Source: Eubacterium sp. 1001713B170207_170306_E7 (GTDB taxonomy: Bacteria > Bacillota > Clostridia > Eubacteriales > Eubacteriaceae). From it: 64,000 nucleotides of DNA. Location of the stretch: positions 310,001 to 374,000 of the forward strand of contig NZ_JADMVE010000004.1 of assembly GCF_015547515.1 (NCBI RefSeq). The letters run 5' to 3'. Positions 1 to 64,000 of the stretch are shown here, piece by piece (the stretch's first letter is position 1; each line of letters opens with the position of its first letter). Both the position numbers and the translations under genes were made by a program. Below the pieces are notes generated by a model. The model was not told where the DNA came from and made no database searches. It saw only the letters and a program-made list of their open reading frames with translations.

Positions 1-161
1 TTTTTGTTGCGCAGTAAAAGGTTCTTGCAGTGCGCGCCCTTCACATCATCCATATATTGCTCCAGCTCTTCGCAGGTATAAACCGGCGGATGCTCGATCA
101 CCTGATATTGCACACCAAGCTTGTCCAAAAAATCATATACTTTTTTTGCTTCATTTTCCAT
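1..161 (-). CDS. YbaK/ProX-type aminoacyl-tRNA editing protein, partial
   Basis: The N-terminal 53 residues of a protein that runs off the left edge. It begins MENEAKKVYDFLDKLGVQY and continues through IEHPPVYTCEEL and a KGAHCKNLLLR stretch. These match the start of the prolyl-tRNA editing (PrdX/ProX, YbaK superfamily) deacylases, which hydrolyse mischarged Ala- or Cys-tRNA(Pro) in the cytoplasm; the KN pair lies where the family has its substrate-binding lysine. The ATG is preceded by GAGGG inside the last codons of the upstream DMT gene, so the two are probably co-transcribed. Only the N-terminus is visible, so a close YbaK relative remains possible. Confidence 0.75.
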   Translation of the reverse strand, partial: MENEAKKVYDFLDKLGVQYQVIEHPPVYTCEELEQYMDDVKGAHCKNLLLRNK

Positions 162-163
162 TT

Positions 164-1051
164 TTATTCCCTCTTTCTGATTTTTTTCTTTCTGAGATAG
201 CCCTCAAAAGCAATCAGCAAAATAACCGCCAGCATCATCAGGCTCCCCAGAAGACTATAGGCTGTCAGCGGCTCCTGAAAAACGGCAACGCCGCACAAAA
301 GCGCAACTACCGGCTCAAGCACACAGATCATCGCCGCATAGGTGGGGCCGATGGTGTGGATGGCAACCGTCGAAAAGCCGATACCAATAATGGACAGCGC
401 AGCCACCCCCAACATCGACATGTAAACCGCTGATCCGAGATTAACAAGGTGAAGTTCTCCCTTGATCAGGCCCCAGGTGCCAAACACAAGCACTACCACC
501 AGCGCCAGATAAAAAAGCAGATTGACCGGGTCCAGGTCTTTGATACTGCTCTCGCTGACGCTGACCATATAAAAGCCAAAGGCCGCGCCGGATAAAAGGG
601 CGATCAGCAGCCCAACAATGTTTACGGTAAAGTTAAATTCCATGAGAAAGGCAATTCCCAGGCAGGTCAGAAACAGGGCCGCCGCCTTTACCCAGGTCAT
701 TTTTTCCCTGTAAAAGACCACCATAAAAAGCGCGACAAAAAGCGGATACGAAAAATGAATCATGGTCGCCTGGCTCATCGGCATAAAAATATAGGACTCC
801 GCCAAAAGAAAAATTGCCCCGCCGTAGCCGATAACGCCGTATATCAACAAATCTTTGATCTGTTTTCCGGAAGGCCTCACAAGTTTTTTTCTGATTACCA
901 GATAAGTGCCGGCCACCATGAAAATAATCATAAACCGGCTGACCAGTATGGTGTCGCTGTTTACGGACAGATTGACCAGATTCTTGGTGAAAAGTGAGAT
1001 AAAGCCATAGGCCGCCGCGCCGATAACCGCAATGATAATCCCTTTAAACAT
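164..1051 (-). CDS. DMT superfamily (EamA) transporter
   Basis: A 295-residue membrane protein with about ten hydrophobic segments in two EamA repeats and a basic C-terminal tail (YLRKKKIRKRE). The length and the repeat ends (MIHFSYPLFVALFMVVFYREK; GPTYAAMICVLEPVVALLCG) are typical of drug/metabolite transporters, which usually export amino acids or small metabolites. It lies just downstream of a sigma-54 activator gene on the same strand and a few bases before the tRNA-editing gene. It is related to the DMT gene at 13622-14506. The substrate cannot be deduced; export of a demethylated amino acid would fit the surroundings but is inference. Confidence 0.88.
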   Translation of the reverse strand: MFKGIIIAVIGAAAYGFISLFTKNLVNLSVNSDTILVSRFMIIFMVAGTYLVIRKKLVRPSGKQIKDLLIYGVIGYGGAIFLLAESYIFMPMSQATMIHFSYPLFVALFMVVFYREKMTWVKAAALFLTCLGIAFLMEFNFTVNIVGLLIALLSGAAFGFYMVSVSESSIKDLDPVNLLFYLALVVVLVFGTWGLIKGELHLVNLGSAVYMSMLGVAALSIIGIGFSTVAIHTIGPTYAAMICVLEPVVALLCGVAVFQEPLTAYSLLGSLMMLAVILLIAFEGYLRKKKIRKRE

Positions 1052-1089
1052 CTTACTCCCCTTACTTTCCTGAACACCCCTCCACGGCT

Positions 1090-2841
1090 CTATTTTAAAT
1101 TGTATTTTTTGAGCTTATAGTACAGCTTCTGCCGGCTCATGCCCATCTGCTTGGCAGTTTTTGCGATGTTTCCGCCGTTTTTTGTCAGGCTTTCGATTAT
1201 AAACTCTTTCTCTTTTTCCTTTAATTCCTCAAAAATATTCTGTCCCTTGTCGACCGAAACCGAAGTCCTTATTTCACCACGCTGCTCTGGCTGTCCCTCA
1301 TAGTTTCCAATTTTGTCCTCACCCAAAATATATTTGGGCAGGTGCCGTATACCGATACAGGTTTCGTCCGGGTCGATGACGTTCATGGCCGACTCTAAAA
1401 GGTGCCTGAGCTGCCGCACATTGCCCGGCCAGCTGTAATTATCAAAAAGCTGCTGAACCTCTGAATCGACCCCGACAATTTTCTTATCAAATTGTCGATT
1501 GTACATCTCGATAAAATACTTTGTCAACAGGCTCACATCATCCAAGCGCATCCGCAGCGACGGAATCACGATATAGACCACCGCCAGCCGGTAAAAAAGG
1601 TCGCTTCTGAAATTATTGTCCTGAATGGCCTGGGCAGGGTTTTCGTTGCAGCTTGAAATGATGCGCGCACTCACATGAATCATTTTATTTGAGCCCAGGC
1701 GCGTGACTGTCCGCTCCTCCAGAACCCTTAAAAGCTTTGACTGGAGAAACAGGGACATGGAGTTGATCTCGTCCAGAAAAATGGTGCCGCCGTCCGCCTC
1801 CTCAAAGAGGCCGGGCTTATCCGTGGCCCCGGTAAAGGAGCCCTTGGTTGTCCCGAACAGCAGACCCTCCAGCAGGGATTCCGGTATGGCCGCGCAGTTG
1901 ATGGCAAGAAAGGGTTTGTCCCGCCGCGAGCTGTAGGCATGGATACTCTGGGCAAACATTTCCTTCCCAGTTCCTGTTTCGCCGATAATTAGAATATTGG
2001 AGTCGGTCTGGGCTGCCTGCTTGGCAGATTGTATGCTTTTTGCGAGCTCGGGGTTCACCGTAATAATGCTGTCAAAGGTATAACGTGTCTGCTTGGATTC
2101 ATAATTGGGCTGGGTGGTGATACTCTTGATTTTCTCAGGATTCACCTGCTCCTTTTCGAGGGTCTGGAGAATGCCATTGTAATCCCGCACGATGGCGGCT
2201 GACCCGAAAAGTTTTCCATGATAAAAAAGCGGGATAACCGAAGTGACACAATCCACAAAGGTTCCTGCCTTGGTATAATAGCCCTGTCTCACATTCTCGA
2301 TGGGTTTTTGCGTTTTCAGTACCTTCAACAGCAGACTGGATTCATAATCCAGCGCATAGATGTCCATGGCGTGCTTGCCGATGACTTCTGACGGCTCATA
2401 GTGGTCGATTTTTCCCTGGGCCTCATTGTAAATGATCATTTTTCCATCCTGGTTAACCGCGTGGACCCCATCCTTGCTGAACTGGACAATGGTTTCCAAA
2501 AGGCTCATCCGGGCATTCTCCAGTCCGACCACCTCAAAAATCCAGATATTAACCGCTGTTTCCGCATCAAAGGACATCCTTTTAAACCGGACATTTACCT
2601 GATTTTTATCCAGATCATAAAAATATTCAGAATCCTCATCGATGCCGTATTTTAAGAGCAGCTCCTCAAGGTGAAATTCCAGCCCCTCGCTGGTATTCAA
2701 ATGAAAAATTTCTAAAAAACGGTCATTGACTTTGACAATTTTCCCAAACGGGTCTGTTATTATCAGGCCCTTGTATCTCAAATTAATAAAGTCGATGAAT
2801 TCTTGTATTTTATCATTCATTTTTGTATCTGTTTCCGTCAT
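1090..2841 (-). CDS. Sigma-54-dependent transcriptional activator with PAS domains
   Basis: A 583-residue bacterial enhancer-binding protein. Residues about 10-105 and 110-225 form two PAS-like sensor domains. The AAA+ domain has Walker A GETGTGKE near residue 286, the sigma-54 contact loop as GSFTGA near 333 (GAFTGA in most members) and Walker B GGTIFLDEIN. The C-terminus is a Fis-type HTH (NGGNIAKTAKQMGMSRQKL). The ATG at 2841 is preferred over an in-frame TTG six bases upstream because AGGAGG sits 8 bases before the ATG and only 2 before the TTG. The PAS domains probably sense a small ligand and the protein probably drives the adjacent BCCT/MttB genes. It lies downstream of them on the same strand, after a terminator. 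Confidence 0.93.
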   Translation of the reverse strand: MTETDTKMNDKIQEFIDFINLRYKGLIITDPFGKIVKVNDRFLEIFHLNTSEGLEFHLEELLLKYGIDEDSEYFYDLDKNQVNVRFKRMSFDAETAVNIWIFEVVGLENARMSLLETIVQFSKDGVHAVNQDGKMIIYNEAQGKIDHYEPSEVIGKHAMDIYALDYESSLLLKVLKTQKPIENVRQGYYTKAGTFVDCVTSVIPLFYHGKLFGSAAIVRDYNGILQTLEKEQVNPEKIKSITTQPNYESKQTRYTFDSIITVNPELAKSIQSAKQAAQTDSNILIIGETGTGKEMFAQSIHAYSSRRDKPFLAINCAAIPESLLEGLLFGTTKGSFTGATDKPGLFEEADGGTIFLDEINSMSLFLQSKLLRVLEERTVTRLGSNKMIHVSARIISSCNENPAQAIQDNNFRSDLFYRLAVVYIVIPSLRMRLDDVSLLTKYFIEMYNRQFDKKIVGVDSEVQQLFDNYSWPGNVRQLRHLLESAMNVIDPDETCIGIRHLPKYILGEDKIGNYEGQPEQRGEIRTSVSVDKGQNIFEELKEKEKEFIIESLTKNGGNIAKTAKQMGMSRQKLYYKLKKYNLK

Positions 2842-2911
2842 TATCAATACCTCCTTTAGAAACCGTTTAAAAACTAAGCCGCTTTGATTATTATAACATT
2901 CTAAAAATCGG

Positions 2912-2943
2912 ATAAAAGGGGCGAACGTGTCCGCCCCTTTTAT
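2912..2943 (-). terminator. Intrinsic terminator after the BCCT gene
   Basis: A perfect 12-bp stem, ATAAAAGGGGCG against CGCCCCTTTTAT, with an 8-base loop, directly after the stop codon of the BCCT gene. It separates that operon from the downstream activator. A TATAAT on the minus strand (2890-2895) just after it could be the -10 of the activator gene, but no good -35 is visible. Confidence 0.8.
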
Positions 2944-2946
2944 TGA

Positions 2947-4608
2947 TCACTCAATTTTTTCAACACTATTTCCATCAGCCTCTGTCTCAGCCGCCGCAAT
3001 TCTTTCCAGCCGTTCTTTCTCATCTGTATCATAGACCGATAAATCCCCTTTACTGTAGATATCATACTCGTCAAGGCGCTTCATCGATTTGAAGTACGAG
3101 GCCATCATAAAGACCATAATCACGCAGAGGGGCAGGCCGCACACAATAACCGAGGTCTGCAGAGCATCGGTTCCCCCAGAAATCAACAGCGTGTATGCCG
3201 CCAAAGCCATGATGGCGCCCCAGAAAATACTGACAATTCTCGGAGGGCTTGCCTCACCGGTCTCATCCTTAAATTCTTTGAGCGTCATGGCTGAAATGGA
3301 CATGGTCATGGATTCTGCCAGTGTTACAAAGGATAAAATGACGATGAGCAGAGCGATAACGTTCATAAACTTGCTCCACGGCAGCTGATTAAAGAATGCG
3401 TACAAGGCCATATCTGAGCCTACCTGTTCGACAACTTCCCCGATATTTGTTCCAAAGAATTTTTCAAGAATAATGCTGCCGCCGCCAAATACGCCAAACC
3501 AGACAAAGGAGAACACGACCGGCGCGATCAGATTAACCGTGACAAATTCCCGGATTGTCCGGCCGTAGGCCAGCTTGACCAGAAACAGGCCGATCAGCGG
3601 CGCAAAGACCATCCACCAGGTATTGAAGAACACGTTGTTTGCCCCTACCCAGCCGGTTCTGGCGATGGGATCAAGGAACAGTGATAGATTGACAAATTCA
3701 TTGAAGTACTGGCCGATAGCGGTAATGGTCAGCTCGGTGACGCCGATGGGATCGACTACAATAAATGAAAAGATTAAAACAAAGAAATACAGAACAGTAT
3801 TCAGGTTACTGATATAGGTGATCCCCTTGTGCAGGCCTGAAATACTGGAGGCTGTGTAGAACACAGTCATGATGGCGATGATAATCAGCCAGTTGACCAT
3901 ATTGCTCTCAAAGCCGACAATCGTGTCCAGTCCACGGGCGATCTGCAGCGTCGCGAATCCCAGTGATGTGGCGATCCCGCCGATGATGGCAAAAATAGCA
4001 ACGGCATCGATAAAATTACCAATACCGCCATAGGTCTTTTTACCCAGAAGCGGGTACAGCGACGTACAGACACGGTAACGTTTTTTTGCATTGTAGATCA
4101 AAAACACCACGCAAAGGCCTGCGGTTGTGTAGATGGCATAGGGATGCAGGCACCAGTGCAGGAAGGTATACTTCAGAGAGTTCAAAATCGCTCCGGAGGA
4201 CAGGGGCTCTACCCCCAGAAATGCCGGTGGATTATAAACAAAGCTGATGGGCTCATAAACGCCATAGTAGTTGATGCCAACAGCGATCCCCGAGGTCAGG
4301 GCGATGGCAAACCAAACAGGTTTGCTTATTTTCGGTTTGGCGTCAGGTCCTCCCAGCTTGATTTTACCATACTTGCTGAAACCGGCCCACAGGCAGAAGA
4401 TAACCATAAAGAAAGCGGCCGGCGTAATAAACCAAGAGAAGTATTTAAGAACAAAATTCAACGCTGCGTTGGCGCCGTTGGCAAAGGCCTGCGGTGCAAT
4501 ACAGCCAAAAGCTACAAAAATAACAAGGGCGATTCCCGATGAAAAGAATACCCACTTATTCACAATATCAAAGAATCCCTTTTTTTCTGTTGTTTGCTGC
4601 TTATCCAT
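2947..4608 (-). CDS. BCCT family betaine/carnitine/choline transporter
   Basis: A 553-residue secondary transporter with about twelve membrane segments and charged cytoplasmic ends. The family imports quaternary amines such as glycine betaine, carnitine and choline, or exchanges substrate for product. The TM8 region reads FFNTWWMVFAPLIGLFLVK followed by YGRTIREF, recognisable but diverged from the usual GWT-FYWxWW signature. The start is set at MDKQQ because GAGGGG precedes that ATG; an in-frame ATG 18 bases upstream has no ribosome site. It follows an MttB-type gene at 4710 with a 101-bp spacer holding a strong stem-loop. It probably imports the substrate of that enzyme; which amine is unknown. 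Confidence 0.93.
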   Translation of the reverse strand: MDKQQTTEKKGFFDIVNKWVFFSSGIALVIFVAFGCIAPQAFANGANAALNFVLKYFSWFITPAAFFMVIFCLWAGFSKYGKIKLGGPDAKPKISKPVWFAIALTSGIAVGINYYGVYEPISFVYNPPAFLGVEPLSSGAILNSLKYTFLHWCLHPYAIYTTAGLCVVFLIYNAKKRYRVCTSLYPLLGKKTYGGIGNFIDAVAIFAIIGGIATSLGFATLQIARGLDTIVGFESNMVNWLIIIAIMTVFYTASSISGLHKGITYISNLNTVLYFFVLIFSFIVVDPIGVTELTITAIGQYFNEFVNLSLFLDPIARTGWVGANNVFFNTWWMVFAPLIGLFLVKLAYGRTIREFVTVNLIAPVVFSFVWFGVFGGGSIILEKFFGTNIGEVVEQVGSDMALYAFFNQLPWSKFMNVIALLIVILSFVTLAESMTMSISAMTLKEFKDETGEASPPRIVSIFWGAIMALAAYTLLISGGTDALQTSVIVCGLPLCVIMVFMMASYFKSMKRLDEYDIYSKGDLSVYDTDEKERLERIAAAETEADGNSVEKIE

Positions 4609-4660
4609 TTTTCCCCTCACTTTCATAATTCATTTTATGCCACAAGGAACATTATAGAGG

Positions 4661-4690
4661 AATTAAGGCAGACTGTCATCTGCCTTAATT
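4661..4690 (-). other. Intercistronic stem-loop between MttB and BCCT genes
   Basis: A perfect 12-bp inverted repeat (AATTAAGGCAGA / TCTGCCTTAATT) around a 6-base loop. No T-run follows on the minus strand, so it reads as an RNA-processing or mRNA-stabilising structure, or a partial terminator, that would let the methyltransferase and transporter be made in different amounts. Confidence 0.6.
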
Positions 4691-4709
4691 CAAGCGATAC
4701 ACCTTTTTC

Positions 4710-6164
4710 TTAATTATACTTAGCGATTAAAGCTTTCAGGATATCGTCGCAGTCTTTGCTGACATCTTCGGGGATGGTTTTAGGCTGGTGGTTTTCGAGA
4801 ATATCTCTGACCTTCGCGTTGGCAAGATCCTTAAGCTCTGGTTTGCCGTCTGCTTCCCAGTTGGTGTATACTTTGCGGTTAAACAGCTGCGGCAGCCACC
4901 ATTCGGTTTTGAACTTATCAAAGGTCTGGCGTTCGGCCAGGAAGTTCCCGCCTGGTCCCACATTCTTGATGATATTGACAGCCAGGGATTCGTCGGTCAC
5001 TTCAATGCCGCGGATCATCTGCTTGGTCTGTCCGATGATTTCATCTGCGATCACGAGGGCTTCCATGGAGGTCAGCAGGCCGGATTCCATGTACCCGACA
5101 TCGTGGATCAGATTGCCGCCATAAAGGGCGGACATCAGGATACTGGTCGCCTGGTCAATGCCATGCTGCTGGTCGAGACATTTGGAGTCTGAGCAGCCAG
5201 CCGTTGTAAATACCGGAAGGTTATAGAACTGAGACATCTTGCTCAAGCCGCCCTGCAGCAGGTTGAATTCCGGTGAGCTGTAGGTAATCTGCATTGACGA
5301 CATATCCACACAGGTACAGACACCGCCCATGATATAAGGCGCGCCTTCCTTGATCAGCTGGTTGATTACCAGACCGGACAGGGATTCGGCCAGCTCGACT
5401 ACCATGGTGCCTGCCAGTGTAACCGGAGCGGTCATACCGGCCTGGGCAGCAGAGGTATAGACCGCTGGCAGCCCGTGCTCAGCCATGGTCATCATAACAT
5501 CCAGACCTTCATTTTCGTGAATCAGCGGGGTGATCGGTTCAGAATAAACCGAGAAGAACGGATATTTTTCAAGCTCTTCCAGACTGCCGCGAACCTTGGC
5601 CCCCATGTCGATCATTGCCTGAACATTGCTGCGGTTGTACGCCCAGTGTAAAATCGGTTTTGGTGAGTTTTCAAACATTGCCTTAAAGCAGTACACGTCC
5701 AGCACATTGGTTTCAACACCTTCAATGGTTCCAAAGTCCATCAGATAGTCAATGTTCGGAAGGGCATCCATGACCTTGACAGCCTTGCAGGTATCTTCAT
5801 ACTGAGGAATTTTCCGCTCTCCGGTGTAAGGGTCCAGCGTGTTGATAACGGTTGGTCCAGGACCGTAATAAAAGCGCTTGCCGCCAAGAATCATTTTGGA
5901 TTCCATATCCTGTGCGTAGAGCGTTACCTGGGATGGTGCGGACTGGATCGCGCTCTCAACCATTGCAGCAGGGAAACGAACGCGTCTGCCGTCCACAAAC
6001 GCACCGGCCTTTTTAAGAATTTCAAGGGCTTTGTCATTATAAACATCAACGCCGACTTCTTTTAATACCTCCAAAATTGCCTGATGAATCATTGCGCACT
6101 GATCATCGTTAAAAACTTCAATACCTAATTGTTGTCTGCTGGTGTAGTTGCATAAGTTATCCAT
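4710..6164 (-). CDS. MttB superfamily (non-pyrrolysine) corrinoid methyltransferase, copy 1
   Basis: A 484-residue TIM-barrel protein of the trimethylamine methyltransferase family (COG5598). It has no in-frame TAG, so it belongs with the non-Pyl members, for which glycine betaine, proline betaine, carnitine and gamma-butyrobetaine demethylases are known. Such enzymes move a methyl group from a quaternary amine to a corrinoid protein. Visible family hallmarks are YGPGPTVINTLDP, GGVCTCVDMSSMQ, FTTAGCSDSK and NVGPGGNFLAERQTF. The start at MDNLCNY has AAGGAG upstream; an ATG 48 bases earlier does not. It is first in an operon with the BCCT gene and follows a sigma-54 promoter. The ATTAGCSDSK region resembles copy 5 (30845), suggesting a related substrate class. 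The substrate is not assignable. Confidence 0.93.
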   Translation of the reverse strand: MDNLCNYTSRQQLGIEVFNDDQCAMIHQAILEVLKEVGVDVYNDKALEILKKAGAFVDGRRVRFPAAMVESAIQSAPSQVTLYAQDMESKMILGGKRFYYGPGPTVINTLDPYTGERKIPQYEDTCKAVKVMDALPNIDYLMDFGTIEGVETNVLDVYCFKAMFENSPKPILHWAYNRSNVQAMIDMGAKVRGSLEELEKYPFFSVYSEPITPLIHENEGLDVMMTMAEHGLPAVYTSAAQAGMTAPVTLAGTMVVELAESLSGLVINQLIKEGAPYIMGGVCTCVDMSSMQITYSSPEFNLLQGGLSKMSQFYNLPVFTTAGCSDSKCLDQQHGIDQATSILMSALYGGNLIHDVGYMESGLLTSMEALVIADEIIGQTKQMIRGIEVTDESLAVNIIKNVGPGGNFLAERQTFDKFKTEWWLPQLFNRKVYTNWEADGKPELKDLANAKVRDILENHQPKTIPEDVSKDCDDILKALIAKYN

Positions 6165-6232
6165 CGTTTTCTCCTTTTTCTCTTGATCAACAAATGCGAT
6201 CGTTGTTAACATAAACCTTTTGGTGTGTTGTT

Positions 6233-6251
6233 AATGCAAGACCCGTGCCAT
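6233..6251 (-). promoter_or_regulatory. Sigma-54 (-24/-12) promoter for the MttB-BCCT operon
   Basis: On the minus strand TGGCAC, five bases, TTGCAT, with the GG and GC elements exactly 12 bp apart as sigma-54 RNA polymerase requires. It lies about 70 bp upstream of the methyltransferase start, and a PAS-type activator gene is in the same locus. Confidence 0.88.
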
Positions 6252-6415
6252 ATTCGTAAAACGCATCAAAAAACCAGTGATTTCAACCCGGTTTAATAGT
6301 TTTGCAACCTTTATATACAAAAGCCTGCCGTCTGCCGCAAAATTTTGTTTCAGTTTTTTAAGAAAAATCTTTGGATGAAAACGTATTAAATTATTTGAAT
6401 AAAAAACGTCGGATT

Positions 6416-6544
6416 TGTCAAAAATTGTCAAAAAGGTTTTGACATTTTTTACACTCGAAAAAATGGTTAAAAAAATAACGAACAAACGCCGAGAGGTTCC
6501 CTGATTTTGTCAAAAAATGTCAAAATTATTATTATTTGTCAAAA
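6416..6544. promoter_or_regulatory. Array of TGTCAAAA motifs, probable enhancer for two divergent sigma-54 promoters
   Basis: In an otherwise gene-free 595-bp spacer (6165-6759) the octamer TGTCAAAA occurs at about 6416, 6426, 6508, 6518 and 6537, and inverted at 6437-6444. The first two and the next two are exactly 10 bp apart. The copy at 6426 and the inverted one make a palindrome, TGTCAAAA-AGG-TTTTGACA. The array sits between two divergent -24/-12 promoters at about 165-310 bp from each, the usual range for activator binding sites. Binding by the activator encoded at 1090-2841 is inference. Confidence 0.7.
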
Positions 6545-6684
6545 AAACGTCCGGTTTTAAGACGTTGTTTTTGGTCTCGGACCCTTCTGTAGTTTTTCCT
6601 TAATGCTTTTCTGGAAATCTTTTTTGCTGATATTTATTAGGAAGCAAAAGTTTAAGGCACCTTGTTTTTACGAAAAAAAGAAAT

Positions 6685-6703
6685 CTTGGCACGAGTATTG
6701 CAT
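6685..6703 (+). promoter_or_regulatory. Sigma-54 (-24/-12) promoter for the cyclodeaminase-corrinoid-MttB operon
   Basis: TTGGCAC, five bases, TTGCAT, a near-perfect match to the sigma-54 consensus with 12 bp between GG and GC. The start codon lies about 60 bp downstream, giving a short leader. It forms a divergent pair with the promoter at 6233-6251. Confidence 0.9.
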
Positions 6704-6759
6704 CTCTTAGCCAGCAAACATAAACTTTTTTAATCTATCAACTTTTGGAGGGAAGATAT

Positions 6760-7803
6760 ATGAATTTTGATCACGCTTATTTTGAACAAGACAGAGAAAA
6801 CATCGCAAAGAAGCTGGACCTTGGCAAGGAAGTCATTTACCTGACAAAACCAGAATGCGAAAACATCGGTCTCACCCGCGATGACATTCTGGAGATTACC
6901 AGAAAAACCTTAATCGCCCATGGAAAAAAAGAATTTGAGATGCCTGCAAAAATCGGTGTCCATCCCTGGACAGAAGTCTTTTTCCATGCAATGCCCGCCT
7001 ATGTACCGGAGCAAAGAGCCGTTGGGTGCAAGTGGATCGAGTGCTACCCCAACAACCCCAAGAAGTACAATCTTCCGCAGACCACTGGTCTTTTTATACT
7101 AAACGATGTGCTTTCCGGCGTGCCTGTCGCAGTCATGGACTGCACCTGGATCACAGCCATGCGTACGCCGGCTGTAACGGTTCTGGCCGCCGCCGCCCTT
7201 CACCCCGACGCCGAAACCTTTGGAATGTTCGGCTGCGGCGTGCAGGGGATCGAGCATGTGCGCTATGTCACCCGAACACTCAAAAACCTGAAAAAAATTT
7301 ATGTATATGATGTCGTAGAAGCCGCTGCGGATAACCTGATTAAAATCGTTCAGCCCGAAATCGACGTTGAAATTATCAAGGCCGCCTCGCCTCAGGAAAT
7401 CGCCGAAAAATGCGAAGTCATGAGCTCAGCTACCATCATTCTGAAGGATCCTTTATGCGTTGTCAAGGATGAGTGGATCTCAGCTGGCCAGACCATTGTG
7501 CCCTGCGACATGAACACCTTCTTTGATCTCAAAACACAATACCGCGCCGATAAATACATTGTCGACAGTGTCGACGAGCACGAGCTCTTCGCGGAAATGG
7601 GCTACTTCCCGGCAGACAAGGGTCTTCCGAAGGTTTACTGCCAGACGGGCGAAATTCTCGCCGGCTTAACCGAAGGCCGCACTGCTAAGGATGAACTGAT
7701 CGTGTGCAGCAACATCGGGATGTCTGTCTGTGACGTAACGGTTGCCCGGGCCATCTTCGACATTGCCCTCGAAAAGGGACTCGGCCAGAAGCTTGCCCTG
7801 TAA
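6760..7803 (+). CDS. Ornithine cyclodeaminase / mu-crystallin family protein
   Basis: A 347-residue NAD(P)-binding protein of the ornithine cyclodeaminase/mu-crystallin family. The Rossmann glycine motif is visible as FGMFGCGVQGIEHVRYV, followed by the family stretch VMSSATIILKDPLC. Members include ornithine cyclodeaminase, ketimine reductases, Delta1-pyrroline-2-carboxylate reductase and opine-forming enzymes, so an imine/amino-acid redox step is more likely than ornithine deamination. The ATG at 6760 follows GGAGGGAA; an in-frame ATG 15 bases upstream overlaps that site. It leads an operon with a corrinoid protein and MttB homologue and has its own sigma-54 promoter, pointing to processing of the demethylated amine, possibly a cyclic amino acid. 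Confidence 0.88.
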   Translation: MNFDHAYFEQDRENIAKKLDLGKEVIYLTKPECENIGLTRDDILEITRKTLIAHGKKEFEMPAKIGVHPWTEVFFHAMPAYVPEQRAVGCKWIECYPNNPKKYNLPQTTGLFILNDVLSGVPVAVMDCTWITAMRTPAVTVLAAAALHPDAETFGMFGCGVQGIEHVRYVTRTLKNLKKIYVYDVVEAAADNLIKIVQPEIDVEIIKAASPQEIAEKCEVMSSATIILKDPLCVVKDEWISAGQTIVPCDMNTFFDLKTQYRADKYIVDSVDEHELFAEMGYFPADKGLPKVYCQTGEILAGLTEGRTAKDELIVCSNIGMSVCDVTVARAIFDIALEKGLGQKLAL

Positions 7804-7844
7804 AAGCATTCTTTTATAAAATTTAAAAAAGTGAGGAAAAAATT

Positions 7845-8465
7845 ATGAGTAACTATGCAATGATCAGCGATTATGTTGTAAACGGAAATGAAAACGGCGT
7901 TGTCAATGAAGTTAACGCCGCATTATCCGCCAATGCTGCGCCTCTTGAAATCATCAATGACGGCCTGCTGACCGGTATGAATGTTGTCGGTGAAAGGTTT
8001 GCCAACGGCGAAATGTTTGTTCCCGAGGTTTTAATGGCTGCACGTGCCATGAACGCCGGCATGGACATTGTCAAGCCGCTTTTGGCAGACGGCGACGTCA
8101 CCTCCCTGGGAACGGTAGTCATCGGCACCGTTAAGGGCGACCTCCACGACATCGGCAAAAACCTGGTGGTCATGATGCTTGAAAGCGCCGGGTTCAAGGT
8201 TGTAAACCTCGGGGTCGACGCCAAGAAGGAAGCTTTCATCGAAGCCGCCAAGGAAAACGACGCGGATATCGTAGCCATGTCCGCCATGCTGACCACCACC
8301 ATGACCTATATGGATGAAATAATTAAATCCTGTAAGGACGCCGGAATCGACGCCAGATATATGATCGGCGGCGCTCCGGTAACACCTGCCTACGCCGAAA
8401 AAATCAGCGCGATCTACACCGCTGACGCCTCGACTGCTGCCGAAAAGGCCAAGGCGCTGGTTTAG
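7845..8465 (+). CDS. Corrinoid protein (MttC/MtbC type), copy 1
   Basis: A 206-residue methyl carrier with an N-terminal four-helix cap (residues about 1-85) and a C-terminal cobalamin-binding Rossmann domain. The lower-ligand motif GDLHDIGKNLVVMMLESAGF has its histidine near residue 100, and GGAPVT lies near 175. It accepts a methyl group from an MttB-type protein as methyl-Co(III) and passes it to a pterin-dependent partner. Size and motif order are standard. It lies 41 bp after the cyclodeaminase gene and 114 bp before an MttB homologue in the same operon, so that enzyme is its likely donor. It is very close to the protein at 17149-17775, so exchange between pathways is plausible. Confidence 0.95.
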   Translation: MSNYAMISDYVVNGNENGVVNEVNAALSANAAPLEIINDGLLTGMNVVGERFANGEMFVPEVLMAARAMNAGMDIVKPLLADGDVTSLGTVVIGTVKGDLHDIGKNLVVMMLESAGFKVVNLGVDAKKEAFIEAAKENDADIVAMSAMLTTTMTYMDEIIKSCKDAGIDARYMIGGAPVTPAYAEKISAIYTADASTAAEKAKALV

Positions 8466-8579
8466 GGGTCACTGAGCCCCGCGGTTCCCGCCCCCTGATA
8501 GAATAAACCTGCCCGTCGATGCGGCCGCCCTTTGAATACCGTTGCATCCGAAAATTCAAGAATACCGGAGGAATCCACA

Positions 8580-10037
8580 ATGTATATTGATCGAAAATTT
8601 TATGAAAATTATATCTCTACCCGCGATGTTGAACTTCTGCATGAATACACCCTTAAAGTTTTAAAAGAAGTGGGTGTCTCCTTCAATTGCGAAGAAGCAT
8701 TGGATATTTTCAAAAGACACGGCGCAACGGTCGAGGGCAGCATCGTTAAATTCGACGAAGCCTTTCTGAACGCTGCGCTGGAGACGGTTCCCAAAACCTT
8801 TACCATTCACACAGACAGTGGTGAAACACCCATCGGCGAACCCTTCCGGCCAAAAACAGTCGGCTGTTATGGTCCATCCAAGTTCCTGTTCGAGGACAAC
8901 ACCTACCGTGTGGCCCAGATGGCAGACATGATTAAGTTTCTGAAACTCATGGACACCAGCGACGTGACCGATTTTGTCAACAACGCCGCGTTTGACACGC
9001 CGGATCTGGACAAAAGCCAGGAGGATTTTTACCTGCCCCAGGTCGCCATGTGTCTGAAGTATTCCAAAAAGCCGACCTACGGTAATGTGGCCAACAGCCT
9101 GAACACCCGCGGCAAGACTCTGAAAGAAGCGGCACGGGCCATTGCCCGCCTCTACAAAGAATTTTACGACATCTGGGATGCGCCCGTCCTCTTAACCAAC
9201 GCATGTGCCCTCTCGCCCCTTGGTTATTCCTACGAGGTACTGGATAACATTATCGGCCTGTCCGAGGAAGGCCAGCCTGTCACCATTATCACCTGTTCCA
9301 TGACAAACATGACTGCCCCGGCAGCACTGCTTGGAACCGTGATCCAGAACAACGCGACCATCCTGGCCGGCATTGTGCTGACCCAGCTCATTAAGCCTGG
9401 TGTCCCGGTTATCTACGGCTCTGTCTCCAGTGCCACAGATATGCGTGAGGTCGCCCTGGCCATCGGCGCGCCCGAGGCGCAGCTGATCCAGATGTCTTCC
9501 CTGGCGCTGGCCCGCTATTACCAGATCCCTGTGCGCGTCGGTGTTGCCGGAACAGATGCCATGAAGCCTGATTACCAGGCCGGAGCCGAGACCTTCATGA
9601 ATCTTATGACTACCTATCTCGGCAAAGCAGATTTCATTCTGCACCACGCCGGTATCCTCCAGTCCTATGCCCTCGGGAGCTATGAAAAATTCGTGATGGA
9701 CGAGGAAGTCAACCGGATTCTTCTCAGGCTGAACCGCGGTATTGACATCAGCGATACAAAGGCCGAAAAGGTCTTTGCGGAGATCAAAAAAGCCGGACCA
9801 CTTGGCAATTACCTGTCCGGCAGAACACCAAAGGAATACCGGCAGGAGCATTATCTGACCCAGCTCTTTAACCGCGCCGCCGGAGACCCCCAGCCCATCG
9901 TCGACAAAATCGGCGATCTGCGCGAACGGGCGGTGAAGGAAATTGAAGACCGGGTTGAAAGCTATACCCTGCCTGATTTAACACAGACCCAAAAACAACT
10001 TTTAAACAAATTTTTACCTGAATCTGAAAAATTCTAA
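8580..10037 (+). CDS. MttB superfamily (non-pyrrolysine) corrinoid methyltransferase, copy 2
   Basis: A 485-residue COG5598 methyltransferase without an amber codon. Family landmarks are YGPSKFLFEDNTYRVAQM, ACALSPLGYSYEVLD, GVPVIYGSVSSATDMREV, and KKAGPLGNYLSGRTPKEYR near the C-terminus. It should demethylate a quaternary or methylated amine onto the co-encoded corrinoid protein. The ATG at 8580 has a GGAGG ribosome site; 16 codons upstream are open but have none. It is last in the operon and is followed by a terminator. The YGSVSSATDMREV/RVGVAGTDAMK region groups it with copies 3 and 4 (21258, 29387) rather than copies 1 and 5. The substrate is unknown; the neighbouring cyclodeaminase homologue suggests a betaine of a cyclic or basic amino acid. 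Confidence 0.94.
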   Translation: MYIDRKFYENYISTRDVELLHEYTLKVLKEVGVSFNCEEALDIFKRHGATVEGSIVKFDEAFLNAALETVPKTFTIHTDSGETPIGEPFRPKTVGCYGPSKFLFEDNTYRVAQMADMIKFLKLMDTSDVTDFVNNAAFDTPDLDKSQEDFYLPQVAMCLKYSKKPTYGNVANSLNTRGKTLKEAARAIARLYKEFYDIWDAPVLLTNACALSPLGYSYEVLDNIIGLSEEGQPVTIITCSMTNMTAPAALLGTVIQNNATILAGIVLTQLIKPGVPVIYGSVSSATDMREVALAIGAPEAQLIQMSSLALARYYQIPVRVGVAGTDAMKPDYQAGAETFMNLMTTYLGKADFILHHAGILQSYALGSYEKFVMDEEVNRILLRLNRGIDISDTKAEKVFAEIKKAGPLGNYLSGRTPKEYRQEHYLTQLFNRAAGDPQPIVDKIGDLRERAVKEIEDRVESYTLPDLTQTQKQLLNKFLPESEKF

Positions 10038-10062
10038 AACCTCAGAAAAATCCCTCTTTTTA

Positions 10063-10103
10063 AAACCGGTGTGCATCCCCAGACGCATGCCGGTTTGTTT
10101 TTT
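10063..10103 (+). terminator. Intrinsic terminator of the cyclodeaminase operon
   Basis: An AAACCGG...CCGGTTT stem extended inward through GTGC/GCAT pairs with one wobble, followed by GTTTTTT. It begins 26 bp after the stop codon of the methyltransferase gene. The following spacer (to 10339) is AT-rich and shows only the promoter listed next. Confidence 0.85.
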
Positions 10104-10267
10104 AGTTGAATTTAAAACTCTAAATAAAAAGCAATTATTTTTATTTCTTATCTTTTCGGCCTGATTTTAATTTTGTAATAAATCCTTCGTTGTTTTTTCC
10201 ATTTTATAAATTTTTTGATAGATTCACGCGTTTTAGCGGAAATTTATGGTATTTTTCAACAAAACTT

Positions 10268-10296
10268 TTGTAGATATTTTTAAAATATGATATAAT
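10268..10296 (+). promoter_or_regulatory. Sigma-70-type promoter for the PocR-AraC regulator
   Basis: TTGTAG, 17 bp, TATAAT, about 45 bp before the start codon. The regulator thus has its own housekeeping promoter, unlike the sigma-54 operon before it. Confidence 0.6.
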
Positions 10297-10339
10297 AAAA
10301 GATAATAAACGCAGAAAGGACAGGGAGGACAACAATTCC

Positions 10340-11602
10340 ATGAAAGCAACTATTTTTAGAGAAGACCACCAGCTTAACCTCGAGGTCATCGAGGATATTC
10401 TCACCTCGTTTTACTACGCGACAGATGTGCCCGTAACCTTGTATGACCAGAGCACTCAGCCGCTGGGCACTTACTTTGAGGATAAAAAAATCTGCCCGTA
10501 CTTTAGCCAGTCCGACACAGAGTCCAGCCTTTGTCCAAATGCGCTGCACTTTGCCGCGACCTGGGCGCACCGGCTTGGCGAGCCCTATATATTTGTCTGT
10601 CCCTCAGGTTTTGTCAACATTGCCATCGCCATCCTGGACGGCCAGCAGTTTGCCGGGTCTGTCATTGCCGGCCCCATTGCCATGGGCACCATTGAGGAGA
10701 GCACCATCCGCGACATGTTCACCATCCACCAGGCCTCCCCCGAGGTGCTCTACAACACCACACTCTTTATCCGAAACATGAAAATCTTCACGCCCTCCCA
10801 GGTCAATCATCTGGCCAAGCTTTTAAACGCGGCCATCCTGAGCCTTTACCCCAACACAGAAGCTTATGAAAAGCTGAGCTCTGAATACCACGACCAATCC
10901 GAAATCGGAGAGCGCATCCACGAGCATAAAAAGAACAACATCCCGCTGGTCTATCCCTATGAAAAGGAACAGGACCTCGTGCGGCAGGTAAAGGAGGGCG
11001 ACCATGAGGGCGCCCAGGTTACCCTGAAATTTTTAGTCAACGAGATTCTGCTGATCGAGGGCGGCAATCTGGAGGTCATCAAGGCAAGAATTCTGGAGCT
11101 TGTCACCATTCTCTCCCGCGCTTCGGTAGAGGGCGGCGCTTCCCTTGAAAAAATCTTCGGCCTGAACCTTGACCTGATCACTGAGCTCAACAAAATTGAC
11201 AGCATCCAGGTGCTCAGCTCATGGACGGTCAAAATCATTGACCATTTTACCAAAAATATTTTTAACAACATTTATTCCGGAGACTCCTACCTGATCAACC
11301 AGGCCATTGAGCACACAAGGGCCAACTATATGAATAAGATCACGCTCCAGAAGCTGGCAGACTATCTGCATGTTTCAGATTCCTATCTGTCCAAGCTGTT
11401 TAAAGAAGAAACCGGCATCAGCTTTACCCAGTACCTGAACGAAATCCGGATTAACCGGAGCAAGGAGCTTCTGCAGAACACCAAAATGAGCATTGTCGAG
11501 GTTGCGCTTTTCGTCGGCTATGAGGATCAGAGCTATTTTACAAAGGTTTTTAAAAAAATGACCGGCATTACCCCAAAGAAATACCGGTCCGGGAAAAAAT
11601 AA
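10340..11602 (+). CDS. AraC family regulator with PocR sensory domain
   Basis: A 420-residue transcription factor. Residues about 1-150 are a PocR ligand-sensing domain with the family pattern of scattered cysteines (KKICPYFSQ, SSLCPNALHF, YIFVCPSGF). A helical linker follows. Residues about 315-418 are an AraC DNA-binding domain with two HTHs (LQKLADYLHVSDSYLSKLFK and VALFVGYEDQSYFTKVFKKM). PocR domains sense small metabolites such as propanediol in the known cases. It resembles the regulator at 58935-60197, which sits by another methyltransfer locus. It stands alone between the MttB operon terminator and a convergent gene; its targets are unknown, the left methyltransferase operon being the nearest candidate. 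Confidence 0.92.
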   Translation: MKATIFREDHQLNLEVIEDILTSFYYATDVPVTLYDQSTQPLGTYFEDKKICPYFSQSDTESSLCPNALHFAATWAHRLGEPYIFVCPSGFVNIAIAILDGQQFAGSVIAGPIAMGTIEESTIRDMFTIHQASPEVLYNTTLFIRNMKIFTPSQVNHLAKLLNAAILSLYPNTEAYEKLSSEYHDQSEIGERIHEHKKNNIPLVYPYEKEQDLVRQVKEGDHEGAQVTLKFLVNEILLIEGGNLEVIKARILELVTILSRASVEGGASLEKIFGLNLDLITELNKIDSIQVLSSWTVKIIDHFTKNIFNNIYSGDSYLINQAIEHTRANYMNKITLQKLADYLHVSDSYLSKLFKEETGISFTQYLNEIRINRSKELLQNTKMSIVEVALFVGYEDQSYFTKVFKKMTGITPKKYRSGKK

Positions 11603-11614
11603 AGAAAGAAACGT

Positions 11615-12139
11615 TTAAGCCACTCCTCCGAGTGGCTTTATCTGAAAGCTGTCCAGCGCCTCATTGACCGCATCCAGATCAAAGACGCGCTGCTCCACAC
11701 AGTAACGGATAATGAGGTCAAAGGTTTCGCTGCTTGACAGGGCATAGCCCGCCTCGGATAAGAGGGCCTCCAGCTCGTCCAGATCAGCTTCCAGAGCAAT
11801 CCCCAGCGCAATGACGGTGGCCTTTGACGGGTGGTAATCCGGATCGCTCCTTATTTTTGAGAACAGCCGGCGGTCAATGCCCGCTTTATGGTAAACCACC
11901 TTGTCCGAAAGCCCGCGCGCATCAATCATTTCAAAGAGCCGCCCGGTGAAGCCCGGCCCCTTATGCTTTTCGATGTAGTCCCCCAGGTTCGCGTTTTCCT
12001 CAGAGTAAAACACTTCCAGGTTACGCGCGCAGACCGCGGCCATCTCTTTCTGCTTTTTCACCGCCGCTGCACCCACGGTTATGGTCTGCGCCCTTTTGAC
12101 AAAGACTTTGAGATCGGATAAAAAATCTGAAGACAGCAT
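11615..12139 (-). CDS. Helix-turn-helix protein paired with a VWA gene
   Basis: A 174-residue soluble protein. A Cro/CI-like HTH is seen near residues 95-150 (GLSDKVVYHKAGIDRRLFSK ... ATVIALGIALEADLDELEALL), and the C-terminus is a small acidic helical region. The N-terminal 90 residues are helical and unassigned. The start at MLSSDF is chosen because GGAGG lies 6 bases upstream; 20 further codons are open but lack a site. It is divergent from, and 86 bp apart from, a VWA-domain gene, so the two may form a unit. A DNA-binding regulator is the simplest reading. Confidence 0.7.
   Translation of the reverse strand: MLSSDFLSDLKVFVKRAQTITVGAAAVKKQKEMAAVCARNLEVFYSEENANLGDYIEKHKGPGFTGRLFEMIDARGLSDKVVYHKAGIDRRLFSKIRSDPDYHPSKATVIALGIALEADLDELEALLSEAGYALSSSETFDLIIRYCVEQRVFDLDAVNEALDSFQIKPLGGVA
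11617..11638. terminator. Stem-loop between convergent genes
   Basis: AAGCCACTC, four bases, GAGTGGCTT: a perfect 9-bp hairpin that overlaps the last codons of the HTH gene and lies 14 bp after the AraC-type gene. The T-runs are only three bases, so termination in either direction is uncertain. Confidence 0.5.
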
Positions 12140-12153
12140 GACACACCTCCGAT

Positions 12154-12170
12154 GTCGCCTGCCAGGCGAC
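12154..12170. promoter_or_regulatory. Palindromic operator candidate between the HTH and VWA genes
   Basis: GTCGCCT-GCC-AGGCGAC, a perfect 7+3+7 palindrome in the 86-bp divergent spacer, followed on the plus strand by CTTTTTTCTTTT. It could be the binding site of the HTH protein or, because of the T-run, a terminator-like leader of the VWA transcript. Confidence 0.45.
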
Positions 12171-12225
12171 CTTTTTTCTTTTAAAGATGTTATTATCATA
12201 TCATAAAAAGAAAGGAGCCGTCATC

Positions 12226-12843
12226 ATGAAACCAAATTTGACAGAAATCATTTTTTTACTGGACCGCAGCGGGTCAATGGCAGGACTGGAGGCTGATACC
12301 ATTGGCGGATACAACCAATTTTTAAGAGAGCAGTCAAAAAAAGCCGGGGAGCTGCGTGTTACCACTGTTCTTTTCGACCATGAGTACGAATGCCTGTACC
12401 AGAGCGCCATGCCCCAGGACGCTGTGCTTACAGAGGGGCAGTACTTTGTCCGGGGCTGCACAGCCCTCTATGACGCGGTGTGAAAAGCCGTCACCGATAC
12501 CGGCCGGCGGCTTGCGGACACGCCCGAGCGCGCCCGTCCCTCCAAGGTGATTGTCGTCATTACAACCGACGGCTATGAAAATGCCAGCAAAGCCTATACA
12601 CATCCGCAAATTCAGAATATGATCCTGCACCAACAGGAAAAATACAGCTGGGAATTTCTGTTCTTCGGCGCAAACATTGATGTGGCCAATGTCGCTGAAA
12701 CCATCGGCGTCCAGGCTGACAGGGCTTTTTCCTATGAAGCCGACAGCCTAGGCGTCTGCAAAATGATGGAATGCGCCTGCGATGTGGTTTCGACCCTCAG
12801 AGATACGCCCTCCTGCCAAAATGACGCTGAGACAAATTCGTGA
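12226..12843 (+). pseudogene. VWA-domain protein interrupted by an in-frame TGA
   Basis: The reading frame from ATG 12226 (AAGGAG upstream) encodes a von Willebrand A domain of about 205 residues. The metal-site residues are present: DRSGSM near residue 10, the threonine in GCTALYDAV near 80 and the aspartate in TTDGYENAS near 117. One in-frame TGA at 12481-12483 splits it after ALYDAV, and the frame continues unbroken to 12843. Related VWA proteins usually have glycine there, so a GGA-to-TGA change is the simplest explanation. A stem-loop (12485-12513) directly follows, which leaves selenocysteine insertion or readthrough as a remote alternative. No restart codon with a ribosome site is seen just after the TGA. 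Confidence 0.75.
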
Positions 12844-12870
12844 CTTCAAACGAAAATTTTCGATCAAATT

Positions 12871-12897
12871 AAAAAAGCCCGAAATCCGGGCTTTTTT
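12871..12897. terminator. Bidirectional terminator
   Basis: AAAAAAGCCCG, AAAT, CCGGGCTTTTTT: a GC-rich stem with A and T tracts on both sides, between the VWA gene and the convergent activation-domain gene. Confidence 0.9.
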
Positions 12898-12954
12898 AAT
12901 TTGTTTTATCGGTATACGTTGAAACAGCGTATACTGCTTTTGCTTTACTGAACC

Positions 12955-13593
12955 TCATGCCGACCGGAATTCGCAGCCGTAATTTGTGCACAGGCTGCAG
13001 TCGTGATCCTTCTCCGCGATCTGTATGTTTTTGTCCGCGCCGTACACATACCCCATGGTTTTCAGGGGATTGTACATAAAGCCCTCTGTCACAGAAACGC
13101 CCAGCAACTTGCCGCCGTCTGTTTCGTCCAGGATCAGCTTCTGGTTTTGAATGGGAATGATGTAGTCGTCCGGTTGATACCGCACGGTCAGCGCGTAGCC
13201 CTTGTTTTCAAAAACATCCTCGCGGATTACAGGGTAAAAATCATCGGACAGGTTAAAGAGCAGCTGGTCGGCGATGGAGTCGATCATCAGCCCTTTAAGA
13301 TAATCCTTTTCCGCAAAATAGGCGGTACAGCGGTCGCTGATTCCACGCCCCAGCGAGACCATGGCGTACACAAAATGGCTGACCTCACAGAGGCCCTTGT
13401 GCATGGGCTCACGGTCCCCGGCTTTTTTCAGAATATAAATACCTCTGGCATCCACCAGTTTGGGGATCTCCTCTGCCAGCTCGTTATAGGCCGACAAAAA
13501 TTCTTCGTAGTTTGGCTGTGTCTCGTAGATATGCATCCGTTTAAACACAATATCCCGTTCCATGCGGATGGGAATACGATAAACCTTTTCCAT
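12955..13593 (-). CDS. Protein resembling the B12-dependent methionine synthase activation domain
   Basis: A 212-residue soluble protein. The central region, ending VTEGFMYNPLKTMGYVYGAD, resembles the AdoMet-binding activation domain of cobalamin-dependent methionine synthase. In MetH that domain reductively remethylates inactive cob(II)alamin. The C-terminus carries a cysteine cluster (DCSLCTNYGCEFRS). Proteins of this size occur beside corrinoid methyltransferase genes in acetogens, and this one is the last gene of an operon that contains a corrinoid protein. The start at MEKVYRI has GGAGG 7 bases upstream. A role in reactivating the corrinoid protein is inference; the family call is moderately sure. 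Confidence 0.6.
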   Translation of the reverse strand: MEKVYRIPIRMERDIVFKRMHIYETQPNYEEFLSAYNELAEEIPKLVDARGIYILKKAGDREPMHKGLCEVSHFVYAMVSLGRGISDRCTAYFAEKDYLKGLMIDSIADQLLFNLSDDFYPVIREDVFENKGYALTVRYQPDDYIIPIQNQKLILDETDGGKLLGVSVTEGFMYNPLKTMGYVYGADKNIQIAEKDHDCSLCTNYGCEFRSA

Positions 13594-13621
13594 TTTCACA
13601 CCTCCTGCTTGTTATTATAAC

Positions 13622-14506
13622 TCATTTTTCGGCTGCGACCAATACCTCCTCTGTGTTTTCACGGGTGATGAAAATCACAGAGAGCGTCATCAGTATGGAA
13701 CCAATCCAGGTATTCATATTATAGGGATCGCCAAAAATCAGAATCCCCAGGATCAGGGAGACCACCGCCTCAAAGGAGATGATCAGCGAGGTTTTTGTCG
13801 AGCCGATGCATTTGATGGAATAAGCAATGGCCCCCAGCACAAACACCGTCACCGCCCCGATAGAGGCTCCCATCAGAAGCTGCGGCCCGTCAACTGCCAG
13901 AAACTGCGGCGTACCCGCGAGAACGCCCTGTATAAAAAAGAAAATACAGCTGAAGCCCGACAGGTAAAAAACAATCACCAGATTATCCAGCGATTTGACA
14001 CTGCTCTTCTGAATCCCCACCAGATAGATGGCATAGGCCAGACCCGAGCCGATGGCCAGCATGCTGCCAAAATTGAAAAGCTCCAGGCTGAAATTCATCA
14101 GGCAGAAAATCCCGAGAACAGCCAGCGATAATGACACTGCTTTTATTTTTGTCAGCTTCTCCTTAAAAAGCAGGGTCATAATGACCAGCACAAACAGCGG
14201 ATAGGTAAAGTACAGCATGGTCGCCAGCCCCATGGGCAGGAAATTAAAGGAGGTGGCCAGCAGAAAGGTAGAGCCGCCATAGCCCGCCACGGTCAGCAGC
14301 ACCAGCGTTAAGAGCTGCCGGAGATTAATCCGGCAGTTCTGTTTTTTAATGATGAACCAGCCTCCTGTAAGGATAAACACAAACAGAAAGCGGTAAAAGA
14401 GCACCTCGACGGAGGTCATGCCTGTGTTCATCATCCATTTTGTGAGCACCAGAATTCCGCCGCAGCTGAAAGCGGCGCTGATCGACGCGATTATTCCCAA
14501 TGACAT
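13622..14506 (-). CDS. DMT superfamily (EamA) transporter
   Basis: A 294-residue integral membrane protein with about ten helices in two EamA repeats (YFTYPLFVLVIMTLLFKEK; TKTSLIISFEAVVSLILG). It lies 28 bp before the activation-domain gene and 20 bp after the racemase-family gene, so it is part of the aconitase X operon. Its relative at 164-1051 sits by another MttB locus, which suggests these exporters or importers handle amino-acid-like products of amine demethylation. Direction and substrate are not visible. Confidence 0.88.
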   Translation of the reverse strand: MSLGIIASISAAFSCGGILVLTKWMMNTGMTSVEVLFYRFLFVFILTGGWFIIKKQNCRINLRQLLTLVLLTVAGYGGSTFLLATSFNFLPMGLATMLYFTYPLFVLVIMTLLFKEKLTKIKAVSLSLAVLGIFCLMNFSLELFNFGSMLAIGSGLAYAIYLVGIQKSSVKSLDNLVIVFYLSGFSCIFFFIQGVLAGTPQFLAVDGPQLLMGASIGAVTVFVLGAIAYSIKCIGSTKTSLIISFEAVVSLILGILIFGDPYNMNTWIGSILMTLSVIFITRENTEEVLVAAEK

Positions 14507-14526
14507 AGCGGCATCACTTCCATTTT

Positions 14527-15315
14527 CTACATAAAGCCATAATAGGGCTTTTGGGCGACCGCATTGTGAACAAAGTTGATCATTGTGATAAAGTCGAACA
14601 CCGGCAGGTTAAATTCTGCCTGAATGGCAGCGGAATAAGGCGGCATATCGCTGCATTCCAAAAGAATCGCGCCCACATCGTCGTTTTCATCTAAAATTTC
14701 ACGCACCAGTCCCTTGAGCTCCTCACGCACTGCGGCGTTGTCAAAATGGCCGCGGCGTTCCATGAATGCCGAGAATTCCGGAAGCTTACCGGCGGATTTA
14801 ATCACACACCGGTTGAAAATCTCCTCCGAGACATTGCATTCTGCGAACAGTTCCTTGGTCAGGTTCTTGCCGTCCGCGCACAGAACACCGATTTTCTGGC
14901 TGCTCTTAAGCCCCGCGGCGATCCATGACGCCTGAATGACACTGGACAGGTAAACCGGAATATCCAGCGCCTCAGCTACCTTTTTCTGGAAATGCCCGAA
15001 ATAACCGCAGGCGCCGCAGATCGCCCGGCAGCCCTCGCGTTCAAGCTGTCTGGCTGTTTTGATGAGCTCTGGCAAAAGACTTTCGTCTCCGCTGTGCATT
15101 CTGTTCTGGTCTGCGCCCGGCACCCAGGCATGGCGCACCGGGTAGCTGTAGGTGCTGGCATTGACCACATTTCCGGGAAGCAGGGGATAGTGAACGTCCA
15201 GCAGCATGATGCCGACCGTATAGCCCGCTACCCATTGTCCCTCTGTCACATAAAAGTGCTGATCCAGATCTTCCTTGTCCCCCAGATAACCATAGTTGCG
15301 TACAATTTTATCCAT
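14527..15315 (-). CDS. Asp/Glu/hydantoin racemase superfamily protein
   Basis: A 262-residue cofactor-independent racemase-fold protein. The two cysteines expected as acid/base pair are visible in ICGACGYFGHF (near residue 107) and ILLECSDMPPYS (near 220). The family includes aspartate, glutamate and hydantoin racemases and maleate isomerase. It strongly resembles the protein at 28472-29251, which heads another methyltransferase operon. The start at MDKIVRN has AGGAGAAG upstream and overlaps the end of the small aconitase X gene by 8 bp, showing translational coupling. It may invert the alpha carbon of an amino acid or betaine; the substrate is unknown. Confidence 0.82.
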   Translation of the reverse strand: MDKIVRNYGYLGDKEDLDQHFYVTEGQWVAGYTVGIMLLDVHYPLLPGNVVNASTYSYPVRHAWVPGADQNRMHSGDESLLPELIKTARQLEREGCRAICGACGYFGHFQKKVAEALDIPVYLSSVIQASWIAAGLKSSQKIGVLCADGKNLTKELFAECNVSEEIFNRCVIKSAGKLPEFSAFMERRGHFDNAAVREELKGLVREILDENDDVGAILLECSDMPPYSAAIQAEFNLPVFDFITMINFVHNAVAQKPYYGFM

Positions 15316-15736
15316 TCGCTTCTTCTCCTGATTCCAAAATCTCAATATAACCCTCGTCGCCGTTCACCAAAACATAATCGCCTGTTTTTACAAGCTCAAA
15401 GACGTTTTCTTCCAGATCGGTGACGGTTGGCACACCGGTAACCACGGCTGCCACACCAGTACGGGAATCAATTTTCGGAAAAACCATACCCGCCGGCGCC
15501 TTGCCGCTCATTTTAGCCGCATGGAAATGGCAGGACCAGCCATTAGAGCCCTTTCCGCCCGAAATAATCAAAATTGATCCGATGATGCTTTTGCCCTCAA
15601 AGGGATGTCCGATCTCCATGATCAGACCGGTTTCCTCATCGATTCCGGACCAGCCTTGAATGGTTTCCTCGCTCACCATGGCCAGGCCTTTGGCAATGCC
15701 GCCGATGGCGCTGCGTCCCTTTATTTTTCTTCCCAT
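15308..15736 (-). CDS. Aconitase X small (swivel, DUF126) subunit
   Basis: A 142-residue protein matching the AcnX swivelling domain (GRSAIGGIAKGLAMVS at the N-terminus, GHPFEGKSIIGSILIISGGKGS in the middle). With the large subunit it forms a dehydratase. Bacterial two-subunit AcnX enzymes are known as cis-3-hydroxy-L-proline dehydratases, and archaeal ones as mevalonate-5-phosphate dehydratases. It overlaps the large-subunit gene by 16 bp and the racemase gene by 8 bp. Hydroxyproline-type chemistry is favoured here because of the amino-acid and betaine context, but this is inference. Confidence 0.92.
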   Translation of the reverse strand: MGRKIKGRSAIGGIAKGLAMVSEETIQGWSGIDEETGLIMEIGHPFEGKSIIGSILIISGGKGSNGWSCHFHAAKMSGKAPAGMVFPKIDSRTGVAAVVTGVPTVTDLEENVFELVKTGDYVLVNGDEGYIEILESGEEANG

Positions 15737-17013
15737 TGCTTAACCTCCCAATATCCGCGGACTGCACTTTCAAGACAGTCCTCAAGGCTTCCGTAAAAGA
15801 CCTCCGCTTCAGTGCCCGGCGCGATGTAATGGGCCTGCTTGGCAGAGTCGAAACCCACTGTTTTTGTGCCCTCCGGCATCTTTCCGCTGGTCAGCGGGCA
15901 GCTGCTGGTCAGCATAATGGCGCCGGCATCCTCAATGGTTTTCGTGTAACCGCAGCGGTCAGCGGTTTCCCGGATCGGCGGCGCTGTCCATACCTGTAAA
16001 ACCGTATGGTCCGCAACCCTTTTTCCCTTCAGAAGCCCTGCGATTTTGCGAAGCTCTTCAATGCTGTAGTGCGGGCAGCCCAGACTGATATAGTCAATGG
16101 GGTGTTTCCCTGCTTTGTGGCCGTTCAGAATGACGCAGGATTCCTTCAAATCCTCATCGGTAATCTCAATCACCGCCTGGGGTTCCTGTCCGCCGAGGGC
16201 CATGTCCAGCGTTACGGCTTCCGGTGAAATGCCGACGAGATGGCACATTTCGGGTCCGGCTGTGGTCGCCATGGCGGCAAAGAAATATTTGACATTAAAA
16301 ATATTTGGCCGGTCCTGGAGTCCGTTGACTACAGGAATGGCATGGGTCGGCAGCTTTCTGCCAATGGAATAACCCAGAAGGTCCCAGTCCATGCTGGATT
16401 TTATCCGGCATTTCACATTGAATACATGGGTGCCCTTGCGGTTTTCCATGATATGGTTGCCCCACTTTGGCGTGCGGCCGCAGGCGGCTGCCCAGAATCC
16501 TGCCTCGAGCCCGTCGGAGTTGCCGCAGGCGCCCCATAGCGAGTTCATCAGCGTTACCGCGTGGGACTCACTGCTGACATAATGCTCTCCCCTAAGCGGG
16601 ATAAAGCCGCACATATACGGGACACAGGTCCCGACCATATTGACGCCGCGGTCTCTGTAATAATCCAGATATTCCTGGTTTTTCTCACCCTCGGCAGCGC
16701 TCACCCCCATCTCGGCGTAGCGGGTGCTGTCCATGGGGCCGCAGTCGGACTGACAATAGCATACGTAGTCGTCCTTTGGCATTTTTTCAGAAGTGCAGAA
16801 CTGCATCTGCGCAACCGTCTCTTCAATGTCATCGCTTCCAGCCGCGCTCAGATAATCGTGGGCTCCGCAGAAAACATGGGCCATCGTCACTTCACACAGT
16901 TCCTCTGCGCCCAGCACATTGGCGTATTCCACGACCTTTTTCATCGCCTGCTGTTTGAGCGTTCCGTGAACGCCGTCCAGCATTTCCTGTTCATATTCGG
17001 TCAGCTTGACCAT
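15721..17013 (-). CDS. Aconitase X large (catalytic, DUF521) subunit
   Basis: A 430-residue Fe-S dehydratase of the aconitase X family. Recognisable stretches are VKLTEYEQEMLDG at the start, MAHVFCGAHDYL, LMNSLWGACGNSDGLEAGFW, SLGCPHYSIEELRKIA and MLTSSCPLTS, the last with cysteines typical of the cluster region. It should dehydrate a hydroxy acid, with cis-3-hydroxy-L-proline to Delta1-pyrroline-2-carboxylate as the best known bacterial case. The ATG at 17013 is preferred over one four codons upstream, which directly abuts GAGGG. It is followed by the overlapping small-subunit gene and preceded, beyond a terminator-like stem, by a corrinoid protein gene on the same strand. Confidence 0.92.
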   Translation of the reverse strand: MVKLTEYEQEMLDGVHGTLKQQAMKKVVEYANVLGAEELCEVTMAHVFCGAHDYLSAAGSDDIEETVAQMQFCTSEKMPKDDYVCYCQSDCGPMDSTRYAEMGVSAAEGEKNQEYLDYYRDRGVNMVGTCVPYMCGFIPLRGEHYVSSESHAVTLMNSLWGACGNSDGLEAGFWAAACGRTPKWGNHIMENRKGTHVFNVKCRIKSSMDWDLLGYSIGRKLPTHAIPVVNGLQDRPNIFNVKYFFAAMATTAGPEMCHLVGISPEAVTLDMALGGQEPQAVIEITDEDLKESCVILNGHKAGKHPIDYISLGCPHYSIEELRKIAGLLKGKRVADHTVLQVWTAPPIRETADRCGYTKTIEDAGAIMLTSSCPLTSGKMPEGTKTVGFDSAKQAHYIAPGTEAEVFYGSLEDCLESAVRGYWEVKQWEEK

Positions 17014-17065
17014 TTCTTTTTCCATCCCTCATTCTATGTCAGAATGCCTTTCCATTTTTACTAGT

Positions 17066-17105
17066 TAAAAAGCCCTTTGGATTGTGACCAACGATCCAAA
17101 GGGCT
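17066..17105 (-). terminator. Terminator or attenuator between corrinoid and aconitase X genes
   Basis: A perfect 12-bp stem (AGCCCTTTGGAT / ATCCAAAGGGCT) with an 11-base loop, followed on the minus strand by TTTTTAAC. No separate promoter is visible for the aconitase X genes, so partial readthrough from the corrinoid gene is likely. Confidence 0.75.
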
Positions 17106-17148
17106 ATTATATATTTTTAGAAGGGTATATAACGAATCAGTTTTTATT

Positions 17149-17775
17149 TTAAGCAGTAACCATCTGTTTAGCGGTTTCGACAGCCTGAGAGGCTTCGGCA
17201 GCGTAGGTTGCGCCGATTTTTTCGCTGAATACAGGGGTTAACGGAGCTCCGCCTACCAGGTAGCAGGCATCAACACCAGCGTCTTTGCATCCGTTGATAA
17301 TTTCTTCCATAACCGTCATGGTGGTGGTTAACATTGCGGACATGGCAACAATATTGGCATTGTTTTCTTTCGCAGCAGCGATAAAATCTTCCGGCTTAGC
17401 GTCAACACCGAGGTCAACAATTTTGAAGCCAGCGCTTTCCAGCATCATAACAACCAGGTTTTTACCAATGTCATGGAGGTCGCCCTTAACGGTTCCGATA
17501 ACAATGGTTCCCAGTGTCGGAAGATCCGTGTCGGCGATCAGCGGTTTAACAATCGCCATACCAGCGTTCATGGCGCGTGCTGCCATTAAGACTTCGGGTA
17601 CGAACATTTCGCCGTTTTTAAATTTTTCGCCGACAACGTTCATACCGCTTAATAATCCATCGTTGATAATCGCAACTGGATCTGCCTTGTCAGCAACCAT
17701 GGCGTTGACTGCTTCTACAACGCCGCCTTCGTTACCGGCTACAACCAGTTCCCCAAGATTTGCTAAAGTACTCAT
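17149..17775 (-). CDS. Corrinoid protein (MttC/MtbC type), copy 2
   Basis: A 208-residue methyl carrier with helical cap and B12 domain; the histidine of GDLHDIGKNLVVMMLESAGF lies near residue 100 and GGAPLTP near 175. It is nearly collinear with the protein at 7845-8465, indicating recent duplication. No MttB gene shares its operon. Instead it follows PanB-type and opine-dehydrogenase-type genes, which is unusual: either it serves an MttB protein encoded elsewhere in the window or a methyl donor not yet recognised. AGGAG lies upstream of the ATG. Confidence 0.95.
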   Translation of the reverse strand: MSTLANLGELVVAGNEGGVVEAVNAMVADKADPVAIINDGLLSGMNVVGEKFKNGEMFVPEVLMAARAMNAGMAIVKPLIADTDLPTLGTIVIGTVKGDLHDIGKNLVVMMLESAGFKIVDLGVDAKPEDFIAAAKENNANIVAMSAMLTTTMTVMEEIINGCKDAGVDACYLVGGAPLTPVFSEKIGATYAAEASQAVETAKQMVTA

Positions 17776-17813
17776 ATTTTTCTCCTATTTTTCTTAATCA
17801 ATTTCCCAATGAT

Positions 17814-18665
17814 TTAGATTTCTTTTAATAATTTTTCGAGTTCGGCTGCTTCTTCATCAGCAATCACATAGGCGTGTTTGGAGTCATCCGGGAAAGCACC
17901 GCTTCTGACTTCTTCACAGTATGCTGTAAAGCCTTTTAACAGTTCGCCGCCAACATCGGCATATTTCTTAACGAATTTTGGTGTAAAGTCATCATAGTAG
18001 CCTACCATGTCTGCGTAGATCAAAAGCTGGCCGTCTGTGTAGGAGCCTGCGCCAATACCCAGTACCGGAATGCTTAATTTTTCAGTAATGGCTTTACCAA
18101 CAACTGCCGGAACACCTTCAACCAAGATAAAGGCTGCGCCTGCTTCTTCAATTTTGATGGCCTGTTTAACCAGCTCGATGGCAGCGTCTGCGCTCTTGCC
18201 CTGAGCCTTGTAGCCGCCCATCTGAGCAGCGAACTGAGGTGTCAGACCAATATGTCCCATGACTAAAATACCAACGTCAGCGATGGCTTTAATTCTTTCA
18301 CATACAGAGTCGGTGCCACCTTCTAATTTGATGGCGTCTACCAGAGATTCCTTGGTGAAACGGCCGGCATTGAAAACAGCTTCTTCATCTGAAATCTGAT
18401 AAGACATATAAGGCATGTCCCCAACAATAAAGGTGTTTGGCGCGCCGCGTCTTACAGCGGAGCAGTGTGCGATCATGTCGTCCATGGTTACAGGATAGGT
18501 GGTTTCGTGGCCCAGGGTAACCATACCCAGAGAGTCCCCTACCAGAATCATGTCAACGCCTGCACGTTCTTCATATTTAGCGGTCAGATAATCATAGCCT
18601 GTCAGATAAACGATCTTTTCGCCATCAGCGGCCATTCTTCTAAAATCGATAATACTTCTTTTCAC
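17814..18665 (-). CDS. panB: PanB family ketopantoate hydroxymethyltransferase
   Basis: A 283-residue member of the 3-methyl-2-oxobutanoate hydroxymethyltransferase family, which adds the C1 unit of methylene-tetrahydrofolate to a 2-oxoacid. The canonical active-site motifs are present: VGDSLGMV, GDMPYMSY, IKLEGGTDS, GHIGLTPQ, VEGVPAVV and LGIGAGSYTDGQ. The start is GTG, with AAGGAG upstream. No panC or panD is near. The gene lies between an opine dehydrogenase-type gene and a corrinoid protein gene under a sigma-54 promoter, so a catabolic or alternative role (for example removing hydroxymethyl from a hydroxylated 2-oxoacid) deserves thought. The family call is firm; the physiological role is not. 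Confidence 0.92.
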   Translation of the reverse strand: MKRSIIDFRRMAADGEKIVYLTGYDYLTAKYEERAGVDMILVGDSLGMVTLGHETTYPVTMDDMIAHCSAVRRGAPNTFIVGDMPYMSYQISDEEAVFNAGRFTKESLVDAIKLEGGTDSVCERIKAIADVGILVMGHIGLTPQFAAQMGGYKAQGKSADAAIELVKQAIKIEEAGAAFILVEGVPAVVGKAITEKLSIPVLGIGAGSYTDGQLLIYADMVGYYDDFTPKFVKKYADVGGELLKGFTAYCEEVRSGAFPDDSKHAYVIADEEAAELEKLLKEI

Positions 18666-18767
18666 GATAGTCTCCTTTTACTTTTTGAGTTTCACAACTT
18701 TCCCAAAGCTCTCAAAATTTTCCGGTATATAACATTTCTTTTTATTCTTTTCAAAAACAAGAGGGGG

Positions 18768-18789
18768 CCGGACAGCCGAAGCTGTCCGG
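18768..18789 (-). other. UUCG-capped hairpin in the opine dehydrogenase-PanB spacer
   Basis: On the minus-strand RNA CCGGACAGC, UUCG, GCUGUCCGG: a 9-bp stem closed by a very stable tetraloop. The T5 run comes 9 bases after the stem, so it may be a weak terminator or an mRNA-protecting structure. It sits inside the 169-bp gap between two genes of one operon. Confidence 0.6.
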
Positions 18790-18834
18790 TATGCTAATTA
18801 AGGGTTATTTATAATGTAAAGTTAATGAGGAAAT

Positions 18835-20049
18835 TTATTTTTCGCCTGTTCTTAAGTAGGTATTTAATTCTTCAACAGACATGCCGTCAATACCCAGGTA
18901 TTCTAAGGTATAGCCGTTTTCGGTTAAGTCTTTGCCGTGGATAGCGTTAGCCAGGTTGATCATAGAGTCAACAACTGGTGTGTCTACGCCTAATACATCA
19001 CCTAACTGCTGGTATACATAGCAGCCAACCGGGATATCTTCAGTGATGTAACGGTTATTCATGTCGAAGGGGCCGGTGCCGTACTGGATTGGATCCTGTT
19101 TGTCGAATGGAATTAAGTAATCAAGTCCCATGTATTCCTGGCCAAGAACATTTTCACGTGAGAAGAAGTGTTCTTTTTCATATGGCTGGATGCCAACGCC
19201 CAATTTTGCAGCTAAGTCACATTCTTCTTCATAGAAGGTGTACTGTACCTGAGAAATGGATGGGCAGTAAGCGTGAGAGTAGATGGAGAACTTATATTTG
19301 TCTTCGCCGAAGATGGTTCCGAAGTTTTCCATTGTGGATACACCAAGGATTGCGCCTGGGCAGTGGAGTACTGGGTTTACATTTGAGAAACCAGTATCTA
19401 ATACAGTATCGCCTGCTACTGCGCCGTCGCCATTGGTTACAGCGTCCATAGATGGTAAGTATTTGGAGCTTTCGATGAAGGCTTCTGTATCTGTTGCCGG
19501 CATTGCAGCACCACGAAGGGTGATTGCACGGTAGTATACTCTGATTTTATGTGTGATAACGCCACCAGGCATATCAACACGGCTGCCGTAGGTAGAAGAA
19601 GACCAGCCGCCGATGATAACTTTTGCGGTGCAGCCAGCTTCACGCATCATTTTGCGTAAGATTAAAGAACCATAGTTATCTGGGAAGATGTGGATAACCT
19701 GTCCGTCTTCCAGACATGGGATTAATTTTTCAAAGAAAGGTTTGTGACCGAAGGTAGGTGTTGCAACAACGATGATGCCTGCGCCCTTAACTGCTTCTGC
19801 TACATCAGTTGTTACCTTTTCCATTTTAGCAAAGCCTTCACGTTCAAAGCCGTACAGGTTGCACTGTTCGCCGTAGAATTTGATCCCGACTCTTTCAACA
19901 TTCTTTAATGTTTTTTCTGCGAAGGGCATCATGTCGCAAATTCTTACCTTTGCGCCGCCTAAAGCACAGTCCCCTGCAATCGCTTTACCAACACCGCCAG
20001 CGCCCAACACCGCGATTGGTTTGTCTTTTAAATAACTCATATCTGCCAT
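18835..20049 (-). CDS. Opine (octopine/nopaline) dehydrogenase family protein
   Basis: A 404-residue NAD(P)-dependent dehydrogenase. The N-terminal Rossmann domain has IAVLGAGGVGKAIAGDCAL, and the C-terminal half has the octopine-dehydrogenase fold landmarks (VNPVLHCPGAILGV near residue 210, YSHAYCPSISQVQY). Such enzymes interconvert an N-(carboxyalkyl) amino acid with an amino acid plus a 2-oxoacid. The start at MADMSYL is chosen because AAGGAG lies 10 bases before it; 52 upstream codons are open but include the promoter. It is first in the PanB/corrinoid/aconitase X operon. The substrate is unknown; a 2-oxoacid product could feed the PanB protein. Confidence 0.85.
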   Translation of the reverse strand: MADMSYLKDKPIAVLGAGGVGKAIAGDCALGGAKVRICDMMPFAEKTLKNVERVGIKFYGEQCNLYGFEREGFAKMEKVTTDVAEAVKGAGIIVVATPTFGHKPFFEKLIPCLEDGQVIHIFPDNYGSLILRKMMREAGCTAKVIIGGWSSSTYGSRVDMPGGVITHKIRVYYRAITLRGAAMPATDTEAFIESSKYLPSMDAVTNGDGAVAGDTVLDTGFSNVNPVLHCPGAILGVSTMENFGTIFGEDKYKFSIYSHAYCPSISQVQYTFYEEECDLAAKLGVGIQPYEKEHFFSRENVLGQEYMGLDYLIPFDKQDPIQYGTGPFDMNNRYITEDIPVGCYVYQQLGDVLGVDTPVVDSMINLANAIHGKDLTENGYTLEYLGIDGMSVEELNTYLRTGEK

Positions 20050-20121
20050 TGTTTTCATTCTCCTTTTTTGTTCCTTTGGATTTTCTTTTACTTTTTTAAT
20101 TTGTGTGATGCCATTATATAA

Positions 20122-20138
20122 CGCAATATGCGTGCCAA
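20122..20138 (-). promoter_or_regulatory. Sigma-54 (-24/-12) promoter for the opine dehydrogenase-PanB-corrinoid operon
   Basis: On the minus strand TTGGCAC, five bases, TTGCG, with GG and GC 12 bp apart. It lies about 75 bp before the ATG of the dehydrogenase gene. Confidence 0.85.
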
Positions 20139-20139
20139 A

Positions 20140-20577
20140 ATAAAAGAAGCTCCAAAAGATTTTTATTTTTTTGTAAAAAGCCTGTTTTAGCCGTTTTCCG
20201 GGCACTCTCCCCAGATCAAAGGATTTTTACCAAAAATTAAAACCGCAAATTTTTTTGCTCTTTTTGATGAATTTCGGCTTTTTTTTCACAAAAACCTTTG
20301 TTTTACGGCGATTTAAAGCCATTTCAAAAAACGTGTAATCGGTTTTTGCACATGCATATTTTTTTGCATCACCTGTCAGCTTTTGGAAATTGACCAAAAA
20401 CAGACCCCTTATTTTTCGGTAAAAAGCACTAAAAAGGACGCTTATTTTATTAAAAATCCGAAAAAGCCAGTCTTTTCTCATTGCGATTTATTTGATAGAG
20501 TAAAATTTAGCCTTCTTTTTGGACTGCATCGGACCGATCCGGCCAAAAAAGACGCCAAAATATGGAATGATTTATGG
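20140..20577. other. AT-rich gene-free spacer
   Basis: Long A and T tracts and no coding region that looks real on either strand. By analogy with the other sigma-54 loci, an activator-binding site for the promoter at 20122-20138 should lie here, but no clear repeat or palindrome stands out. Confidence 0.5.
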
Positions 20578-20606
20578 TTGACAATCGAAATCATTCTCGT
20601 TAAAAT
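20578..20606 (+). promoter_or_regulatory. Sigma-70 promoter with Fur-box-like spacer before the polyferredoxin gene
   Basis: TTGACA, 17 bp, TAAAAT. The spacer and edges (GACAATCGAAATCATTCTC) match 14 of 19 positions of the Fur consensus GATAATGATAATCATTATC by eye. The start codon is about 80 bp downstream. The promoter call is strong; the Fur/PerR-type control is a suggestion. Confidence 0.65.
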
Positions 20607-20684
20607 TAAGGTAGAACAAATATTGGGGAACGGATCCTTTGTAGGCTGCAATCTCAAAGATCCGAGAGAAGGAGTATCATCATT

Positions 20685-21080
20685 ATGAAAAAACTTAAAG
20701 TAACCGATCAGTCGCTCTGCATGAACTGTCTGGCCTGCGAATGGGCCTGTTCAACCGCTTTCTATAAAGACAGAGCGTATGGTCATGATTTATCCTGTAT
20801 TAAGGTTGACGTAAAAGATAACGGCGACCTGAAAACCAAGGTCTGTGTGCAGTGCGGCAAATGTGCCAAAAACTGCGAAGCCGGCGCGATCTCCCAGAAT
20901 CCTAAGGGCGTCTACATGATCAACAAAAAGCTTTGCACAAACTGCGGCAAATGCGTTGAGGTTTGTCCTTTCGGTCTCATTGTCAAAGCTGAAGATAAAG
21001 ACAGCCCGTCCAAATGTATTGCCTGCGGCATCTGCGCTAAAGCATGCCCGATGGATATCCTGGAAATTGTCGAAAGCTAA
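20685..21080 (+). CDS. Polyferredoxin-like 4Fe-4S protein
   Basis: A 131-residue electron-transfer protein with several cysteine motifs: CMNCLACEWAC near residue 13, CVQCGKCAKNC near 54, CTNCGKCVEVCP near 84 and CIACGICAKACP near 108, enough for about four [4Fe-4S] clusters. Similar small proteins (HycB/CooF/DMSOR-B like) shuttle electrons between oxidoreductases. It is monocistronic, with AAGGAG before the ATG and a terminator after the stop. Lying among corrinoid genes, it could supply low-potential electrons for corrinoid reactivation, but no partner oxidoreductase is adjacent, so this is inference. Confidence 0.92.
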   Translation: MKKLKVTDQSLCMNCLACEWACSTAFYKDRAYGHDLSCIKVDVKDNGDLKTKVCVQCGKCAKNCEAGAISQNPKGVYMINKKLCTNCGKCVEVCPFGLIVKAEDKDSPSKCIACGICAKACPMDILEIVES

Positions 21081-21115
21081 GAACGCTTTCTTTTAAAAAG
21101 TCAAATTCGATCCAT

Positions 21116-21152
21116 AAAAACGCTGTTTTCTTTTATTGAAAACGGCGTTTTT
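21116..21152 (+). terminator. Terminator of the polyferredoxin gene
   Basis: AAAACGC-T-GTTTTC, a 7-base loop, and GAAAAC-G-GCGTTTTT: a long stem with one T-G pair ending in a T-run. Confidence 0.85.
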
Positions 21153-21162
21153 AATTGCCAGA

Positions 21163-21196
21163 AAACAAAAAAGAAGACCGTGGGTGTCCGGTCTTC
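21163..21196 (-). terminator. Terminator of the MttB copy 3 operon
   Basis: GAAGACCG, 8 bases, CGGTCTTC, followed on the minus strand by TTTTTTGTTTTC. It lies about 60 bp after the methyltransferase stop codon. Confidence 0.85.
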
Positions 21197-21257
21197 TCTG
21201 TACTAGTCATATTGAGGGAGTCAATTATTTCTAGCATCGTTTAGGCAAACAAGTTTT

Positions 21258-22661
21258 TCAGTCTGCATTCCACTCCTGCGGAATGTATTTTTCTAATATT
21301 TTTTTCTGGAAGTCGGCTAATTCAGGGAGTTTATAATGGCCGATTCGTTCTTCTACCATGTCAGCGGCCAATGACTCGACGCTTTTCGCGCCGTCCTTCA
21401 GCCAGTTTTGTGTCGTTTCCCGGTTCGCCAGCTTCGGCAGCATGAACTCTTCCCGGTAAATCTTCGGTGTCCGTTTGTTGATATAGCTTCCGCCTGGTCC
21501 GGCCTTGGCAATTTCCTCAACCATCATATGCTTGTCATCCACTTCAAAGCCCTTAAACTGGCGCTTGATGCTCATGGCTGTCTCTTCATCCAGGACCAGC
21601 TTCTCAAAGCTGATGGTGTTGTAGGTATCCAAAATGCCGCAGGCATGGATGATAAAGTCAATGCCCGCTCCGTAGGTTGCAAAGAGGTTCATGGCCGTTT
21701 CCTTGCCGGCCTGGTAATCCACGGCTTTGGCGTCTGTGAGCCCGCCGCCGGCCCGTACCGGCAGATGGTAATAATTGGCAATCTCCTTGGCATAGTAAAC
21801 AAACAGTGGTGTCTCGGCGCCGCCGATGGCCATGGAGATCACCTTCAGGTCGCCGCTTACGGCAGGGAGTCCGTAAACGACCGGGGTGCCCGGGTTCACC
21901 AGCTGTGCCAGCGTAATGCCGGCCAGCACACCGGCATTGTTGGACACCACGGTTCCGGCGATGCTCGGCGGCAGCGTGACGCCCGGAAAACCGCCCTCGG
22001 CCACAACAACAGCCTGTCCGGCCCTGGCGTAGGCGATGAGCGCCTCGCACATGGCCGTGCTGATGCCCAGAGGCGACATCACATTGATCAGTCCGGCCAC
22101 CAGCGGCGTCTGGTCATGGACATCATAGAAGTCCTGAACCATCCGGATACTCATCTCGGCTGCCTCTTTCCCATCAACCATGCCCATGACCGGCTTGGTA
22201 TGGTATTTTAAAGCAGTGGCCATCTGGTAGCCGCGGCGGATATCCCTTGGTACGGCCACCGGCTCCATTACATTCGGATTTCCGGCATCCAGCACCGTGC
22301 TGCTCTCATGCAGCTTTGTCACATCCACGAGGTCCTGAGGCACAATATCCTCAATCTTTCCTTTTTTCAGGCGGTAGATCGGCCCGTAACACGGAACCGA
22401 CACGCTGCTGCCATCTCCGATGACAACGCTTTTCTCACGCCCTTTCCACTCAAACTGGGACGGCGCAGCCGCCAGAGCCTTTTCAAGCATATCCGCTTCA
22501 ATAAAAACGGTATTGCCGCTTACCCTGGCGCCATGCTCCTTGAAAATGCGAAGCGCCTCCTCTTCATGAAAATTCACACCGACATTTTTCAGAACATCCA
22601 GCGTCGCTTCATGAATTTTGTCAAGCTCTTCCTTTTCTGCAAAATTAAATCTTAATCTCAT
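21258..22661 (-). CDS. MttB superfamily (non-pyrrolysine) corrinoid methyltransferase, copy 3
   Basis: A 467-residue COG5598 protein, the shortest of the six here, with no amber codon. Landmarks are VPCYGPIYRLKKGKIED, AGLINVMSPLGIST, GTPVVYGLPAVSGDLKV, RAGGGLTDAKAVDYQAG and AKAGPGGSYINKRTPKIYR. It should demethylate a quaternary amine onto a corrinoid protein. It lies 21 bp after the BCCT gene in a two-gene operon driven by a sigma-54 promoter, which pairs transporter and enzyme for one substrate. No corrinoid protein is in the operon, so one must act in trans (17149 and 7845 are the nearest). The RAGGGLTDAK region is shared with copy 4. Confidence 0.94.
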   Translation of the reverse strand: MRLRFNFAEKEELDKIHEATLDVLKNVGVNFHEEEALRIFKEHGARVSGNTVFIEADMLEKALAAAPSQFEWKGREKSVVIGDGSSVSVPCYGPIYRLKKGKIEDIVPQDLVDVTKLHESSTVLDAGNPNVMEPVAVPRDIRRGYQMATALKYHTKPVMGMVDGKEAAEMSIRMVQDFYDVHDQTPLVAGLINVMSPLGISTAMCEALIAYARAGQAVVVAEGGFPGVTLPPSIAGTVVSNNAGVLAGITLAQLVNPGTPVVYGLPAVSGDLKVISMAIGGAETPLFVYYAKEIANYYHLPVRAGGGLTDAKAVDYQAGKETAMNLFATYGAGIDFIIHACGILDTYNTISFEKLVLDEETAMSIKRQFKGFEVDDKHMMVEEIAKAGPGGSYINKRTPKIYREEFMLPKLANRETTQNWLKDGAKSVESLAADMVEERIGHYKLPELADFQKKILEKYIPQEWNAD

Positions 22662-22682
22662 TTTCTCATTCCACCTAGTCCA

Positions 22683-24329
22683 TTAAATATTTTCAGTCTT
22701 TTCTTTTTTGGCTGTGCGCAGCGCTTTTTTAGCCGCAAGCGCTTTTGCCTTTTCTTCCATAATATACCTTCTGCTGTTAATCTTCTGCAGATCAATGGTT
22801 CCTTCCATTTCTTCCTGCTTCAATGACTTGACCATTGAAATAATCATCAGAACCATCACAATCATAATGACAATCGACGCCACAACCGAAGACAGCTGCA
22901 GACTCTGGATCTGTCCTTTACCGACAAGAATCATGGTAATGGCCAGCGCGGCGATCGAAATCGCCCAAACCGCTCTTAACGGTTTAGAAGGTGTTGTCGG
23001 ATTCTGGTCTTCCTTGGTCGATACCTGAGCACAGACATATGAGAAAGAGTCAACCGTTGTTGCCAGGAACAGGAAGATTAAAATCAGGAACAGCACTGCC
23101 AGAATCTGTCCGAGGGGCAGATGCGACAGCATGGTGAAGACTACCGACTGGGTGCCCATGTCATTCATGGAAGCTACCAGCCCCAGATTCTGGAACATTT
23201 CCTGGAAAATGGCGGTACCGCCAAAGGTTGCAAACCACAGCCAGGTGGCGATCGGCGCTGCGCCCAAGTGAACCAGTACGATTTCTTTCAGGGTACGTCC
23301 GCGTGAGATGTCCGCTACAAAAAGGCCGGTTGACGGTGCGGAAGCGATCCACCACGCCCAGTAGAAAATAGTCCAGCCCTGGGCAAAGCCCGTCTGGTCA
23401 ATACTGTCCGTCCATAAGGCCATCGGGAAAAAGTTTCCGATCATGTCGCCCAGAGAGCTGCTCATAGTATTTAAAATAAAAGCGGTCGGTCCAACAATAA
23501 AGACAACGACACAGACAAGAATACAGAGCGGAATGTTCAGATTACTGAGAATCTTGATCCCCTTGTCAATCCCGCTGACCGCACTCGTGGTAAATAAGGC
23601 AGCCCAGGCGATGGCGATAATGATGTAGGTCAGGTTGTTTTCCGGAATCCCGAAAAGTGAGAACAGCCCAGACGCCAGCTGAAGGATACCAAGCCCTGTG
23701 GCTGTGGTAACGCCGCCGACAACACCATATACCAGAAAACCGTCAAGAATACGGAAGCCCCTAGTCTTTACCTTATCGCCAAAGATCGGTTCCAGCACAC
23801 GGCTGAAAAACGGCGGCATTCCTTTTCTGAACATAAAGTAACCCATGGTAACCCCAACGACCATGTAAATGGCCCATGGAACCCAGCCCCAGTGGAAAAA
23901 TGCCTGTGCCAGCGCTCTCACAGCGGATTCCGCTGTATTCGGCTCCATGCCCATCGGCGGTGTCTGTAAAAAGCTCAGGGGCTCAGCCGCTCCCCAGAAT
24001 ACCAAGCCAACGCCATAGCCGCAGGCAATGATCATGGCAAACCATGAGAAGAAGGAATGCTGCGGTTTCTCATCATCCTTCCCTATCTTTACATTCCGGT
24101 AAGGTCCAAAGGCCAGCCAGAGACAGAAGCCCAGGAACACCAGTCCCAGCATCAGGTAAACCCAGCCAAAGCCATTGGTCAGGAAATTAAAAATAACACT
24201 AATCGCGTCTCCCATTCCTGTCGGGTCAATTAAGGCCCAGGCCATCAGAGCGGCCAGGATGGAAAGCGCTGGCAGGGCAACCCACCAGTCAATCTGCTTC
24301 AGCCAACTTACTTTTTTCTTTTCGTCCAT
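22683..24329 (-). CDS. BCCT family betaine/carnitine/choline transporter
   Basis: A 548-residue transporter with twelve predicted membrane helices and a basic C-terminal tail. The BCCT signature is complete (GWTIFYWAWWIASAP followed by ISRGRTLKE near residue 330), unlike the other two BCCT proteins in the window. That supports a classical quaternary-amine binding site. GGAG precedes the ATG. It is the first gene of an operon with MttB copy 3, so it likely imports that enzyme's substrate. Confidence 0.95.
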   Translation of the reverse strand: MDEKKKVSWLKQIDWWVALPALSILAALMAWALIDPTGMGDAISVIFNFLTNGFGWVYLMLGLVFLGFCLWLAFGPYRNVKIGKDDEKPQHSFFSWFAMIIACGYGVGLVFWGAAEPLSFLQTPPMGMEPNTAESAVRALAQAFFHWGWVPWAIYMVVGVTMGYFMFRKGMPPFFSRVLEPIFGDKVKTRGFRILDGFLVYGVVGGVTTATGLGILQLASGLFSLFGIPENNLTYIIIAIAWAALFTTSAVSGIDKGIKILSNLNIPLCILVCVVVFIVGPTAFILNTMSSSLGDMIGNFFPMALWTDSIDQTGFAQGWTIFYWAWWIASAPSTGLFVADISRGRTLKEIVLVHLGAAPIATWLWFATFGGTAIFQEMFQNLGLVASMNDMGTQSVVFTMLSHLPLGQILAVLFLILIFLFLATTVDSFSYVCAQVSTKEDQNPTTPSKPLRAVWAISIAALAITMILVGKGQIQSLQLSSVVASIVIMIVMVLMIISMVKSLKQEEMEGTIDLQKINSRRYIMEEKAKALAAKKALRTAKKEKTENI

Positions 24330-24425
24330 TTTTTCTCTCCTCTTACAAAATTTTCATCTGCGATACCGCCTCGTGTCCCCCCTTCAGCGGTAATTGCCAG
24401 CAGAATGAATCTCGATTTTATATAA

Positions 24426-24442
24426 AGCAAGATCAATGCCAA
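24426..24442 (-). promoter_or_regulatory. Sigma-54 promoter for the BCCT-MttB copy 3 operon
   Basis: On the minus strand TTGGCAT, five bases, TTGCTT, GG to GC 12 bp. It lies about 100 bp upstream of the BCCT start codon. Confidence 0.82.
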
Positions 24443-24445
24443 AAC

Positions 24446-24509
24446 AGAAATGGCTTAAAACAGCCATTTCTAAGGGTTTCATAAAATGCACCGCATATTT
24501 TTTATGCGG
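24446..24509. promoter_or_regulatory. Two palindromes between divergent sigma-54 promoters
   Basis: AGAAATGGCT-TAAAAC-AGCCATTTCT (24446-24471) is a perfect 10+6+10 palindrome, and CCGCATA-TTTTT-TATGCGG (24491-24509) is a perfect 7+5+7 one. Both fall between the divergent promoters at 24426 and 24609 and are candidate sites for the activator encoded next door. Confidence 0.6.
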
Positions 24510-24608
24510 CTTTTATACCCTCCTTTTCTTAAAAGTCCCTTAATCTGCAAAGAAACAGGGCGTGCAAAATAATTTTGCCAGCATAATTTTTTTGCGCGTC
24601 GCATCAAT

Positions 24609-24626
24609 TTGGTATGAATATTGCAT
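24609..24626 (+). promoter_or_regulatory. Sigma-54 promoter for the activator gene at 24657
   Basis: TTTGGTAT, five bases, TTGCAT, GG (24611) to GC (24623) 12 bp. The start codon is about 30 bp downstream, so the activator gene appears to be sigma-54 dependent and possibly self-regulated. Confidence 0.75.
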
Positions 24627-24656
24627 TAAATATAAGGATAAGATTGGAGTGATTTT

Positions 24657-26102
24657 ATGAAAAAAAACAAAAAATTTTATCTCGACCCGGAAACCATTAA
24701 GGTTTTTGAGGTGGTGGAGGATATCGCCATCAATATCATTGACGACGGTGGACGCTTTGTCTGCTTTTCCCAGGGCAGCGAGCTCCTGGACGCCATGAAG
24801 CGTGAGGATGTTATCGGAAAGCATGTACTGGAGGTCTACCAGTTTTATGACGGCGAGGTCTCACCCGCGTTGAGAGTGTTAAAAAACGGCGAACCCTTAA
24901 AGGATTTTAACATTCGGTATATGAATGCCGACGGAATGGCCGTCGATGCCATCAGCAGCGCCTATCCGATCTTTGACAAAGCCGGAAAAGAGATCATCGG
25001 CTCGATGTGTATCTACAGAGATAAATCGGATTATATCTACCTGTCCCAAAAGCTGGCGCAGCTGGAGGAAAAGCTGCGGAAACAGGAAAAAAAGAACAAC
25101 GGCACCCGCTACCAGATCTCCGATATTTCCGGCGTGTCTGAAAGTATCCGCGACTGCACCCAGCAGGCAGAGCTGGCCGCCAATATCTCCGCGCCAGTGC
25201 TCATCTACGGCGAAACCGGAACCGGCAAGGAGGTTTTCGCCCAGAGCATTCACAATGCCAGCAGCCGGAGCAACGCGCCCTTTGTTGCCATTAACTGTTC
25301 CGCCATTCCCGAGACACTGCTCGAGAGCACCCTCTTTGGCACCGTGAAGGGCGCTTACACAGGCGCCGGCGACACCAAGGGGCTCTTTGAGGCGGCAGAG
25401 AATGGGACTGTTTTTTTAGACGAGATCAATTCCATGGATCTGATGCTCCAATCCAAAATTCTGCGCATTCTGGAAACCGGCACCTACCGGCGCGTGGGAA
25501 GCACCACCGAGCTGACCACCAACGCCCAGATTATCAGCGCCATGAACGAGCATCCGCAGTCCGCCATCGAGCAGGGGCGTATCCGCTCCGACCTGTACTA
25601 CCGGCTCGCAACCCTGACCATTGCCCTGCCGCCGCTCAGGGCGCGCCGGGAGGATATTATCCCCCTGGCCCTCTCCTTCCTGAACTCTGAGTCCGCCGCC
25701 ATGGGGAAAAAGCTCTATGACTTTTCCGAGGACAGCCGGGCTTTTCTCTACAATTATGACTGGCCCGGCAATGTCCGCGAGCTCAAGCATATCATTGTCC
25801 GCGCCATTCTGCTCTCGCCCTACAACAGCAATGTCATTACCTCCGATTTCCTTCCATCGGATCTGAAAAAAAGCACTGCCGGGCGCACTTTCTTAGACAC
25901 GGACACCTGGCGCCCGGCCAGTCAGGATTCCCTCAGGAGCCTGACTGAAGCCTTTGAGCGGAAGGTTATCCTCCAGGTGCTCGCCGCCCATAACTACAAT
26001 ATCACCAAAAGCGCCGAAGCCCTGGGGATGGTAAGGCAGAGTCTCCAGTACAAAATGCGGACCCTCGGCATAAAAAACAGCCGTCAGCATCCGGCGGAAT
26101 AA
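24657..26102 (+). CDS. Sigma-54-dependent activator with single PAS domain
   Basis: A 481-residue enhancer-binding protein. Residues about 15-125 are a PAS sensor (VVEDIAINIIDDGGRFVCFS). A coiled-coil linker follows (SQKLAQLEEKLRKQEKKN). The AAA+ domain has Walker A GETGTGKE near 184, GAYTGA near 231 and Walker B GTVFLDEIN. The C-terminal Fis-type HTH reads YNITKSAEALGMVRQSL. It lacks a receiver domain, so the PAS ligand, perhaps the amine itself, is the likely input. It is divergent from the BCCT/MttB copy 3 operon, its probable target, and closely resembles the protein at 32383-33828. Confidence 0.94.
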   Translation: MKKNKKFYLDPETIKVFEVVEDIAINIIDDGGRFVCFSQGSELLDAMKREDVIGKHVLEVYQFYDGEVSPALRVLKNGEPLKDFNIRYMNADGMAVDAISSAYPIFDKAGKEIIGSMCIYRDKSDYIYLSQKLAQLEEKLRKQEKKNNGTRYQISDISGVSESIRDCTQQAELAANISAPVLIYGETGTGKEVFAQSIHNASSRSNAPFVAINCSAIPETLLESTLFGTVKGAYTGAGDTKGLFEAAENGTVFLDEINSMDLMLQSKILRILETGTYRRVGSTTELTTNAQIISAMNEHPQSAIEQGRIRSDLYYRLATLTIALPPLRARREDIIPLALSFLNSESAAMGKKLYDFSEDSRAFLYNYDWPGNVRELKHIIVRAILLSPYNSNVITSDFLPSDLKKSTAGRTFLDTDTWRPASQDSLRSLTEAFERKVILQVLAAHNYNITKSAEALGMVRQSLQYKMRTLGIKNSRQHPAE

Positions 26103-26110
26103 AAAAACAT

Positions 26111-26145
26111 AAAAATAAAGCAGCCGGGAGACTGCTTTATTTTTT
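26111..26145 (+). terminator. Terminator of the activator gene
   Basis: AAAAATAAAGCAG, 8 bases, CTGCTTTATTTTTT: a perfect stem ending in T6, starting 9 bp after the stop codon. Confidence 0.88.
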
Positions 26146-26215
26146 ACTTTGGAAGTTTTTCGATGTATGTAATCAACCGGAGTGGTCATGAAACCGGTTA
26201 TTACCAAGTTATTTT

Positions 26216-27862
26216 TTATTCAGAGTCAGCCTTTTTCTTGAAAAACCGGCTCTTTTTACTAGAAGCTGCAAGCTCTGCTTCTTCTGCTTCGGCAGCCTTG
26301 AGCTGACGATCCAGATCTGCCGCATAGGTGATTTCGTCCTGTTTGTACTTGCCAGACAGGAAGTACCTCAGGAACCCGATAATCATGAGTACCTCTATAA
26401 AGAGCATTGGATAGCCCGCAATGGTTTTAACAATTTTTATGCCATTGATTCCGCCGGTTACGACGAAGAGAACGGATACAGCACCGATTAAGATACCCCA
26501 GAATACCTTGATTGGAAGCGGTGCTTCCTTAACATCAGAAGTCTGCTGTCTCAGGGACATCTGCGAAATCGTTGAGGTCATGGAGTCGGCCAGCGTTATA
26601 AACGACAAGGCAACCAGAATCAGCATAATCACACGGATAATCATCGTGCCTGGAACAAATTCAAACAATTTCATCATAAATGCTTCAGCACCGCTGGCAT
26701 TGTAGAATTCCATTAAGTCATAGATGCCTGTCAGCTGAATGTTGATGGCGAATCCGCCAAAGATACCAAACCAGATCAGTGCGAAAACTGAAGGCAGGAT
26801 AACATTAACGGTGATGAACTGACGGATGGTACGGCCATAGGACATTTTTACCAGGAACAAGCCAACGATCGGCCCAAAGGACAGCCAGTCCGTCATCCAG
26901 TATAAATCCCACCACTGCGGCCACATTTCAGAATCGGCAACAGCTGTAACAACAGGTTCCGTGTAAGATGTTAATGCAATGATATTGTTAATGTAATAAC
27001 CGCTGGCTTCTACAGTCAGGTTACAGATATACTGTACAGGCCCGCAGACAAACATGAAGATCATAAGCGCGATAAAGATCCACGCATTTTTATCAGACAG
27101 CCACTGAATCCCTTTGTCAAGGCCGGTGGCGCTTGAAATGGTATATGAAATAATAATGACAACCGCAATCGCAGTCCAAACCATTGGTCCAGGTGTGATG
27201 CCGAATACGAAATCCAGGCCTGCACCAATTTGCAGAAGGCCGTAGCCTAAAGAACCGGCAACACCGCCGACGATAGCGAATAAAACAAGACCATCAATGA
27301 TATCATTGGTTTTTTCACCAAAATTTTTACCATTTTTCCAATATACCAGACCGGAGCTGGAAGCGTAATCCTTACCCATGTTCCAGTAAGCGTAACCGCA
27401 GCAGATCGCTGCAACCGCGTAAATGGAGTATGGCTGGAATGCCCAGTGCTGGAAGGATTTTGCCATGGCCCAGATAATGGCTGCATAGCTGCCCGGTTCA
27501 ACACCAGCGGATGCCGGCGGCGTAAAGGAAATGGTCAGAGGTTCAACAGCCCCCCAGAATACAATCCCGGTACCGATACCGGCACACAGTGAGATTGCCC
27601 ACCAGTTCCATGTACTGTATTTTGGCTTAGCATTCGGTCCCCCAAACTTGGTGCTGCCAATTGGATGCACATATAAGAATACCAGGAATCCCAAGAACAA
27701 CAGGATGCCAAGCGCTACTAACCAACCACCGCTGTGCATGAGTTCCAGGAAAAAAGCGGTCATCGTGTCCGCAAAGTTCGGATCCGTAGCACCCAGGATC
27801 AAAACAGCGCCCATTAAAACGATAGGAATACCTACAGTTATCAGTCGGACTTTCTTAAACAT
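26216..27862 (-). CDS. BCCT family betaine/carnitine/choline transporter
   Basis: A 548-residue twelve-helix transporter with a charged C-terminal tail (SSKKSRFFKKKADSE). The TM8 region is variant: PQWWDLYWMTDWLSFGP, then KMSYGRTIRQF. It is closer to the BCCT protein at 2947-4608 than to the one at 22683, so these two may form a subgroup. GGGAG precedes the ATG and a sigma-54 promoter lies about 190 bp upstream. It is transcribed alone, divergently from the racemase/double-MttB operon, which it probably supplies with substrate. Confidence 0.94.
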   Translation of the reverse strand: MFKKVRLITVGIPIVLMGAVLILGATDPNFADTMTAFFLELMHSGGWLVALGILLFLGFLVFLYVHPIGSTKFGGPNAKPKYSTWNWWAISLCAGIGTGIVFWGAVEPLTISFTPPASAGVEPGSYAAIIWAMAKSFQHWAFQPYSIYAVAAICCGYAYWNMGKDYASSSGLVYWKNGKNFGEKTNDIIDGLVLFAIVGGVAGSLGYGLLQIGAGLDFVFGITPGPMVWTAIAVVIIISYTISSATGLDKGIQWLSDKNAWIFIALMIFMFVCGPVQYICNLTVEASGYYINNIIALTSYTEPVVTAVADSEMWPQWWDLYWMTDWLSFGPIVGLFLVKMSYGRTIRQFITVNVILPSVFALIWFGIFGGFAINIQLTGIYDLMEFYNASGAEAFMMKLFEFVPGTMIIRVIMLILVALSFITLADSMTSTISQMSLRQQTSDVKEAPLPIKVFWGILIGAVSVLFVVTGGINGIKIVKTIAGYPMLFIEVLMIIGFLRYFLSGKYKQDEITYAADLDRQLKAAEAEEAELAASSKKSRFFKKKADSE

Positions 27863-27960
27863 AATACTTCTCCCTCTTTTTTAGATTTTCGAATACGATA
27901 AGCCTTACCTTTAACCAGACCATTACCCTATTATATTGATGGTAACCTTTTAAACTTCCA

Positions 27961-27990
27961 TTGACAATCGAGTGTTTCTCACCCTATACT
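27961..27990 (+). promoter_or_regulatory. Possible sigma-70 promoter with no obvious gene
   Basis: TTGACA, 18 bp, TATACT on the plus strand in the 608-bp spacer 27863-28471. No reading frame follows before the racemase gene, so it may give a long leader or a small RNA, or be inactive. Confidence 0.35.
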
Positions 27991-28052
27991 AGGGCAACGG
28001 GCTGGTTTTGGGAAAAGCCTATCATTTAGCGAATGACTATGCAATTATATAT

Positions 28053-28069
28053 TGCAAGGTTCATGCCAA
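28053..28069 (-). promoter_or_regulatory. Sigma-54 promoter for the BCCT gene at 26216
   Basis: On the minus strand TTGGCAT, five bases, TTGCAA, GG to GC 12 bp. Confidence 0.8.
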
Positions 28070-28392
28070 TTCGTAAATCCTATTTTTTCTCCTATTTAAG
28101 CTAAATTAAAGGGTTTTTCGTGAAAACGGCTTCTTTAGGTGGTGCAAATTTTTATGCGCCCCGATTTTGCAATGCTTTTCAAACCCTTTATTTAAGGGAG
28201 TTTCAAACATTATTGTAATTATTTTTTGCATGTAATCCTTTTTTGCGTTTTTTTGACGTTTTTTTTCCTTAAAATTGCTGAATTTTTTTAAGATTTTTTA
28301 TTTCTTTTTATTTCTTCCTTTTAATAAGCAGGTTCTATTCTAAAAATTCACAAAAAAAATCTTTTCAAATTTCCTCCCAGATGCAGTCAAAT
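28070..28392. other. AT-rich spacer between divergent sigma-54 promoters
   Basis: No gene is seen. An AAGGGTTT-like motif occurs near 28106 and, inverted as AAACCCTT, near 28186 followed by TTTAAGGGAGTTT, an imperfect palindrome. The same AAGGGTTT occurs near 24472 between the other divergent pair. These are weak candidates for activator sites. Confidence 0.4.
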
Positions 28393-28410
28393 TTGGCACA
28401 AAGCTTGCAT
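28393..28410 (+). promoter_or_regulatory. Sigma-54 promoter for the racemase-double MttB operon
   Basis: TTTGGCAC, five bases, TTGCAT, GG (28395) to GC (28407) 12 bp: an excellent match to the consensus. The start codon is about 60 bp downstream. Confidence 0.9.
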
Positions 28411-28471
28411 TAAATAACAGCAACAAGTAAACAGGCAAACATCAACATTTAAATTCAGGGAGGAATAAAAA

Positions 28472-29251
28472 ATGCAAAGAGATTTAGCCATCAATTACAT
28501 GACCACACGGAAAAATCATACCTGCTATGGTATGGGGATTGGTATTATGGTACTGGACGACGCTTATCCAGGATTCCCGGGAGACGTCCGCAACGCCAGC
28601 GCATGGGGCTTCCCCATTCAGTATGAAATCGCAAAGGGTGTCGACAATTACACACTCGTTTGGGAACAGGATAAAACCCCCTGCCGCGAACCGATTGTAC
28701 AGGCTGCCAAAAATTTGGAAAGAATGGGCTGCCGTGCCGTTGCAGCAGAATGCGGATACTTCGCATATTTCCAGCAGGATGTCGCTGCCGCTGTTGATAT
28801 TCCGGTATTTATGTCCAGCCTGCTGCAAGTGCCTTTCATTCAGCAGCTGATCGGACCGAAAAACGCGGTTGGCATCATCTGTGCTCAGAAACGTTTCCTG
28901 ACCGATACTCACCTTGAAAAGGTTGGCATTGACTTAAACAGCAACTTCCACATCGCAGGCGCTCAGGACGAATATGGCTGTCCTCAGTTTGATACCCTCT
29001 GGGATCACGAAAAACGTCCTGAAGTTCCGGAAAGCTACTATGCCGAATCCGAAAAGGACATGATCCGCATTGCCAAGGAATTCATCGCAAAAAATCCTGA
29101 CATTAAGGCCATTATGTTAGAATGTACAGGTATGCAGCCATTCGCAAGAGCCATTCAGCGCGAAGTGGACATGCCGGTATTCTCCTGGGGAACACTGCTT
29201 GACTATGCATGGTCCTGCGTTGCCCATCGCGACTACTACGGACATATTTAA
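28472..29251 (+). CDS. Asp/Glu/hydantoin racemase superfamily protein
   Basis: A 259-residue racemase-fold protein with the two catalytic cysteines in AAECGYFAYFQ (near residue 94) and MLECTGMQPFA (near 217). It shares the N-terminal layout (GIMVLDDAYPGFPGDVRNAS) with the protein at 14527-15315. GGGAGG lies before the ATG. It is the first gene of a sigma-54 operon with two MttB homologues, so it may interconvert stereoisomers of an amino-acid betaine or of the demethylated product, letting stereospecific enzymes use both. No biochemical precedent for a betaine racemase of this family is claimed. Confidence 0.85.
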   Translation: MQRDLAINYMTTRKNHTCYGMGIGIMVLDDAYPGFPGDVRNASAWGFPIQYEIAKGVDNYTLVWEQDKTPCREPIVQAAKNLERMGCRAVAAECGYFAYFQQDVAAAVDIPVFMSSLLQVPFIQQLIGPKNAVGIICAQKRFLTDTHLEKVGIDLNSNFHIAGAQDEYGCPQFDTLWDHEKRPEVPESYYAESEKDMIRIAKEFIAKNPDIKAIMLECTGMQPFARAIQREVDMPVFSWGTLLDYAWSCVAHRDYYGHI

Positions 29252-29265
29252 TTAAAATATATGTC

Positions 29266-29368
29266 AGCAATTAATGGTTTGTGTGGGAGTTCTCTGCGAG
29301 CTCCCCACAATCTTCTTAATTGCTGTATTTACTGCCTTCTGTTAAAACGATTGAAACCATTAATTGCT
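29266..29368 (+). other. Large intercistronic stem-loop
   Basis: AGCAATTAATGGTTT (29266-29280) is perfectly complementary to AAACCATTAATTGCT (29354-29368), a 15-bp outer stem. Inside it a GC-rich hairpin forms from TGTGGGAG-type and CTCCCCACA sequences around 29281-29312. It occupies nearly all of the 135-bp gap between the racemase gene and the first MttB gene and could set their relative expression through RNA processing or stability. Confidence 0.7.
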
Positions 29369-29386
29369 ATGAAAAGAGGAAAACAT

Positions 29387-30817
29387 ATGAGATCTTATGA
29401 AAAATATATTTCAAAAGAAGATGTTCAGAAAATCCATGAGACTTCTTTAAAGGTATTATCTGAAGTCGGGGTTATCTTTGAACATCCAGAAATTATTGAA
29501 CTGTTTAAAAGTCACGGCGCCCGTGTAGACGGCAACACCGTTTATATGGATGAAAAGCTGGTCATGGACGCACTGTCCACCGCACCCGCATCCTTTACTG
29601 TTGAAAACTCAAAGGGCAACCATACCTTTGGCGGCGGCGCACGCGTGCTCATGCCGGCTGTCGGCAGCATCTACCGCTTGGAATCCGGTAAAATCCATAA
29701 GATGACCAACGATGAAACCGTTGATCTCTTTAAAATTTCCGATACCAGTGATGTCATTGACTGTAACTACTTCAATGTTTTCCTGGAAGATAAACAGCTG
29801 TCCATGGAAGAACGGATCTACAGCCCCGTTGCCATGGTTTTAAAATATTCCCATAAAACTGGGCTTCACCTTATGCCAAACACCTTCCCGATCCAGGGAG
29901 ATATCCGCGAACCTTTCAAAAAAGGGCTTGAACTGATCAGCCAGTTTGAAGGCCGCGCAGATGTTTACAATAATATCGTACACGTCAATTCTTTGTCCCC
30001 CCTTTGTTTTGACCACGATCCACTTGTAAAATTCCTGGTTGGGACTGAAATGAACCAGCCGCTGTGGTTCTCACCATGCGCGATGCCGGTTCTCACCGGG
30101 CCGCCATCCGTTGCAGGACTTCTGGCAATGTCTAATGCCGAAGTTGTTGCCGGTATGGTCATGGCACAGCTGGCCCGCCCGGGTATCCCTGTCGTATACG
30201 GACAGACCTCTGCCTCCACCAATTTAAGAGAAATTCAGCTCTCCATCGGCGCGCCGGAAACCGCTCTGATTTCCTACGCGACTGCCGGTCTGGCTGATTT
30301 CTACAATGTACCCTTCCGTACAGGCGGCGGCTTGAGTGACGCCAAGGATTTCGACGCCCAAACCGGCTATGAATCCGACATGATGATCCGCTCTACCTTA
30401 GATGCTGGCCCTGACCTTGTACTGCATTCCTGCGGTATCCTCGGCAGCTTCAACATCACCAGCTTTGAAAAATTCTTAATGGACGAAGATGTCTACCGCA
30501 TGAACAGACGTCTGCTTTCCGGCATCGAAGTCAACGAGGACACACTCTGCTTCGACACCATCAAAAAGGTTGGTCCGAGAGGCAACTACCTCCAAGGCCG
30601 TACACCAAAGATGTTCCGCAAGGAATTTTTCACACCAAAATACTTCAATAAGGAAGACCCGAACCAGTGGCAGCAGAATGGCAACAAGCCGGTTGTCGAC
30701 ACGCTTACACAGGCTGTTAACGAACGCCTTGAATCCTACTGCCCACCGGAAATCACTAAAGAACAGGAAGATATGCTCAACCAGTATATCCCTGAAAAAT
30801 ATAGAGATCACATCTAA
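29387..30817 (+). CDS. MttB superfamily (non-pyrrolysine) corrinoid methyltransferase, copy 4
   Basis: A 476-residue COG5598 methyltransferase without an amber codon. Landmarks are MPAVGSIYRLESGKIHK, HVNSLSPLCFDHDPL, GIPVVYGQTSASTNLREIQ, RTGGGLSDAKDFDAQTG and KKVGPRGNYLQGRTPKMFR. The start at MRSYEKY has AAGAGGAAA upstream; 42 further codons are open but run through the intercistronic stem-loop. It is followed after 27 bp by copy 5, a distant paralogue, and the operon has no corrinoid gene. Two successive demethylations of one substrate, or two substrates, are both possible. Confidence 0.94.
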   Translation: MRSYEKYISKEDVQKIHETSLKVLSEVGVIFEHPEIIELFKSHGARVDGNTVYMDEKLVMDALSTAPASFTVENSKGNHTFGGGARVLMPAVGSIYRLESGKIHKMTNDETVDLFKISDTSDVIDCNYFNVFLEDKQLSMEERIYSPVAMVLKYSHKTGLHLMPNTFPIQGDIREPFKKGLELISQFEGRADVYNNIVHVNSLSPLCFDHDPLVKFLVGTEMNQPLWFSPCAMPVLTGPPSVAGLLAMSNAEVVAGMVMAQLARPGIPVVYGQTSASTNLREIQLSIGAPETALISYATAGLADFYNVPFRTGGGLSDAKDFDAQTGYESDMMIRSTLDAGPDLVLHSCGILGSFNITSFEKFLMDEDVYRMNRRLLSGIEVNEDTLCFDTIKKVGPRGNYLQGRTPKMFRKEFFTPKYFNKEDPNQWQQNGNKPVVDTLTQAVNERLESYCPPEITKEQEDMLNQYIPEKYRDHI

Positions 30818-30844
30818 ACTTTCGTTTTACAGGAGGAGAATAAA

Positions 30845-32260
30845 ATGGAAACCACAAAAAGAAATATTGATTTTGGCGTATTAAATAAAGAAAAGATTGA
30901 AACCATTCACGAAAAGAGCTTAGAGCTTCTGTCCGATTTTGGTATGCGCGTAGCCGGCGACCGCACATTGGAAGCCTTAAAAGCATATGGCTGCGAGGTA
31001 GACGGCAACATGGTTAAATTCCCAAAAGCCGTTGTTGAAAAAGCCTTAAACACGATCCCCAAAGAATTAACCTTATACAATCGTGACGGCAGCCCAAGCA
31101 TGGTCATCAACAGCAAAAACAACGTTTATTTCGGTACCCACTCCGATCAGCTTGAATACCTGGACTACAAAACCAACAAGGCCCGCACCTTCATGAAGGC
31201 CGATACCAAAACCATGTGCACCCTTGCCAGCGCACTGGAAAACATCAGCTTTGTCTTATCCGTTGGTATGAGCGGCGACGTTGACCCGGCGGTTCAGTCC
31301 CAGGTTACCTTCATCGAAACCGTTAAGAACTTTGACAAAACCATCAACTTCTCAACCAACGACATCGAATCCTTACAGGAAATCATTGACATCGCAGCTG
31401 TAGTGGCCGGCGGTCACAAGGAACTGGCTGAAAAACCTTTTATCTTTAACTATTGTGAACCGATCCCACCGATGACTCACCCCATCGAAAGTACTGAAAA
31501 ACTCTTCATCAGCGCAACCAACAAGATTCCAGTTGTCTACATGCCATACTGCATGATGGGCGGTACTGCTCCGATCACCATCGCGGGCGCCCTGACACAG
31601 AACAATGCTGAAATCCTGGCGGGCGTTGTTATCACACAGGCTGTCAACGAAGGCGCACCGATGATTTACGGCTCCATGCCGACTGTCTTTGACATGAAAA
31701 CCACGGTTGGCTCCTACGGCGCTCCAGAATTCCACCTGTCTGTCGCTGCCGCTTCTGAACTGGCTGACTACTACCAGCTTCCGTTCTTCGGCACAGCTGG
31801 CTGCTCTGACGCCAAAACCGTTGACCCACAGTCTGTTTCTGAAATCCAGATGGAACTCTTCTCTACCATTATGAGCAAAGCCAACATCGTTCATGATATC
31901 GGCGTTCTGGATCACTGCAACAGCGTTGCGCCTGCAATGGTTGTTCTGGCCAATGAAATGATCAACCAGCTGAGCGCTTACTCTAAGGGTGTTGAAGTCA
32001 ATGACGAAACCCTGGCCATGGATGTCATCAAACAGGTCGGCCACGGCGGACATTACCTCAACGAAATGCATACCCTGTCTAACTTCAGAAGCGTATGGTA
32101 TCCAGAATTCTACGACCGCAAAATGGTTAACCCGGATGAATCTGAAATCATGAGCCAGGTTACCGCCAAGATTGACAACATTCTGGAAACACACGAAGTC
32201 CCGGCATTAGAACCAGAAGTATTAAAACAAATCGAAGAAATCGAAAAGAAATATATCTAA
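30845..32260 (+). CDS. MttB superfamily (non-pyrrolysine) corrinoid methyltransferase, copy 5
   Basis: A 471-residue COG5598 protein with no amber codon. Landmarks are YFGTHSDQLEYLDYKTNK, FNYCEPIPPMTHPIES, GAPMIYGSMPTVFDMKTT, FFGTAGCSDAKTVDPQS and KQVGHGGHYLNEMHTL. GGAGGAG lies before the ATG. The GTAGCSD and PIxPxxHxIE-type stretches are shared with copy 1 (4710), not with its operon partner copy 4. It ends with a terminator. It should methylate a corrinoid protein made elsewhere; the substrate is unknown. Confidence 0.94.
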   Translation: METTKRNIDFGVLNKEKIETIHEKSLELLSDFGMRVAGDRTLEALKAYGCEVDGNMVKFPKAVVEKALNTIPKELTLYNRDGSPSMVINSKNNVYFGTHSDQLEYLDYKTNKARTFMKADTKTMCTLASALENISFVLSVGMSGDVDPAVQSQVTFIETVKNFDKTINFSTNDIESLQEIIDIAAVVAGGHKELAEKPFIFNYCEPIPPMTHPIESTEKLFISATNKIPVVYMPYCMMGGTAPITIAGALTQNNAEILAGVVITQAVNEGAPMIYGSMPTVFDMKTTVGSYGAPEFHLSVAAASELADYYQLPFFGTAGCSDAKTVDPQSVSEIQMELFSTIMSKANIVHDIGVLDHCNSVAPAMVVLANEMINQLSAYSKGVEVNDETLAMDVIKQVGHGGHYLNEMHTLSNFRSVWYPEFYDRKMVNPDESEIMSQVTAKIDNILETHEVPALEPEVLKQIEEIEKKYI

Positions 32261-32289
32261 TCCCCTTATTAATAACATATTTGATTTTT

Positions 32290-32328
32290 GGGCAGTCTCA
32301 TTTTGGGACTGCCCTCTACCCATTTTTT
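32290..32328 (+). terminator. Terminator of the racemase-double MttB operon
   Basis: GGGCAGTCTC, 5 bases, GGGACTGCCC (one G-T pair), then a T6 run a few bases further on. It partly overlaps the -35 of the next gene. Confidence 0.8.
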
Positions 32329-32356
32329 GAAATGTGTGCTATGCTTATGGTATAAG
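32327..32356 (+). promoter_or_regulatory. Sigma-70 promoter for the activator gene at 32383
   Basis: TTGAAA, 18 bp, TATAAG, ending 27 bp before the TTG start codon. This activator therefore appears constitutive, unlike the sigma-54-driven one at 24657. Confidence 0.55.
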
Positions 32357-32382
32357 CGTCTGAAAAAGGAGGCGACCGAGGC

Positions 32383-33828
32383 TTGAAAAGCAAAGAAGAC
32401 ACCATTATAGAAGCTCTGGAGCGTGACAGTCTTCCCGTAAAGGCGATCGAACGCATTGAAGATGTCTGTATTCACGTTGTTGATAATACCGGCAAGATTG
32501 TCTGTTATTCCAAGGGCTGTGAAAAGATTGAGAACATGAAGCGCGAGGACGTTATCGGCAAGGATGCCACCAAGCTCTACAACTACATTGAAAACGAGTC
32601 CATGCAGCATTATGTTTTAAAGACCGGCAAAAAAGTCCAGGACGTCCATGTTAAGTATGAATCGCCCTCGGGCAAGCTGGCCGATGTCATCAGCAGTACC
32701 TATCCGGTATTTTCAACCGACGGCCAGAAAAATGTAGAGGCGGCCATCTGCATTTACCGGGACCTTTCGGATTATATGCACATGGCAAAAACCATTGACA
32801 AGCTGCAGAATGACCTTAAGAACCAGCAGCTTAAGGACAACGGTACCCAGTTTACCTTTAAGGATGTAGTGGGCTCCAGCGTGGCAACGCTGGAATGTGT
32901 GCGGCAGGGTAAAATCGCCGCCCAGACCAATGCCCCCATCCTTCTCGCCGGCCCAACCGGCACCGGTAAGGAAGTCTTTGCCCAGAGTATTCACAATGAC
33001 AGCAGCCGCTCCGACCACCCTTTTGTGGCCATCAACTGCTCTGCCATTCCCGAAAATCTTCTGGAAAGCACACTTTTCGGTACGGTCAAGGGCTCCTTTA
33101 CCGGCGCAACGGACGCAAAGGGTCTTCTGGAAACCGCTCGCGGCGGCACGCTGTTTTTGGATGAAATCAACTCCATGAACATGAACCTTCAGTCCAAGCT
33201 GCTGCGTGTGCTGGAAACCAAACGCTACCGCAAGGTGGGCGGCAACAAAGAACTGGACATGGATGTCCGGGTGCTGAGCGCCCTGAACCAGGATCCGCTG
33301 GAGGCTGTGGATGAAGGCCGGCTGCGCTCTGACCTCTACTACCGTCTTGCAGTTTTCTCCATCACACTTCCCAGCCTGAGCGAACGGCGCTCTGATATTA
33401 TGGAGCTGGTGCAGTCCTTTCTCTCCTCCGAGGCCGTGGCAATGGGCAAAAGCCTGTATCAGGTTTCGGACGAGGCGGCCGACATACTTCTCGGCCACGA
33501 CTGGCCCGGGAACATCCGTGAGCTCAAGCACACGGTCACCCACGCCATCTACATGGCCCAATACCAGGATACCGTGCTGACGACCGAACTGCTGCCGTCA
33601 TACATCAAAAAAAACCACACTGAAAAGAAGCTCTATGACAAATTCCTGGCCGACCGTGAAAATGATACCGACCTGAAGTCAACCCTCAGCCGCATCGAAA
33701 AGCAGATTCTGTCCGAGGTGCTGACAAAGAATGACTTTAACATCAGCAAAAGTGCCAAGGAGCTGGGGATCTCAAGACAGAATCTTCAGTACAAGCTCAA
33801 GGTCTATCAAATCAAACAAAACGGCTGA
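32383..33828 (+). CDS. Sigma-54-dependent activator with single PAS domain
   Basis: A 481-residue enhancer-binding protein with a PAS domain (residues about 18-130), a helical linker, an AAA+ domain (Walker A GPTGTGKE near 189, GSFTGA near 236, Walker B GGTLFLDEIN) and a Fis-type HTH (FNISKSAKELGISRQNL). The start codon is TTG after AAGGAGG. It is collinear with the protein at 24657 and even shares linker length. It lies directly after the racemase/double-MttB operon and probably activates that operon and the divergent BCCT gene. Confidence 0.94.
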   Translation: MKSKEDTIIEALERDSLPVKAIERIEDVCIHVVDNTGKIVCYSKGCEKIENMKREDVIGKDATKLYNYIENESMQHYVLKTGKKVQDVHVKYESPSGKLADVISSTYPVFSTDGQKNVEAAICIYRDLSDYMHMAKTIDKLQNDLKNQQLKDNGTQFTFKDVVGSSVATLECVRQGKIAAQTNAPILLAGPTGTGKEVFAQSIHNDSSRSDHPFVAINCSAIPENLLESTLFGTVKGSFTGATDAKGLLETARGGTLFLDEINSMNMNLQSKLLRVLETKRYRKVGGNKELDMDVRVLSALNQDPLEAVDEGRLRSDLYYRLAVFSITLPSLSERRSDIMELVQSFLSSEAVAMGKSLYQVSDEAADILLGHDWPGNIRELKHTVTHAIYMAQYQDTVLTTELLPSYIKKNHTEKKLYDKFLADRENDTDLKSTLSRIEKQILSEVLTKNDFNISKSAKELGISRQNLQYKLKVYQIKQNG

Positions 33829-33845
33829 AAGCAGCCTTAAAACGC

Positions 33846-33887
33846 AAAAAAGAGGTATACGCCAAAACAGTGTATACCTCTTTTTTT
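33846..33887. terminator. Bidirectional terminator
   Basis: AAAAAAGAGGTATAC, about 11 bases, GTATACCTCTTTTTTT, serving both the activator gene and the convergent hydrolase operon. Confidence 0.9.
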
Positions 33888-34952
33888 CTATTTCGCAAAG
33901 TCAATGATGGCCTGATTCACCGCATCAAACCCTGTATTGGTGGGCAGATGGGCGCACTCCGGTATGGAAACGTAGGTGACATTGTCCCGTTCCCGGGCCA
34001 GCTGCCGGAAAAAATCTGCAGGCGCGTAGATATCATCTTCGGCCTGAAGCACCAGCAGCGGCACATCCAGGGTGCGCATCGCTTCCTTTTCATCAACCTC
34101 ATAGATTTGGCGCTTCAGATTTTTGTAAGCTCCGCCACCGTATATCGAGGCGTAATAGGCCCTGTAAATATCCATCAGGCTGTAATCCGGACTGTAAAAC
34201 ACGCGTGTGAAATAGGCCAGCAGTCTCGTGTTGTTCAGAAGCTCTCTCCAGTAGACCATACGGCTGGTCTTAAACGTCACCAGCTCCTCGAGAACAGCCA
34301 TGGAGTCGGCATCATCCTTCGGGTAGTTTTCTTCCAGCTTTTTCCGCTCGCCTGCGGACAGGTCTGCGGTGAGCAGCGACTGATAAGCCAGCTCCCGCGC
34401 GTCCCGCATACTGGTAATGGGCCCCAGGCTGATGACCCCGGCCAGCTCGTCGCCGATGGTTTTCGCCGCCTCGATGCTCAGGATGGTCCCGTTTGAATAG
34501 CCGAACAGGTAAACCGGGCGGTCCGGATATTCGGCCTTAACTGCCCGAACCAGGTCGCAGGTCATGGTGACCTGGTCCTCCAGGGTCACGCGCTCCGGGT
34601 CCGGGGCAAAGTTTTTCCCGCAGCCCCATAAATCCCAGTATACCACAATAAAATTCCGGGACAACTCCGGAGTGTCGCCGCGGTAGCCGGTTCCGTAAAT
34701 AATGGGCGACTGGGGGCCGCCGTGAAGCATAATCAGCACCGGTAAATCCGCGTCTCTGCCCTCGATCAGCACACTCTGCTCCTCACCGCCGAGATTCATG
34801 GTCTCCAGGCGGCTGACCGCATTGGCGGAGACTGCCTCCTGGTAAATTCTGTGCTGGGCCACTACCCTCAGCCCCAGCAGCAGCCCCGCAATGACCAGAA
34901 GGACCAGCGCGGCGCGGCCCATCATCTTTTTGATTTTCTTTTTATCTTTCAT
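33888..34952 (-). CDS. Membrane-anchored alpha/beta hydrolase
   Basis: A 354-residue hydrolase with one N-terminal membrane helix (about residues 11-28) after a lysine-rich start, so the catalytic domain is probably outside the membrane. The oxyanion stretch is LIMLHGGPQSP and the nucleophile elbow is LFGYSNGT (serine near residue 153); a histidine near the C-terminus (IPECAHLP) completes the triad. The HGGP motif recalls proline iminopeptidase-type enzymes. It is the last gene of a tight operon with an MprF-like protein. By analogy with hydrolases that remove amino acids from aminoacylated lipids next to MprF genes, a similar role is possible but unproven. Confidence 0.85.
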   Translation of the reverse strand: MKDKKKIKKMMGRAALVLLVIAGLLLGLRVVAQHRIYQEAVSANAVSRLETMNLGGEEQSVLIEGRDADLPVLIMLHGGPQSPIIYGTGYRGDTPELSRNFIVVYWDLWGCGKNFAPDPERVTLEDQVTMTCDLVRAVKAEYPDRPVYLFGYSNGTILSIEAAKTIGDELAGVISLGPITSMRDARELAYQSLLTADLSAGERKKLEENYPKDDADSMAVLEELVTFKTSRMVYWRELLNNTRLLAYFTRVFYSPDYSLMDIYRAYYASIYGGGAYKNLKRQIYEVDEKEAMRTLDVPLLVLQAEDDIYAPADFFRQLARERDNVTYVSIPECAHLPTNTGFDAVNQAIIDFAK

Positions 34953-34967
34953 TTTATCAAAATCCTC

Positions 34968-35690
34968 CTACAGGCCGCAGGATTCTAAAAAATCGAGAAT
35001 CTGCTTCATATAGGTGCCGGTCCGCCGAAACAGCGACATGTGCCCGGCGCCCTTTAAGAGCACCAGATCCGCGCCGGGAATGGCCGCCTCCATTTGCCGG
35101 GAATGCTTTGATTTTACCAGGTCCCGGGTTCCCGCCAGCAGCAGCACCGGAAGGTCAATCCGGCTCAAAGCCTCCTCGGTCAGCCGTGGCGACCAGCACA
35201 TCAGGCCATAGCGCTGGGCGCGGCTGCCCACAGGCAGGCCCAGCCTTTCCATAAAATGCCAGAACCGGTAGGCCAGCCGAATAAACAAGCGCGGCAGCGA
35301 ACGCATGCCGCCGGGATAGGTATTCCCGCTGACGGCCACCAGCGCAAGTACCCGCTCCGGCTTTTGGGCCGCCAGCTCAAGCGCGATATTGGCGCCGTCA
35401 CTGAAGCCAAAGAGCACCGCCCGTGCCAGCCCCAGATGGTCCATCACCGCCAGCACATCGCCGGCCATAAGCTCTGTGGTCAGCCTTGGGCCGCCGCTTC
35501 CTGAGCGGCCATGGCCCCGGCTGTCAATGAGAATCAGCTGGTATTCTGGCAGAAAATATTCAATCAGGCTGTCAAAATCACCCTGATCACCGCCGTTGCC
35601 GTGAAGCAAAACCACGGGGACGCCGTCCCCCAGAACATGATAGTAAATGGCCGCCTCCCGGGAAGCGACCCAGCCGTCAAGGTCCCTCAT
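34968..35690 (-). CDS. Alpha/beta hydrolase
   Basis: A 240-residue cytoplasmic hydrolase with oxyanion motif VLLHGNGGDQGDF, nucleophile elbow LFGFSDGAN (serine near residue 96), an aspartate in LLAGTRDLV and a histidine in LLKGAGHMSLF. There is no signal peptide. It overlaps the MprF-like gene by 14 bp and precedes the anchored hydrolase by 15 bp, so the three are translationally linked. The substrate is unknown. Confidence 0.88.
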   Translation of the reverse strand: MRDLDGWVASREAAIYYHVLGDGVPVVLLHGNGGDQGDFDSLIEYFLPEYQLILIDSRGHGRSGSGGPRLTTELMAGDVLAVMDHLGLARAVLFGFSDGANIALELAAQKPERVLALVAVSGNTYPGGMRSLPRLFIRLAYRFWHFMERLGLPVGSRAQRYGLMCWSPRLTEEALSRIDLPVLLLAGTRDLVKSKHSRQMEAAIPGADLVLLKGAGHMSLFRRTGTYMKQILDFLESCGL

Positions 35691-37392
35691 CGGCCTTTTC
35701 TTTATTCATCTTTCCGTGGACAAAAGCCTTTGCGTAATCAATCACACCCTGCGGGTTCTGAATTTTAACGATGGCGTAGGCCATTTTCGGCGTCATGATT
35801 TTAGGCATATAGGCAAAATATCCGGGCACCCAGAGCGGATTATACTTTGATTTGGCCCGGTAAAGCTCTTTAAAGCCGTAAACCTCATTCAGATTTTCAT
35901 ACACAAAATTCAGCAGGCGGATGGTCGTGCTGTCAGCTTTTCCCTCTTCGGAGAGATTGGCCAGAGGCGCCAGCCCCATGGTTGCCCAGTGAATCCCCTC
36001 TGCCTGGAAGGTTTTAAAGGCCTCCGTCATGATCAGCTCGTTGACGCCCCGGGCAGCGTCCTCGGTTCTCCGCGTGACATCTGCATAGTAGCCGTCCATG
36101 CCCGCAAAGGGAGTGAATACAATAAAGCCGACAATTTTGCCCTCGGCGTTCTCGGCGTAAAAATAGCGCTTATCCATGGGATTTTCCAGACCGACACCGC
36201 CCAGCGTAAAGGACAGCTCACCGCTGTTTTTATCCTTCAGCCAGTCCTTTGAAACAGAATCAAAGGCGGTCTCAATGGCTTCATCTCTTTTTTCGAGGGG
36301 ATGGTACTCACGCACGGTCACGCCCGCCTTGGTGGCCTTGTTGACATTGGCCCGCACCTTGGCGATTTTTCCGCCCTGCAGAGTGAAATCGGTCAGGTCG
36401 AACCGGGCCTCCTCGCCGCACTTAATGCTGCCAAACCCCATTTCCTGATAGACCTTCAGATAATGGTCGGTGATGCCGAGAAAAACCAGGCTGAAGGCAT
36501 TGCCTTTACAGAAATCCCGGAATTCCTCGAGCAGCTTCGGAAAATCCGAATCGGCACAGATAGGATCTCCGCCGACCACCACCACATCGTCCACCGTGCC
36601 GTAGGCCACCACCCCGTCCACTTCTTTCCCGAAATAAAGGGTTTTATCGTCCTCAAGGGTGAGATAGGACAGAGGATTCTGGCCGTATTTTTTTACCAGC
36701 GCCCGGGCGTGCTCCAGGTCGCTGCTGGTTGTCATTCTTTTTTCAAGGAAGGGCTTCACCCCGAAGCCGATGGCCACAAACACACAGATCCAGCTGAACC
36801 AGATCACAAAGGTGTTAAACTCAGCGTGAGACGCGACGCCCGTATTCTGGAAGGTCCCAAGCACAAAGATGGTGCGGTAGGTCTGGACCAGGCACTGGAC
36901 AAAGCTCAGCCCGCCCGACGGATCGAAAATATTCTGATCGTCAAAATAGATGGACGCCGCGCTCAGAAAGATGGCGTAAATGCCCATAAACACAAAGACC
37001 AGACCGACCTTCATGGCCTTGCGGTCCGACGCGCGGTTAAAATCCCGGGCTGTCACCAGCAGTATCAGCAGTACCAGGGCTTCGATGATGATAAAAACAA
37101 GCGATCTGGGACGGTAGCCCCTGACAATATGTCCCGCCAGGTTCACCCCCAGCAGCACGAGCGTAATAACCCAGGCAATCCGCTTTCTTTTATACAGGTT
37201 GTAGGTGGTTACCAGCAGTACCACGGCCAGCACCCGCTGTACCAGCTTGCGGCTGTTGATGACATTGCTGATAAACTGCTCCAGCGCCTGATTGGGGATA
37301 AAGCTGAACACCAGCATCGCAAAGGCCAGCATAAAGGTCAGCGCGATAGCGGTATTGACGATTCTGTTATGATTTTTCAGCGCTGTATTCAT
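35677..37392 (-). CDS. MprF-like phosphatidylglycerol aminoacyltransferase (DUF2156) membrane protein
   Basis: A 571-residue protein. Residues about 1-240 hold six or seven membrane helices, and residues about 260-560 form the DUF2156 GNAT-type aminoacyltransferase domain (SLVFLGITDHYLKVYQEMGF; ITKAGVTVREYHP-like region; GVNELIMTEAF; YGFKELYRAKSKYNPLW). Such proteins transfer lysine or alanine from tRNA to phosphatidylglycerol, lowering surface charge. The membrane part is shorter than the flippase of full-length MprF, as in compact clostridial forms. It overlaps both neighbours (4 bp upstream, 14 bp downstream), indicating a single operon. Confidence 0.85.
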   Translation of the reverse strand: MNTALKNHNRIVNTAIALTFMLAFAMLVFSFIPNQALEQFISNVINSRKLVQRVLAVVLLVTTYNLYKRKRIAWVITLVLLGVNLAGHIVRGYRPRSLVFIIIEALVLLILLVTARDFNRASDRKAMKVGLVFVFMGIYAIFLSAASIYFDDQNIFDPSGGLSFVQCLVQTYRTIFVLGTFQNTGVASHAEFNTFVIWFSWICVFVAIGFGVKPFLEKRMTTSSDLEHARALVKKYGQNPLSYLTLEDDKTLYFGKEVDGVVAYGTVDDVVVVGGDPICADSDFPKLLEEFRDFCKGNAFSLVFLGITDHYLKVYQEMGFGSIKCGEEARFDLTDFTLQGGKIAKVRANVNKATKAGVTVREYHPLEKRDEAIETAFDSVSKDWLKDKNSGELSFTLGGVGLENPMDKRYFYAENAEGKIVGFIVFTPFAGMDGYYADVTRRTEDAARGVNELIMTEAFKTFQAEGIHWATMGLAPLANLSEEGKADSTTIRLLNFVYENLNEVYGFKELYRAKSKYNPLWVPGYFAYMPKIMTPKMAYAIVKIQNPQGVIDYAKAFVHGKMNKEKADEGP

Positions 37393-37835
37393 GCCTGTCC
37401 CTCCACTTTTTTGTCCAAGACCCTGCCGTTGACCACAACAGCGGCCATGTAAAATACCGGAACAACCGCGACGATAAAGTCAATAGGGTCAAGGGTATCC
37501 ACCACGAACAGAAATGCGTAGTACATAACCAGCACCACGAGTGTCCACAGTCCGGCCCGGAAGCAGCGTTTCAGACCCTCTCTATCCTTGGCGGCGCTGC
37601 GAAAGCCCCAGATGCCAGCCAGAAAGCTCTCGATGGCAAGCACCAGGCTGAAGACGCCCATTGTCATCAGCAGCTCAGAAATCTGCTTGGCGCCCAGCTC
37701 CACATCCAGGACGGCCAGCCGCATAACCGCAAAGCCGCCAATTTCCAGAAAGGCCGTGAGCAGCATGGCGAGCCCATACAGGATCACCAGCACCGAGGCT
37801 GCCTTTTGAAGGGTGATACTTTTTTTCTTTGTCAT
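37389..37835 (-). CDS. Small integral membrane protein of the MprF-like operon
   Basis: A 148-residue protein with four hydrophobic segments and a lysine-rich start (MTKKKSITLQKAA). I do not recognise a family. It overlaps the MprF-like gene by 4 bp, so it is probably an accessory membrane component of that system. Confidence 0.75.
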   Translation of the reverse strand: MTKKKSITLQKAASVLVILYGLAMLLTAFLEIGGFAVMRLAVLDVELGAKQISELLMTMGVFSLVLAIESFLAGIWGFRSAAKDREGLKRCFRAGLWTLVVLVMYYAFLFVVDTLDPIDFIVAVVPVFYMAAVVVNGRVLDKKVEGQA

Positions 37836-37934
37836 TTTTCGCTCCTGTTCATTCTTATTTTGTCGCTCTCATTATATCAGATAAAGATCCTCAAAAGAGC
37901 CTCAAACCAAAGCCTGGCCTTTTCCCCGCCGTTA

Positions 37935-37969
37935 AAAAGAGGGGTATACGCCCAAAGAACGTATACCCC
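37935..37969 (-). terminator. Terminator of the Sel1-repeat gene
   Basis: GGGGTATACG, 9 bases, CGTATACCCC, with TCTTTTTAAC following on the minus strand. Confidence 0.8.
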
Positions 37970-38023
37970 CATAGCTTTATATCTTCTTACATTTTGACGG
38001 GACATCCGTCCTTTATGGTGTCT

Positions 38024-39037
38024 TTACTGGTTTCCCGCCTTTTCGATGAGCGATTCGGCTTTTTCAAAATCGACCTTCAGGCCCGCATGTCCCTGAAGAT
38101 AGAGATCGCCCAGAAGCTCCAGCGCGTCCGGAACCCCAAAATGAGCCGCGGCCTTAACCCAGTCCACCACTGTTTTCACATTATTGGTGGCAAAGCGGTC
38201 CTCCGGTGCCTGGCAGATTTCATACTGGCAGTAAATACTGCCCATCTCGATGCCCTTGTTCAACCATTTTTTAGCCCGGAACATCCCGGTTTTTCCGCTG
38301 ACGTAACGGCCGTAATATCGGTATAGCGCGTAGGCTGCCTCGGTAAAGCCTGCATTCATGGCTTCGTGGTACAGCTCGCAGGACTCAGCGTTGAGGTTGA
38401 CCCCCGTCTCCGAGCAGGTCATGTACTCATGGGCCATGCCGGCATAGAAGAACGCCGCGCCGTTTCCAGATTCCGTCGCTTTTTTGAACCAGTACAGGCC
38501 CTCTTCTGCGCCGACCCTGGTACCCCAGCCCAGAAAATACATTTTTCCAAGCAGCACCTGGGCCGAGATATCACCGCTTGCAGCCAGATCCGATACGTTT
38601 TTGAACACCTTCGCACCGTGGCTGAAAAGCAGCCTCTCAAAGCCCTCCCGGTCTTTTGGGTCCGGCAGGGTATTATAGTGAATGGCTTCTGCATTTAGTT
38701 CATTCTGAAAGCTTGCCCTGAGTACATGAACGTAGCGGTCCTTAAACAGGACACAGAGCGTCTTGTAATCACTTTCCAACGTTTCCAGAATTTTTTCATT
38801 GTCCCACTGGCATCCGATCATCTCATCCAGATTATGGCCGATGACCTGCCCTTCAAGATAGTAGGCAGAATTGACTAACCGCCAGAAGTAGCTGTAGCTT
38901 TTGCTTTCCGGATCATAGACCACACGGGCGTAGTCCAGTAATCGCTTGTATAATCCTATGACTGCTTCACTGTAGATTTCAACCCATTCATCCATCGTAT
39001 AAGTGACCAGTACATCTTTTTTTTCTTCAGCCGCCAT
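38024..39037 (-). CDS. Sel1-like repeat protein
   Basis: A 337-residue soluble, all-helical protein. From about residue 165 it has Sel1/TPR-type repeats, for example AQVLLGKMYFLGWGTRVG, AAFFYAGMAHEYMT, AAYALYRYYGRYVSG and ALELLGDLYLQGHAGLKVD. These form a superhelical protein-binding scaffold. The N-terminal half is unassigned. The start at MAAEEKK follows AAGGAG by 7 bases; an ATG 24 bases upstream has no site. There is no signal peptide and no functional neighbour. Confidence 0.82.
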   Translation of the reverse strand: MAAEEKKDVLVTYTMDEWVEIYSEAVIGLYKRLLDYARVVYDPESKSYSYFWRLVNSAYYLEGQVIGHNLDEMIGCQWDNEKILETLESDYKTLCVLFKDRYVHVLRASFQNELNAEAIHYNTLPDPKDREGFERLLFSHGAKVFKNVSDLAASGDISAQVLLGKMYFLGWGTRVGAEEGLYWFKKATESGNGAAFFYAGMAHEYMTCSETGVNLNAESCELYHEAMNAGFTEAAYALYRYYGRYVSGKTGMFRAKKWLNKGIEMGSIYCQYEICQAPEDRFATNNVKTVVDWVKAAAHFGVPDALELLGDLYLQGHAGLKVDFEKAESLIEKAGNQ

Positions 39038-39156
39038 TTGCAAACTCCTTAAATTTTCCATACTATACGCATTATTCTATATATTATATCAATTTTTTTC
39101 TAAAACGGATACATTTTTCAGGAAACTTAATAAAAATTAATGAATTCATTGAAAGT

Positions 39157-39186
39157 AAAAAAAGAGCCTTTTAGAAGCTCTTTATT
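39157..39186 (-). terminator. Terminator of the Uma2-type gene
   Basis: AAAAAAAGAGC, 9 bases, GCTCTTTATT; on the minus strand the stem is followed by TTTTTTT. It overlaps the stop codon of the gene. Confidence 0.8.
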
Positions 39187-39721
39187 CTTCCTCGGAACGG
39201 TCCTTGAATATTTCCGAGTAAGAAATAAAATAATCCTTATAGACGGTTATCTTGATCCTCTGCGGGCTGTCGTATACCGTGGGAATCCATGGGTTTTTCA
39301 CAAAATTATAGGAAAGAATCGCCTGCTTAACCGGATCGATCACCCAGTATTCCTTCACACCGGCCGCCATATAAATGTTCATTTTCTCAAGATAAGCGAT
39401 TTCCATGTTTTCTTTGGACGCGATTTCCACCACCCAAGCAGGAAAGCTCTCGTCCTTGATCTGCATGGCGATCTCCGGTCTCAAAATGGTGTTTGGCAGC
39501 ACCTCCGCGTCGATCACGAGCGGGTCGTGGGGCATGGCCAGCTTATCCAGAGGTCTGTGGGTCAGCACATACCGGCTGGAAGCAGCGTGCAGATAGCGTA
39601 CGATATCCTTATGCGCTTCATTAAGCTCTGGTTTCTCATAGGCCACACCGTTAATAATCTCAGAGTTTTCCCCCCTCAGGGCGTCCTCGTTGCCTTTTTC
39701 CAATCTTAATAGTCTTGTCAT
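39182..39721 (-). CDS. Uma2 family (DUF820) endonuclease-fold protein
   Basis: A 179-residue protein with the PD-(D/E)XK core of Uma2/DUF820 proteins: MISGVAY-like strand (SEIINGVAYEKPELNEAH), ILRPEIAMQIKDESFPAWVVEIASKEN-type catalytic region (split here: PEIAMQI, then PAWVVEIASKEN) and YLEKMNIYMAAGVKEYWVID. These proteins are common in bacteria with many genomic copies, but their function is unclear. The start at MTRLLRL has AAGGAG upstream; 15 earlier codons are open. Confidence 0.85.
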   Translation of the reverse strand: MTRLLRLEKGNEDALRGENSEIINGVAYEKPELNEAHKDIVRYLHAASSRYVLTHRPLDKLAMPHDPLVIDAEVLPNTILRPEIAMQIKDESFPAWVVEIASKENMEIAYLEKMNIYMAAGVKEYWVIDPVKQAILSYNFVKNPWIPTVYDSPQRIKITVYKDYFISYSEIFKDRSEEE

Positions 39722-39873
39722 ATTGATTCGCTCCTTAGTATTCATACCTTGCTGAATTATTATCATTTCGGTTTATTCATTATAGCACTTTCTACCAAAC
39801 TATTATACCAAATTATGGACGGTTTTAACATTAAATGTTGCTGAAGTCTGATTTTGGCATTCGCTTTCTTATG

Positions 39874-39996
39874 GCTCACCCGCTCACGTGATTTTTTGCT
39901 TTTTTAAGGAACACAAAATCCATAAAAATCTTTTTATCCTTACAGGAGAATTTTTATGGATTTTGCGTTAGCTTCGTTATCGCTCACCCGCTCACG
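39874..39996. repeat. Intergenic repeat unit with direct and inverted repeats
   Basis: GCTCACCCGCTCACG occurs at 39874-39888 and again at 39982-39996, 108 bp apart. Between them AAAATCCATAAAAAT (39915-39929) is perfectly inverted at 39950-39964, a long AT stem with a 20-base loop. A further small stem (CCATTTTT...AAAAATGG) follows near 40011-40032. The 319-bp spacer holds no gene. It looks like a small non-coding repeat, perhaps a degenerate MITE. Confidence 0.6.
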
Positions 39997-40040
39997 CTCC
40001 ATGTTCGCTGCCATTTTTATCACTAAAAATGGACTCAGCG

Positions 40041-40880
40041 TCAGTTCTCCTCTTTAATCCGGCTGATTTCGGATTCCAGTTCTTTTTTCAGCAGTATGAG
40101 CTGGATCAGATCCTCCTGTTCGGAAAGTTCCTCGAAATCGCGCTCATAGGCCACGGCCTTGTCGGCCTGGTCGAGCTTGTATAAATTGTCGATATTGTCG
40201 AGAATGCTGTTGACCGTGCTGGATTTCATCTTGAACAGTTTCTGGGCCTGCTGGATCTCGTCGCGGATCGCGGACATTTCCTGGTCCAGGCCAATGACCG
40301 AATCCGCCGTATTGTGCAGCCGGGTCTTGAGGGCTTCCGGCAGCTTTTCCTTGTATTTGTAGCTGAGGGAGTGCTCGATGATGGACCAGAAATTCATGGC
40401 CAGGGTACGGATCTGGATTTCAGCGTAAACCTCCCGGTAGCCCAGAGCGCAGAAAACCGGATAGCGGATAATCAGGTGGTAGCTCTGGTAGCCGCTCTCC
40501 TTGGGCGTTCCGCAGCCCGATTTCAGGCTGGACTGGTCCTCTCCCTCCATATAGTTTTTGACACCCACGATGTGCATGTCCTTCCCGTCGCGCTCATGGA
40601 TAATATCGACCACCTCATAGATGTCCTCCACAAACTGACAGATGATACGGATACCGGCAATGTCTTTGATATTTGTTTCCAGGTCCTCGACATCAAAGCC
40701 GTATTTATTGATTTTTTCAAGAATACTTGAAACGGTTTTCACTCTGCCTCGAACCGACTCGATGGGTGAGTTTTCCCCCAATGTCATCGATTGGTTTTTC
40801 AGGCTGTTAAATTTCAGGACCAGCTCATCCACCGCCTGTCGATAGGGGATGAGAAACTCCTGCCAGTATTGTGTACTCAA
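40041..40880 (-). CDS. Small alarmone synthetase (RelA/SpoT domain GTP pyrophosphokinase)
   Basis: A roughly 279-residue (p)ppGpp synthetase of the RelQ/RelP class without hydrolase or ACT domains. Motifs are NIKDIAGIRIICQFVEDIY, ESGYQSYHLIIRYP and AEIQIRTLAMNFWSIIEHSL, followed by helices that assemble the tetramer in this class. The TTG at 40880 is preferred because GAGGTG sits 6 bases upstream; GTG at 40901 would add seven residues and lacks a ribosome site. It makes the stringent alarmone from ATP and GTP/GDP. It stands alone. Confidence 0.9.
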   Translation of the reverse strand: MSTQYWQEFLIPYRQAVDELVLKFNSLKNQSMTLGENSPIESVRGRVKTVSSILEKINKYGFDVEDLETNIKDIAGIRIICQFVEDIYEVVDIIHERDGKDMHIVGVKNYMEGEDQSSLKSGCGTPKESGYQSYHLIIRYPVFCALGYREVYAEIQIRTLAMNFWSIIEHSLSYKYKEKLPEALKTRLHNTADSVIGLDQEMSAIRDEIQQAQKLFKMKSSTVNSILDNIDNLYKLDQADKAVAYERDFEELSEQEDLIQLILLKKELESEISRIKEEN

Positions 40881-40958
40881 TACATTCACCTCTGGTTTCA
40901 CAACTTCATAACAGACTGCCGGAAAACGGATTTCCGGCAGTCTGTTGTCTAATCTATT

Positions 40959-41927
40959 TTACAATAACGCATCACATTTTGCACGTATTATTTCCTGTTT
41001 TTTATGAAAATTTTTACCCTGCCACTGGTCCTCAAGGCGCATGCGTTCCTCCAGGCTTTCCTTAATTTTCCACCAGCTGGTATTCCAGTTAGTCATCACG
41101 CTGTCCGCCTCCGGCGCCCTGCCGACAATGCGCTGAACGACCATATCCGGCCTCAGATGCGTCAAGAATAAAAGACACCGCTCAATGTATTCTTCCTTTG
41201 GAAAAAGGGCGATTTCCCCCTTCAAATAGCTTTGCGCGAGGGCCGTTCCCTTTTCCACGTACAGGGCGTGGCATTTGACAAAATCAGACCCCACCGCCGA
41301 GACTACACCGGCGGTTTCCACCACGTCGTCCCGGTCGTCCCAGGGCAGATCCAGGATCACATGGGTGCAGAGCTGGAGCCCATGGCTTTTGACCGCTGCC
41401 GCCGCCTCGATATAGTCGGCCAGGCTGTGCCCGCGGTTCAATATCTTAAGGGTTTTATAATTGGCGGTCTGCAGACCCAGCTCGATGGACACATCCAGCT
41501 GCTTTTCCTGCTGGAAACGGCTCAGGAAATCCAGCTGCCCGTGACTCAGGCAGTCCGGCCGGGTTGAGATGGCCACGCCGGCAATGCCCTCGCCGCTGCC
41601 CACCGCCTCACGCACCCAGCGCTCAAGCTGCTGCGCGCTGCAATAGGTATTTGTAAAGCTTTGAAAGTAGGGAATAAACAGCTTGGCCTTGTAGCGTCTG
41701 GCGATGTAGTCCCGGTTTTTTTCCACCTGCTCGGCCACGCTCAGGGCATCGGAAAGGGTTTCGTTGCCGCCGCCCTTGGCGCCGCAGTAAATGCAGCCGC
41801 CCCTTCCCGCGGTGCCGTCGCGGTTCGGGCAGGAAACCGGCACGTTGACCGGAAGCTTATAAACCTTGCTGCCATAGCGCTCTCTGAGCCACTGTGAATA
41901 AACCCTGTAAAGCGGGTGTTCTTCCAT
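40959..41927 (-). CDS. Radical SAM protein of the YhcC/TIGR01212 family
   Basis: A 322-residue radical SAM enzyme. The cluster cysteines are in VSCPNRDGTAGRGGCIYCG (near residues 31-48), the spacing typical of the YhcC family rather than the CxxxCxxC of most radical SAM proteins. The AdoMet region GVAISTRPDCL and HVILDLPWDD follow. The precise reaction is unknown for most bacterial members. The start at MEEHPLY follows GGAGG; 19 upstream codons are open. Confidence 0.9.
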   Translation of the reverse strand: MEEHPLYRVYSQWLRERYGSKVYKLPVNVPVSCPNRDGTAGRGGCIYCGAKGGGNETLSDALSVAEQVEKNRDYIARRYKAKLFIPYFQSFTNTYCSAQQLERWVREAVGSGEGIAGVAISTRPDCLSHGQLDFLSRFQQEKQLDVSIELGLQTANYKTLKILNRGHSLADYIEAAAAVKSHGLQLCTHVILDLPWDDRDDVVETAGVVSAVGSDFVKCHALYVEKGTALAQSYLKGEIALFPKEEYIERCLLFLTHLRPDMVVQRIVGRAPEADSVMTNWNTSWWKIKESLEERMRLEDQWQGKNFHKKQEIIRAKCDALL

Positions 41928-41960
41928 GATGTTTCCTCCAATTTTTGACAAAATAAAAAA

Positions 41961-42002
41961 AGACGCCCGCAGTTTTACCAGCAAATCCTGGGAGCGCCTT
42001 TT
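41961..42002 (-). terminator. Terminator of the P-loop gene
   Basis: On the minus strand AAAGGCGC pairs with GCGTCTTT (one mismatch) around a long loop, followed by T7. Confidence 0.6.
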
Positions 42003-42008
42003 GATTTC

Positions 42009-42419
42009 TTACAGATAATTTTTCACGCAATCTGGAACAGTGCTCTCTTCGCAGCTCAGGCTGAGCACAAATTTAATATCCTGTTTTTTCTGGATTTTAT
42101 CCAGCTTTTCAAGGATTCCGGAAATGTCTTCCGGACCATCTGCATCAAGAATTCTCAGTAAATTATCGATATAAACCACATCGACATCATAATTTCCGGC
42201 GATTACTCCACTGATAAAACCGTAAAGCTCATCTTCCCCTTTAATTTCAAAATCCTCAGAATTGATAAAACGAATTTTGGTATCAACAGTTACTCTGTAT
42301 TTGTCTCTGTCGTTGATGAATAAGATATCGCCCTTTGCATTTTCAACTTCTCCGTTGGCCATATCAATCATTTTTTTAGTCTTTCCGCTTCCCTTTGCTC
42401 CATATACAAATTCAATCAT
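42009..42419 (-). CDS. Small P-loop ATP-binding protein
   Basis: A 136-residue protein with Walker A YGAKGSGKTKKM near residue 7 and a Walker B-like strand VDVVYIDNLL near residue 80. This is a compact P-loop NTPase fold without further domains. I do not recognise its cellular role. It is monocistronic with its own promoter and terminator. Confidence 0.75.
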   Translation of the reverse strand: MIEFVYGAKGSGKTKKMIDMANGEVENAKGDILFINDRDKYRVTVDTKIRFINSEDFEIKGEDELYGFISGVIAGNYDVDVVYIDNLLRILDADGPEDISGILEKLDKIQKKQDIKFVLSLSCEESTVPDCVKNYL

Positions 42420-42451
42420 TTAAGACACCTACTTTCTATGTTGTTACTAAC

Positions 42452-42480
42452 ATTATACAGGTGAAAACGATAAAATACAA
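42452..42480 (-). promoter_or_regulatory. Sigma-70 promoter for the P-loop gene
   Basis: On the minus strand TTGTAT, 17 bp, TATAAT, about 33 bp before the start codon. The rest of the spacer 42420-42655 shows no gene. Confidence 0.75.
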
Positions 42481-42655
42481 TCCCTTTTCGCCATATTTTA
42501 ATTATATTATTTTCACAAATAAGAGAAAATATTTTACCATATCTCCACTTTAATTTTCTCACATTAATCTTAATCTGAGCTTGCAAGTGTTTATAATATC
42601 GAAAACTTTTTCTTCTGTCAACCGTTAATTTCAATTTCTGTTCAAACGGGATGCC

Positions 42656-42695
42656 GGAAAAAGAACGGTGCGCGAAAAGGGCTCCGCGCACCGTT
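42656..42695 (-). terminator. Terminator of the subtilisin-like gene
   Basis: AACGGTGCGCG, 10 bases, CGCGCACCGTT: an 11-bp GC-rich stem followed on the minus strand by CTTTTT. Confidence 0.9.
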
Positions 42696-42701
42696 TGTTC
42701 T

Positions 42702-45700
42702 TTAGTTCATGCGTTTTCTGTAAACCGCGCAGCCGCCCAGAAGCAGGGCCAGAAGCGCCAGGCTCAGGAGCGCCGCGTACTGCGGCTGACCGGTAATACC
42801 TGTGTTCACACCCGCGGCCTTGGCTGTTGAGCCGCCGTCGCCGGTGGGATCGGTTGTTCCGCCGCCGCTGATTTTATCACCCGGCTGGTCTACCGTATCC
42901 ACTGCCGTGGCAGCAAACACGCGGTGTGCTTCGTTCGTGTTGGAGCCAGCCAGCACGTAGAAGTGCCCACGGTAAGCCGTAGCGGCTGGCGTAATCAAAG
43001 CACTGTCGGCAGCCCGCTTGCCATAAACCTCAAGGGCTGTTCCGCCCGAAGAGAGGGTGTAGGTGTCAGCGGTGTCGGCCTGGTTAATGCCTCCTGCCAG
43101 CAGGTAGCCCCCCTTAACCGCAGAACCGGCAAAGCCGTACTGCTGTTCCTGTGTGACGCCAGGCTGCTCGATGATACGGGTGCTGCCATCGGCTGCTACC
43201 AGCTCGACATCCTGCACAGCGCCCAGGTTCCATGCTGAAGCAATGCCGCCGCTGACCAGGTACTCACCGTTCTGGTAAGCGACCTGGGGGCGCGTACGCC
43301 CTGTCTTCAGAGTGATGCCCGTGTCGGTAAGTGCACCGCTTTCCACATTCAGTTCATACACTGTGCTGGCATCGCTGTTGGTACTCATATCAAATCCGCC
43401 AAAAAGCAGTACACGGCTGCCGTCGCCACCCATGCCGGGCAGCAAAACCTTATTCAGCGCTGCGGTCTGATCCTCACCATATTCCAGCTGCTGCCAGCTG
43501 CTGCCGTCGTAGAGCGCGAAATAATTCTGGTTGGTGGTCAGGTCGGTCCCATTGACCAGCAGCTTGCCGTTCCAGGTGGTGGCAGTAATGCTGGTGACCT
43601 GAGCGGGCAGTGCCACTGTGCTCCAGCTTTGTTTTTCAGGGCTGTAGCGCCAGATCATATCGGTGGTAGTACCGCTGATGAGGTTGCCGGTGGGCAGGTA
43701 GTACAGACTGCCGTCATAGCCTACCAGATGGCCGTTGTCCATGGTATAGAAGGCCTCGTCCTCGGGCAGGGGCAGACTGGTCTGATCGTAGTAGACACGG
43801 TCGGTCCGAGCGCCCAGCGCAAAGTGATCCTGGCCGGTTTTACCACTGTTGTCCACCACGACCTGGGTCATGCCGCCCGCAAAGCCCTCAGGCTTATCAA
43901 CGATTAAAATCGTTTTGCCGTCGTCTTCGGTCTTTGTATCCTTAACCGCGGCGGCAGTGCCGCCCAGTGTCACGGTTGGGCTATTGCCAAAGAAGTACCC
44001 TTCAACGGTCACCGTGTTGCCGTCCTCTGACGCGCGGTTGATGACCGGGTAGGGATCGCTGGCTGCGCTCAGGTCAATCTGTCCGCCAGAGACGCAGAGG
44101 TCTGTAAAGTCGTTGCTGCGCTTTACACTGCCCACAAGGCGGGCAGCCAGGTTTTCGGCAGTCTGATCCGGATACTGGCTGGCCATAACCGCAGCGGCTC
44201 CAGCCGCTGCCGGGCAGGCCATGGAGGTGCCGTCCATATAGATGTAAGGCTGGGCGTCGCTCCCGATACCAAAGCTGTCCAGAACCACAGTGCCCGGCTG
44301 CGGGTCAAGCTTCATGCTGCCATGGTGGGCGTTTATTTTGCCTGTGACAACGGCGATCTGAACCGTAAAATGCTCGTAATCTGTATTCGCAGGCAGCTCT
44401 CCTGAAAAGGCCGCCCATCCGCCGTAAACACCAGCTGCCTGACTGCCTATGGATGCCCACTCTCCATCAACCGTTTGGACGCTAACTGCTGCTATTGCGG
44501 CTGCATCCACATTCTCGTTTTCAAGCACTGCTGCCCGGGCACTGAAGTAGCGCTTCTCGGACTGGTCCGCCTTTACAAGCGCGGAAAGATCCAGCGGTTC
44601 GCTCAAAATCCACTTGACTTCCTTGGACACATCCGTTTTCAGACAGCCCGGCCCGTCGTAATAGCTCTCACTCGAGTTTACCCACTGTGTATCTGAGAAC
44701 TGCCAATAATTATCTTTATCTTCAAAATTTTCGTAGAAAAGACGTTTGGCGTCAAACTCGGCATAATACTGCTCGGCGCTCACCAACCCCTCATCTGTGC
44801 TTTGATTCTGATGGAAGGTGGAGAGTACCCGTGAGCCCGGCGCCATGACATCAGTGGTCCGCTGCCCATAGCAACTGAAGCCTGAACGGCGCCCCTGATA
44901 ATCGGTGGAATCCACGATCACCGCATAAGGGTTATCCTTAAGGGCAGTGGCCATAAAGCTGGTGTTGTCGATGTCCAGATCACTGTTGCCCGAGGCAAAA
45001 ACTGAAATGGCTCCCGCCTCACCCAGGGTCTGTACCGCCCGGCTCAAAGACTGGGACTGCCCGGCAATTCCCCAGGAATTGCTGACAACTCTCAGGTTCA
45101 CATCTGCCTCACAGGCCTGTACCATATAGTCGTAACCCTTTAAAATGCCGGCCGTGTCATCTGGGCGCTTGACCACCATGATCTGGGTATCTTTTCCAAT
45201 GCCCGACACGCCAAAGTCATTCCACTCGGCGCCGATGATGCCCGCACAATGGGTGCCGTGGCCGCTTTCATCGTCGTTGATATCCGTATCATCATCCCCG
45301 GATGGGTTGTAGCCGTGCGCTCCGCCGGGAAGATTTACATCAGCGGGTTTTGTCCACATTTTGCCTGTCAGATCTGGATTATTGACGTCCACACCGCTGT
45401 CAAACACAGCCACCACGGGATCTGTATTGGATGCGGCAGTATTCTGGTTGTTCCACGCGTCATAGTTCACGTCAAATCCAGATTCGCCGCCAAACTGCCC
45501 GATGTTGTCAAAGCCCCACTGGTAATCTGTCATGTTGAGAGCTTTGCGGTTTACCATATTGTCCGTGATCACTCTGGCCGGTGCTTCATCTGTACTCTCA
45601 TCGGCTTCTGCATCGATCTTTTGGGATTCATCCTCTGTCTGAGCGGTGTTTTCTTCCTTCAAACTCAGATCCTCATCGTTGGCTTCTGGGGTTGTCTCTG

Positions 45701-46172
45701 GCGCAGCGGCTTCACCGACGGTAGACAGCGCCTCTGTCAACCCTTCTGCCAAGGCCGAATCGTCAATATATTCCTCTACCTGATAATTGGGCTCAGCAAA
45801 AACAACCTGGTCGTACGCTTCGAGCTCAGCGATGAGCTCCGCTGTGGTCCGGCTGCTGTCCCTGACCAGGGCCAGTACCTGCCCCTGGGGTTGTGCAGCG
45901 GCGCGCAGTCCGTAGGTCTGCGGCGAAGCAGCTTCTTCTTCCTGCCCGTCACTGACTGTCATCAGCACCTCGGCGCCAGCCAGCAGCTCCGGTACCGCGC
46001 TGCGGCGCAGCATGCCGGATGCGGGGGCATCCATACAGACAATGGCCTCGCCCTCGATGTAATCACCTGAGAGCGAAACCGCATCACTGCTATCCTCTGC
46101 CAGTGCCGAGGACGGCACCGCGCTGATAACCAGAAGACAGCTTAACAGCAGAGCCATTAATTTTTTCTTCAT
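42702..46172 (-). CDS. Large cell-surface S8 (subtilisin) peptidase with IPT and kelch-like regions
   Basis: A 1156-residue exported protein. A signal peptide (MKKKLMALLLSCLLVISAVP) is cleaved near residue 25. An acidic N-terminal prodomain follows. The S8 catalytic triad is in VVAVFDSGVD (Asp, near 258), ESGHGTHCAGI (His, near 305) and MDGTSMACPAAAGA (Ser, near 653). An IPT/TIG-like domain starts near 715 (TVTVEGYFFGNSPTV), and residues about 800-1100 have kelch-like repeats (LLFGGFD, YLVSGGIA, YLLAGGI, YVLAGS). The C-terminus has one membrane helix and KRMN, so it is anchored in the membrane or wall; no clear LPxTG is seen. Probably degrades extracellular protein. Confidence 0.92.
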   Translation of the reverse strand: MKKKLMALLLSCLLVISAVPSSALAEDSSDAVSLSGDYIEGEAIVCMDAPASGMLRRSAVPELLAGAEVLMTVSDGQEEEAASPQTYGLRAAAQPQGQVLALVRDSSRTTAELIAELEAYDQVVFAEPNYQVEEYIDDSALAEGLTEALSTVGEAAAPETTPEANDEDLSLKEENTAQTEDESQKIDAEADESTDEAPARVITDNMVNRKALNMTDYQWGFDNIGQFGGESGFDVNYDAWNNQNTAASNTDPVVAVFDSGVDVNNPDLTGKMWTKPADVNLPGGAHGYNPSGDDDTDINDDESGHGTHCAGIIGAEWNDFGVSGIGKDTQIMVVKRPDDTAGILKGYDYMVQACEADVNLRVVSNSWGIAGQSQSLSRAVQTLGEAGAISVFASGNSDLDIDNTSFMATALKDNPYAVIVDSTDYQGRRSGFSCYGQRTTDVMAPGSRVLSTFHQNQSTDEGLVSAEQYYAEFDAKRLFYENFEDKDNYWQFSDTQWVNSSESYYDGPGCLKTDVSKEVKWILSEPLDLSALVKADQSEKRYFSARAAVLENENVDAAAIAAVSVQTVDGEWASIGSQAAGVYGGWAAFSGELPANTDYEHFTVQIAVVTGKINAHHGSMKLDPQPGTVVLDSFGIGSDAQPYIYMDGTSMACPAAAGAAAVMASQYPDQTAENLAARLVGSVKRSNDFTDLCVSGGQIDLSAASDPYPVINRASEDGNTVTVEGYFFGNSPTVTLGGTAAAVKDTKTEDDGKTILIVDKPEGFAGGMTQVVVDNSGKTGQDHFALGARTDRVYYDQTSLPLPEDEAFYTMDNGHLVGYDGSLYYLPTGNLISGTTTDMIWRYSPEKQSWSTVALPAQVTSITATTWNGKLLVNGTDLTTNQNYFALYDGSSWQQLEYGEDQTAALNKVLLPGMGGDGSRVLLFGGFDMSTNSDASTVYELNVESGALTDTGITLKTGRTRPQVAYQNGEYLVSGGIASAWNLGAVQDVELVAADGSTRIIEQPGVTQEQQYGFAGSAVKGGYLLAGGINQADTADTYTLSSGGTALEVYGKRAADSALITPAATAYRGHFYVLAGSNTNEAHRVFAATAVDTVDQPGDKISGGGTTDPTGDGGSTAKAAGVNTGITGQPQYAALLSLALLALLLGGCAVYRKRMN

Positions 46173-46387
46173 TTTTACATTTCCTTTCTTCTGCCGGAGG
46201 TCCGGTAAATCTATTCTGTTATTATATCACACCCCCTGTTCCCGCCCGAAACCGTTCGTCACGAGTTTTTACCGTTCATCACTTTTTCTAAATATTTTTT
46301 TAAATATTGAATTATTCCTTCTTTATCAAACTTTGCCCATTACTATCTGAAATTCTACTTTATAAAAGAACTTTATCATTAATTTTG

Positions 46388-46416
46388 TTTAAAAGGCGCA
46401 TAGAGTATGCTATAAT
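46388..46416 (+). promoter_or_regulatory. Extended -10 promoter for the PP2C phosphatase gene
   Basis: TTTAAA, 17 bp, TGC-TATAAT, 34 bp before the TTG start codon. The 277-bp divergent spacer also holds a minus-strand TATAAT at 46221-46226 with a TGA extension, probably the -10 of the peptidase gene. Confidence 0.6.
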
Positions 46417-46449
46417 TCATCTATAAGTATATAAAGTGAGGTCAGAAAT

Positions 46450-47226
46450 TTGGAATCCATCAAAGAATACAGCGAGCTAGTAAATCTTTTCGATAAACAA
46501 CTGCAGTTTGCCCAGAATATCCAAAAGAAAATCATCCCTCAGCCCAGTGAGTTTATATCGGATATGTATCACCTTTATGCAATGCTCAAACCCTTCCGGA
46601 AAGTTGGCGGCGATTTTTATGATTTCCATAACCTGGACGACGACAAGGTCAGCCTGATTCTGGCCGACGCAACCGGACACGGCATCGACGCAGCCATGAT
46701 CACCAGTATGGTCAAGCTAATTTATTCCTACGCCATGGAAAATGAGCAGGTGCGGGAGCATCCCAGCATGCTTATGCAGCGCATGGAGCGCGATATCGAG
46801 AAGCAGCTGACATCCACCTATTTTAGCGCCTTCGCGCTGGTTCTGGACCCCGGCGCGGGCACGCTGCGCTACGCCAACGCCGGCCACCCCTCGGCTATTC
46901 TGGTTAACGGCGGTATCACACTGCTCAAGCCGAGCCTGCCCCTCATCGGTCTGCACCAGCTCATGTCCAGCATCACCTATCAGGACATTACCGTTCCTTT
47001 TAAAAACGGCGATAAATTCATCATCTTTACAGACGGCCTCATCGACGCGCAGAACAGCCGCAATGAGCTTTTCTCCATGGAACGCCTGACCGAGATCGTA
47101 AAACAGCATATGGCCCAGCCCATCAACACCATCTGTCAGGAAATCCTGAGAGAGTACAACCAGTTTACCGAGGACACCGACGATATGGACGATGTCTGCC
47201 TGCTGGGCATCGAGTATGACGACTGA
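46450..47226 (+). CDS. PP2C-type (SpoIIE domain) protein serine/threonine phosphatase
   Basis: A 258-residue cytoplasmic phosphatase. Metal-binding motifs are GGDFYDFHNL, LADATGHGIDAAM and FTDGLIDAQN, typical of SpoIIE/RsbU-type enzymes that dephosphorylate anti-anti-sigma factors. The N-terminal 35 residues form an amphipathic helix as in RsbU-like linkers, but no sensor domain is fused. The start is TTG, after GTGAGG. No anti-sigma genes are nearby, so the target is unknown. Confidence 0.9.
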   Translation: MESIKEYSELVNLFDKQLQFAQNIQKKIIPQPSEFISDMYHLYAMLKPFRKVGGDFYDFHNLDDDKVSLILADATGHGIDAAMITSMVKLIYSYAMENEQVREHPSMLMQRMERDIEKQLTSTYFSAFALVLDPGAGTLRYANAGHPSAILVNGGITLLKPSLPLIGLHQLMSSITYQDITVPFKNGDKFIIFTDGLIDAQNSRNELFSMERLTEIVKQHMAQPINTICQEILREYNQFTEDTDDMDDVCLLGIEYDD

Positions 47227-47358
47227 GTATTTCTGACGAAATTCTGAACAAATATTAACAATTTATGACGATTCGCTGTTTCTAATGGAACTCTAATAAA
47301 AGCCCGATAGAATAGACTTAACCGAAACGTAAGACTATGAAGAAGGAGGCGGAATCAG

Positions 47359-48516
47359 ATGAATCGCAGCAAAAAAGTTTTAATCCTGACCTGTTCCCAC
47401 GGATCAGGCCACAAAATGGTGTCCGCAGCCCTGAAGGACGCCTTTGAGCAGAAAGGCTACACTGCTGTTGTTCGTGATCTGTTCAATGAAACCAACGGGG
47501 TCGTCAATACCATTATCGAAAAATCCTATCTCCTTTCCTATAATATCGGCAGCAGCTTTTATAAAAAAATGTACTACGATATGGAAAAGGATGCTCACAG
47601 CAAATTTATATACAGGCTCTGGACGCTGACCGAAAAAACACTGCTGGATATGGTGGCTGAAATCCAGCCCGACTGCATTGTCAACACCTATCCCTACACA
47701 GTGTCCTCCATTCTGAAGAAGGCCCACTATCCGGACATTCCGGTTTATACAGTGGTCACGGACTTCTGTATTCCGGCTGCCTGGCAGCACGAGCACACAG
47801 ACCGCTATTACGTGGCCTGCCAGAATGTGGAAAACCATCTGGTGGACTACGGTATCCCGGAGGAACACATCTTAAAAACCGGTATCCCCATCCGGGAAGC
47901 CTTTTACGGCCATTACGACCGGCACCATCTCCAGGAAAAGTACCACCTGGACCCGGACAAACGGACTCTGATCATCTGCGCCGGCACCTACGGCGTGGTC
48001 AAAAACCTGAAAACCATCTGCGAAAAGGCTGACAGCCTGCATAACCTGCAGACCATTGTGGTCTGCGGCAAAAACAAATCGCTCTATAAGGAGCTGTCCG
48101 CAGCCTCCTTCAAAAATACACAGATTTTTGGCTTTGTCTCCGACATTCACGAGCTTTACTACTGCGGTGATTTCATGATGACCAAGCCCGGCGGCATCAC
48201 CCTGAGCGAAGCCGTAGCGACCCGCATGCCGCTGATCCTGCACAACCCGGTACCGGGCCAGGAGGGCGAAAACGCCGAGTGGTTTAAGAAATGCGGCGCT
48301 GCCATCATCACCCACACCACCACCGAGCTTCTTGTTGCCATTGAAGCCTTAAAGGACAACGAGGTCAAGCAATACGCCATGAAGAGCGCCCTGCGTAAAA
48401 TGTACTACGGCCACTCTGCCGAGCGCATCACAGACGATATTCTGGAACAGCTGTCGTTCTCCGAACCGGCAGCCGCTTTTGAAGAAAACGCCCTTTTCCT
48501 TTTAAAAGAAAACTAA
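47359..48516 (+). CDS. UgtP/MGDG synthase-like glycosyltransferase
   Basis: A 385-residue GT28-type glycosyltransferase. The N-terminal MGDG-synthase domain has LILTCSHGSGHKMVSAAL and the C-terminal donor-binding domain MMTKPGGITLSEAVATRMPLI. Such enzymes move glucose or galactose from a UDP-sugar to diacylglycerol for glycolipids and lipoteichoic acid anchors. AAGGAGG lies upstream of the ATG. It follows the phosphatase gene after 132 bp and ends with a terminator. Confidence 0.9.
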   Translation: MNRSKKVLILTCSHGSGHKMVSAALKDAFEQKGYTAVVRDLFNETNGVVNTIIEKSYLLSYNIGSSFYKKMYYDMEKDAHSKFIYRLWTLTEKTLLDMVAEIQPDCIVNTYPYTVSSILKKAHYPDIPVYTVVTDFCIPAAWQHEHTDRYYVACQNVENHLVDYGIPEEHILKTGIPIREAFYGHYDRHHLQEKYHLDPDKRTLIICAGTYGVVKNLKTICEKADSLHNLQTIVVCGKNKSLYKELSAASFKNTQIFGFVSDIHELYYCGDFMMTKPGGITLSEAVATRMPLILHNPVPGQEGENAEWFKKCGAAIITHTTTELLVAIEALKDNEVKQYAMKSALRKMYYGHSAERITDDILEQLSFSEPAAAFEENALFLLKEN

Positions 48517-48582
48517 AAATAGAAATGTAATATACCAGTAAAATGCGTGTATAGCAGAGTTTTATTGATATTAAAGCAGCAT

Positions 48583-48620
48583 AAAAGAGAAGCAAATGAT
48601 TATAGCTTCTCTTTTATTAT
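48583..48620 (+). terminator. Terminator of the glycosyltransferase gene
   Basis: AAAAGAGAAGC, about 10 bases, GCTTCTCTTTTATTATT, starting about 65 bp after the stop codon. Confidence 0.75.
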
Positions 48621-48729
48621 TCTGTCATTTTAACAGGAACATAGGCTAACTTTTTTGATAACCATTCTGCGGTTTGTTGAAAAACCATTTTTTCATTATC
48701 TGTAAACGAAGCTATTAAAACTTTCCCAT
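48617..48729 (-). pseudogene. Short frameshifted gene remnant
   Basis: Directly downstream of the hydrolase gene a ribosome site and ATG (48727-48729) are followed after four codons by a stop. Deleting one base of frame gives a 36-codon stretch, GKVLIASFTDNEKMVFQQ and on to VPVKMTE, that looks like real protein. It may be the end of a decayed gene once co-transcribed with the hydrolase. The family is not recognised. Confidence 0.35.
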
Positions 48730-48759
48730 AGTATCACCTGTCATTCATGTATCCAAAAA

Positions 48760-49650
48760 TTATTTCACAATTTTATCAAAAAATCTAATATAATCTATGA
48801 TTGCTTTATCAAAAAATTCGCCTATATAAATACCAAAATGCCCGCAATTGTATTCTTTAATCGTTGCTTTCTTTGAAAGTTTTGCACACTTTAGCGTTGC
48901 CTTTGCTGGAGCCAGAGTATCTTTTTTGCAAACTGCATAATAGATTGGTGATTCAATATTTTTTGTATATCTGCTAGGTGAATATTTGAGAAATTCTATA
49001 AATGTCCTTGCCGGTGTTTTGTTTACAAAATTTGAATTTTGAGGAATTTGCAGAAAAAATTCTTTGTAATCAGAAACAGCCATAAAAGCCAATTTCCCCC
49101 GCTTATCAGCTAATTTAATCATAACTGGATGATAACCTGTAACACATGACAAATAGTCAACTATGACGCAAGGCAATGCCTTTATGACCGATAATGGAGA
49201 AGCAGTTCTCATTGTAGCCAAGGTATTTGTATATGGACACTGAGCGATAGACGCAATAATATCCATTCGTTTGGATGAGAGTGTAATGACATGCCCTCCG
49301 CTGAAAGAACTTCCAAACAAAAGTGTTTTACCACCATCAACCCTATCATCTTTTTTGATGAAATCTATGGCAGAGTTCCAATCCATAAGTTGATCTTTCA
49401 CATTAATTTTCTGTCTTTCGTTCCCATCACTTGCGCCAAAATTTCGATAATCGAATAGAAAGCAGGCATATCCAGCAGTAGCGAATTTTTCCGCATACGC
49501 GTCCAACCGCATTTCTCGTACCCCACCTAAACCATGCGCCATAACAATAACGGGACATTTTTTATCCACATTGGGCAGATAGAGCCACGCACTACACCTT
49601 GTTCCATTAGAATAAAAATCAATATCTCTACGAATAAACGGATTGTTCAT
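48760..49650 (-). CDS. Alpha/beta hydrolase (acquired module)
   Basis: A 296-residue hydrolase with IVMAHGLGGVREMR (oxyanion), LFGSSFSGGHV (nucleophile serine near residue 120) and a late histidine in YNCGHFGIYIG. It resembles dienelactone-hydrolase or S9-like esterases. The gene is clearly more AT-rich than its neighbours, with many AAA/TTT codons. It is divergent from a TetR gene across palindromic operators, the usual arrangement for repressor control. With the TetR gene it looks laterally acquired. The substrate is unknown. Confidence 0.85.
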   Translation of the reverse strand: MNNPFIRRDIDFYSNGTRCSAWLYLPNVDKKCPVIVMAHGLGGVREMRLDAYAEKFATAGYACFLFDYRNFGASDGNERQKINVKDQLMDWNSAIDFIKKDDRVDGGKTLLFGSSFSGGHVITLSSKRMDIIASIAQCPYTNTLATMRTASPLSVIKALPCVIVDYLSCVTGYHPVMIKLADKRGKLAFMAVSDYKEFFLQIPQNSNFVNKTPARTFIEFLKYSPSRYTKNIESPIYYAVCKKDTLAPAKATLKCAKLSKKATIKEYNCGHFGIYIGEFFDKAIIDYIRFFDKIVK

Positions 49651-49703
49651 TTTTTCCTCTATTCTCCTGCTTTATGCAAGTTTCTGTATGTACGAAGTCC
49701 GAA

Positions 49704-49761
49704 TTGACATACAGATTAATTTTTGATATGATACATAATGTATCTGATACTAATTGTATCA
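49704..49761 (+). promoter_or_regulatory. Promoter and two operators between hydrolase and TetR genes
   Basis: TTGACA, 17 bp, TATGAT (49704-49732) faces the TetR gene. Overlapping and just after the -10 lie two adjacent palindromes: GATACAT-A-ATGTATC (49730-49744) and TGATAC-TAATT-GTATCA (49745-49761). Both share GATAC half-sites and are probable binding sites of the TetR protein. Confidence 0.75.
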
Positions 49762-49816
49762 TTTTTAATGACTTAGTCAATCACCTAACCTGAAACAAAA
49801 CAAGGAGAAATGTCCT

Positions 49817-50344
49817 ATGGATAAAAGAAAAATTGCAAATCAAAAGGTAAAAGATAATTTATTAGAGGCGTTGATAGATTTAGCACAGCACGAAAAATGG
49901 TCTTGCATTACCGTAACATCCTTAATCAAAAAATCTGGCGTTGCAAGGTCATCCTTTTATCGCAACTTTTCTTCTATCGAAGATATTGTTGATTATGGCA
50001 TTGCACAGATAAATGAAAGATACAATCAAGAAAATCCCTCGCCTGACGAAAATTTTCGGGATAAAAATCTAATGTATTTTAAATTTCGATTTTTCAAAGA
50101 ACATGCAAATATTGTGTTAACTTTTCACCACGCACAAACACCTCAAAATTTGCTTACAATTATCAATGACTTTGTAGTTGATATTTATGGCGATATGCCC
50201 GTAAGCTCAATTTCCAAATATGAATTATACTATTATTCTGGAGCATTTTATAACATGGTCATTCATTGGTTAGAGAGTGGCGCCAAGGAAAGCCCAGAAG
50301 ATATGGCAGAGGAATTTCTGCGGATAGCAAATGCACGATTCTAG
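49817..50344 (+). CDS. TetR/AcrR family regulator
   Basis: A 175-residue repressor. The N-terminal HTH (residues about 10-55) is SCITVTSLIKKSGVARSSFYRNFSSIEDI; the C-terminal domain is helical, as in the TetR_C_33-like clostridial group. AAGGAG precedes the ATG by 9 bases. It is AT-rich like the divergent hydrolase, which it probably represses through the palindromes at 49730-49761. Confidence 0.9.
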   Translation: MDKRKIANQKVKDNLLEALIDLAQHEKWSCITVTSLIKKSGVARSSFYRNFSSIEDIVDYGIAQINERYNQENPSPDENFRDKNLMYFKFRFFKEHANIVLTFHHAQTPQNLLTIINDFVVDIYGDMPVSSISKYELYYYSGAFYNMVIHWLESGAKESPEDMAEEFLRIANARF

Positions 50345-50389
50345 GAATCAATCATAAAAAATGGAAGGTTTAATTTCCTATATAAAATT

Positions 50390-50433
50390 AAAAACGGAAG
50401 GCTGGAATGAGACTCCAGACCTTCCGTTTTTTT
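50390..50433. terminator. Bidirectional terminator
   Basis: AAAAACGGAAGG-CTGGA, 7 bases, TCCAG-A-CCTTCCGTTTTTTT: a long stem with one bulge, between convergent TetR and kinase genes. Confidence 0.92.
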
Positions 50434-53400
50434 ATGAGAGCTTTTTGAGCTCCTCAAAAAGCTTATTGATGTCAATGGGTTTGACCAGATAACCGTCCAT
50501 GCCCGCACTCAAGGCCTGGCGTCGGTCTTCCTCAAAGGCATTGGCCGTCATGGCGATGATCGGCACAGCTCTGGCATCGCTGCGGTCCATTTCCCGGATG
50601 GCTTTTGTGGCGGCAAGCCCGTCCATCACCGGCATCCGGATATCCATTAAAACAGCGTTGTAGAAACCAAGGGGCCGGACCGCAAATCGCTCAACAGCCT
50701 CCTGGCCGTTTTCAGCCGTCTCCACATACACGCCTTGCATTTCCATCAGGGTTTTTGCAATCTCGAGATTCAGCTCATTATCCTCCACCAAAAGCACCTG
50801 AAGCCCATCCAGGCTGTCCGCCTGACGGCGTTCCTTGTGCTCGTTAGGTTCAATGTTGAGGTGCATAAAGGTGTCGTAAATCACCGACTGGAACAAGGGC
50901 TTGGAGATAAAGCTGTTGACGCCCGCCTGGCGGGCCTCCTCCTCAATATCACTCCAGTCATAGGCGGAGATGATGATAATGGTCGTATCCGGCCCCACCA
51001 GCTTCCGAATCTGGCGGGTCGTCTCGATGCCGTCCATATCCGGCATCAGCCAGTCGATCATAGCCACGTCATACTGTCCACCGGCCTCCATCGTCTTTCG
51101 TATCTCCTCGATGGCGCGAGCGCCCGAATCGACCCAGACCGGCGAGATGCCAATGTTCGACATGATGGCCGCTGTCTGCTCGCCGATCATGGCGTCGTCG
51201 TCCACCACCAGCACCCGGATATCCTTCAGGGCGTCCTCGGACATGCGGCGGCGTTTTTCTTCCTCGTTGTCATAGACCGGCTCCAGAGGCACGCTCAGCT
51301 CAAAGGTGGTGCCGCAGTCCTTTTCGCTGCTAACCGCAATGGTACCGCCCATAATCTGCACAATGTTATAGACAATGGACAGCCCCAGGCCGGTGCCGAT
51401 TTTATTGCGGGCAGTTCCGGGGTTCTCCTGCTCAAAGGGCTGGTAAATCTTCTTCATAAATTCCTCAGACATCCCAACGCCAGTATCACTGACGCTGAGC
51501 CCCAGGTAAGCCAGCCCGTTTTCACGCTTCTGCTCCCCGATGTCCACTGTGATACGGCCGCCGCGCGCTGTAAATTTCACCGCGTTGGAAAGCAGGTTCA
51601 TCATGATCTGGTTCAGCCGCAGCTCGTCGCCGATGTAAAAACGCTCCATGGGCTCGTGGTGGTGAATCACAAAATCAATCCCGCGCTCTCTGGTCTGCGG
51701 GTAAATGATGGTGTTGATCTCATTGATAAACTCGGCGAAATCAAACTTGCGCTTGGCCAGAATAATCTTTCCGCTCTCAATCTTGGACATGTCCAGTATA
51801 TCGTTGATCAATGTCAAAAGGTAACGCGAGGAGGAGTCAATTTTCTCAAAGCAGTCCCGCACACGGTTGGGTGTATTGATCTTAAGCTGGCCGATGGTGC
51901 TCATACCGATGATGGCGTTCATAGGGGTGCGGATATCATGGCTCATGCGGGATAGAAACTCCGATTTAGCCTTGTTGGCTGCCTCGGCGGAAGCCAGGGC
52001 ATCCCTCAGCAGTTTTTCCTGTCTTGCCTTTTCAGCCCGCTGCTCATCCAGCACCTTCATGAGGCCAATGACCAGCATGTCGGTGCTGTAGGGATTGTCA
52101 ACCCGGATAACATGCAGCGATATCCAATGGTAATCGCCGTCGTCCCCCAGCATCTGCAACTCCATATAAGCCTCACGGTTTCCCTTGTCAAAATGCGCGC
52201 TCATGGCCTCTCTGGAAAGCATTCTGTTAAAATCCTCATAGTAGCCGGAATCGACTCTTTTTCCGGTCACAGCGATCAGATCGTCAAAGCTGCCTGTCTC
52301 CTCGAAATGAACCACGTTTTTTTCCTGGATAAAACACTCGTAGCTGTTCTGGGTCAGATTAATGCTGATGATGAGCGGATAGGCGGTACAGATAGCTGCC
52401 CGCAGAGACTGGTTCTCGATGAGCTGCTCCTGCTCACGCTCACGCTGCAGCATGCGCGTTTCGGTGATATCATTGAAAACTGCCTGAATAACCTCATCGC
52501 CATCGCTGTTGTTCAGCCGCTCCATGGACACACTCACAAAGCACTGCTCACCGTTTTTACGCCGTCCCTCCCGCTCGTAGGAGATCCTGCCGCCGTTTTG
52601 TGAAATATCCTCGACAATCTGTCTGAACTTATCCTGCTCTTCCTCCAGTACAAAGGGAAAGGGATCCTCTACCGAATGCCAGTATTCCTGCTCACCGTAG
52701 CCGTAAATCTCCCAGGCCCGGCGGTTCGCGTTAATGATTTTATGCTCAGGACTGGTTGTAAACTGGATGATGCCGCAGGGCACTGTGTTGTACAGCTGGG
52801 TCAGGAAATCAGCCTGGCGTTTATTCTCGATACTGGCCTGCTGGATCAGCAGATCCTGATTGCGCTGGTGTGTGATATCGGTCACCAGGCAGTAAATCAC
52901 CACCTCGCCGTCACGGTCGACAACACATTTTCCGATATCCAGCACCCAGACCACAGAGCCGTCAGCCTGCCGGATCCGGTACTCTACCGAATAGGATTCA
53001 TTTCGGTCCAGACAGGCCTTAATCTCACGCGCCACTCGGTCATGGTCCTCAGGCAGCACCATCGCCAGGGTCAGGCCGCCGTAAGCTCTGGCCAGGCTTT
53101 CCGGGCCGCTGTAGCCATAGAGCTGGCAGAGCCCGTCGCTGATCCATTTAGCACTGTAGCCCTCGTCCATATGGCAGATCGCCATGCCGCCTGGCAGTTG
53201 GGACATCATGAGCTCAATCTGCTGGTTCTTTTCCTGCAGCAGCTCCTGCAGGTTTTCGTAGGCCTCTCTGGCGGCCTTGACCGGGAACAGCTCATCGTCC
53301 TCGATGGCCGAAAACGGGATGGAATTGTGGATATGCGCACATTTCAGCTCCCCATCTATGCGCTTAAACACAAAGGTACAGCGCTGCTGCTCCCGCAGGC

Positions 53401-53704
53401 TGGCCTCTGAGCCCTCCGCGGTCTCGATCCGGCTGATCCCCTCACAGATATAACAGTCCTCTGACAGCTGCTCCACCACATACTCCTCTTCGCTCATGAC
53501 ACAGGGCAGCAAGTCTTCCTGGCCCTCCCTGAAGCAGGCGGCCACAGCCTCGGCGCCCTCCGCCTTCTGTAACTCGCCGCCGCCCAGCCATACGATGTTG
53601 GGCGCAAAGGTGGAGATCAAAAATTCGACATCACACTCACAAAAATAACGCCTGAGTATCTCATCCGCAAAGGCGATAATTTCTCTTTTTTCTTCCGTTG
53701 TCAC
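50432..53704 (-). CDS. Hybrid histidine kinase with SnoaL-like, PAS and two receiver domains
   Basis: A 1090-residue soluble sensor kinase; no membrane helices are visible. Residues about 1-130 resemble a SnoaL/NTF2-like domain (FADEILRRYFCECDVEFLIS). Two or three PAS domains follow (about 165-290, 300-420 and 430-555). The HisKA site is FLSRMSHDIRTPMNAIIGM (His near 588), the ATPase domain has NLLSNAVKFT and GTGLGLSIV, and two receiver domains follow (VLVVDDDAMIG...MIDWLMPDMDG; VLLVEDNELNL...LMDIRMPVMDG). The start is GTG after GAGGAAA. No output domain or regulator gene is adjacent, so phosphotransfer to a distant protein is likely. Confidence 0.93.
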   Translation of the reverse strand: MTTEEKREIIAFADEILRRYFCECDVEFLISTFAPNIVWLGGGELQKAEGAEAVAACFREGQEDLLPCVMSEEEYVVEQLSEDCYICEGISRIETAEGSEASLREQQRCTFVFKRIDGELKCAHIHNSIPFSAIEDDELFPVKAAREAYENLQELLQEKNQQIELMMSQLPGGMAICHMDEGYSAKWISDGLCQLYGYSGPESLARAYGGLTLAMVLPEDHDRVAREIKACLDRNESYSVEYRIRQADGSVVWVLDIGKCVVDRDGEVVIYCLVTDITHQRNQDLLIQQASIENKRQADFLTQLYNTVPCGIIQFTTSPEHKIINANRRAWEIYGYGEQEYWHSVEDPFPFVLEEEQDKFRQIVEDISQNGGRISYEREGRRKNGEQCFVSVSMERLNNSDGDEVIQAVFNDITETRMLQREREQEQLIENQSLRAAICTAYPLIISINLTQNSYECFIQEKNVVHFEETGSFDDLIAVTGKRVDSGYYEDFNRMLSREAMSAHFDKGNREAYMELQMLGDDGDYHWISLHVIRVDNPYSTDMLVIGLMKVLDEQRAEKARQEKLLRDALASAEAANKAKSEFLSRMSHDIRTPMNAIIGMSTIGQLKINTPNRVRDCFEKIDSSSRYLLTLINDILDMSKIESGKIILAKRKFDFAEFINEINTIIYPQTRERGIDFVIHHHEPMERFYIGDELRLNQIMMNLLSNAVKFTARGGRITVDIGEQKRENGLAYLGLSVSDTGVGMSEEFMKKIYQPFEQENPGTARNKIGTGLGLSIVYNIVQIMGGTIAVSSEKDCGTTFELSVPLEPVYDNEEEKRRRMSEDALKDIRVLVVDDDAMIGEQTAAIMSNIGISPVWVDSGARAIEEIRKTMEAGGQYDVAMIDWLMPDMDGIETTRQIRKLVGPDTTIIIISAYDWSDIEEEARQAGVNSFISKPLFQSVIYDTFMHLNIEPNEHKERRQADSLDGLQVLLVEDNELNLEIAKTLMEMQGVYVETAENGQEAVERFAVRPLGFYNAVLMDIRMPVMDGLAATKAIREMDRSDARAVPIIAMTANAFEEDRRQALSAGMDGYLVKPIDINKLFEELKKLS

Positions 53705-53731
53705 AAAGTTTCCTCACTTAAATCAATGATA

Positions 53732-54124
53732 TTATAAATCCAGGGGGCCGAAAAGCTCATCAAATATACGTCCGACCGCCTCCTGGCTCCGACGCTCAAG
53801 CTCCTGATATTTTGCCAGAAGCGTTTCCCCCTCCGGTGTCAGGCTGGCGCTTCCGCCGTTTCTTCCACCCTGTTGGCGCTTTGTAACCTGATAACCAAGC
53901 TCCTCTTCGATGGTGTTGATCATTTTCCAGCCCTTGCTGTAGGAGATGCCCATCTGCTCACAGGCCATCCGAACCGAATCCGTCTGTCTGATCTGCGTAA
54001 GCAGCTCTGCCGGACCCGGACCAAAGAAAATCCGCTCTCTGGCCAGCCGCAGCTTAAGCGCCGGATGCAGCTCGGCATCTGGCCCCTGCTCTTTCCGGCT
54101 CACCAATGTTTCTTCACGATTCAT
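53732..54124 (-). CDS. ModE-like winged-helix regulator
   Basis: A 130-residue DNA-binding protein with a LysR/ModE-type winged helix (FFGPGPAELLTQIRQTDSV, ACEQMGISYSKGWKMINTIE, GGRNGGSASLTPEG). It lacks the molybdate-binding MOP domains of full ModE, so it is a ModE N-terminal homologue as found near molybdoenzyme genes. No such genes are in view. It has its own promoter. Confidence 0.85.
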   Translation of the reverse strand: MNREETLVSRKEQGPDAELHPALKLRLARERIFFGPGPAELLTQIRQTDSVRMACEQMGISYSKGWKMINTIEEELGYQVTKRQQGGRNGGSASLTPEGETLLAKYQELERRSQEAVGRIFDELFGPLDL

Positions 54125-54159
54125 CTTGTCTCCTCTCCTGGCAAAAGGTTTATTTTCTT

Positions 54160-54189
54160 ATTATATCATGTTTTTTATATTTTTGACAA
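54160..54189 (-). promoter_or_regulatory. Sigma-70 promoter for the ModE-like gene
   Basis: On the minus strand TTGTCA, 18 bp, TATAAT, 36 bp before the start codon. Confidence 0.75.
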
Positions 54190-54211
54190 AAGCTTGGAAT
54201 TTATCTGCAAG

Positions 54212-54243
54212 AAAAAAGACACACTGAAATTTCCAGTGTGTCT
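54212..54243 (-). terminator. Terminator of the MttB copy 6 operon
   Basis: AGACACACTG, 6 bases, CAGTGTGTCT, followed on the minus strand by TTTTTTC, 14 bp after the DMT stop codon. Confidence 0.88.
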
Positions 54244-54256
54244 CAGGCTTAATTTT

Positions 54257-55198
54257 TTATTCGACATCCACTTCCTTCAGGTCTGTCTCGACAACCATTT
54301 TACCTGCATCGTGATCCAGATTTTTCTGGTCCTTATTGAGGATCAGAACTGAAGCGATGATGATCACACCGCCGATAACTTGGTTAAAGGTGGGCATGGT
54401 GCCGTAAAGGATCACGCCGACCACGATCGTCACAATGGGCAGGAAATTCATAAACAGATTGGAAAAGGTAACGCCAATGTTTTTGATGGCGTAGATGTTC
54501 AGGAAATAGGCAAAGGTCGAGTTGAATACGCCGAGGATTACCAGGTTGATGAGGACGTCCCCTTTTACCAGATCGCCCAGGGCCACCGGATACAGGAACA
54601 GGAACGGCAGCGTTGTCACCGCGCCCACCACAGCCTGATAGTTCAGGACAACGGTTTTCTCATACTTGTCGGACACCTTATCGGCGATAAAGCAGTAAAC
54701 CACCCAGGAGATAATGCTCAGCAGGCAGATAGCATAGCCCATAAAGTTGGTTTCAGCCAGGTCGCTGGGGTTGATGCCCATCAGGACATACACGCCCACC
54801 AGCGATACCACCACCGCCAGGATACTCAGCTTTGTCTTCCTGCGCTTAAAGAAAACAAAATCAATCATCAGCGAGAACACCGCCGCAAAACCAAAGAGCA
54901 GCGAGGAGACCGTTGCGCCGATGTACTTGACGCTCATGACTGTAAAGACATGGAAGAAGGTACAGCCCACGAGACCAGAGAGAATGACCATGAAGATATC
55001 CTTTTTCTCGATGTGCATATTCATCTTCTTAAACAGGTTATACAGCGTAAACAGCACTGTCATGATGGTGAACTGAAAGGCCACGATCACGGTGGGATGC
55101 ATGTATTTGACAATGACATCCCGCGCGATGTAGGACACGCCGTAGATAATGATGACCACGGCCATGGCGATAAAGCCAAGGTTGCGTTTACTTTTCAT
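54257..55198 (-). CDS. DMT superfamily (EamA) transporter
   Basis: A 313-residue ten-helix transporter with two EamA repeats (MHPTVIVAFQFTIMTVLFTLY; GVTFSNLFMNFLPIVTIVVG) and a charged tail. It starts 9 bp after the MttB copy 6 gene and is the last gene of that operon. It takes the place that BCCT transporters occupy at the sigma-54 loci, so it may import substrate or export product. The direction is not visible. Confidence 0.88.
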   Translation of the reverse strand: MKSKRNLGFIAMAVVIIIYGVSYIARDVIVKYMHPTVIVAFQFTIMTVLFTLYNLFKKMNMHIEKKDIFMVILSGLVGCTFFHVFTVMSVKYIGATVSSLLFGFAAVFSLMIDFVFFKRRKTKLSILAVVVSLVGVYVLMGINPSDLAETNFMGYAICLLSIISWVVYCFIADKVSDKYEKTVVLNYQAVVGAVTTLPFLFLYPVALGDLVKGDVLINLVILGVFNSTFAYFLNIYAIKNIGVTFSNLFMNFLPIVTIVVGVILYGTMPTFNQVIGGVIIIASVLILNKDQKNLDHDAGKMVVETDLKEVDVE

Positions 55199-55207
55199 CC
55201 TGCCACC

Positions 55208-56647
55208 TCATCGTTTGATGGCTTTCGCTTTTTCCAGCGCGCCGTCCGCGATGGCGTCGATCTTCGCGCATACCTCCGCATCCAGTAATGTGGTATCCTT
55301 GACCTGTTCCAGCAGCTCTACAGCACGCTCGGCACATTTTTCAAGCATATCTTTTCCGCCATCCTTCTGCCAGGACTTCCAGTTGCCGCGCTCGGTCAGA
55401 TCGCCGGTCCACAGCTCTTTTCTGAAATTCTTGGCGGTGTGCTTGGCGTTCAGGTAGCTGCCGCCGTGACCGGTTTTACGGATATTGTCCAAGGCGATGC
55501 GCTTGTCGCTGAAGTCCAGGCCGCGCACCAGGCGTCTGAGCTGGGACATGCATTCGTTGGAGTAGGGCAGGTCCGCGTAGTCGACCACCAGGTCAATATC
55601 CAGCTGCATGGATACCAGGAAGTCTGTTGTCAGTGCACCGACAGTGCCGACCATGCCGGTTTCAAAGCCGGCCTGGGCGTCAAGCAGCTTGGCGTCACGC
55701 AGGTTGGTGGGCATCTTGGTCGGCAGGTCCAGATAGCGGCCCAGCTCAGCCATGATACTCTTCATGATGGCGGTTTCCGGCGAGGACATCGACACGCTCA
55801 TGGTCTGCATGTCCATGCTGCGGACATAGCTGGAGTAGAGCACAGAAACGCCCGGGCGCACCAGCTGAGTCAGGGCGATACCCGCCAGGGTTTCCGCGTG
55901 GGTGTGGATAACGGCACTCTCAATCGTGATGGGTGAGGAGATGCCCAGAATCCCACCGGAGCTAATGACCGACGGCGCGTTTAACCGGCTGGCTTCCATG
56001 AGAACATTCAGCGGATTTTCATCCAGCTTCATCGGAGGTGAGGTCAGGACCCAGAAGGAGATAAAGGGACGGTCCTCAAAGGCCACGTCATCGCCCAGGG
56101 CCAGCTGCGCCATCTCAACAGCGTCGCGCACACCCTCCTTGCCGACGGCCCCGCCGGTAATATGCTTGGTGGTATTTTTGATGGTACCCGCCCAGGTATA
56201 CCAGTCCGAGCTCTCCAGAGGCACATCCTGCGGCGTAATCAGGCCACTGGCAATGGAGACATTGTCCATGACCTCGAGGATTTTAGTCAGGTTCGTCAGA
56301 TCCTGATCCGTGGCCGAACGCTTTGTCCTCGTGTATGGGTCGATGACCGAGGTAGCCATGGTCATGGCCGCCAGTGAGGGCAGGGCTTCATTGACCTTGA
56401 CGTCGTTCTTCGGGTCTCTGCCGTAAAGGGTAAAGGTGTCCCGTTTGGGCACGGTTTTCAGTGCATCCTCAATAATTTTTCTCGGGATTTTGACAATCTC
56501 GCCCTCAACGGTGGCGCCGGCCTGTTCAAAATAGTCTCTCGCCTCCCTGGCGCAGAGCTCAATGCCCATGTCCTCCAGAAGCTCCAGTGCCAGATTATGA
56601 ACGTATTCCAGATCCTTGTCGTTCAGATAACGTAATTCCGGTCGCAT
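55208..56647 (-). CDS. MttB superfamily (non-pyrrolysine) corrinoid methyltransferase, copy 6
   Basis: A 479-residue COG5598 methyltransferase without an amber codon. Landmarks are TFTLYGRDPKNDVKVNEA, FWVLTSPPMKLDENPLNVL, GVSVLYSSYVRSMDMQT, PTKMPTNLRDAKLLDAQAG and RKTGHGGSYLNAKHTAKNFR. It is distinct from copies 1-5. It is encoded with a corrinoid protein and a pterin-dependent methyltransferase, a complete three-component methyl transfer chain from amine to tetrahydrofolate. Known E. limosum enzymes of this kind act on proline betaine, carnitine or gamma-butyrobetaine, but I cannot tell which, if any, this is. Confidence 0.94.
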   Translation of the reverse strand: MRPELRYLNDKDLEYVHNLALELLEDMGIELCAREARDYFEQAGATVEGEIVKIPRKIIEDALKTVPKRDTFTLYGRDPKNDVKVNEALPSLAAMTMATSVIDPYTRTKRSATDQDLTNLTKILEVMDNVSIASGLITPQDVPLESSDWYTWAGTIKNTTKHITGGAVGKEGVRDAVEMAQLALGDDVAFEDRPFISFWVLTSPPMKLDENPLNVLMEASRLNAPSVISSGGILGISSPITIESAVIHTHAETLAGIALTQLVRPGVSVLYSSYVRSMDMQTMSVSMSSPETAIMKSIMAELGRYLDLPTKMPTNLRDAKLLDAQAGFETGMVGTVGALTTDFLVSMQLDIDLVVDYADLPYSNECMSQLRRLVRGLDFSDKRIALDNIRKTGHGGSYLNAKHTAKNFRKELWTGDLTERGNWKSWQKDGGKDMLEKCAERAVELLEQVKDTTLLDAEVCAKIDAIADGALEKAKAIKR

Positions 56648-56658
56648 ATTCTTACCCC

Positions 56659-57285
56659 CTATGCACTCAATAATTCTTTACAGAAAACCACAGCGGCCCC
56701 TGCGTCCTCGGCGTAGCCGTCCGCGCCGATTTCATGGGCAAACTCATCGCTGACCGGCGCGCCGCCTACGATCACTCTGGCGCTGCCGGCGCTTTGCTTG
56801 AGCAGCCGGACCGTTTCGCGCATGGCCGGCATGGTGGTGGTCAGCAGTGCAGAGATGGCGATGATATCCGCGTCCTTTCCGGCCTCCAGGAAGTTTTCCG
56901 CCGCCTGGTCGATTCCGATATTCACCACCTCAAAGCCAGAGCTTTCAAGCATCATGGCCACCAGATCCTTGCCGATGTCGTGCAGGTCTCCCTCGACGGT
57001 TCCGATGACAATTTTACCCAGAGTAGACACATCTCCTGCCTGCAGCTGTGGCTTCAGGTGCTTTAAGCCCAGCTGCATGGTTTCGGCGCAGAGCAGAACC
57101 TCCGGCACATAGAGCTCGCCGCTTGCCATCAGCGGCCCTACCTGGTTCATGCCCTCGATGAGCGCATCCGACACAATTTCCTTAGGTGACACGCCCGCGT
57201 CCACAGCCGCGTCAATCATTTCAACAATCTCTTCATCTTCCCCTTCAAGTACCAGTTCTCTGATTTTTTCAATATAGTTTTCCAT
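56659..57285 (-). CDS. Corrinoid protein (MtbC/MtqC-like), copy 3
   Basis: A 208-residue methyl carrier: helical cap (residues about 1-85), B12 motif GDLHDIGKDLVAMMLESSGF with the histidine near residue 100, and GGAPVSDEF near 175. It lies 11 bp before MttB copy 6 and 29 bp after the pterin methyltransferase gene, so it should link those two enzymes. Its N-terminus (EKIRELVLEGEDEEIVEMID) differs clearly from copies 1 and 2. Confidence 0.95.
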   Translation of the reverse strand: MENYIEKIRELVLEGEDEEIVEMIDAAVDAGVSPKEIVSDALIEGMNQVGPLMASGELYVPEVLLCAETMQLGLKHLKPQLQAGDVSTLGKIVIGTVEGDLHDIGKDLVAMMLESSGFEVVNIGIDQAAENFLEAGKDADIIAISALLTTTMPAMRETVRLLKQSAGSARVIVGGAPVSDEFAHEIGADGYAEDAGAAVVFCKELLSA

Positions 57286-57314
57286 GTTTTTTCTCCCTTA
57301 TTATCCCTTATTTT

Positions 57315-58112
57315 TTATACAAGCAAGCCCTTCCGATGGGCCTTTAAATACTTCCGGCATCCCTTATCCCGGTTCAGCAGCGCCTCTCCGGCTGTGATCA
57401 TGCTCATCATTTTGGCGTTTTTCGGATCAAGCACCGCGCCGTCCAGCCCCTCCGCCATACACATGGCCAGATAGGTGCGGTTGAGCAGTCCCCTTTCCGG
57501 TATGCCAAAGGAAATGTTGCTGAGGCCGCACATAAAATGTACCTCCGGATAAGACTCTCTCAGCGCCCGGATGGTCCGCAGGGCCACGTTGCCCATATCC
57601 GCGCCGGTGCTTACCGGCTGGATCAGCGGATCAATATAAATGTCGCCGACGGGGACCCCGTCCTTTTCCAGCTGCTCGATGAGCCGGCAGCCAATGCCGA
57701 TCCGCACCTCTGCCTCAGGACTGATACCGTTGGCGTCGTCAATGAGCAGCGCCACGATCTTGGCCTGATATTCCTTTACCAGACCGATCATTTCCTGATA
57801 CCTTCCCGCCTCGGCAGTAATGGAATTAATCATCGGTACCCCCTGGTGCAGTGCCAGCGCCGCTTTCAGCGCCGCCGGATCCGGGCTGTCAATACAGCAG
57901 GGCAGCTTAACGACCTGCTGGACTGTCTCGACGAGCCACGGCAGGGCCTCTACCTCCTCATCGACCAGCGTACCGCAGTTCACGTCAATATAGTCCGCCC
58001 CCAGTTCTGCCTGCGAAGCCGCAAGCTCCTGAATGGCCTCCGCGTTGCGCTCCCGCACAAATTCGGTAACCCCCTTCAGGCTGGTGTTAATTTTTTCTCC
58101 AACAATGATCAA
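57315..58112 (-). CDS. Pterin-binding methylcorrinoid:tetrahydrofolate methyltransferase (MtgA/MtqA-like)
   Basis: A 265-residue TIM-barrel protein of the pterin-binding family (AcsE, MetH and MtgA relatives). Motifs are GEKINTSLKGV at the start, LGADYIDVNCGTLVDEE, IDSPDPAALKAAL, YIDPLIQPVSTG and MCGLSNISFGIPERGLLN. It moves methyl from the corrinoid protein to tetrahydrofolate, entering the Wood-Ljungdahl pathway. The TTG at 58112, 9 bases after GGGAGGG, is chosen over an ATG 81 bases upstream because that ATG is inside the promoter and the family is about 265 residues long. It is the only such gene in the window and could serve every corrinoid protein here. Confidence 0.93.
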   Translation of the reverse strand: MIIVGEKINTSLKGVTEFVRERNAEAIQELAASQAELGADYIDVNCGTLVDEEVEALPWLVETVQQVVKLPCCIDSPDPAALKAALALHQGVPMINSITAEAGRYQEMIGLVKEYQAKIVALLIDDANGISPEAEVRIGIGCRLIEQLEKDGVPVGDIYIDPLIQPVSTGADMGNVALRTIRALRESYPEVHFMCGLSNISFGIPERGLLNRTYLAMCMAEGLDGAVLDPKNAKMMSMITAGEALLNRDKGCRKYLKAHRKGLLV

Positions 58113-58155
58113 CGACTGTTTCCCTCCCTTTTCGTAAATTGTTTGTTTTGTTGGT

Positions 58156-58226
58156 ATTATAATATCACCATTCCTGGACGCTAATTTTTGCATAATCCTG
58201 CTATTTATAGCTCAATCCTGCTATTT
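58156..58226 (-). promoter_or_regulatory. Activator-dependent promoter with 20-bp direct repeats
   Basis: AATCCTGCTATTT occurs at 58194-58206 and 58214-58226, exactly 20 bp apart, as AraC-type proteins need for two adjacent HTH dimers or subunits. A minus-strand -10 TATAAT lies at 58156-58161 with a poor -35 (TTAGCG) next to the repeats, the signature of an activated promoter. It faces the pterin methyltransferase-corrinoid-MttB-DMT operon; the PocR-AraC protein at 58935 is the likely activator. Confidence 0.7.
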
Positions 58227-58257
58227 TTTAGATTTGCTTGTTTTTTAAGGGAAAATT

Positions 58258-58905
58258 TCAGGCTGTTCTCAGCTTTTTCAGTATCTTTTCCAACACCTCC
58301 TTGAGCTCAGAGGAATCCGGTGTGTAGTAATCCGCTCCGATATCCGCCGCAAAAGCCTCTGTCACAGGCGCGCCTCCCACAAAGATGATCCGGTTTTTTC
58401 GTAAATTTTCTTCTTCCAGACGTTGGATCACGGTCTGCATCTGGTTGATGGTGGTGGTGAGCAGCGCGGACATCATGAGAATCTGGGGCTGCTCCTTCTG
58501 CACACCCTGCACAAATTTCTCAGCCGACACGTCAATCCCCAGATCGATGATCTCCACACCCAGGGTGGACACCACAATCTTGATGATATTTTTGCCAATG
58601 TCGTGCAGATCGCCCGACACCGTGCCGATCATAACCTTGACCTGACGGTTCTTCACATCCGCCTCCAGATAGGGCTTGATGGTCTTGAGCCCGGCCTGCA
58701 CCGCCCGGGTGGAGAGGATAACCTCCGGCACCAGCAGCTCCGCCTCGCGGAATTTTTCAGCCACCAGCTCAATGCCCTGAATCAGCCCGTTGTTCAGTAT
58801 TTTTTCCGGCGGATACAGCTGTGCCACCGCCTCCCGGGTCAGCGTCACCACATCCCGGGTTTCGCCCTCCTCTATGGCTTTGTTAATCGCTTTGTAATAG
58901 TCCAT
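58258..58905 (-). CDS. Corrinoid protein (MtbC-like), copy 4
   Basis: A 215-residue methyl carrier with helical cap and B12 domain; GDLHDIGKNIIKIVVSTLG has its histidine near residue 101, and GGAPVTEAF lies near 178. It is the most diverged of the four. It sits between the AraC-type regulator and the promoter of the methyltransfer operon, 29 bp after the regulator gene, so it may be transcribed with the regulator rather than with MttB copy 6. Having two corrinoid proteins at one locus suggests separate methyl sources or redundancy. Confidence 0.94.
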   Translation of the reverse strand: MDYYKAINKAIEEGETRDVVTLTREAVAQLYPPEKILNNGLIQGIELVAEKFREAELLVPEVILSTRAVQAGLKTIKPYLEADVKNRQVKVMIGTVSGDLHDIGKNIIKIVVSTLGVEIIDLGIDVSAEKFVQGVQKEQPQILMMSALLTTTINQMQTVIQRLEEENLRKNRIIFVGGAPVTEAFAADIGADYYTPDSSELKEVLEKILKKLRTA

Positions 58906-58934
58906 TTCATATTCTCCTCTTTTTTTCGGTTTGC

Positions 58935-60197
58935 CTACTCGATAAAGCGGTTCCGGTATTCTTTCGGCGTGACGCCCAGATATTTTTTAAACACCTTTGA
59001 AAAATAGCCCGGCGACTGGAAACCGCAGTGCACGGCGATCTCCTTCAGGGTGAGCTCCCGTTTTTCCATGAGCCGCACCGAATTTTCCACACGCACGCGC
59101 GTAATATAGTCGTTCACCGTGTAATTAAAGGTCTCACGGAACAGATGGCTGAGGTAGGAGTCGCTGAGGCCCACCTCGGCGGCAATCTCCTCAATCCTCA
59201 GCACCTCCCTGTAATGGGCGCCGATATACTCCCGCACAGCCTTCAGCACGCTGAGGTGGGAGGTCTCGCTCAAAATAAAAATGTCCTCCATAAACTCGCC
59301 CACCATGGCAGTAATCCTGTCAAAGAGCAGCTCAACCTCACGGATAGCGCCCGCCTCCATAAAGAGCTTTTCACTCTGCATCACCGCGATGTGGCTGTCC
59401 AGCCCCGCCTCCACAATCGCCCGGGATACCAGCGACATAAATTCCAGCACCCTTACCTTGACCCGGTCCAGGCTGTAGCCCGCCAGCACATAGGTATCGG
59501 TCAGAAAGCCGGGCAGCCCCTTCATCACCTTGTCCCGCTGCCCGGTGCGGATGGCCTGCAAAAGCATTTTCTCTTTTTTGAGATGGCGGTCATACTCAAA
59601 GGGGTCCTCCAGAAATTGGTTCTTCCGCTCATCCATATGGTTCAGGATCACCCTGCGCCAGGCTTCTGTTTTCAGGCGCTCGTCATAGCCCCCGGCGCTG
59701 GCCTTGGACAGGTAATTGAGTATGGCCTGGAGCATGTCCGCCACAGACTGGCTTTTATGGGGCGACAGCACCTTGAGCTTTTTGGCCTTTTCACACAAAA
59801 GTCCAAAATTTTCAATGTCCTGGTTCATCTCCTCCAGCTCCTCAATAAAAAACTCGTCGATCTCCCACAGCAGCACCTGGCCGCAGATCAGGCAGCCCAC
59901 GCTGCAGTCCTCCACCAGGATGGGAACCGCCCACATGACCAGACCCGCATGGCACCTGAAAAAATAAGGCTCCTTCCACTTGGCCGCCTCCTGACAGGCC
60001 TGGCGGTAGGAGGCTGTGCAGGCTTCGCCGTTACAGGACCGGACGTACTCGCAGAATTCACACTCCTGCAGATTCTCAAGCGACAGAAAGGTCTCGCCCT
60101 CAGGGTCGATCCCTTTTAAATAAAGTCCTGTGGCGTTGGAAAAGCACTCCAGCATGTAGCGCGTATACTTTTCATCTAAAAACTCAAACCCCTTCAT
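58935..60197 (-). CDS. AraC family regulator with PocR sensory domain
   Basis: A 420-residue regulator. The PocR domain (residues about 1-150) is rich in cysteine: QECEFCEYVRSCNGEACTASY, YRQACQEA, YFFRCHAGL and GCLICGQVL, enough to suggest metal, cluster or redox sensing. The linker is helical. The AraC DNA-binding domain (about 318-420) has IEEIAAEVGLSDSYLSHLF and IAVHCGFQSPGYFSKVFKKY. AAGGGGG precedes the ATG. It is divergent from nothing but heads the methyltransfer locus and probably binds the direct repeats at 58194-58226. Confidence 0.92.
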   Translation of the reverse strand: MKGFEFLDEKYTRYMLECFSNATGLYLKGIDPEGETFLSLENLQECEFCEYVRSCNGEACTASYRQACQEAAKWKEPYFFRCHAGLVMWAVPILVEDCSVGCLICGQVLLWEIDEFFIEELEEMNQDIENFGLLCEKAKKLKVLSPHKSQSVADMLQAILNYLSKASAGGYDERLKTEAWRRVILNHMDERKNQFLEDPFEYDRHLKKEKMLLQAIRTGQRDKVMKGLPGFLTDTYVLAGYSLDRVKVRVLEFMSLVSRAIVEAGLDSHIAVMQSEKLFMEAGAIREVELLFDRITAMVGEFMEDIFILSETSHLSVLKAVREYIGAHYREVLRIEEIAAEVGLSDSYLSHLFRETFNYTVNDYITRVRVENSVRLMEKRELTLKEIAVHCGFQSPGYFSKVFKKYLGVTPKEYRNRFIE

Positions 60198-60245
60198 CCT
60201 GTTCCCCCTTACCCTGTAATCGTTATGCCTATTATAACAGAAATC

Positions 60246-60292
60246 ATAAAAAAAAGCTGCGGACGCAGTATTTTGCGTCCGCAGCTTTTTTT
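60246..60292 (-). terminator. Strong terminator of the peptidase gene
   Basis: AAAAAAAGCTGCGGACGCA, 5 bases, TTGCGTCCGCAGCTTTTTTT: a perfect long GC stem with A and T tracts on both sides. Confidence 0.93.
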
Positions 60293-60890
60293 ATTCTGTC
60301 AGCTCTACATGCACGTAGCCGCTGCTGTAATAGGGCAGGACATTAAGCCCCACCGCCTTGGCCATAGCGGCCAGATCCCCCACTGCCACCCCGGGGCAGT
60401 AAAGGTCCGCAGCACGGCCCCGTTTGTGAAAGGACCAGGAAACGCCGCCGACCTCCTCATTCCTCTGCGCGCAGCGCACGCCTGAGGTCAGGATCACAGG
60501 CTGCCCGCAGGCACAGCGCAGGGCCTCCACCCGTTCGGTGAGCCCGGGATCAGGCATCACCGGAAAACCGGAGCAATAGCCCGCGCAGTCGCAGGCGTAC
60601 TCCCAAAGCCCGAAGTGCTCCGAAACCATTGGTTCTTCCGGCGCCTCGGGCTCTGGCTCAACCGGGGAAGGCCCGTCCTCCGGCTCCTTCTTTTGGGTCT
60701 CAGAGCTCTGGGCCTCCCCGGTCTCCGGCAGGGTTTCCTCCGGCGAACCAACCTGCTCATGGGCTGTTGGCTCAGGGCTTTTCACAGCTGCTTCCCGCCC
60801 TTGGCTGCACGACTGGAGCACAGCGGCACCGATGACCAGACACACCACCAGCCCCATAAAGATCAAAATCCGCCTGTAAAATTTCTGCAT
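60291..60890 (-). CDS. Peptidase M15A-like lipoprotein
   Basis: A 199-residue exported protein. The N-terminal hydrophobic segment ends in a lipobox, AAVLQSC, so the mature protein is probably lipid-anchored at residue 28. A proline/glutamate-rich linker (about 30-85) follows. The catalytic domain (about 90-199) is M15A/YcbK-like: YACDCAGYC, LTSGVRCAQRNEEVGG, SFHKRGRAADLYCPG and YYSSGYVHVEL, with the histidine and aspartate of SxHxxGxAxD acting as zinc ligands. A murein endo- or carboxypeptidase is the likely role. Confidence 0.88.
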   Translation of the reverse strand: MQKFYRRILIFMGLVVCLVIGAAVLQSCSQGREAAVKSPEPTAHEQVGSPEETLPETGEAQSSETQKKEPEDGPSPVEPEPEAPEEPMVSEHFGLWEYACDCAGYCSGFPVMPDPGLTERVEALRCACGQPVILTSGVRCAQRNEEVGGVSWSFHKRGRAADLYCPGVAVGDLAAMAKAVGLNVLPYYSSGYVHVELTE

Positions 60891-60961
60891 TCTGTAAACC
60901 TCCTTCTATGATTCACTACGTCTGTATAGTGGCATAAAAAGCCGTTTCTTACGGTTTGGGA

Positions 60962-60990
60962 TTGACAAAAGCGCAGACCGCCGATACAAT
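60962..60990 (+). promoter_or_regulatory. Sigma-70 promoter for the DMT gene at 61038
   Basis: TTGACA, 17 bp, TACAAT, 47 bp before the start codon. Confidence 0.8.
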
Positions 60991-61037
60991 GGTCTGAACG
61001 ATCCCTTACTTTCCTGCCCGATACCAAAGGAGACCCC

Positions 61038-61910
61038 ATGAACAAACAAAAGCTGCTCTTTGCCCTGGCCATGCTTATTTTTGGGAGCATCGGCCTCTTT
61101 GTCCGCACCCTGCCCTTCACCTCAAGCCAGATCGCCCTGGCCCGGGGGCTCATCGGCAGCGCCTTTCTTTTTGTGTCCAGCTTCATTCTTAAAAAGGGAC
61201 TCTCTCTCAAACGTATCCGAAGCAATCTGAAGGTTCTGCTCCCGCTTGGCGTCATGCTCGGTTTTAACTGGATCCTGCTTTTTCAGGCCTATAAGTACAC
61301 CAGCATCGCCAATGCCACTGTCAGCTATTACTGCGCGCCCGTCTTCGTCATGCTGCTGACACCCGTGATCTTTAGGGAGCCCCTGACCCACACCAATGTG
61401 CTCTGCATCTTTGCGGCCATGGCCGGTATGGTCTGCATATCCGGCGCGGGCGGCACCCTGGACCGCCTGAACCTCATCGGCATTGCCTATGGCTTTGGCG
61501 GCGCTGTCTTTTACGCGGCCATTGTCCTGACCAACAAATTTTTAAAAGATATCTCGGATTTTGAAAGCGCCTTTACCCAGCTGTTTATCGCCGCTCTGGC
61601 GCTTCTGCCCTATGTCCTGCTGACGGACGGCATCCACCTTGCCGGGGCTGGTCCTACCGCGGTTCTGCTGCTGATTCTGGTGGGTGTGGTGCACACTGGC
61701 TTTAGCTATCTTCTGTACTTTGCCTCACTGCCCCGGCTGGATAACCGCACCATTGCCACCTTCAGCTACATCGACCCCATCTCAGCTATTTTACTGTCAA
61801 GCCTTTTCCTCGCCGAGCCCGTGACTCCGGTGCAGGCAGGAGGGGCTGTGCTCATACTTGGCGCGACCCTGGTAAACGAGTTGGCCGGGACAAAAAACAA
61901 AAAAGCCTGA
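61038..61910 (+). CDS. DMT superfamily (EamA) transporter
   Basis: A 290-residue ten-helix transporter with two EamA repeats (ATVSYYCAPVFVMLLTPVIFRE; ATFSYIDPISAILLSSLFLAE). AAAGGAG lies before the ATG. It is monocistronic between its own promoter and a terminator and is more distant from the other three DMT proteins here. The substrate is unknown. Confidence 0.9.
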   Translation: MNKQKLLFALAMLIFGSIGLFVRTLPFTSSQIALARGLIGSAFLFVSSFILKKGLSLKRIRSNLKVLLPLGVMLGFNWILLFQAYKYTSIANATVSYYCAPVFVMLLTPVIFREPLTHTNVLCIFAAMAGMVCISGAGGTLDRLNLIGIAYGFGGAVFYAAIVLTNKFLKDISDFESAFTQLFIAALALLPYVLLTDGIHLAGAGPTAVLLLILVGVVHTGFSYLLYFASLPRLDNRTIATFSYIDPISAILLSSLFLAEPVTPVQAGGAVLILGATLVNELAGTKNKKA

Positions 61911-61925
61911 TTTCTGGTATTAAAA

Positions 61926-61951
61926 AAAGAGCGGTCTCCCGCTCTCTTTTA
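61926..61951. terminator. Bidirectional terminator
   Basis: AAAGAGCGG, TCTC, CCGCTCTCTTTT between convergent DMT and DUF2922 genes. Confidence 0.85.
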
Positions 61952-61953
61952 AT

Positions 61954-62190
61954 TTACGCTTCCTCGATGGGTATATCCGTGGTTTTGGTCTCTACCTTCC
62001 TGGCACCAGCCACTGCCGACAGGCCAAAGCCCTCTGGTGCGAAGATGTCCTGTGTCAAAATCGCTTTGACCCCGGTGTTGATCTCGGCGTCGGTAATGTC
62101 CTCCCGCAGGTCTGGAATGGTGAGATTAAAATTCTTGCCGTCTGCGCGTTCATAGGTTACAATCAATTCTTTACTTGTCTTTTCTGCCAT
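61954..62190 (-). CDS. DUF2922 family small protein
   Basis: A 78-residue protein (ELIVTYERADGKNFNLTIPD ... IEEA) that matches the DUF2922 pattern of a beta-hairpin followed by an INTGVKAILTQDIF-like helix. These small proteins are widespread in Firmicutes, usually next to DUF1659 genes, and their function is unknown. It lies 14 bp after the DUF1659 gene. Confidence 0.82.
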   Translation of the reverse strand: MAEKTSKELIVTYERADGKNFNLTIPDLREDITDAEINTGVKAILTQDIFAPEGFGLSAVAGARKVETKTTDIPIEEA

Positions 62191-62204
62191 TTTCTATTTC
62201 CTCC

Positions 62205-62432
62205 TTATTCGCCTGTTCTCATCAGTTCTTCGGATACAATTTTTTCCTTTTTCTCCATGATCGGCTCCTGCATCTTGGCGATGGCTTCAGCCGTTGTCAC
62301 AAAGGCTTCATCGGTGACGTCTGTTCTCAGATCACCGTAGGTTTTTGTCTTTTTCACAATTCTTCCACCCTCTTCACCGAAGTTCAGGATTGTTTTCATA
62401 TCCACCGCACGAATCACTTTCTTAACTGCCAT
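62205..62432 (-). CDS. DUF1659 family small protein
   Basis: A 75-residue protein with the DUF1659-type KTKTYGDLRTDVTDEAFV stretch. AAGGAGG precedes the ATG at 62432; a longer open frame upstream has no ribosome site and low-complexity content. It is co-transcribed with the DUF2922 gene and lies downstream of a sigma-factor-like gene, a frequent trio in Clostridia and Bacilli. Function unknown. Confidence 0.8.
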   Translation of the reverse strand: MAVKKVIRAVDMKTILNFGEEGGRIVKKTKTYGDLRTDVTDEAFVTTAEAIAKMQEPIMEKKEKIVSEELMRTGE

Positions 62433-62518
62433 TTTTTCTGGCCTCCTTTGTTTTATTACCGCTTGCTGCGGCTCATGGTTGTATAATGGCAGGCACCATA
62501 AAATCTTACGGTTTCTTT

Positions 62519-63163
62519 TTAAACTTTTTTCATGAGGCAGGACAGACGCCGCAGTCCCCGGTGAAGCAGCTGGCTCACAGCATTCTCGCTCATCCCCCAC
62601 TGGGCTGCCAGATCCGTGACCCGGCGGCCCTCAAGGTAATGTGCCCGGATGGCCCTGCGCTGCCGGGGTGCCAGACATTCCACCAGCGGCTCCAGGCTTT
62701 CACTCCGGCGGGCCCGCAGAGCATCGGCCTCCCGGTTCCCGATCACCTCCTCCACGCTGCTTCCGGGCGCGGCAAGCTGTTCCTTCAGCGCAGGGACTTC
62801 GCCGCCGGGATCGCTGTCCAGACTCAGAGCTTTCTTCTCTGAATGCCTTTCGGCCTCCTTGGGCTTCTGGACAAAATGGTAAAAGAGCTGGCGTTTGATA
62901 TAGGCGGAAAAGTACACGCCTTTTTGGGGCTCGTAACACCTGAGCGCGGTCAGAAGCACCAGGCAGCCCTCCTGCATGGCGTCCTCATAACACGCCCAAT
63001 CGTAGACGTAACGCTTAACCATGCTTTTGATCAGAGGGGTGTAGGCGATAAGCAGCTGTGTCTGGGCTTCGGAATCGCCCAGCTGCCCACGTCTTACCAG
63101 GCTGTTGATCAGGTCATACTGTTCATCTTTCTCGTTTGCACTCACATCTTCAATATCTATCAT
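62519..63163 (-). CDS. Sigma-70 family RNA polymerase sigma factor
   Basis: A 214-residue sigma factor. Region 2 is visible as LLIAYTPLIKSMVKRYVYDWACYEDAMQEGCLVLL (split here: YTPLIKSMVKRY, then EDAMQEGCLVLLTALRCYEP) and region 4 as LAPRQRRAIRAHYLEGRRVTDLAAQWGMSENAVSQLL (split: LAPRQRRAI, then VTDLAAQWGMSENAVSQLL). It is larger than an ECF factor and lacks region 1, similar to sporulation- or phage-type factors. It lies upstream of the DUF1659/DUF2922 pair on the same strand. No anti-sigma gene is seen. Confidence 0.85.
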   Translation of the reverse strand: MIDIEDVSANEKDEQYDLINSLVRRGQLGDSEAQTQLLIAYTPLIKSMVKRYVYDWACYEDAMQEGCLVLLTALRCYEPQKGVYFSAYIKRQLFYHFVQKPKEAERHSEKKALSLDSDPGGEVPALKEQLAAPGSSVEEVIGNREADALRARRSESLEPLVECLAPRQRRAIRAHYLEGRRVTDLAAQWGMSENAVSQLLHRGLRRLSCLMKKV

Positions 63164-63302
63164 TAATTTGGCCTCCTGATTTATAAAAGAATAATATAGG
63201 TATTGTTAATAAAGTATTTATGGTGGACATCTGTGACCCCCTGTCCGCACCAATTTTGGTCTTTTCAGCCTTTTAGGTGTCTGTGCTGTCCGGCAGTCAA
63301 AT

Positions 63303-63343
63303 TTATCCACAGTTATCCACATTATCCACAGCCGTTATCCACA
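63303..63343 (+). other. Cluster of four perfect DnaA boxes (origin candidate)
   Basis: TTATCCACA occurs four times in 41 bp, at 63303-63311, 63313-63321, 63322-63330 and 63335-63343, all in the same direction. An AT-rich stretch (63175-63225) lies just beside it. The last two boxes overlap the final codons and stop of the gene at 63322-63726. Such a cluster is what a DnaA-dependent replication origin looks like. Confidence 0.75.
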
Positions 63344-63726
63344 ATCCTGTTGACAATCACATAGACCTCGAGAGGCTGCCCTGAAACCGTGGTGCGGACA
63401 GCGGGCGCGACGTTGTCCGCAAAGGGAATGAGCGTATAAAGGCCCTGGGATTTTCCCTTCACCGCTTTCTGATAACGGATAAGGCCCGCGTCCTCCAGCT
63501 CCTTGCGGTGGCGGGCAATGTTGCGGTAGGTGTTGTCCATGACCTGCTCCAGTTTCTCGGGCCGCACGAAAAACTGTACACGCCAGAGCCAGTCGCCGTT
63601 TGCGGCAAGATAGGCGCAGCGGCTGCACCGGTACAGCAGGTACTGCCACAGGTTTCTGGCCCCCTGGCTGAGCTTGTGTTCTGTGAGCCACTCAAACCAG
63701 GCATTCAGCTCATTAAAGTATTCCAC
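63322..63726 (-). CDS. Winged-helix replication-initiation-like protein
   Basis: A 134-residue protein beginning MEYFNELNAWFEWLTEHKLS. The region QGARNLWQYLLYRCSR and the following MDNTYRNIARHRKELEDAGL form a winged helix like those of phage or plasmid replisome organisers and DnaD-type proteins. It overlaps a DnaA-box cluster at its 3' end and follows an antirepressor-type gene, so a replication role in a mobile element fits. The family assignment is tentative. Confidence 0.65.
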   Translation of the reverse strand: MEYFNELNAWFEWLTEHKLSQGARNLWQYLLYRCSRCAYLAANGDWLWRVQFFVRPEKLEQVMDNTYRNIARHRKELEDAGLIRYQKAVKGKSQGLYTLIPFADNVAPAVRTTVSGQPLEVYVIVNRIVDNGCG

Positions 63727-63734
63727 AGGTCTGC

Positions 63735-64000
63735 CTACCGGATGGCTTCCAGGCCTTTTTCCATGAAAAGGCGGATAAAATACGCCTGTCCTTTTGGCGT
63801 CACGCAGGTGGTGTGGTCCAGAAACACCACGCCGGGCTCAGGCTCGAAGATACTCTCGCGCACCTCGAACAGGCCAAGGTCCATGGCCCGCTGGGTAGGG
63901 ATGTTGTTTTCACGCTTGCTGTAGCACAGGTAGCCGTTTCTGCGCATCCAGCTCATGAGGCGCTTCTGCCCAGTATTGATCTTCCGGCCGTTTTCCAGCC
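63735..64000 (-). CDS. KilA-C-type phage antirepressor, C-terminal part (partial)
   Basis: The gene enters from the right edge; 87 residues are visible. LENGRKINTGQKRLMSWMRR, NGYLCYSKRENNIPTQRAMD and HTTCVTPKGQAYFIRLF match the C-terminal ANT/KilAC domain of phage antirepressors. It ends 8 bp before the winged-helix gene. It indicates that an integrated phage or related mobile element begins here and extends beyond the window. Confidence 0.85.
   Translation of the reverse strand, partial: LENGRKINTGQKRLMSWMRRNGYLCYSKRENNIPTQRAMDLGLFEVRESIFEPEPGVVFLDHTTCVTPKGQAYFIRLFMEKGLEAIR

Follow-up and report, generated by a model that had tools for sequence, protein, structure and literature searches.

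Gene content and transcript limits of the locus

The window (the whole 64,000-nucleotide stretch of DNA that was analyzed) contains a run of eight genes, all on the minus strand. The first three encode an opine-dehydrogenase-family enzyme (OpDH; 18835-20058), a PanB paralog (PanB2; 17814-18665) and a corrinoid methyl-carrier protein (17149-17775) in which the DxHxxG motif reads DLHDIG. They are followed by the large (15721-17025; AcnX, 362 bits) and small, or swivel (15308-15736; AcnX_swivel_put), subunits of aconitase X, an accessory PRK07475-type Asp/Glu racemase family protein (14527-15345; NCBIfam, 269.5 bits), an EamA/DMT transporter (13622-14506) and a stand-alone protein of 214 amino acids (12955-13599). 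A preliminary description had listed seven or eight same-strand genes here and assigned them to families, and both points agree with the coordinates and with the Pfam matches found across the run (Octopine_DH, Pantoate_transf, B12-binding, B12-binding_2, AcnX, AcnX swivel, Asp_Glu_race and EamA).

The sigma-54 (-24/-12) promoter proposed for the run was also found, as the element TGGCACGCATATTGC at 20137-20123 on the minus strand. The start of OpDH is at 20058 or 20049; a longer open reading frame, reaching 20205, reads through the promoter. The window has six strict sigma-54 sites where 0.54 are expected, and six were reached in none of 100 shuffles. All 12 Eubacteriaceae-type loci scanned have a matching site, located 58-83 nt upstream of OpDH. 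Genes for sigma-54-dependent activators are close by, at 24657-26102 (identified with Pfam) and 32383-33828, as would be the case in a sigma-54 regulon.

The preliminary description had the whole run read from this one promoter. Because an intrinsic terminator (12-bp stem and T run; 17066-17105, minus strand) follows the corrinoid gene, the eight genes are probably not a single transcript. Equivalent terminators are present at seven other loci (L002, L066, L067, L006, L009, L010 and L011). From these sequence comparisons we conclude that the eight genes are not one pathway, and that the conserved core is OpDH-PanB2-corrinoid.

Association of the core with MttB and betaine transporter genes

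The run itself has no MttB gene, as had been noted, but its surroundings have three, at 21258-22661, 29261-30817 and 30845-32260. The last two are part of a conserved plus-strand operon with its own sigma-54 promoter (TGGCACAAAGCTTGC; 28394-28408). This operon encodes a second PRK07475-type racemase, race259 (28472-29251; NCBIfam, 282.5 bits), an MtgB-like MttB-superfamily methyltransferase A (29261-30817) whose nearest solved relative is glycine betaine methyltransferase (9yce), and methyltransferase B (30845-32260; TIGR02369, 360 bits). The activator gene at 32383-33828 (s54b) comes next on the same strand and is a candidate regulator, with homologs by OpDH in most loci. Between this operon and the core, on the minus strand, is a BCCT-type betaine/carnitine/choline transporter gene (26216-27862; assigned by NCBIfam) with a sigma-54 promoter of its own (TGGCATGAACCTTGC; 28054-28068).

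The same genes accompany OpDH elsewhere. The BCCT gene is immediately 5' of OpDH in most Acetobacterium loci, in E. barkeri and in E. aggregans. Orthologs of race259 (69-95% identity), which we count as a core member, accompany OpDH in Eubacteriaceae and in genomes G155, G798 and G733, and orthologs of methyltransferase B adjoin it in G155, G615, G729, G733 and G798. Based on this synteny, the core belongs with the racemase/two-MttB/activator operon (28472-33828) and the BCCT gene.

Eubacterium limosum uses MttB-superfamily proteins (MtpB, MtcB, MtyB and MthB) with MtqC/MthC, MtqA/MthA and RamQ in betaine:tetrahydrofolate (THF) systems, and Fis-type regulators adjoin MtyB and MtcB (PMC8604678, PMC12155760). 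The present locus shares with these systems the MttB proteins, a corrinoid protein and a quaternary-amine importer, and its MttB genes (29261-32260 and 21258-22661) and corrinoid gene show the MttB-corrinoid linkage of betaine:THF demethylation systems. The corrinoid protein is 72% identical to the product of 7845-8465 in the window. No methyl-corrinoid:THF methyltransferase of the MtqA/MthA/MtrH type was seen at the window locus; one is present in the G733 operon and at loci L004, L006, L007 and L172. In the E. limosum systems one methyl group is removed and the process then stops, as shown for gamma-butyrobetaine. In contrast, the two MttB proteins, racemase, OpDH and PanB2 found here suggest a pathway that also opens the carbon skeleton. 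Neither opine dehydrogenase nor PanB is mentioned in the main text of the papers on E. limosum with choline and with gamma-butyrobetaine (PMC8604678, PMC12155760), or in that of the further papers compared.

Recurrence in other genomes

In ten genera, which belong to several classes, OpDH orthologs of at least 69% identity have MttB or corrinoid/MtrH genes close by. One distant Bacillota genome has a single operon of PanB-OpDH-MttB-racemase-BCCT-MttB-corrinoid-MtrH, and another has OpDH-MttB-racemase-MttB-PanB-OpuABC. PanB2 occurs in the same operon or neighborhood as OpDH and MttB in Eubacteriaceae, G733, G798, G615 and G729, and in G770 it is 3' of MttB and a proline racemase. The PanB2 genes in betaine loci come from different PanB2 subclades. 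Close to the OpDH/PanB2 loci, the transporter genes belong to betaine or amino-acid families (BCCT, OpuABC, LIV-ABC). Most loci have a racemase, which is of the PRK07475 type in Eubacteriaceae, G155, G798 and G733 and of the proline-racemase type in G506, G572, G615, G729 and G770.

Among 391 Clostridia genomes, PanB2 was found in 9 of the 11 that carry OpDH and in 18 overall, figures that ignore relatedness. PanB2 is not beside OpDH in G463 and G506. It may be dispensable, since G155 has OpDH, MttB and racemase genes without PanB2 nearby.

A proposed route for amino-acid betaines

Taken together, a conserved gene set in gut and sediment acetogens appears to demethylate a betaine, split the resulting N-methyl amino acid with OpDH and run a PanB relative backwards to obtain one more carbon for acetate. 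For the window, we propose a regulon under sigma-54 control that would allow growth on a chiral amino-acid betaine, with MttB, racemase, OpDH and reverse PanB2 steps, and give this reading, which draws on sequence data, a probability of roughly 0.5. We infer the individual reactions as follows. BCCT would import the betaine. The two MttB proteins would transfer methyl groups to the corrinoid protein, from which these would reach THF, and an N-methyl amino acid would be left. Characterized opine dehydrogenases use a D-configured carboxyalkyl carbon, and for this reason we propose an inversion at the alpha carbon of the N-methyl amino acid, with the PRK07475-type racemase as the enzyme. OpDH, as a putative N-methyl amino acid dehydrogenase, would then oxidize the secondary amine with NAD(P)+ to a 2-oxoacid and methylamine. 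Finally, PanB2 in reverse would cleave a 4-hydroxy-2-oxoacid and deliver methylene-THF to acetogenesis.

Homoserine betaine, which forms the head group of DGTS betaine lipids, would be the simplest natural substrate to fit; in that case 4-hydroxy-2-oxobutanoate would yield pyruvate and methylene-THF. The earlier suggestion that a methylated amino acid is degraded and its C1 units sent to folate is supported. It had also been stated that no pathway with this gene set is described, and our searches of the accessible literature agree, having found no description of a pathway with aconitase X, opine dehydrogenase and a corrinoid protein, of homoserine betaine demethylation, or of PanB acting on 4-hydroxy-2-oxobutanoate.

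If the proposal is correct, acetogens use the carbon skeleton of betaines in addition to their methyl groups, and betaine lipids or other amino-acid betaines have an added entry point to acetate in gut and sediment. A PanB-homolog clade now annotated as pantothenate enzymes would gain a function, and automated predictions of vitamin B5 prototrophy that rely on panB alone would not hold for these genomes.

OpDH and the case for an opine

OpDH has the Rossmann and octopine-dehydrogenase helical (PF02317) domains of its family. It shares this two-domain fold and the catalytic His and Asp with N-(1-D-carboxylethyl)-L-norvaline dehydrogenase (1bg6), its best solved relative, and with octopine dehydrogenase (3c7a), and the His and Asp motifs are retained in the MttB-associated orthologs. 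Such conservation could mean that OpDH serves a true opine, either an opine-like betaine or an opine that is made and then exported by EamA, as with opine metallophores. In most Eubacteriaceae loci the EamA gene does come after the corrinoid gene, and OpDH relatives of 54-65% identity occur alongside genes for an aminotransferase and for a Gate-family transporter, without MttB. However, conservation of EamA stops at Eubacteriaceae, no nicotianamine-synthase-like gene was seen, and the orthologs of at least 69% identity accompany MttB and betaine importers. An opine had been among the substrates first considered, and because the genomic context is instead one of betaine transporters and MttB, we regard this reading as unlikely. 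OpDH would differ from the 1bg6 and 3c7a enzymes in its link to MttB demethylation and betaine uptake and in having methylamine as the proposed amine product.

We also considered OpDH as the ketopantoate reductase of the pantothenate pathway and rejected this, as the panBCD loci examined here have a different reductase-like gene (labeled PanE_DUF2520).

PanB2 and the direction of its reaction

PanB2 has the fold and catalytic residues of ketopantoate hydroxymethyltransferase (PanB, TIGR00222) and scores 309.5 bits against an NCBIfam panB cut-off of 207.55, a model that does not separate PanB2 from PanB. Unlike PanB, it belongs to a separate clade (35 rows; support 100/99) that in our sample is never by panC and is often by C1-THF oxidation genes or within betaine operons. 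Certain residues also set PanB2 apart from PanB.

A rival reading has PanB2 running forward and condensing methylene-THF with a 2-oxoacid, either 2-oxoisovalerate or pyruvate, in a biosynthetic route such as that to pantoate. PanB2 is the only PanB in this genome, and the preliminary description had named a sole copy that restores pantothenate synthesis as evidence against its own reading. The copy is indeed the only one, but the refutation does not follow, because PanC (PF02569) is absent from this genome (G000) and Acetobacterium dehalogenans has PanB2 plus a separate canonical panB-panC-panD locus, the two PanB types being 47% identical. Linkage to panC or panD was seen for none of the 35 clade members, whereas canonical PanBs do have PanC neighbors. 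The two-copy evidence and the genome content make a pantothenate role for PanB2 unlikely, and we rejected it. As observed earlier, the cluster has no pantothenate genes.

Some neighbors nevertheless favor the forward direction. Two PanB paralogs outside betaine operons adjoin genuine IlvD, which suggests 2-oxoisovalerate, and one of them is 94% identical to PanB2 in the G733 betaine operon; another PanB2 is near an ApbA-type ketopantoate reductase. We had taken the IlvD neighbors for aldonate dehydratases pointing to 4-hydroxy-2-oxobutanoate, but dropped this argument because 2 of the 3 pass the ilvD cut-off. Against forward biosynthesis, the sigma-54 and IclR regulation and the betaine importers indicate catabolism, and we consider it unlikely.

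Other neighborhoods in the clade include FTHFS-FchA-FolD-PanB2, FTHFS/FolD pairs and an adjoining aminotransferase or ELFV dehydrogenase. We tentatively raise the possibility of a Bacillota-wide catabolic PanB clade that carries out reverse hydroxymethyl transfer as a dedicated C1 donor and, in acetogens, completes the use of amino-acid betaines via OpDH. The FTHFS/FolD linkage would also fit the supply of methylene-THF from formate.

Aconitase X and the other downstream genes

In the preliminary description, aconitase X, racemase, OpDH, PanB and the corrinoid protein together made up a single route that could degrade a hydroxylated amino acid. The genes are all on the same strand, AcnX is near PanB2 in G134 too, and this genome has a further AcnX pair in a different betaine operon, alongside MttB, RidA and a tautomerase. 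The data nonetheless give no support to an integral aconitase X step: its genes are located past the terminator, and the AcnX/racemase pair is missing from E. callanderi FD, Acetobacterium, E. barkeri and E. aggregans; AcnX is absent from all other genera with OpDH-PanB2-corrinoid. It is strain-variable, occurring in three of five genus members, with no close orthologue elsewhere in the family. We therefore consider a single pathway improbable. The protein has the large and swivel subunits of known aconitase X and scored 205.9 bits in the aconitase X comparison. Unlike known aconitase X, it is accessory here, with type II-like Fe-S cluster ligands (Cys134, Cys317 and Cys376) and a score far below the LhpI cut-off; the window sequence also has Ser-Cys-Pro-Leu.

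We consider it very improbable that PanB2 represents a novel methyltransferase type whose direct partner is the methyl-corrinoid protein, with an enolate, for example, as substrate: the corrinoid gene adjoins PanB2 in Eubacteriaceae, but PanB2 in G798 adjoins MttB and the transporter rather than a corrinoid gene, the standard PanB catalytic residues are intact, and the G733 operon has a conventional MtrH-type methyltransferase.

The accessory racemase retains both candidate active-site cysteines, and a 59% homolog is at the end of the G733 operon. The 214-amino-acid product of the last gene has no Pfam match. When modeled with AlphaFold, however, it resembles the MetH activation domain (TM0269, 1j6r; E 3e-9, TM 0.72-0.78), and on this structural match the earlier guess of a MetH-activation-like protein holds.

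The OpDH-PanB-corrinoid core and its promoter

The preliminary description had proposed a hitherto undescribed module for folate-linked amino-acid degradation, and our overall assessment agrees. The module belongs with the known MttB methyltransferase betaine systems, as a variant in which PanB possibly has a new role. The eight genes originally proposed are all present on the minus strand (20058-12955), with the family assignments as claimed. Pfam gave no hit for the last gene. An AlphaFold model of its product (mean pLDDT 87.6) resembles the MetH activation domain, with TM0269 (1j6r) as the best match, and the predicted structure thus favors the MetH-activation-like identity given to it.

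The sigma-54 promoter proposed for the cluster was confirmed. There were six strict -24/-12 sites in the 64-kb window compared to 0.54 expected, including the element at 20137-20123, and comparison with the ORF map placed all six upstream of the starts of betaine-type operons. A site of the same form was found 58-83 nt upstream of the opine-dehydrogenase-family gene (OpDH; 18835-20058, minus strand) in each of the 12 Eubacteriaceae-type loci scanned.

Contrary to what had been claimed, the eight genes do not form a single unit. An intrinsic terminator on the minus strand (17105-17066), consisting of a T run and a hairpin (stem, 12 bp), lies 3' of the corrinoid gene (17149-17775, minus strand). 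Loci from other Eubacterium, from E. barkeri and E. aggregans, and some from Acetobacterium have a similar terminator at this position. In E. callanderi FD the order is OpDH-PanB-corrinoid-EamA-activator, and the intervening aconitase X (AcnX) and racemase genes are missing. Among 40 family genomes compared, orthologous AcnX was found in only three members of the genus, including the query. Because of the terminator, the gene order in FD and the restricted distribution of AcnX, we conclude that OpDH-PanB-corrinoid is the conserved core, and that AcnX and its racemase are accessory. The central step that had been assigned to aconitase X is therefore not upheld.

There is also a GC-rich hairpin (18768-18789) between OpDH and the PanB paralog (PanB2; 17814-18665, minus strand). 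A hairpin of different sequence is located at a similar position in Acetobacterium; E. barkeri has none, and its two genes are 24 nt apart.

Association with MttB betaine genes

Using a threshold of at least 56% identity, we detected PanB2 in 18 of 391 Clostridia genomes overall and in 9 of the 11 that have OpDH. With the Eubacteriaceae left out, the corresponding numbers were 13 of 386 and 4 of 6 (nominal p ~1e-5, a value that ignores relatedness). A phylum-wide search for OpDH yielded eight genomes, all with a PanB match, which was at least 58% in six.

The gene immediately before OpDH in E. barkeri, E. aggregans and most Acetobacterium loci encodes a BCCT transporter, and a race259-MttB-MttB-sigma-54 activator group (race259 being a PRK07475-type racemase) is divergent from this transporter gene. 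The counterparts in the window are at 26216-33828, with another MttB/BCCT/activator group between them and OpDH. These linked MttB genes, which are within the window and outside the eight-gene cluster, had been overlooked.

Outside the family, the arrangement varies. One genome (G733) has a single run of PanB2-OpDH-MttB-racemase-BCCT-MttB-corrinoid-MtrH-racemase, and another (G798) has OpDH-MttB-racemase-MttB-PanB2-OpuABC. Two more (G615 and G729) have OpDH-OCD-MttB-corrinoid-MttB-LIV-ABC-proline racemase-PanB2; in G770, MttB-proline racemase-PanB2 and OpDH-OCD are on separate contigs. In G155, OpDH-MttB-racemase-MttB is accompanied by LIV-ABC genes; PanB2 is missing from this locus, and one is found elsewhere, behind an IclR-type regulator. 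The enzyme set is retained despite shifts in gene order and transporter type, as predicted for a functional pathway.

PanB2 and pantothenate synthesis

PanB2 is the sole PF02548 protein encoded in the genome that contains the window, and no PanC was found in that genome. A. dehalogenans has both a panE-like/panB/panC/panD locus and a separate OpDH-linked PanB, and the two PanBs are 47% identical. Of 54 PanBs placed in a tree, the OpDH-linked proteins form one group (support 97/89) within a clade of 35 (100/99), and none of the 35 has PanC as a neighbor. As previously suggested, PanB2 probably does not function in pantothenate synthesis, based on the absence of PanC from the genome, the two PanB types in A. 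dehalogenans, and the lack of PanC neighbors in the clade.

Several members of the clade adjoin folate genes (FTHFS-FchA-FolD-PanB2 in G269, PanB2-ECF component-FTHFS in G292, and FolD-PanB2 in G109), and others have an aminotransferase or ELFV dehydrogenase as neighbor. In a larger tree, the PanB2s of OpDH/MttB operons occupy at least three positions. Some PanB paralogs adjoin a genuine IlvD or are near an ApbA-type ketopantoate reductase. PanB paralogs at L196, L198 (G506) and L195 (G733) adjoin IlvD/EDD dehydratases, together with TRAP or GntP transporters, and possibly belong to sugar-acid or valine-related pathways.

Proposed mechanism

The BCCT, Opu and MttB genes point to a quaternary amine as the likely substrate. 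The two MttBs are ~30% identical to each other and fall on different branches, which suggests two demethylation steps. The racemase would indicate a chiral alpha carbon. OpDH retains the His and Asp that serve in catalysis in opine dehydrogenases. The classical enzymes of this family act on a D-configured carboxyalkyl carbon, and therefore the racemase and OpDH together would oxidize an N-methyl-L-amino acid to a 2-oxoacid and methylamine. Operating in reverse, PanB2 would require a 4-hydroxy-2-oxoacid and would release methylene-THF, which, if the proposed direction is correct, would be of direct use to an acetogen. Homoserine betaine is a putative substrate that would fit the quaternary amine, two MttBs, racemase, OpDH and reverse PanB2.

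Accessory and neighboring genes

The AcnX of the window has type II cluster ligands and scores far below the LhpI model. A second AcnX pair, 47-51% identical, is present in the same genome (G000:C5:104000-122000; L068), inside another betaine operon that also contains BCCT, MttB, a Rid-family hydrolase, a tautomerase-like protein, 2-oxoacid oxidoreductase subunits and sigma-54 regulators. The EamA and MetH-activation-like pair is likewise repeated: an EamA gene at 164-1051 adjoins a second MetH-activation-like gene (56% identical) just left of the window (G000:C4:309019-309636). Genes for a UROD-type methyltransferase with a C-terminal thioredoxin domain and a CobW GTPase are downstream of EamA at L009, L010, L004-L006, L008 and L011; E. 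callanderi lacks this pair after the core, whereas Acetobacterium and E. barkeri have it. Finally, a VWA-domain-like gene (12187-12843) is split into two ORFs in the window, but L002 and L066 each have it as one uninterrupted ORF (282 aa).
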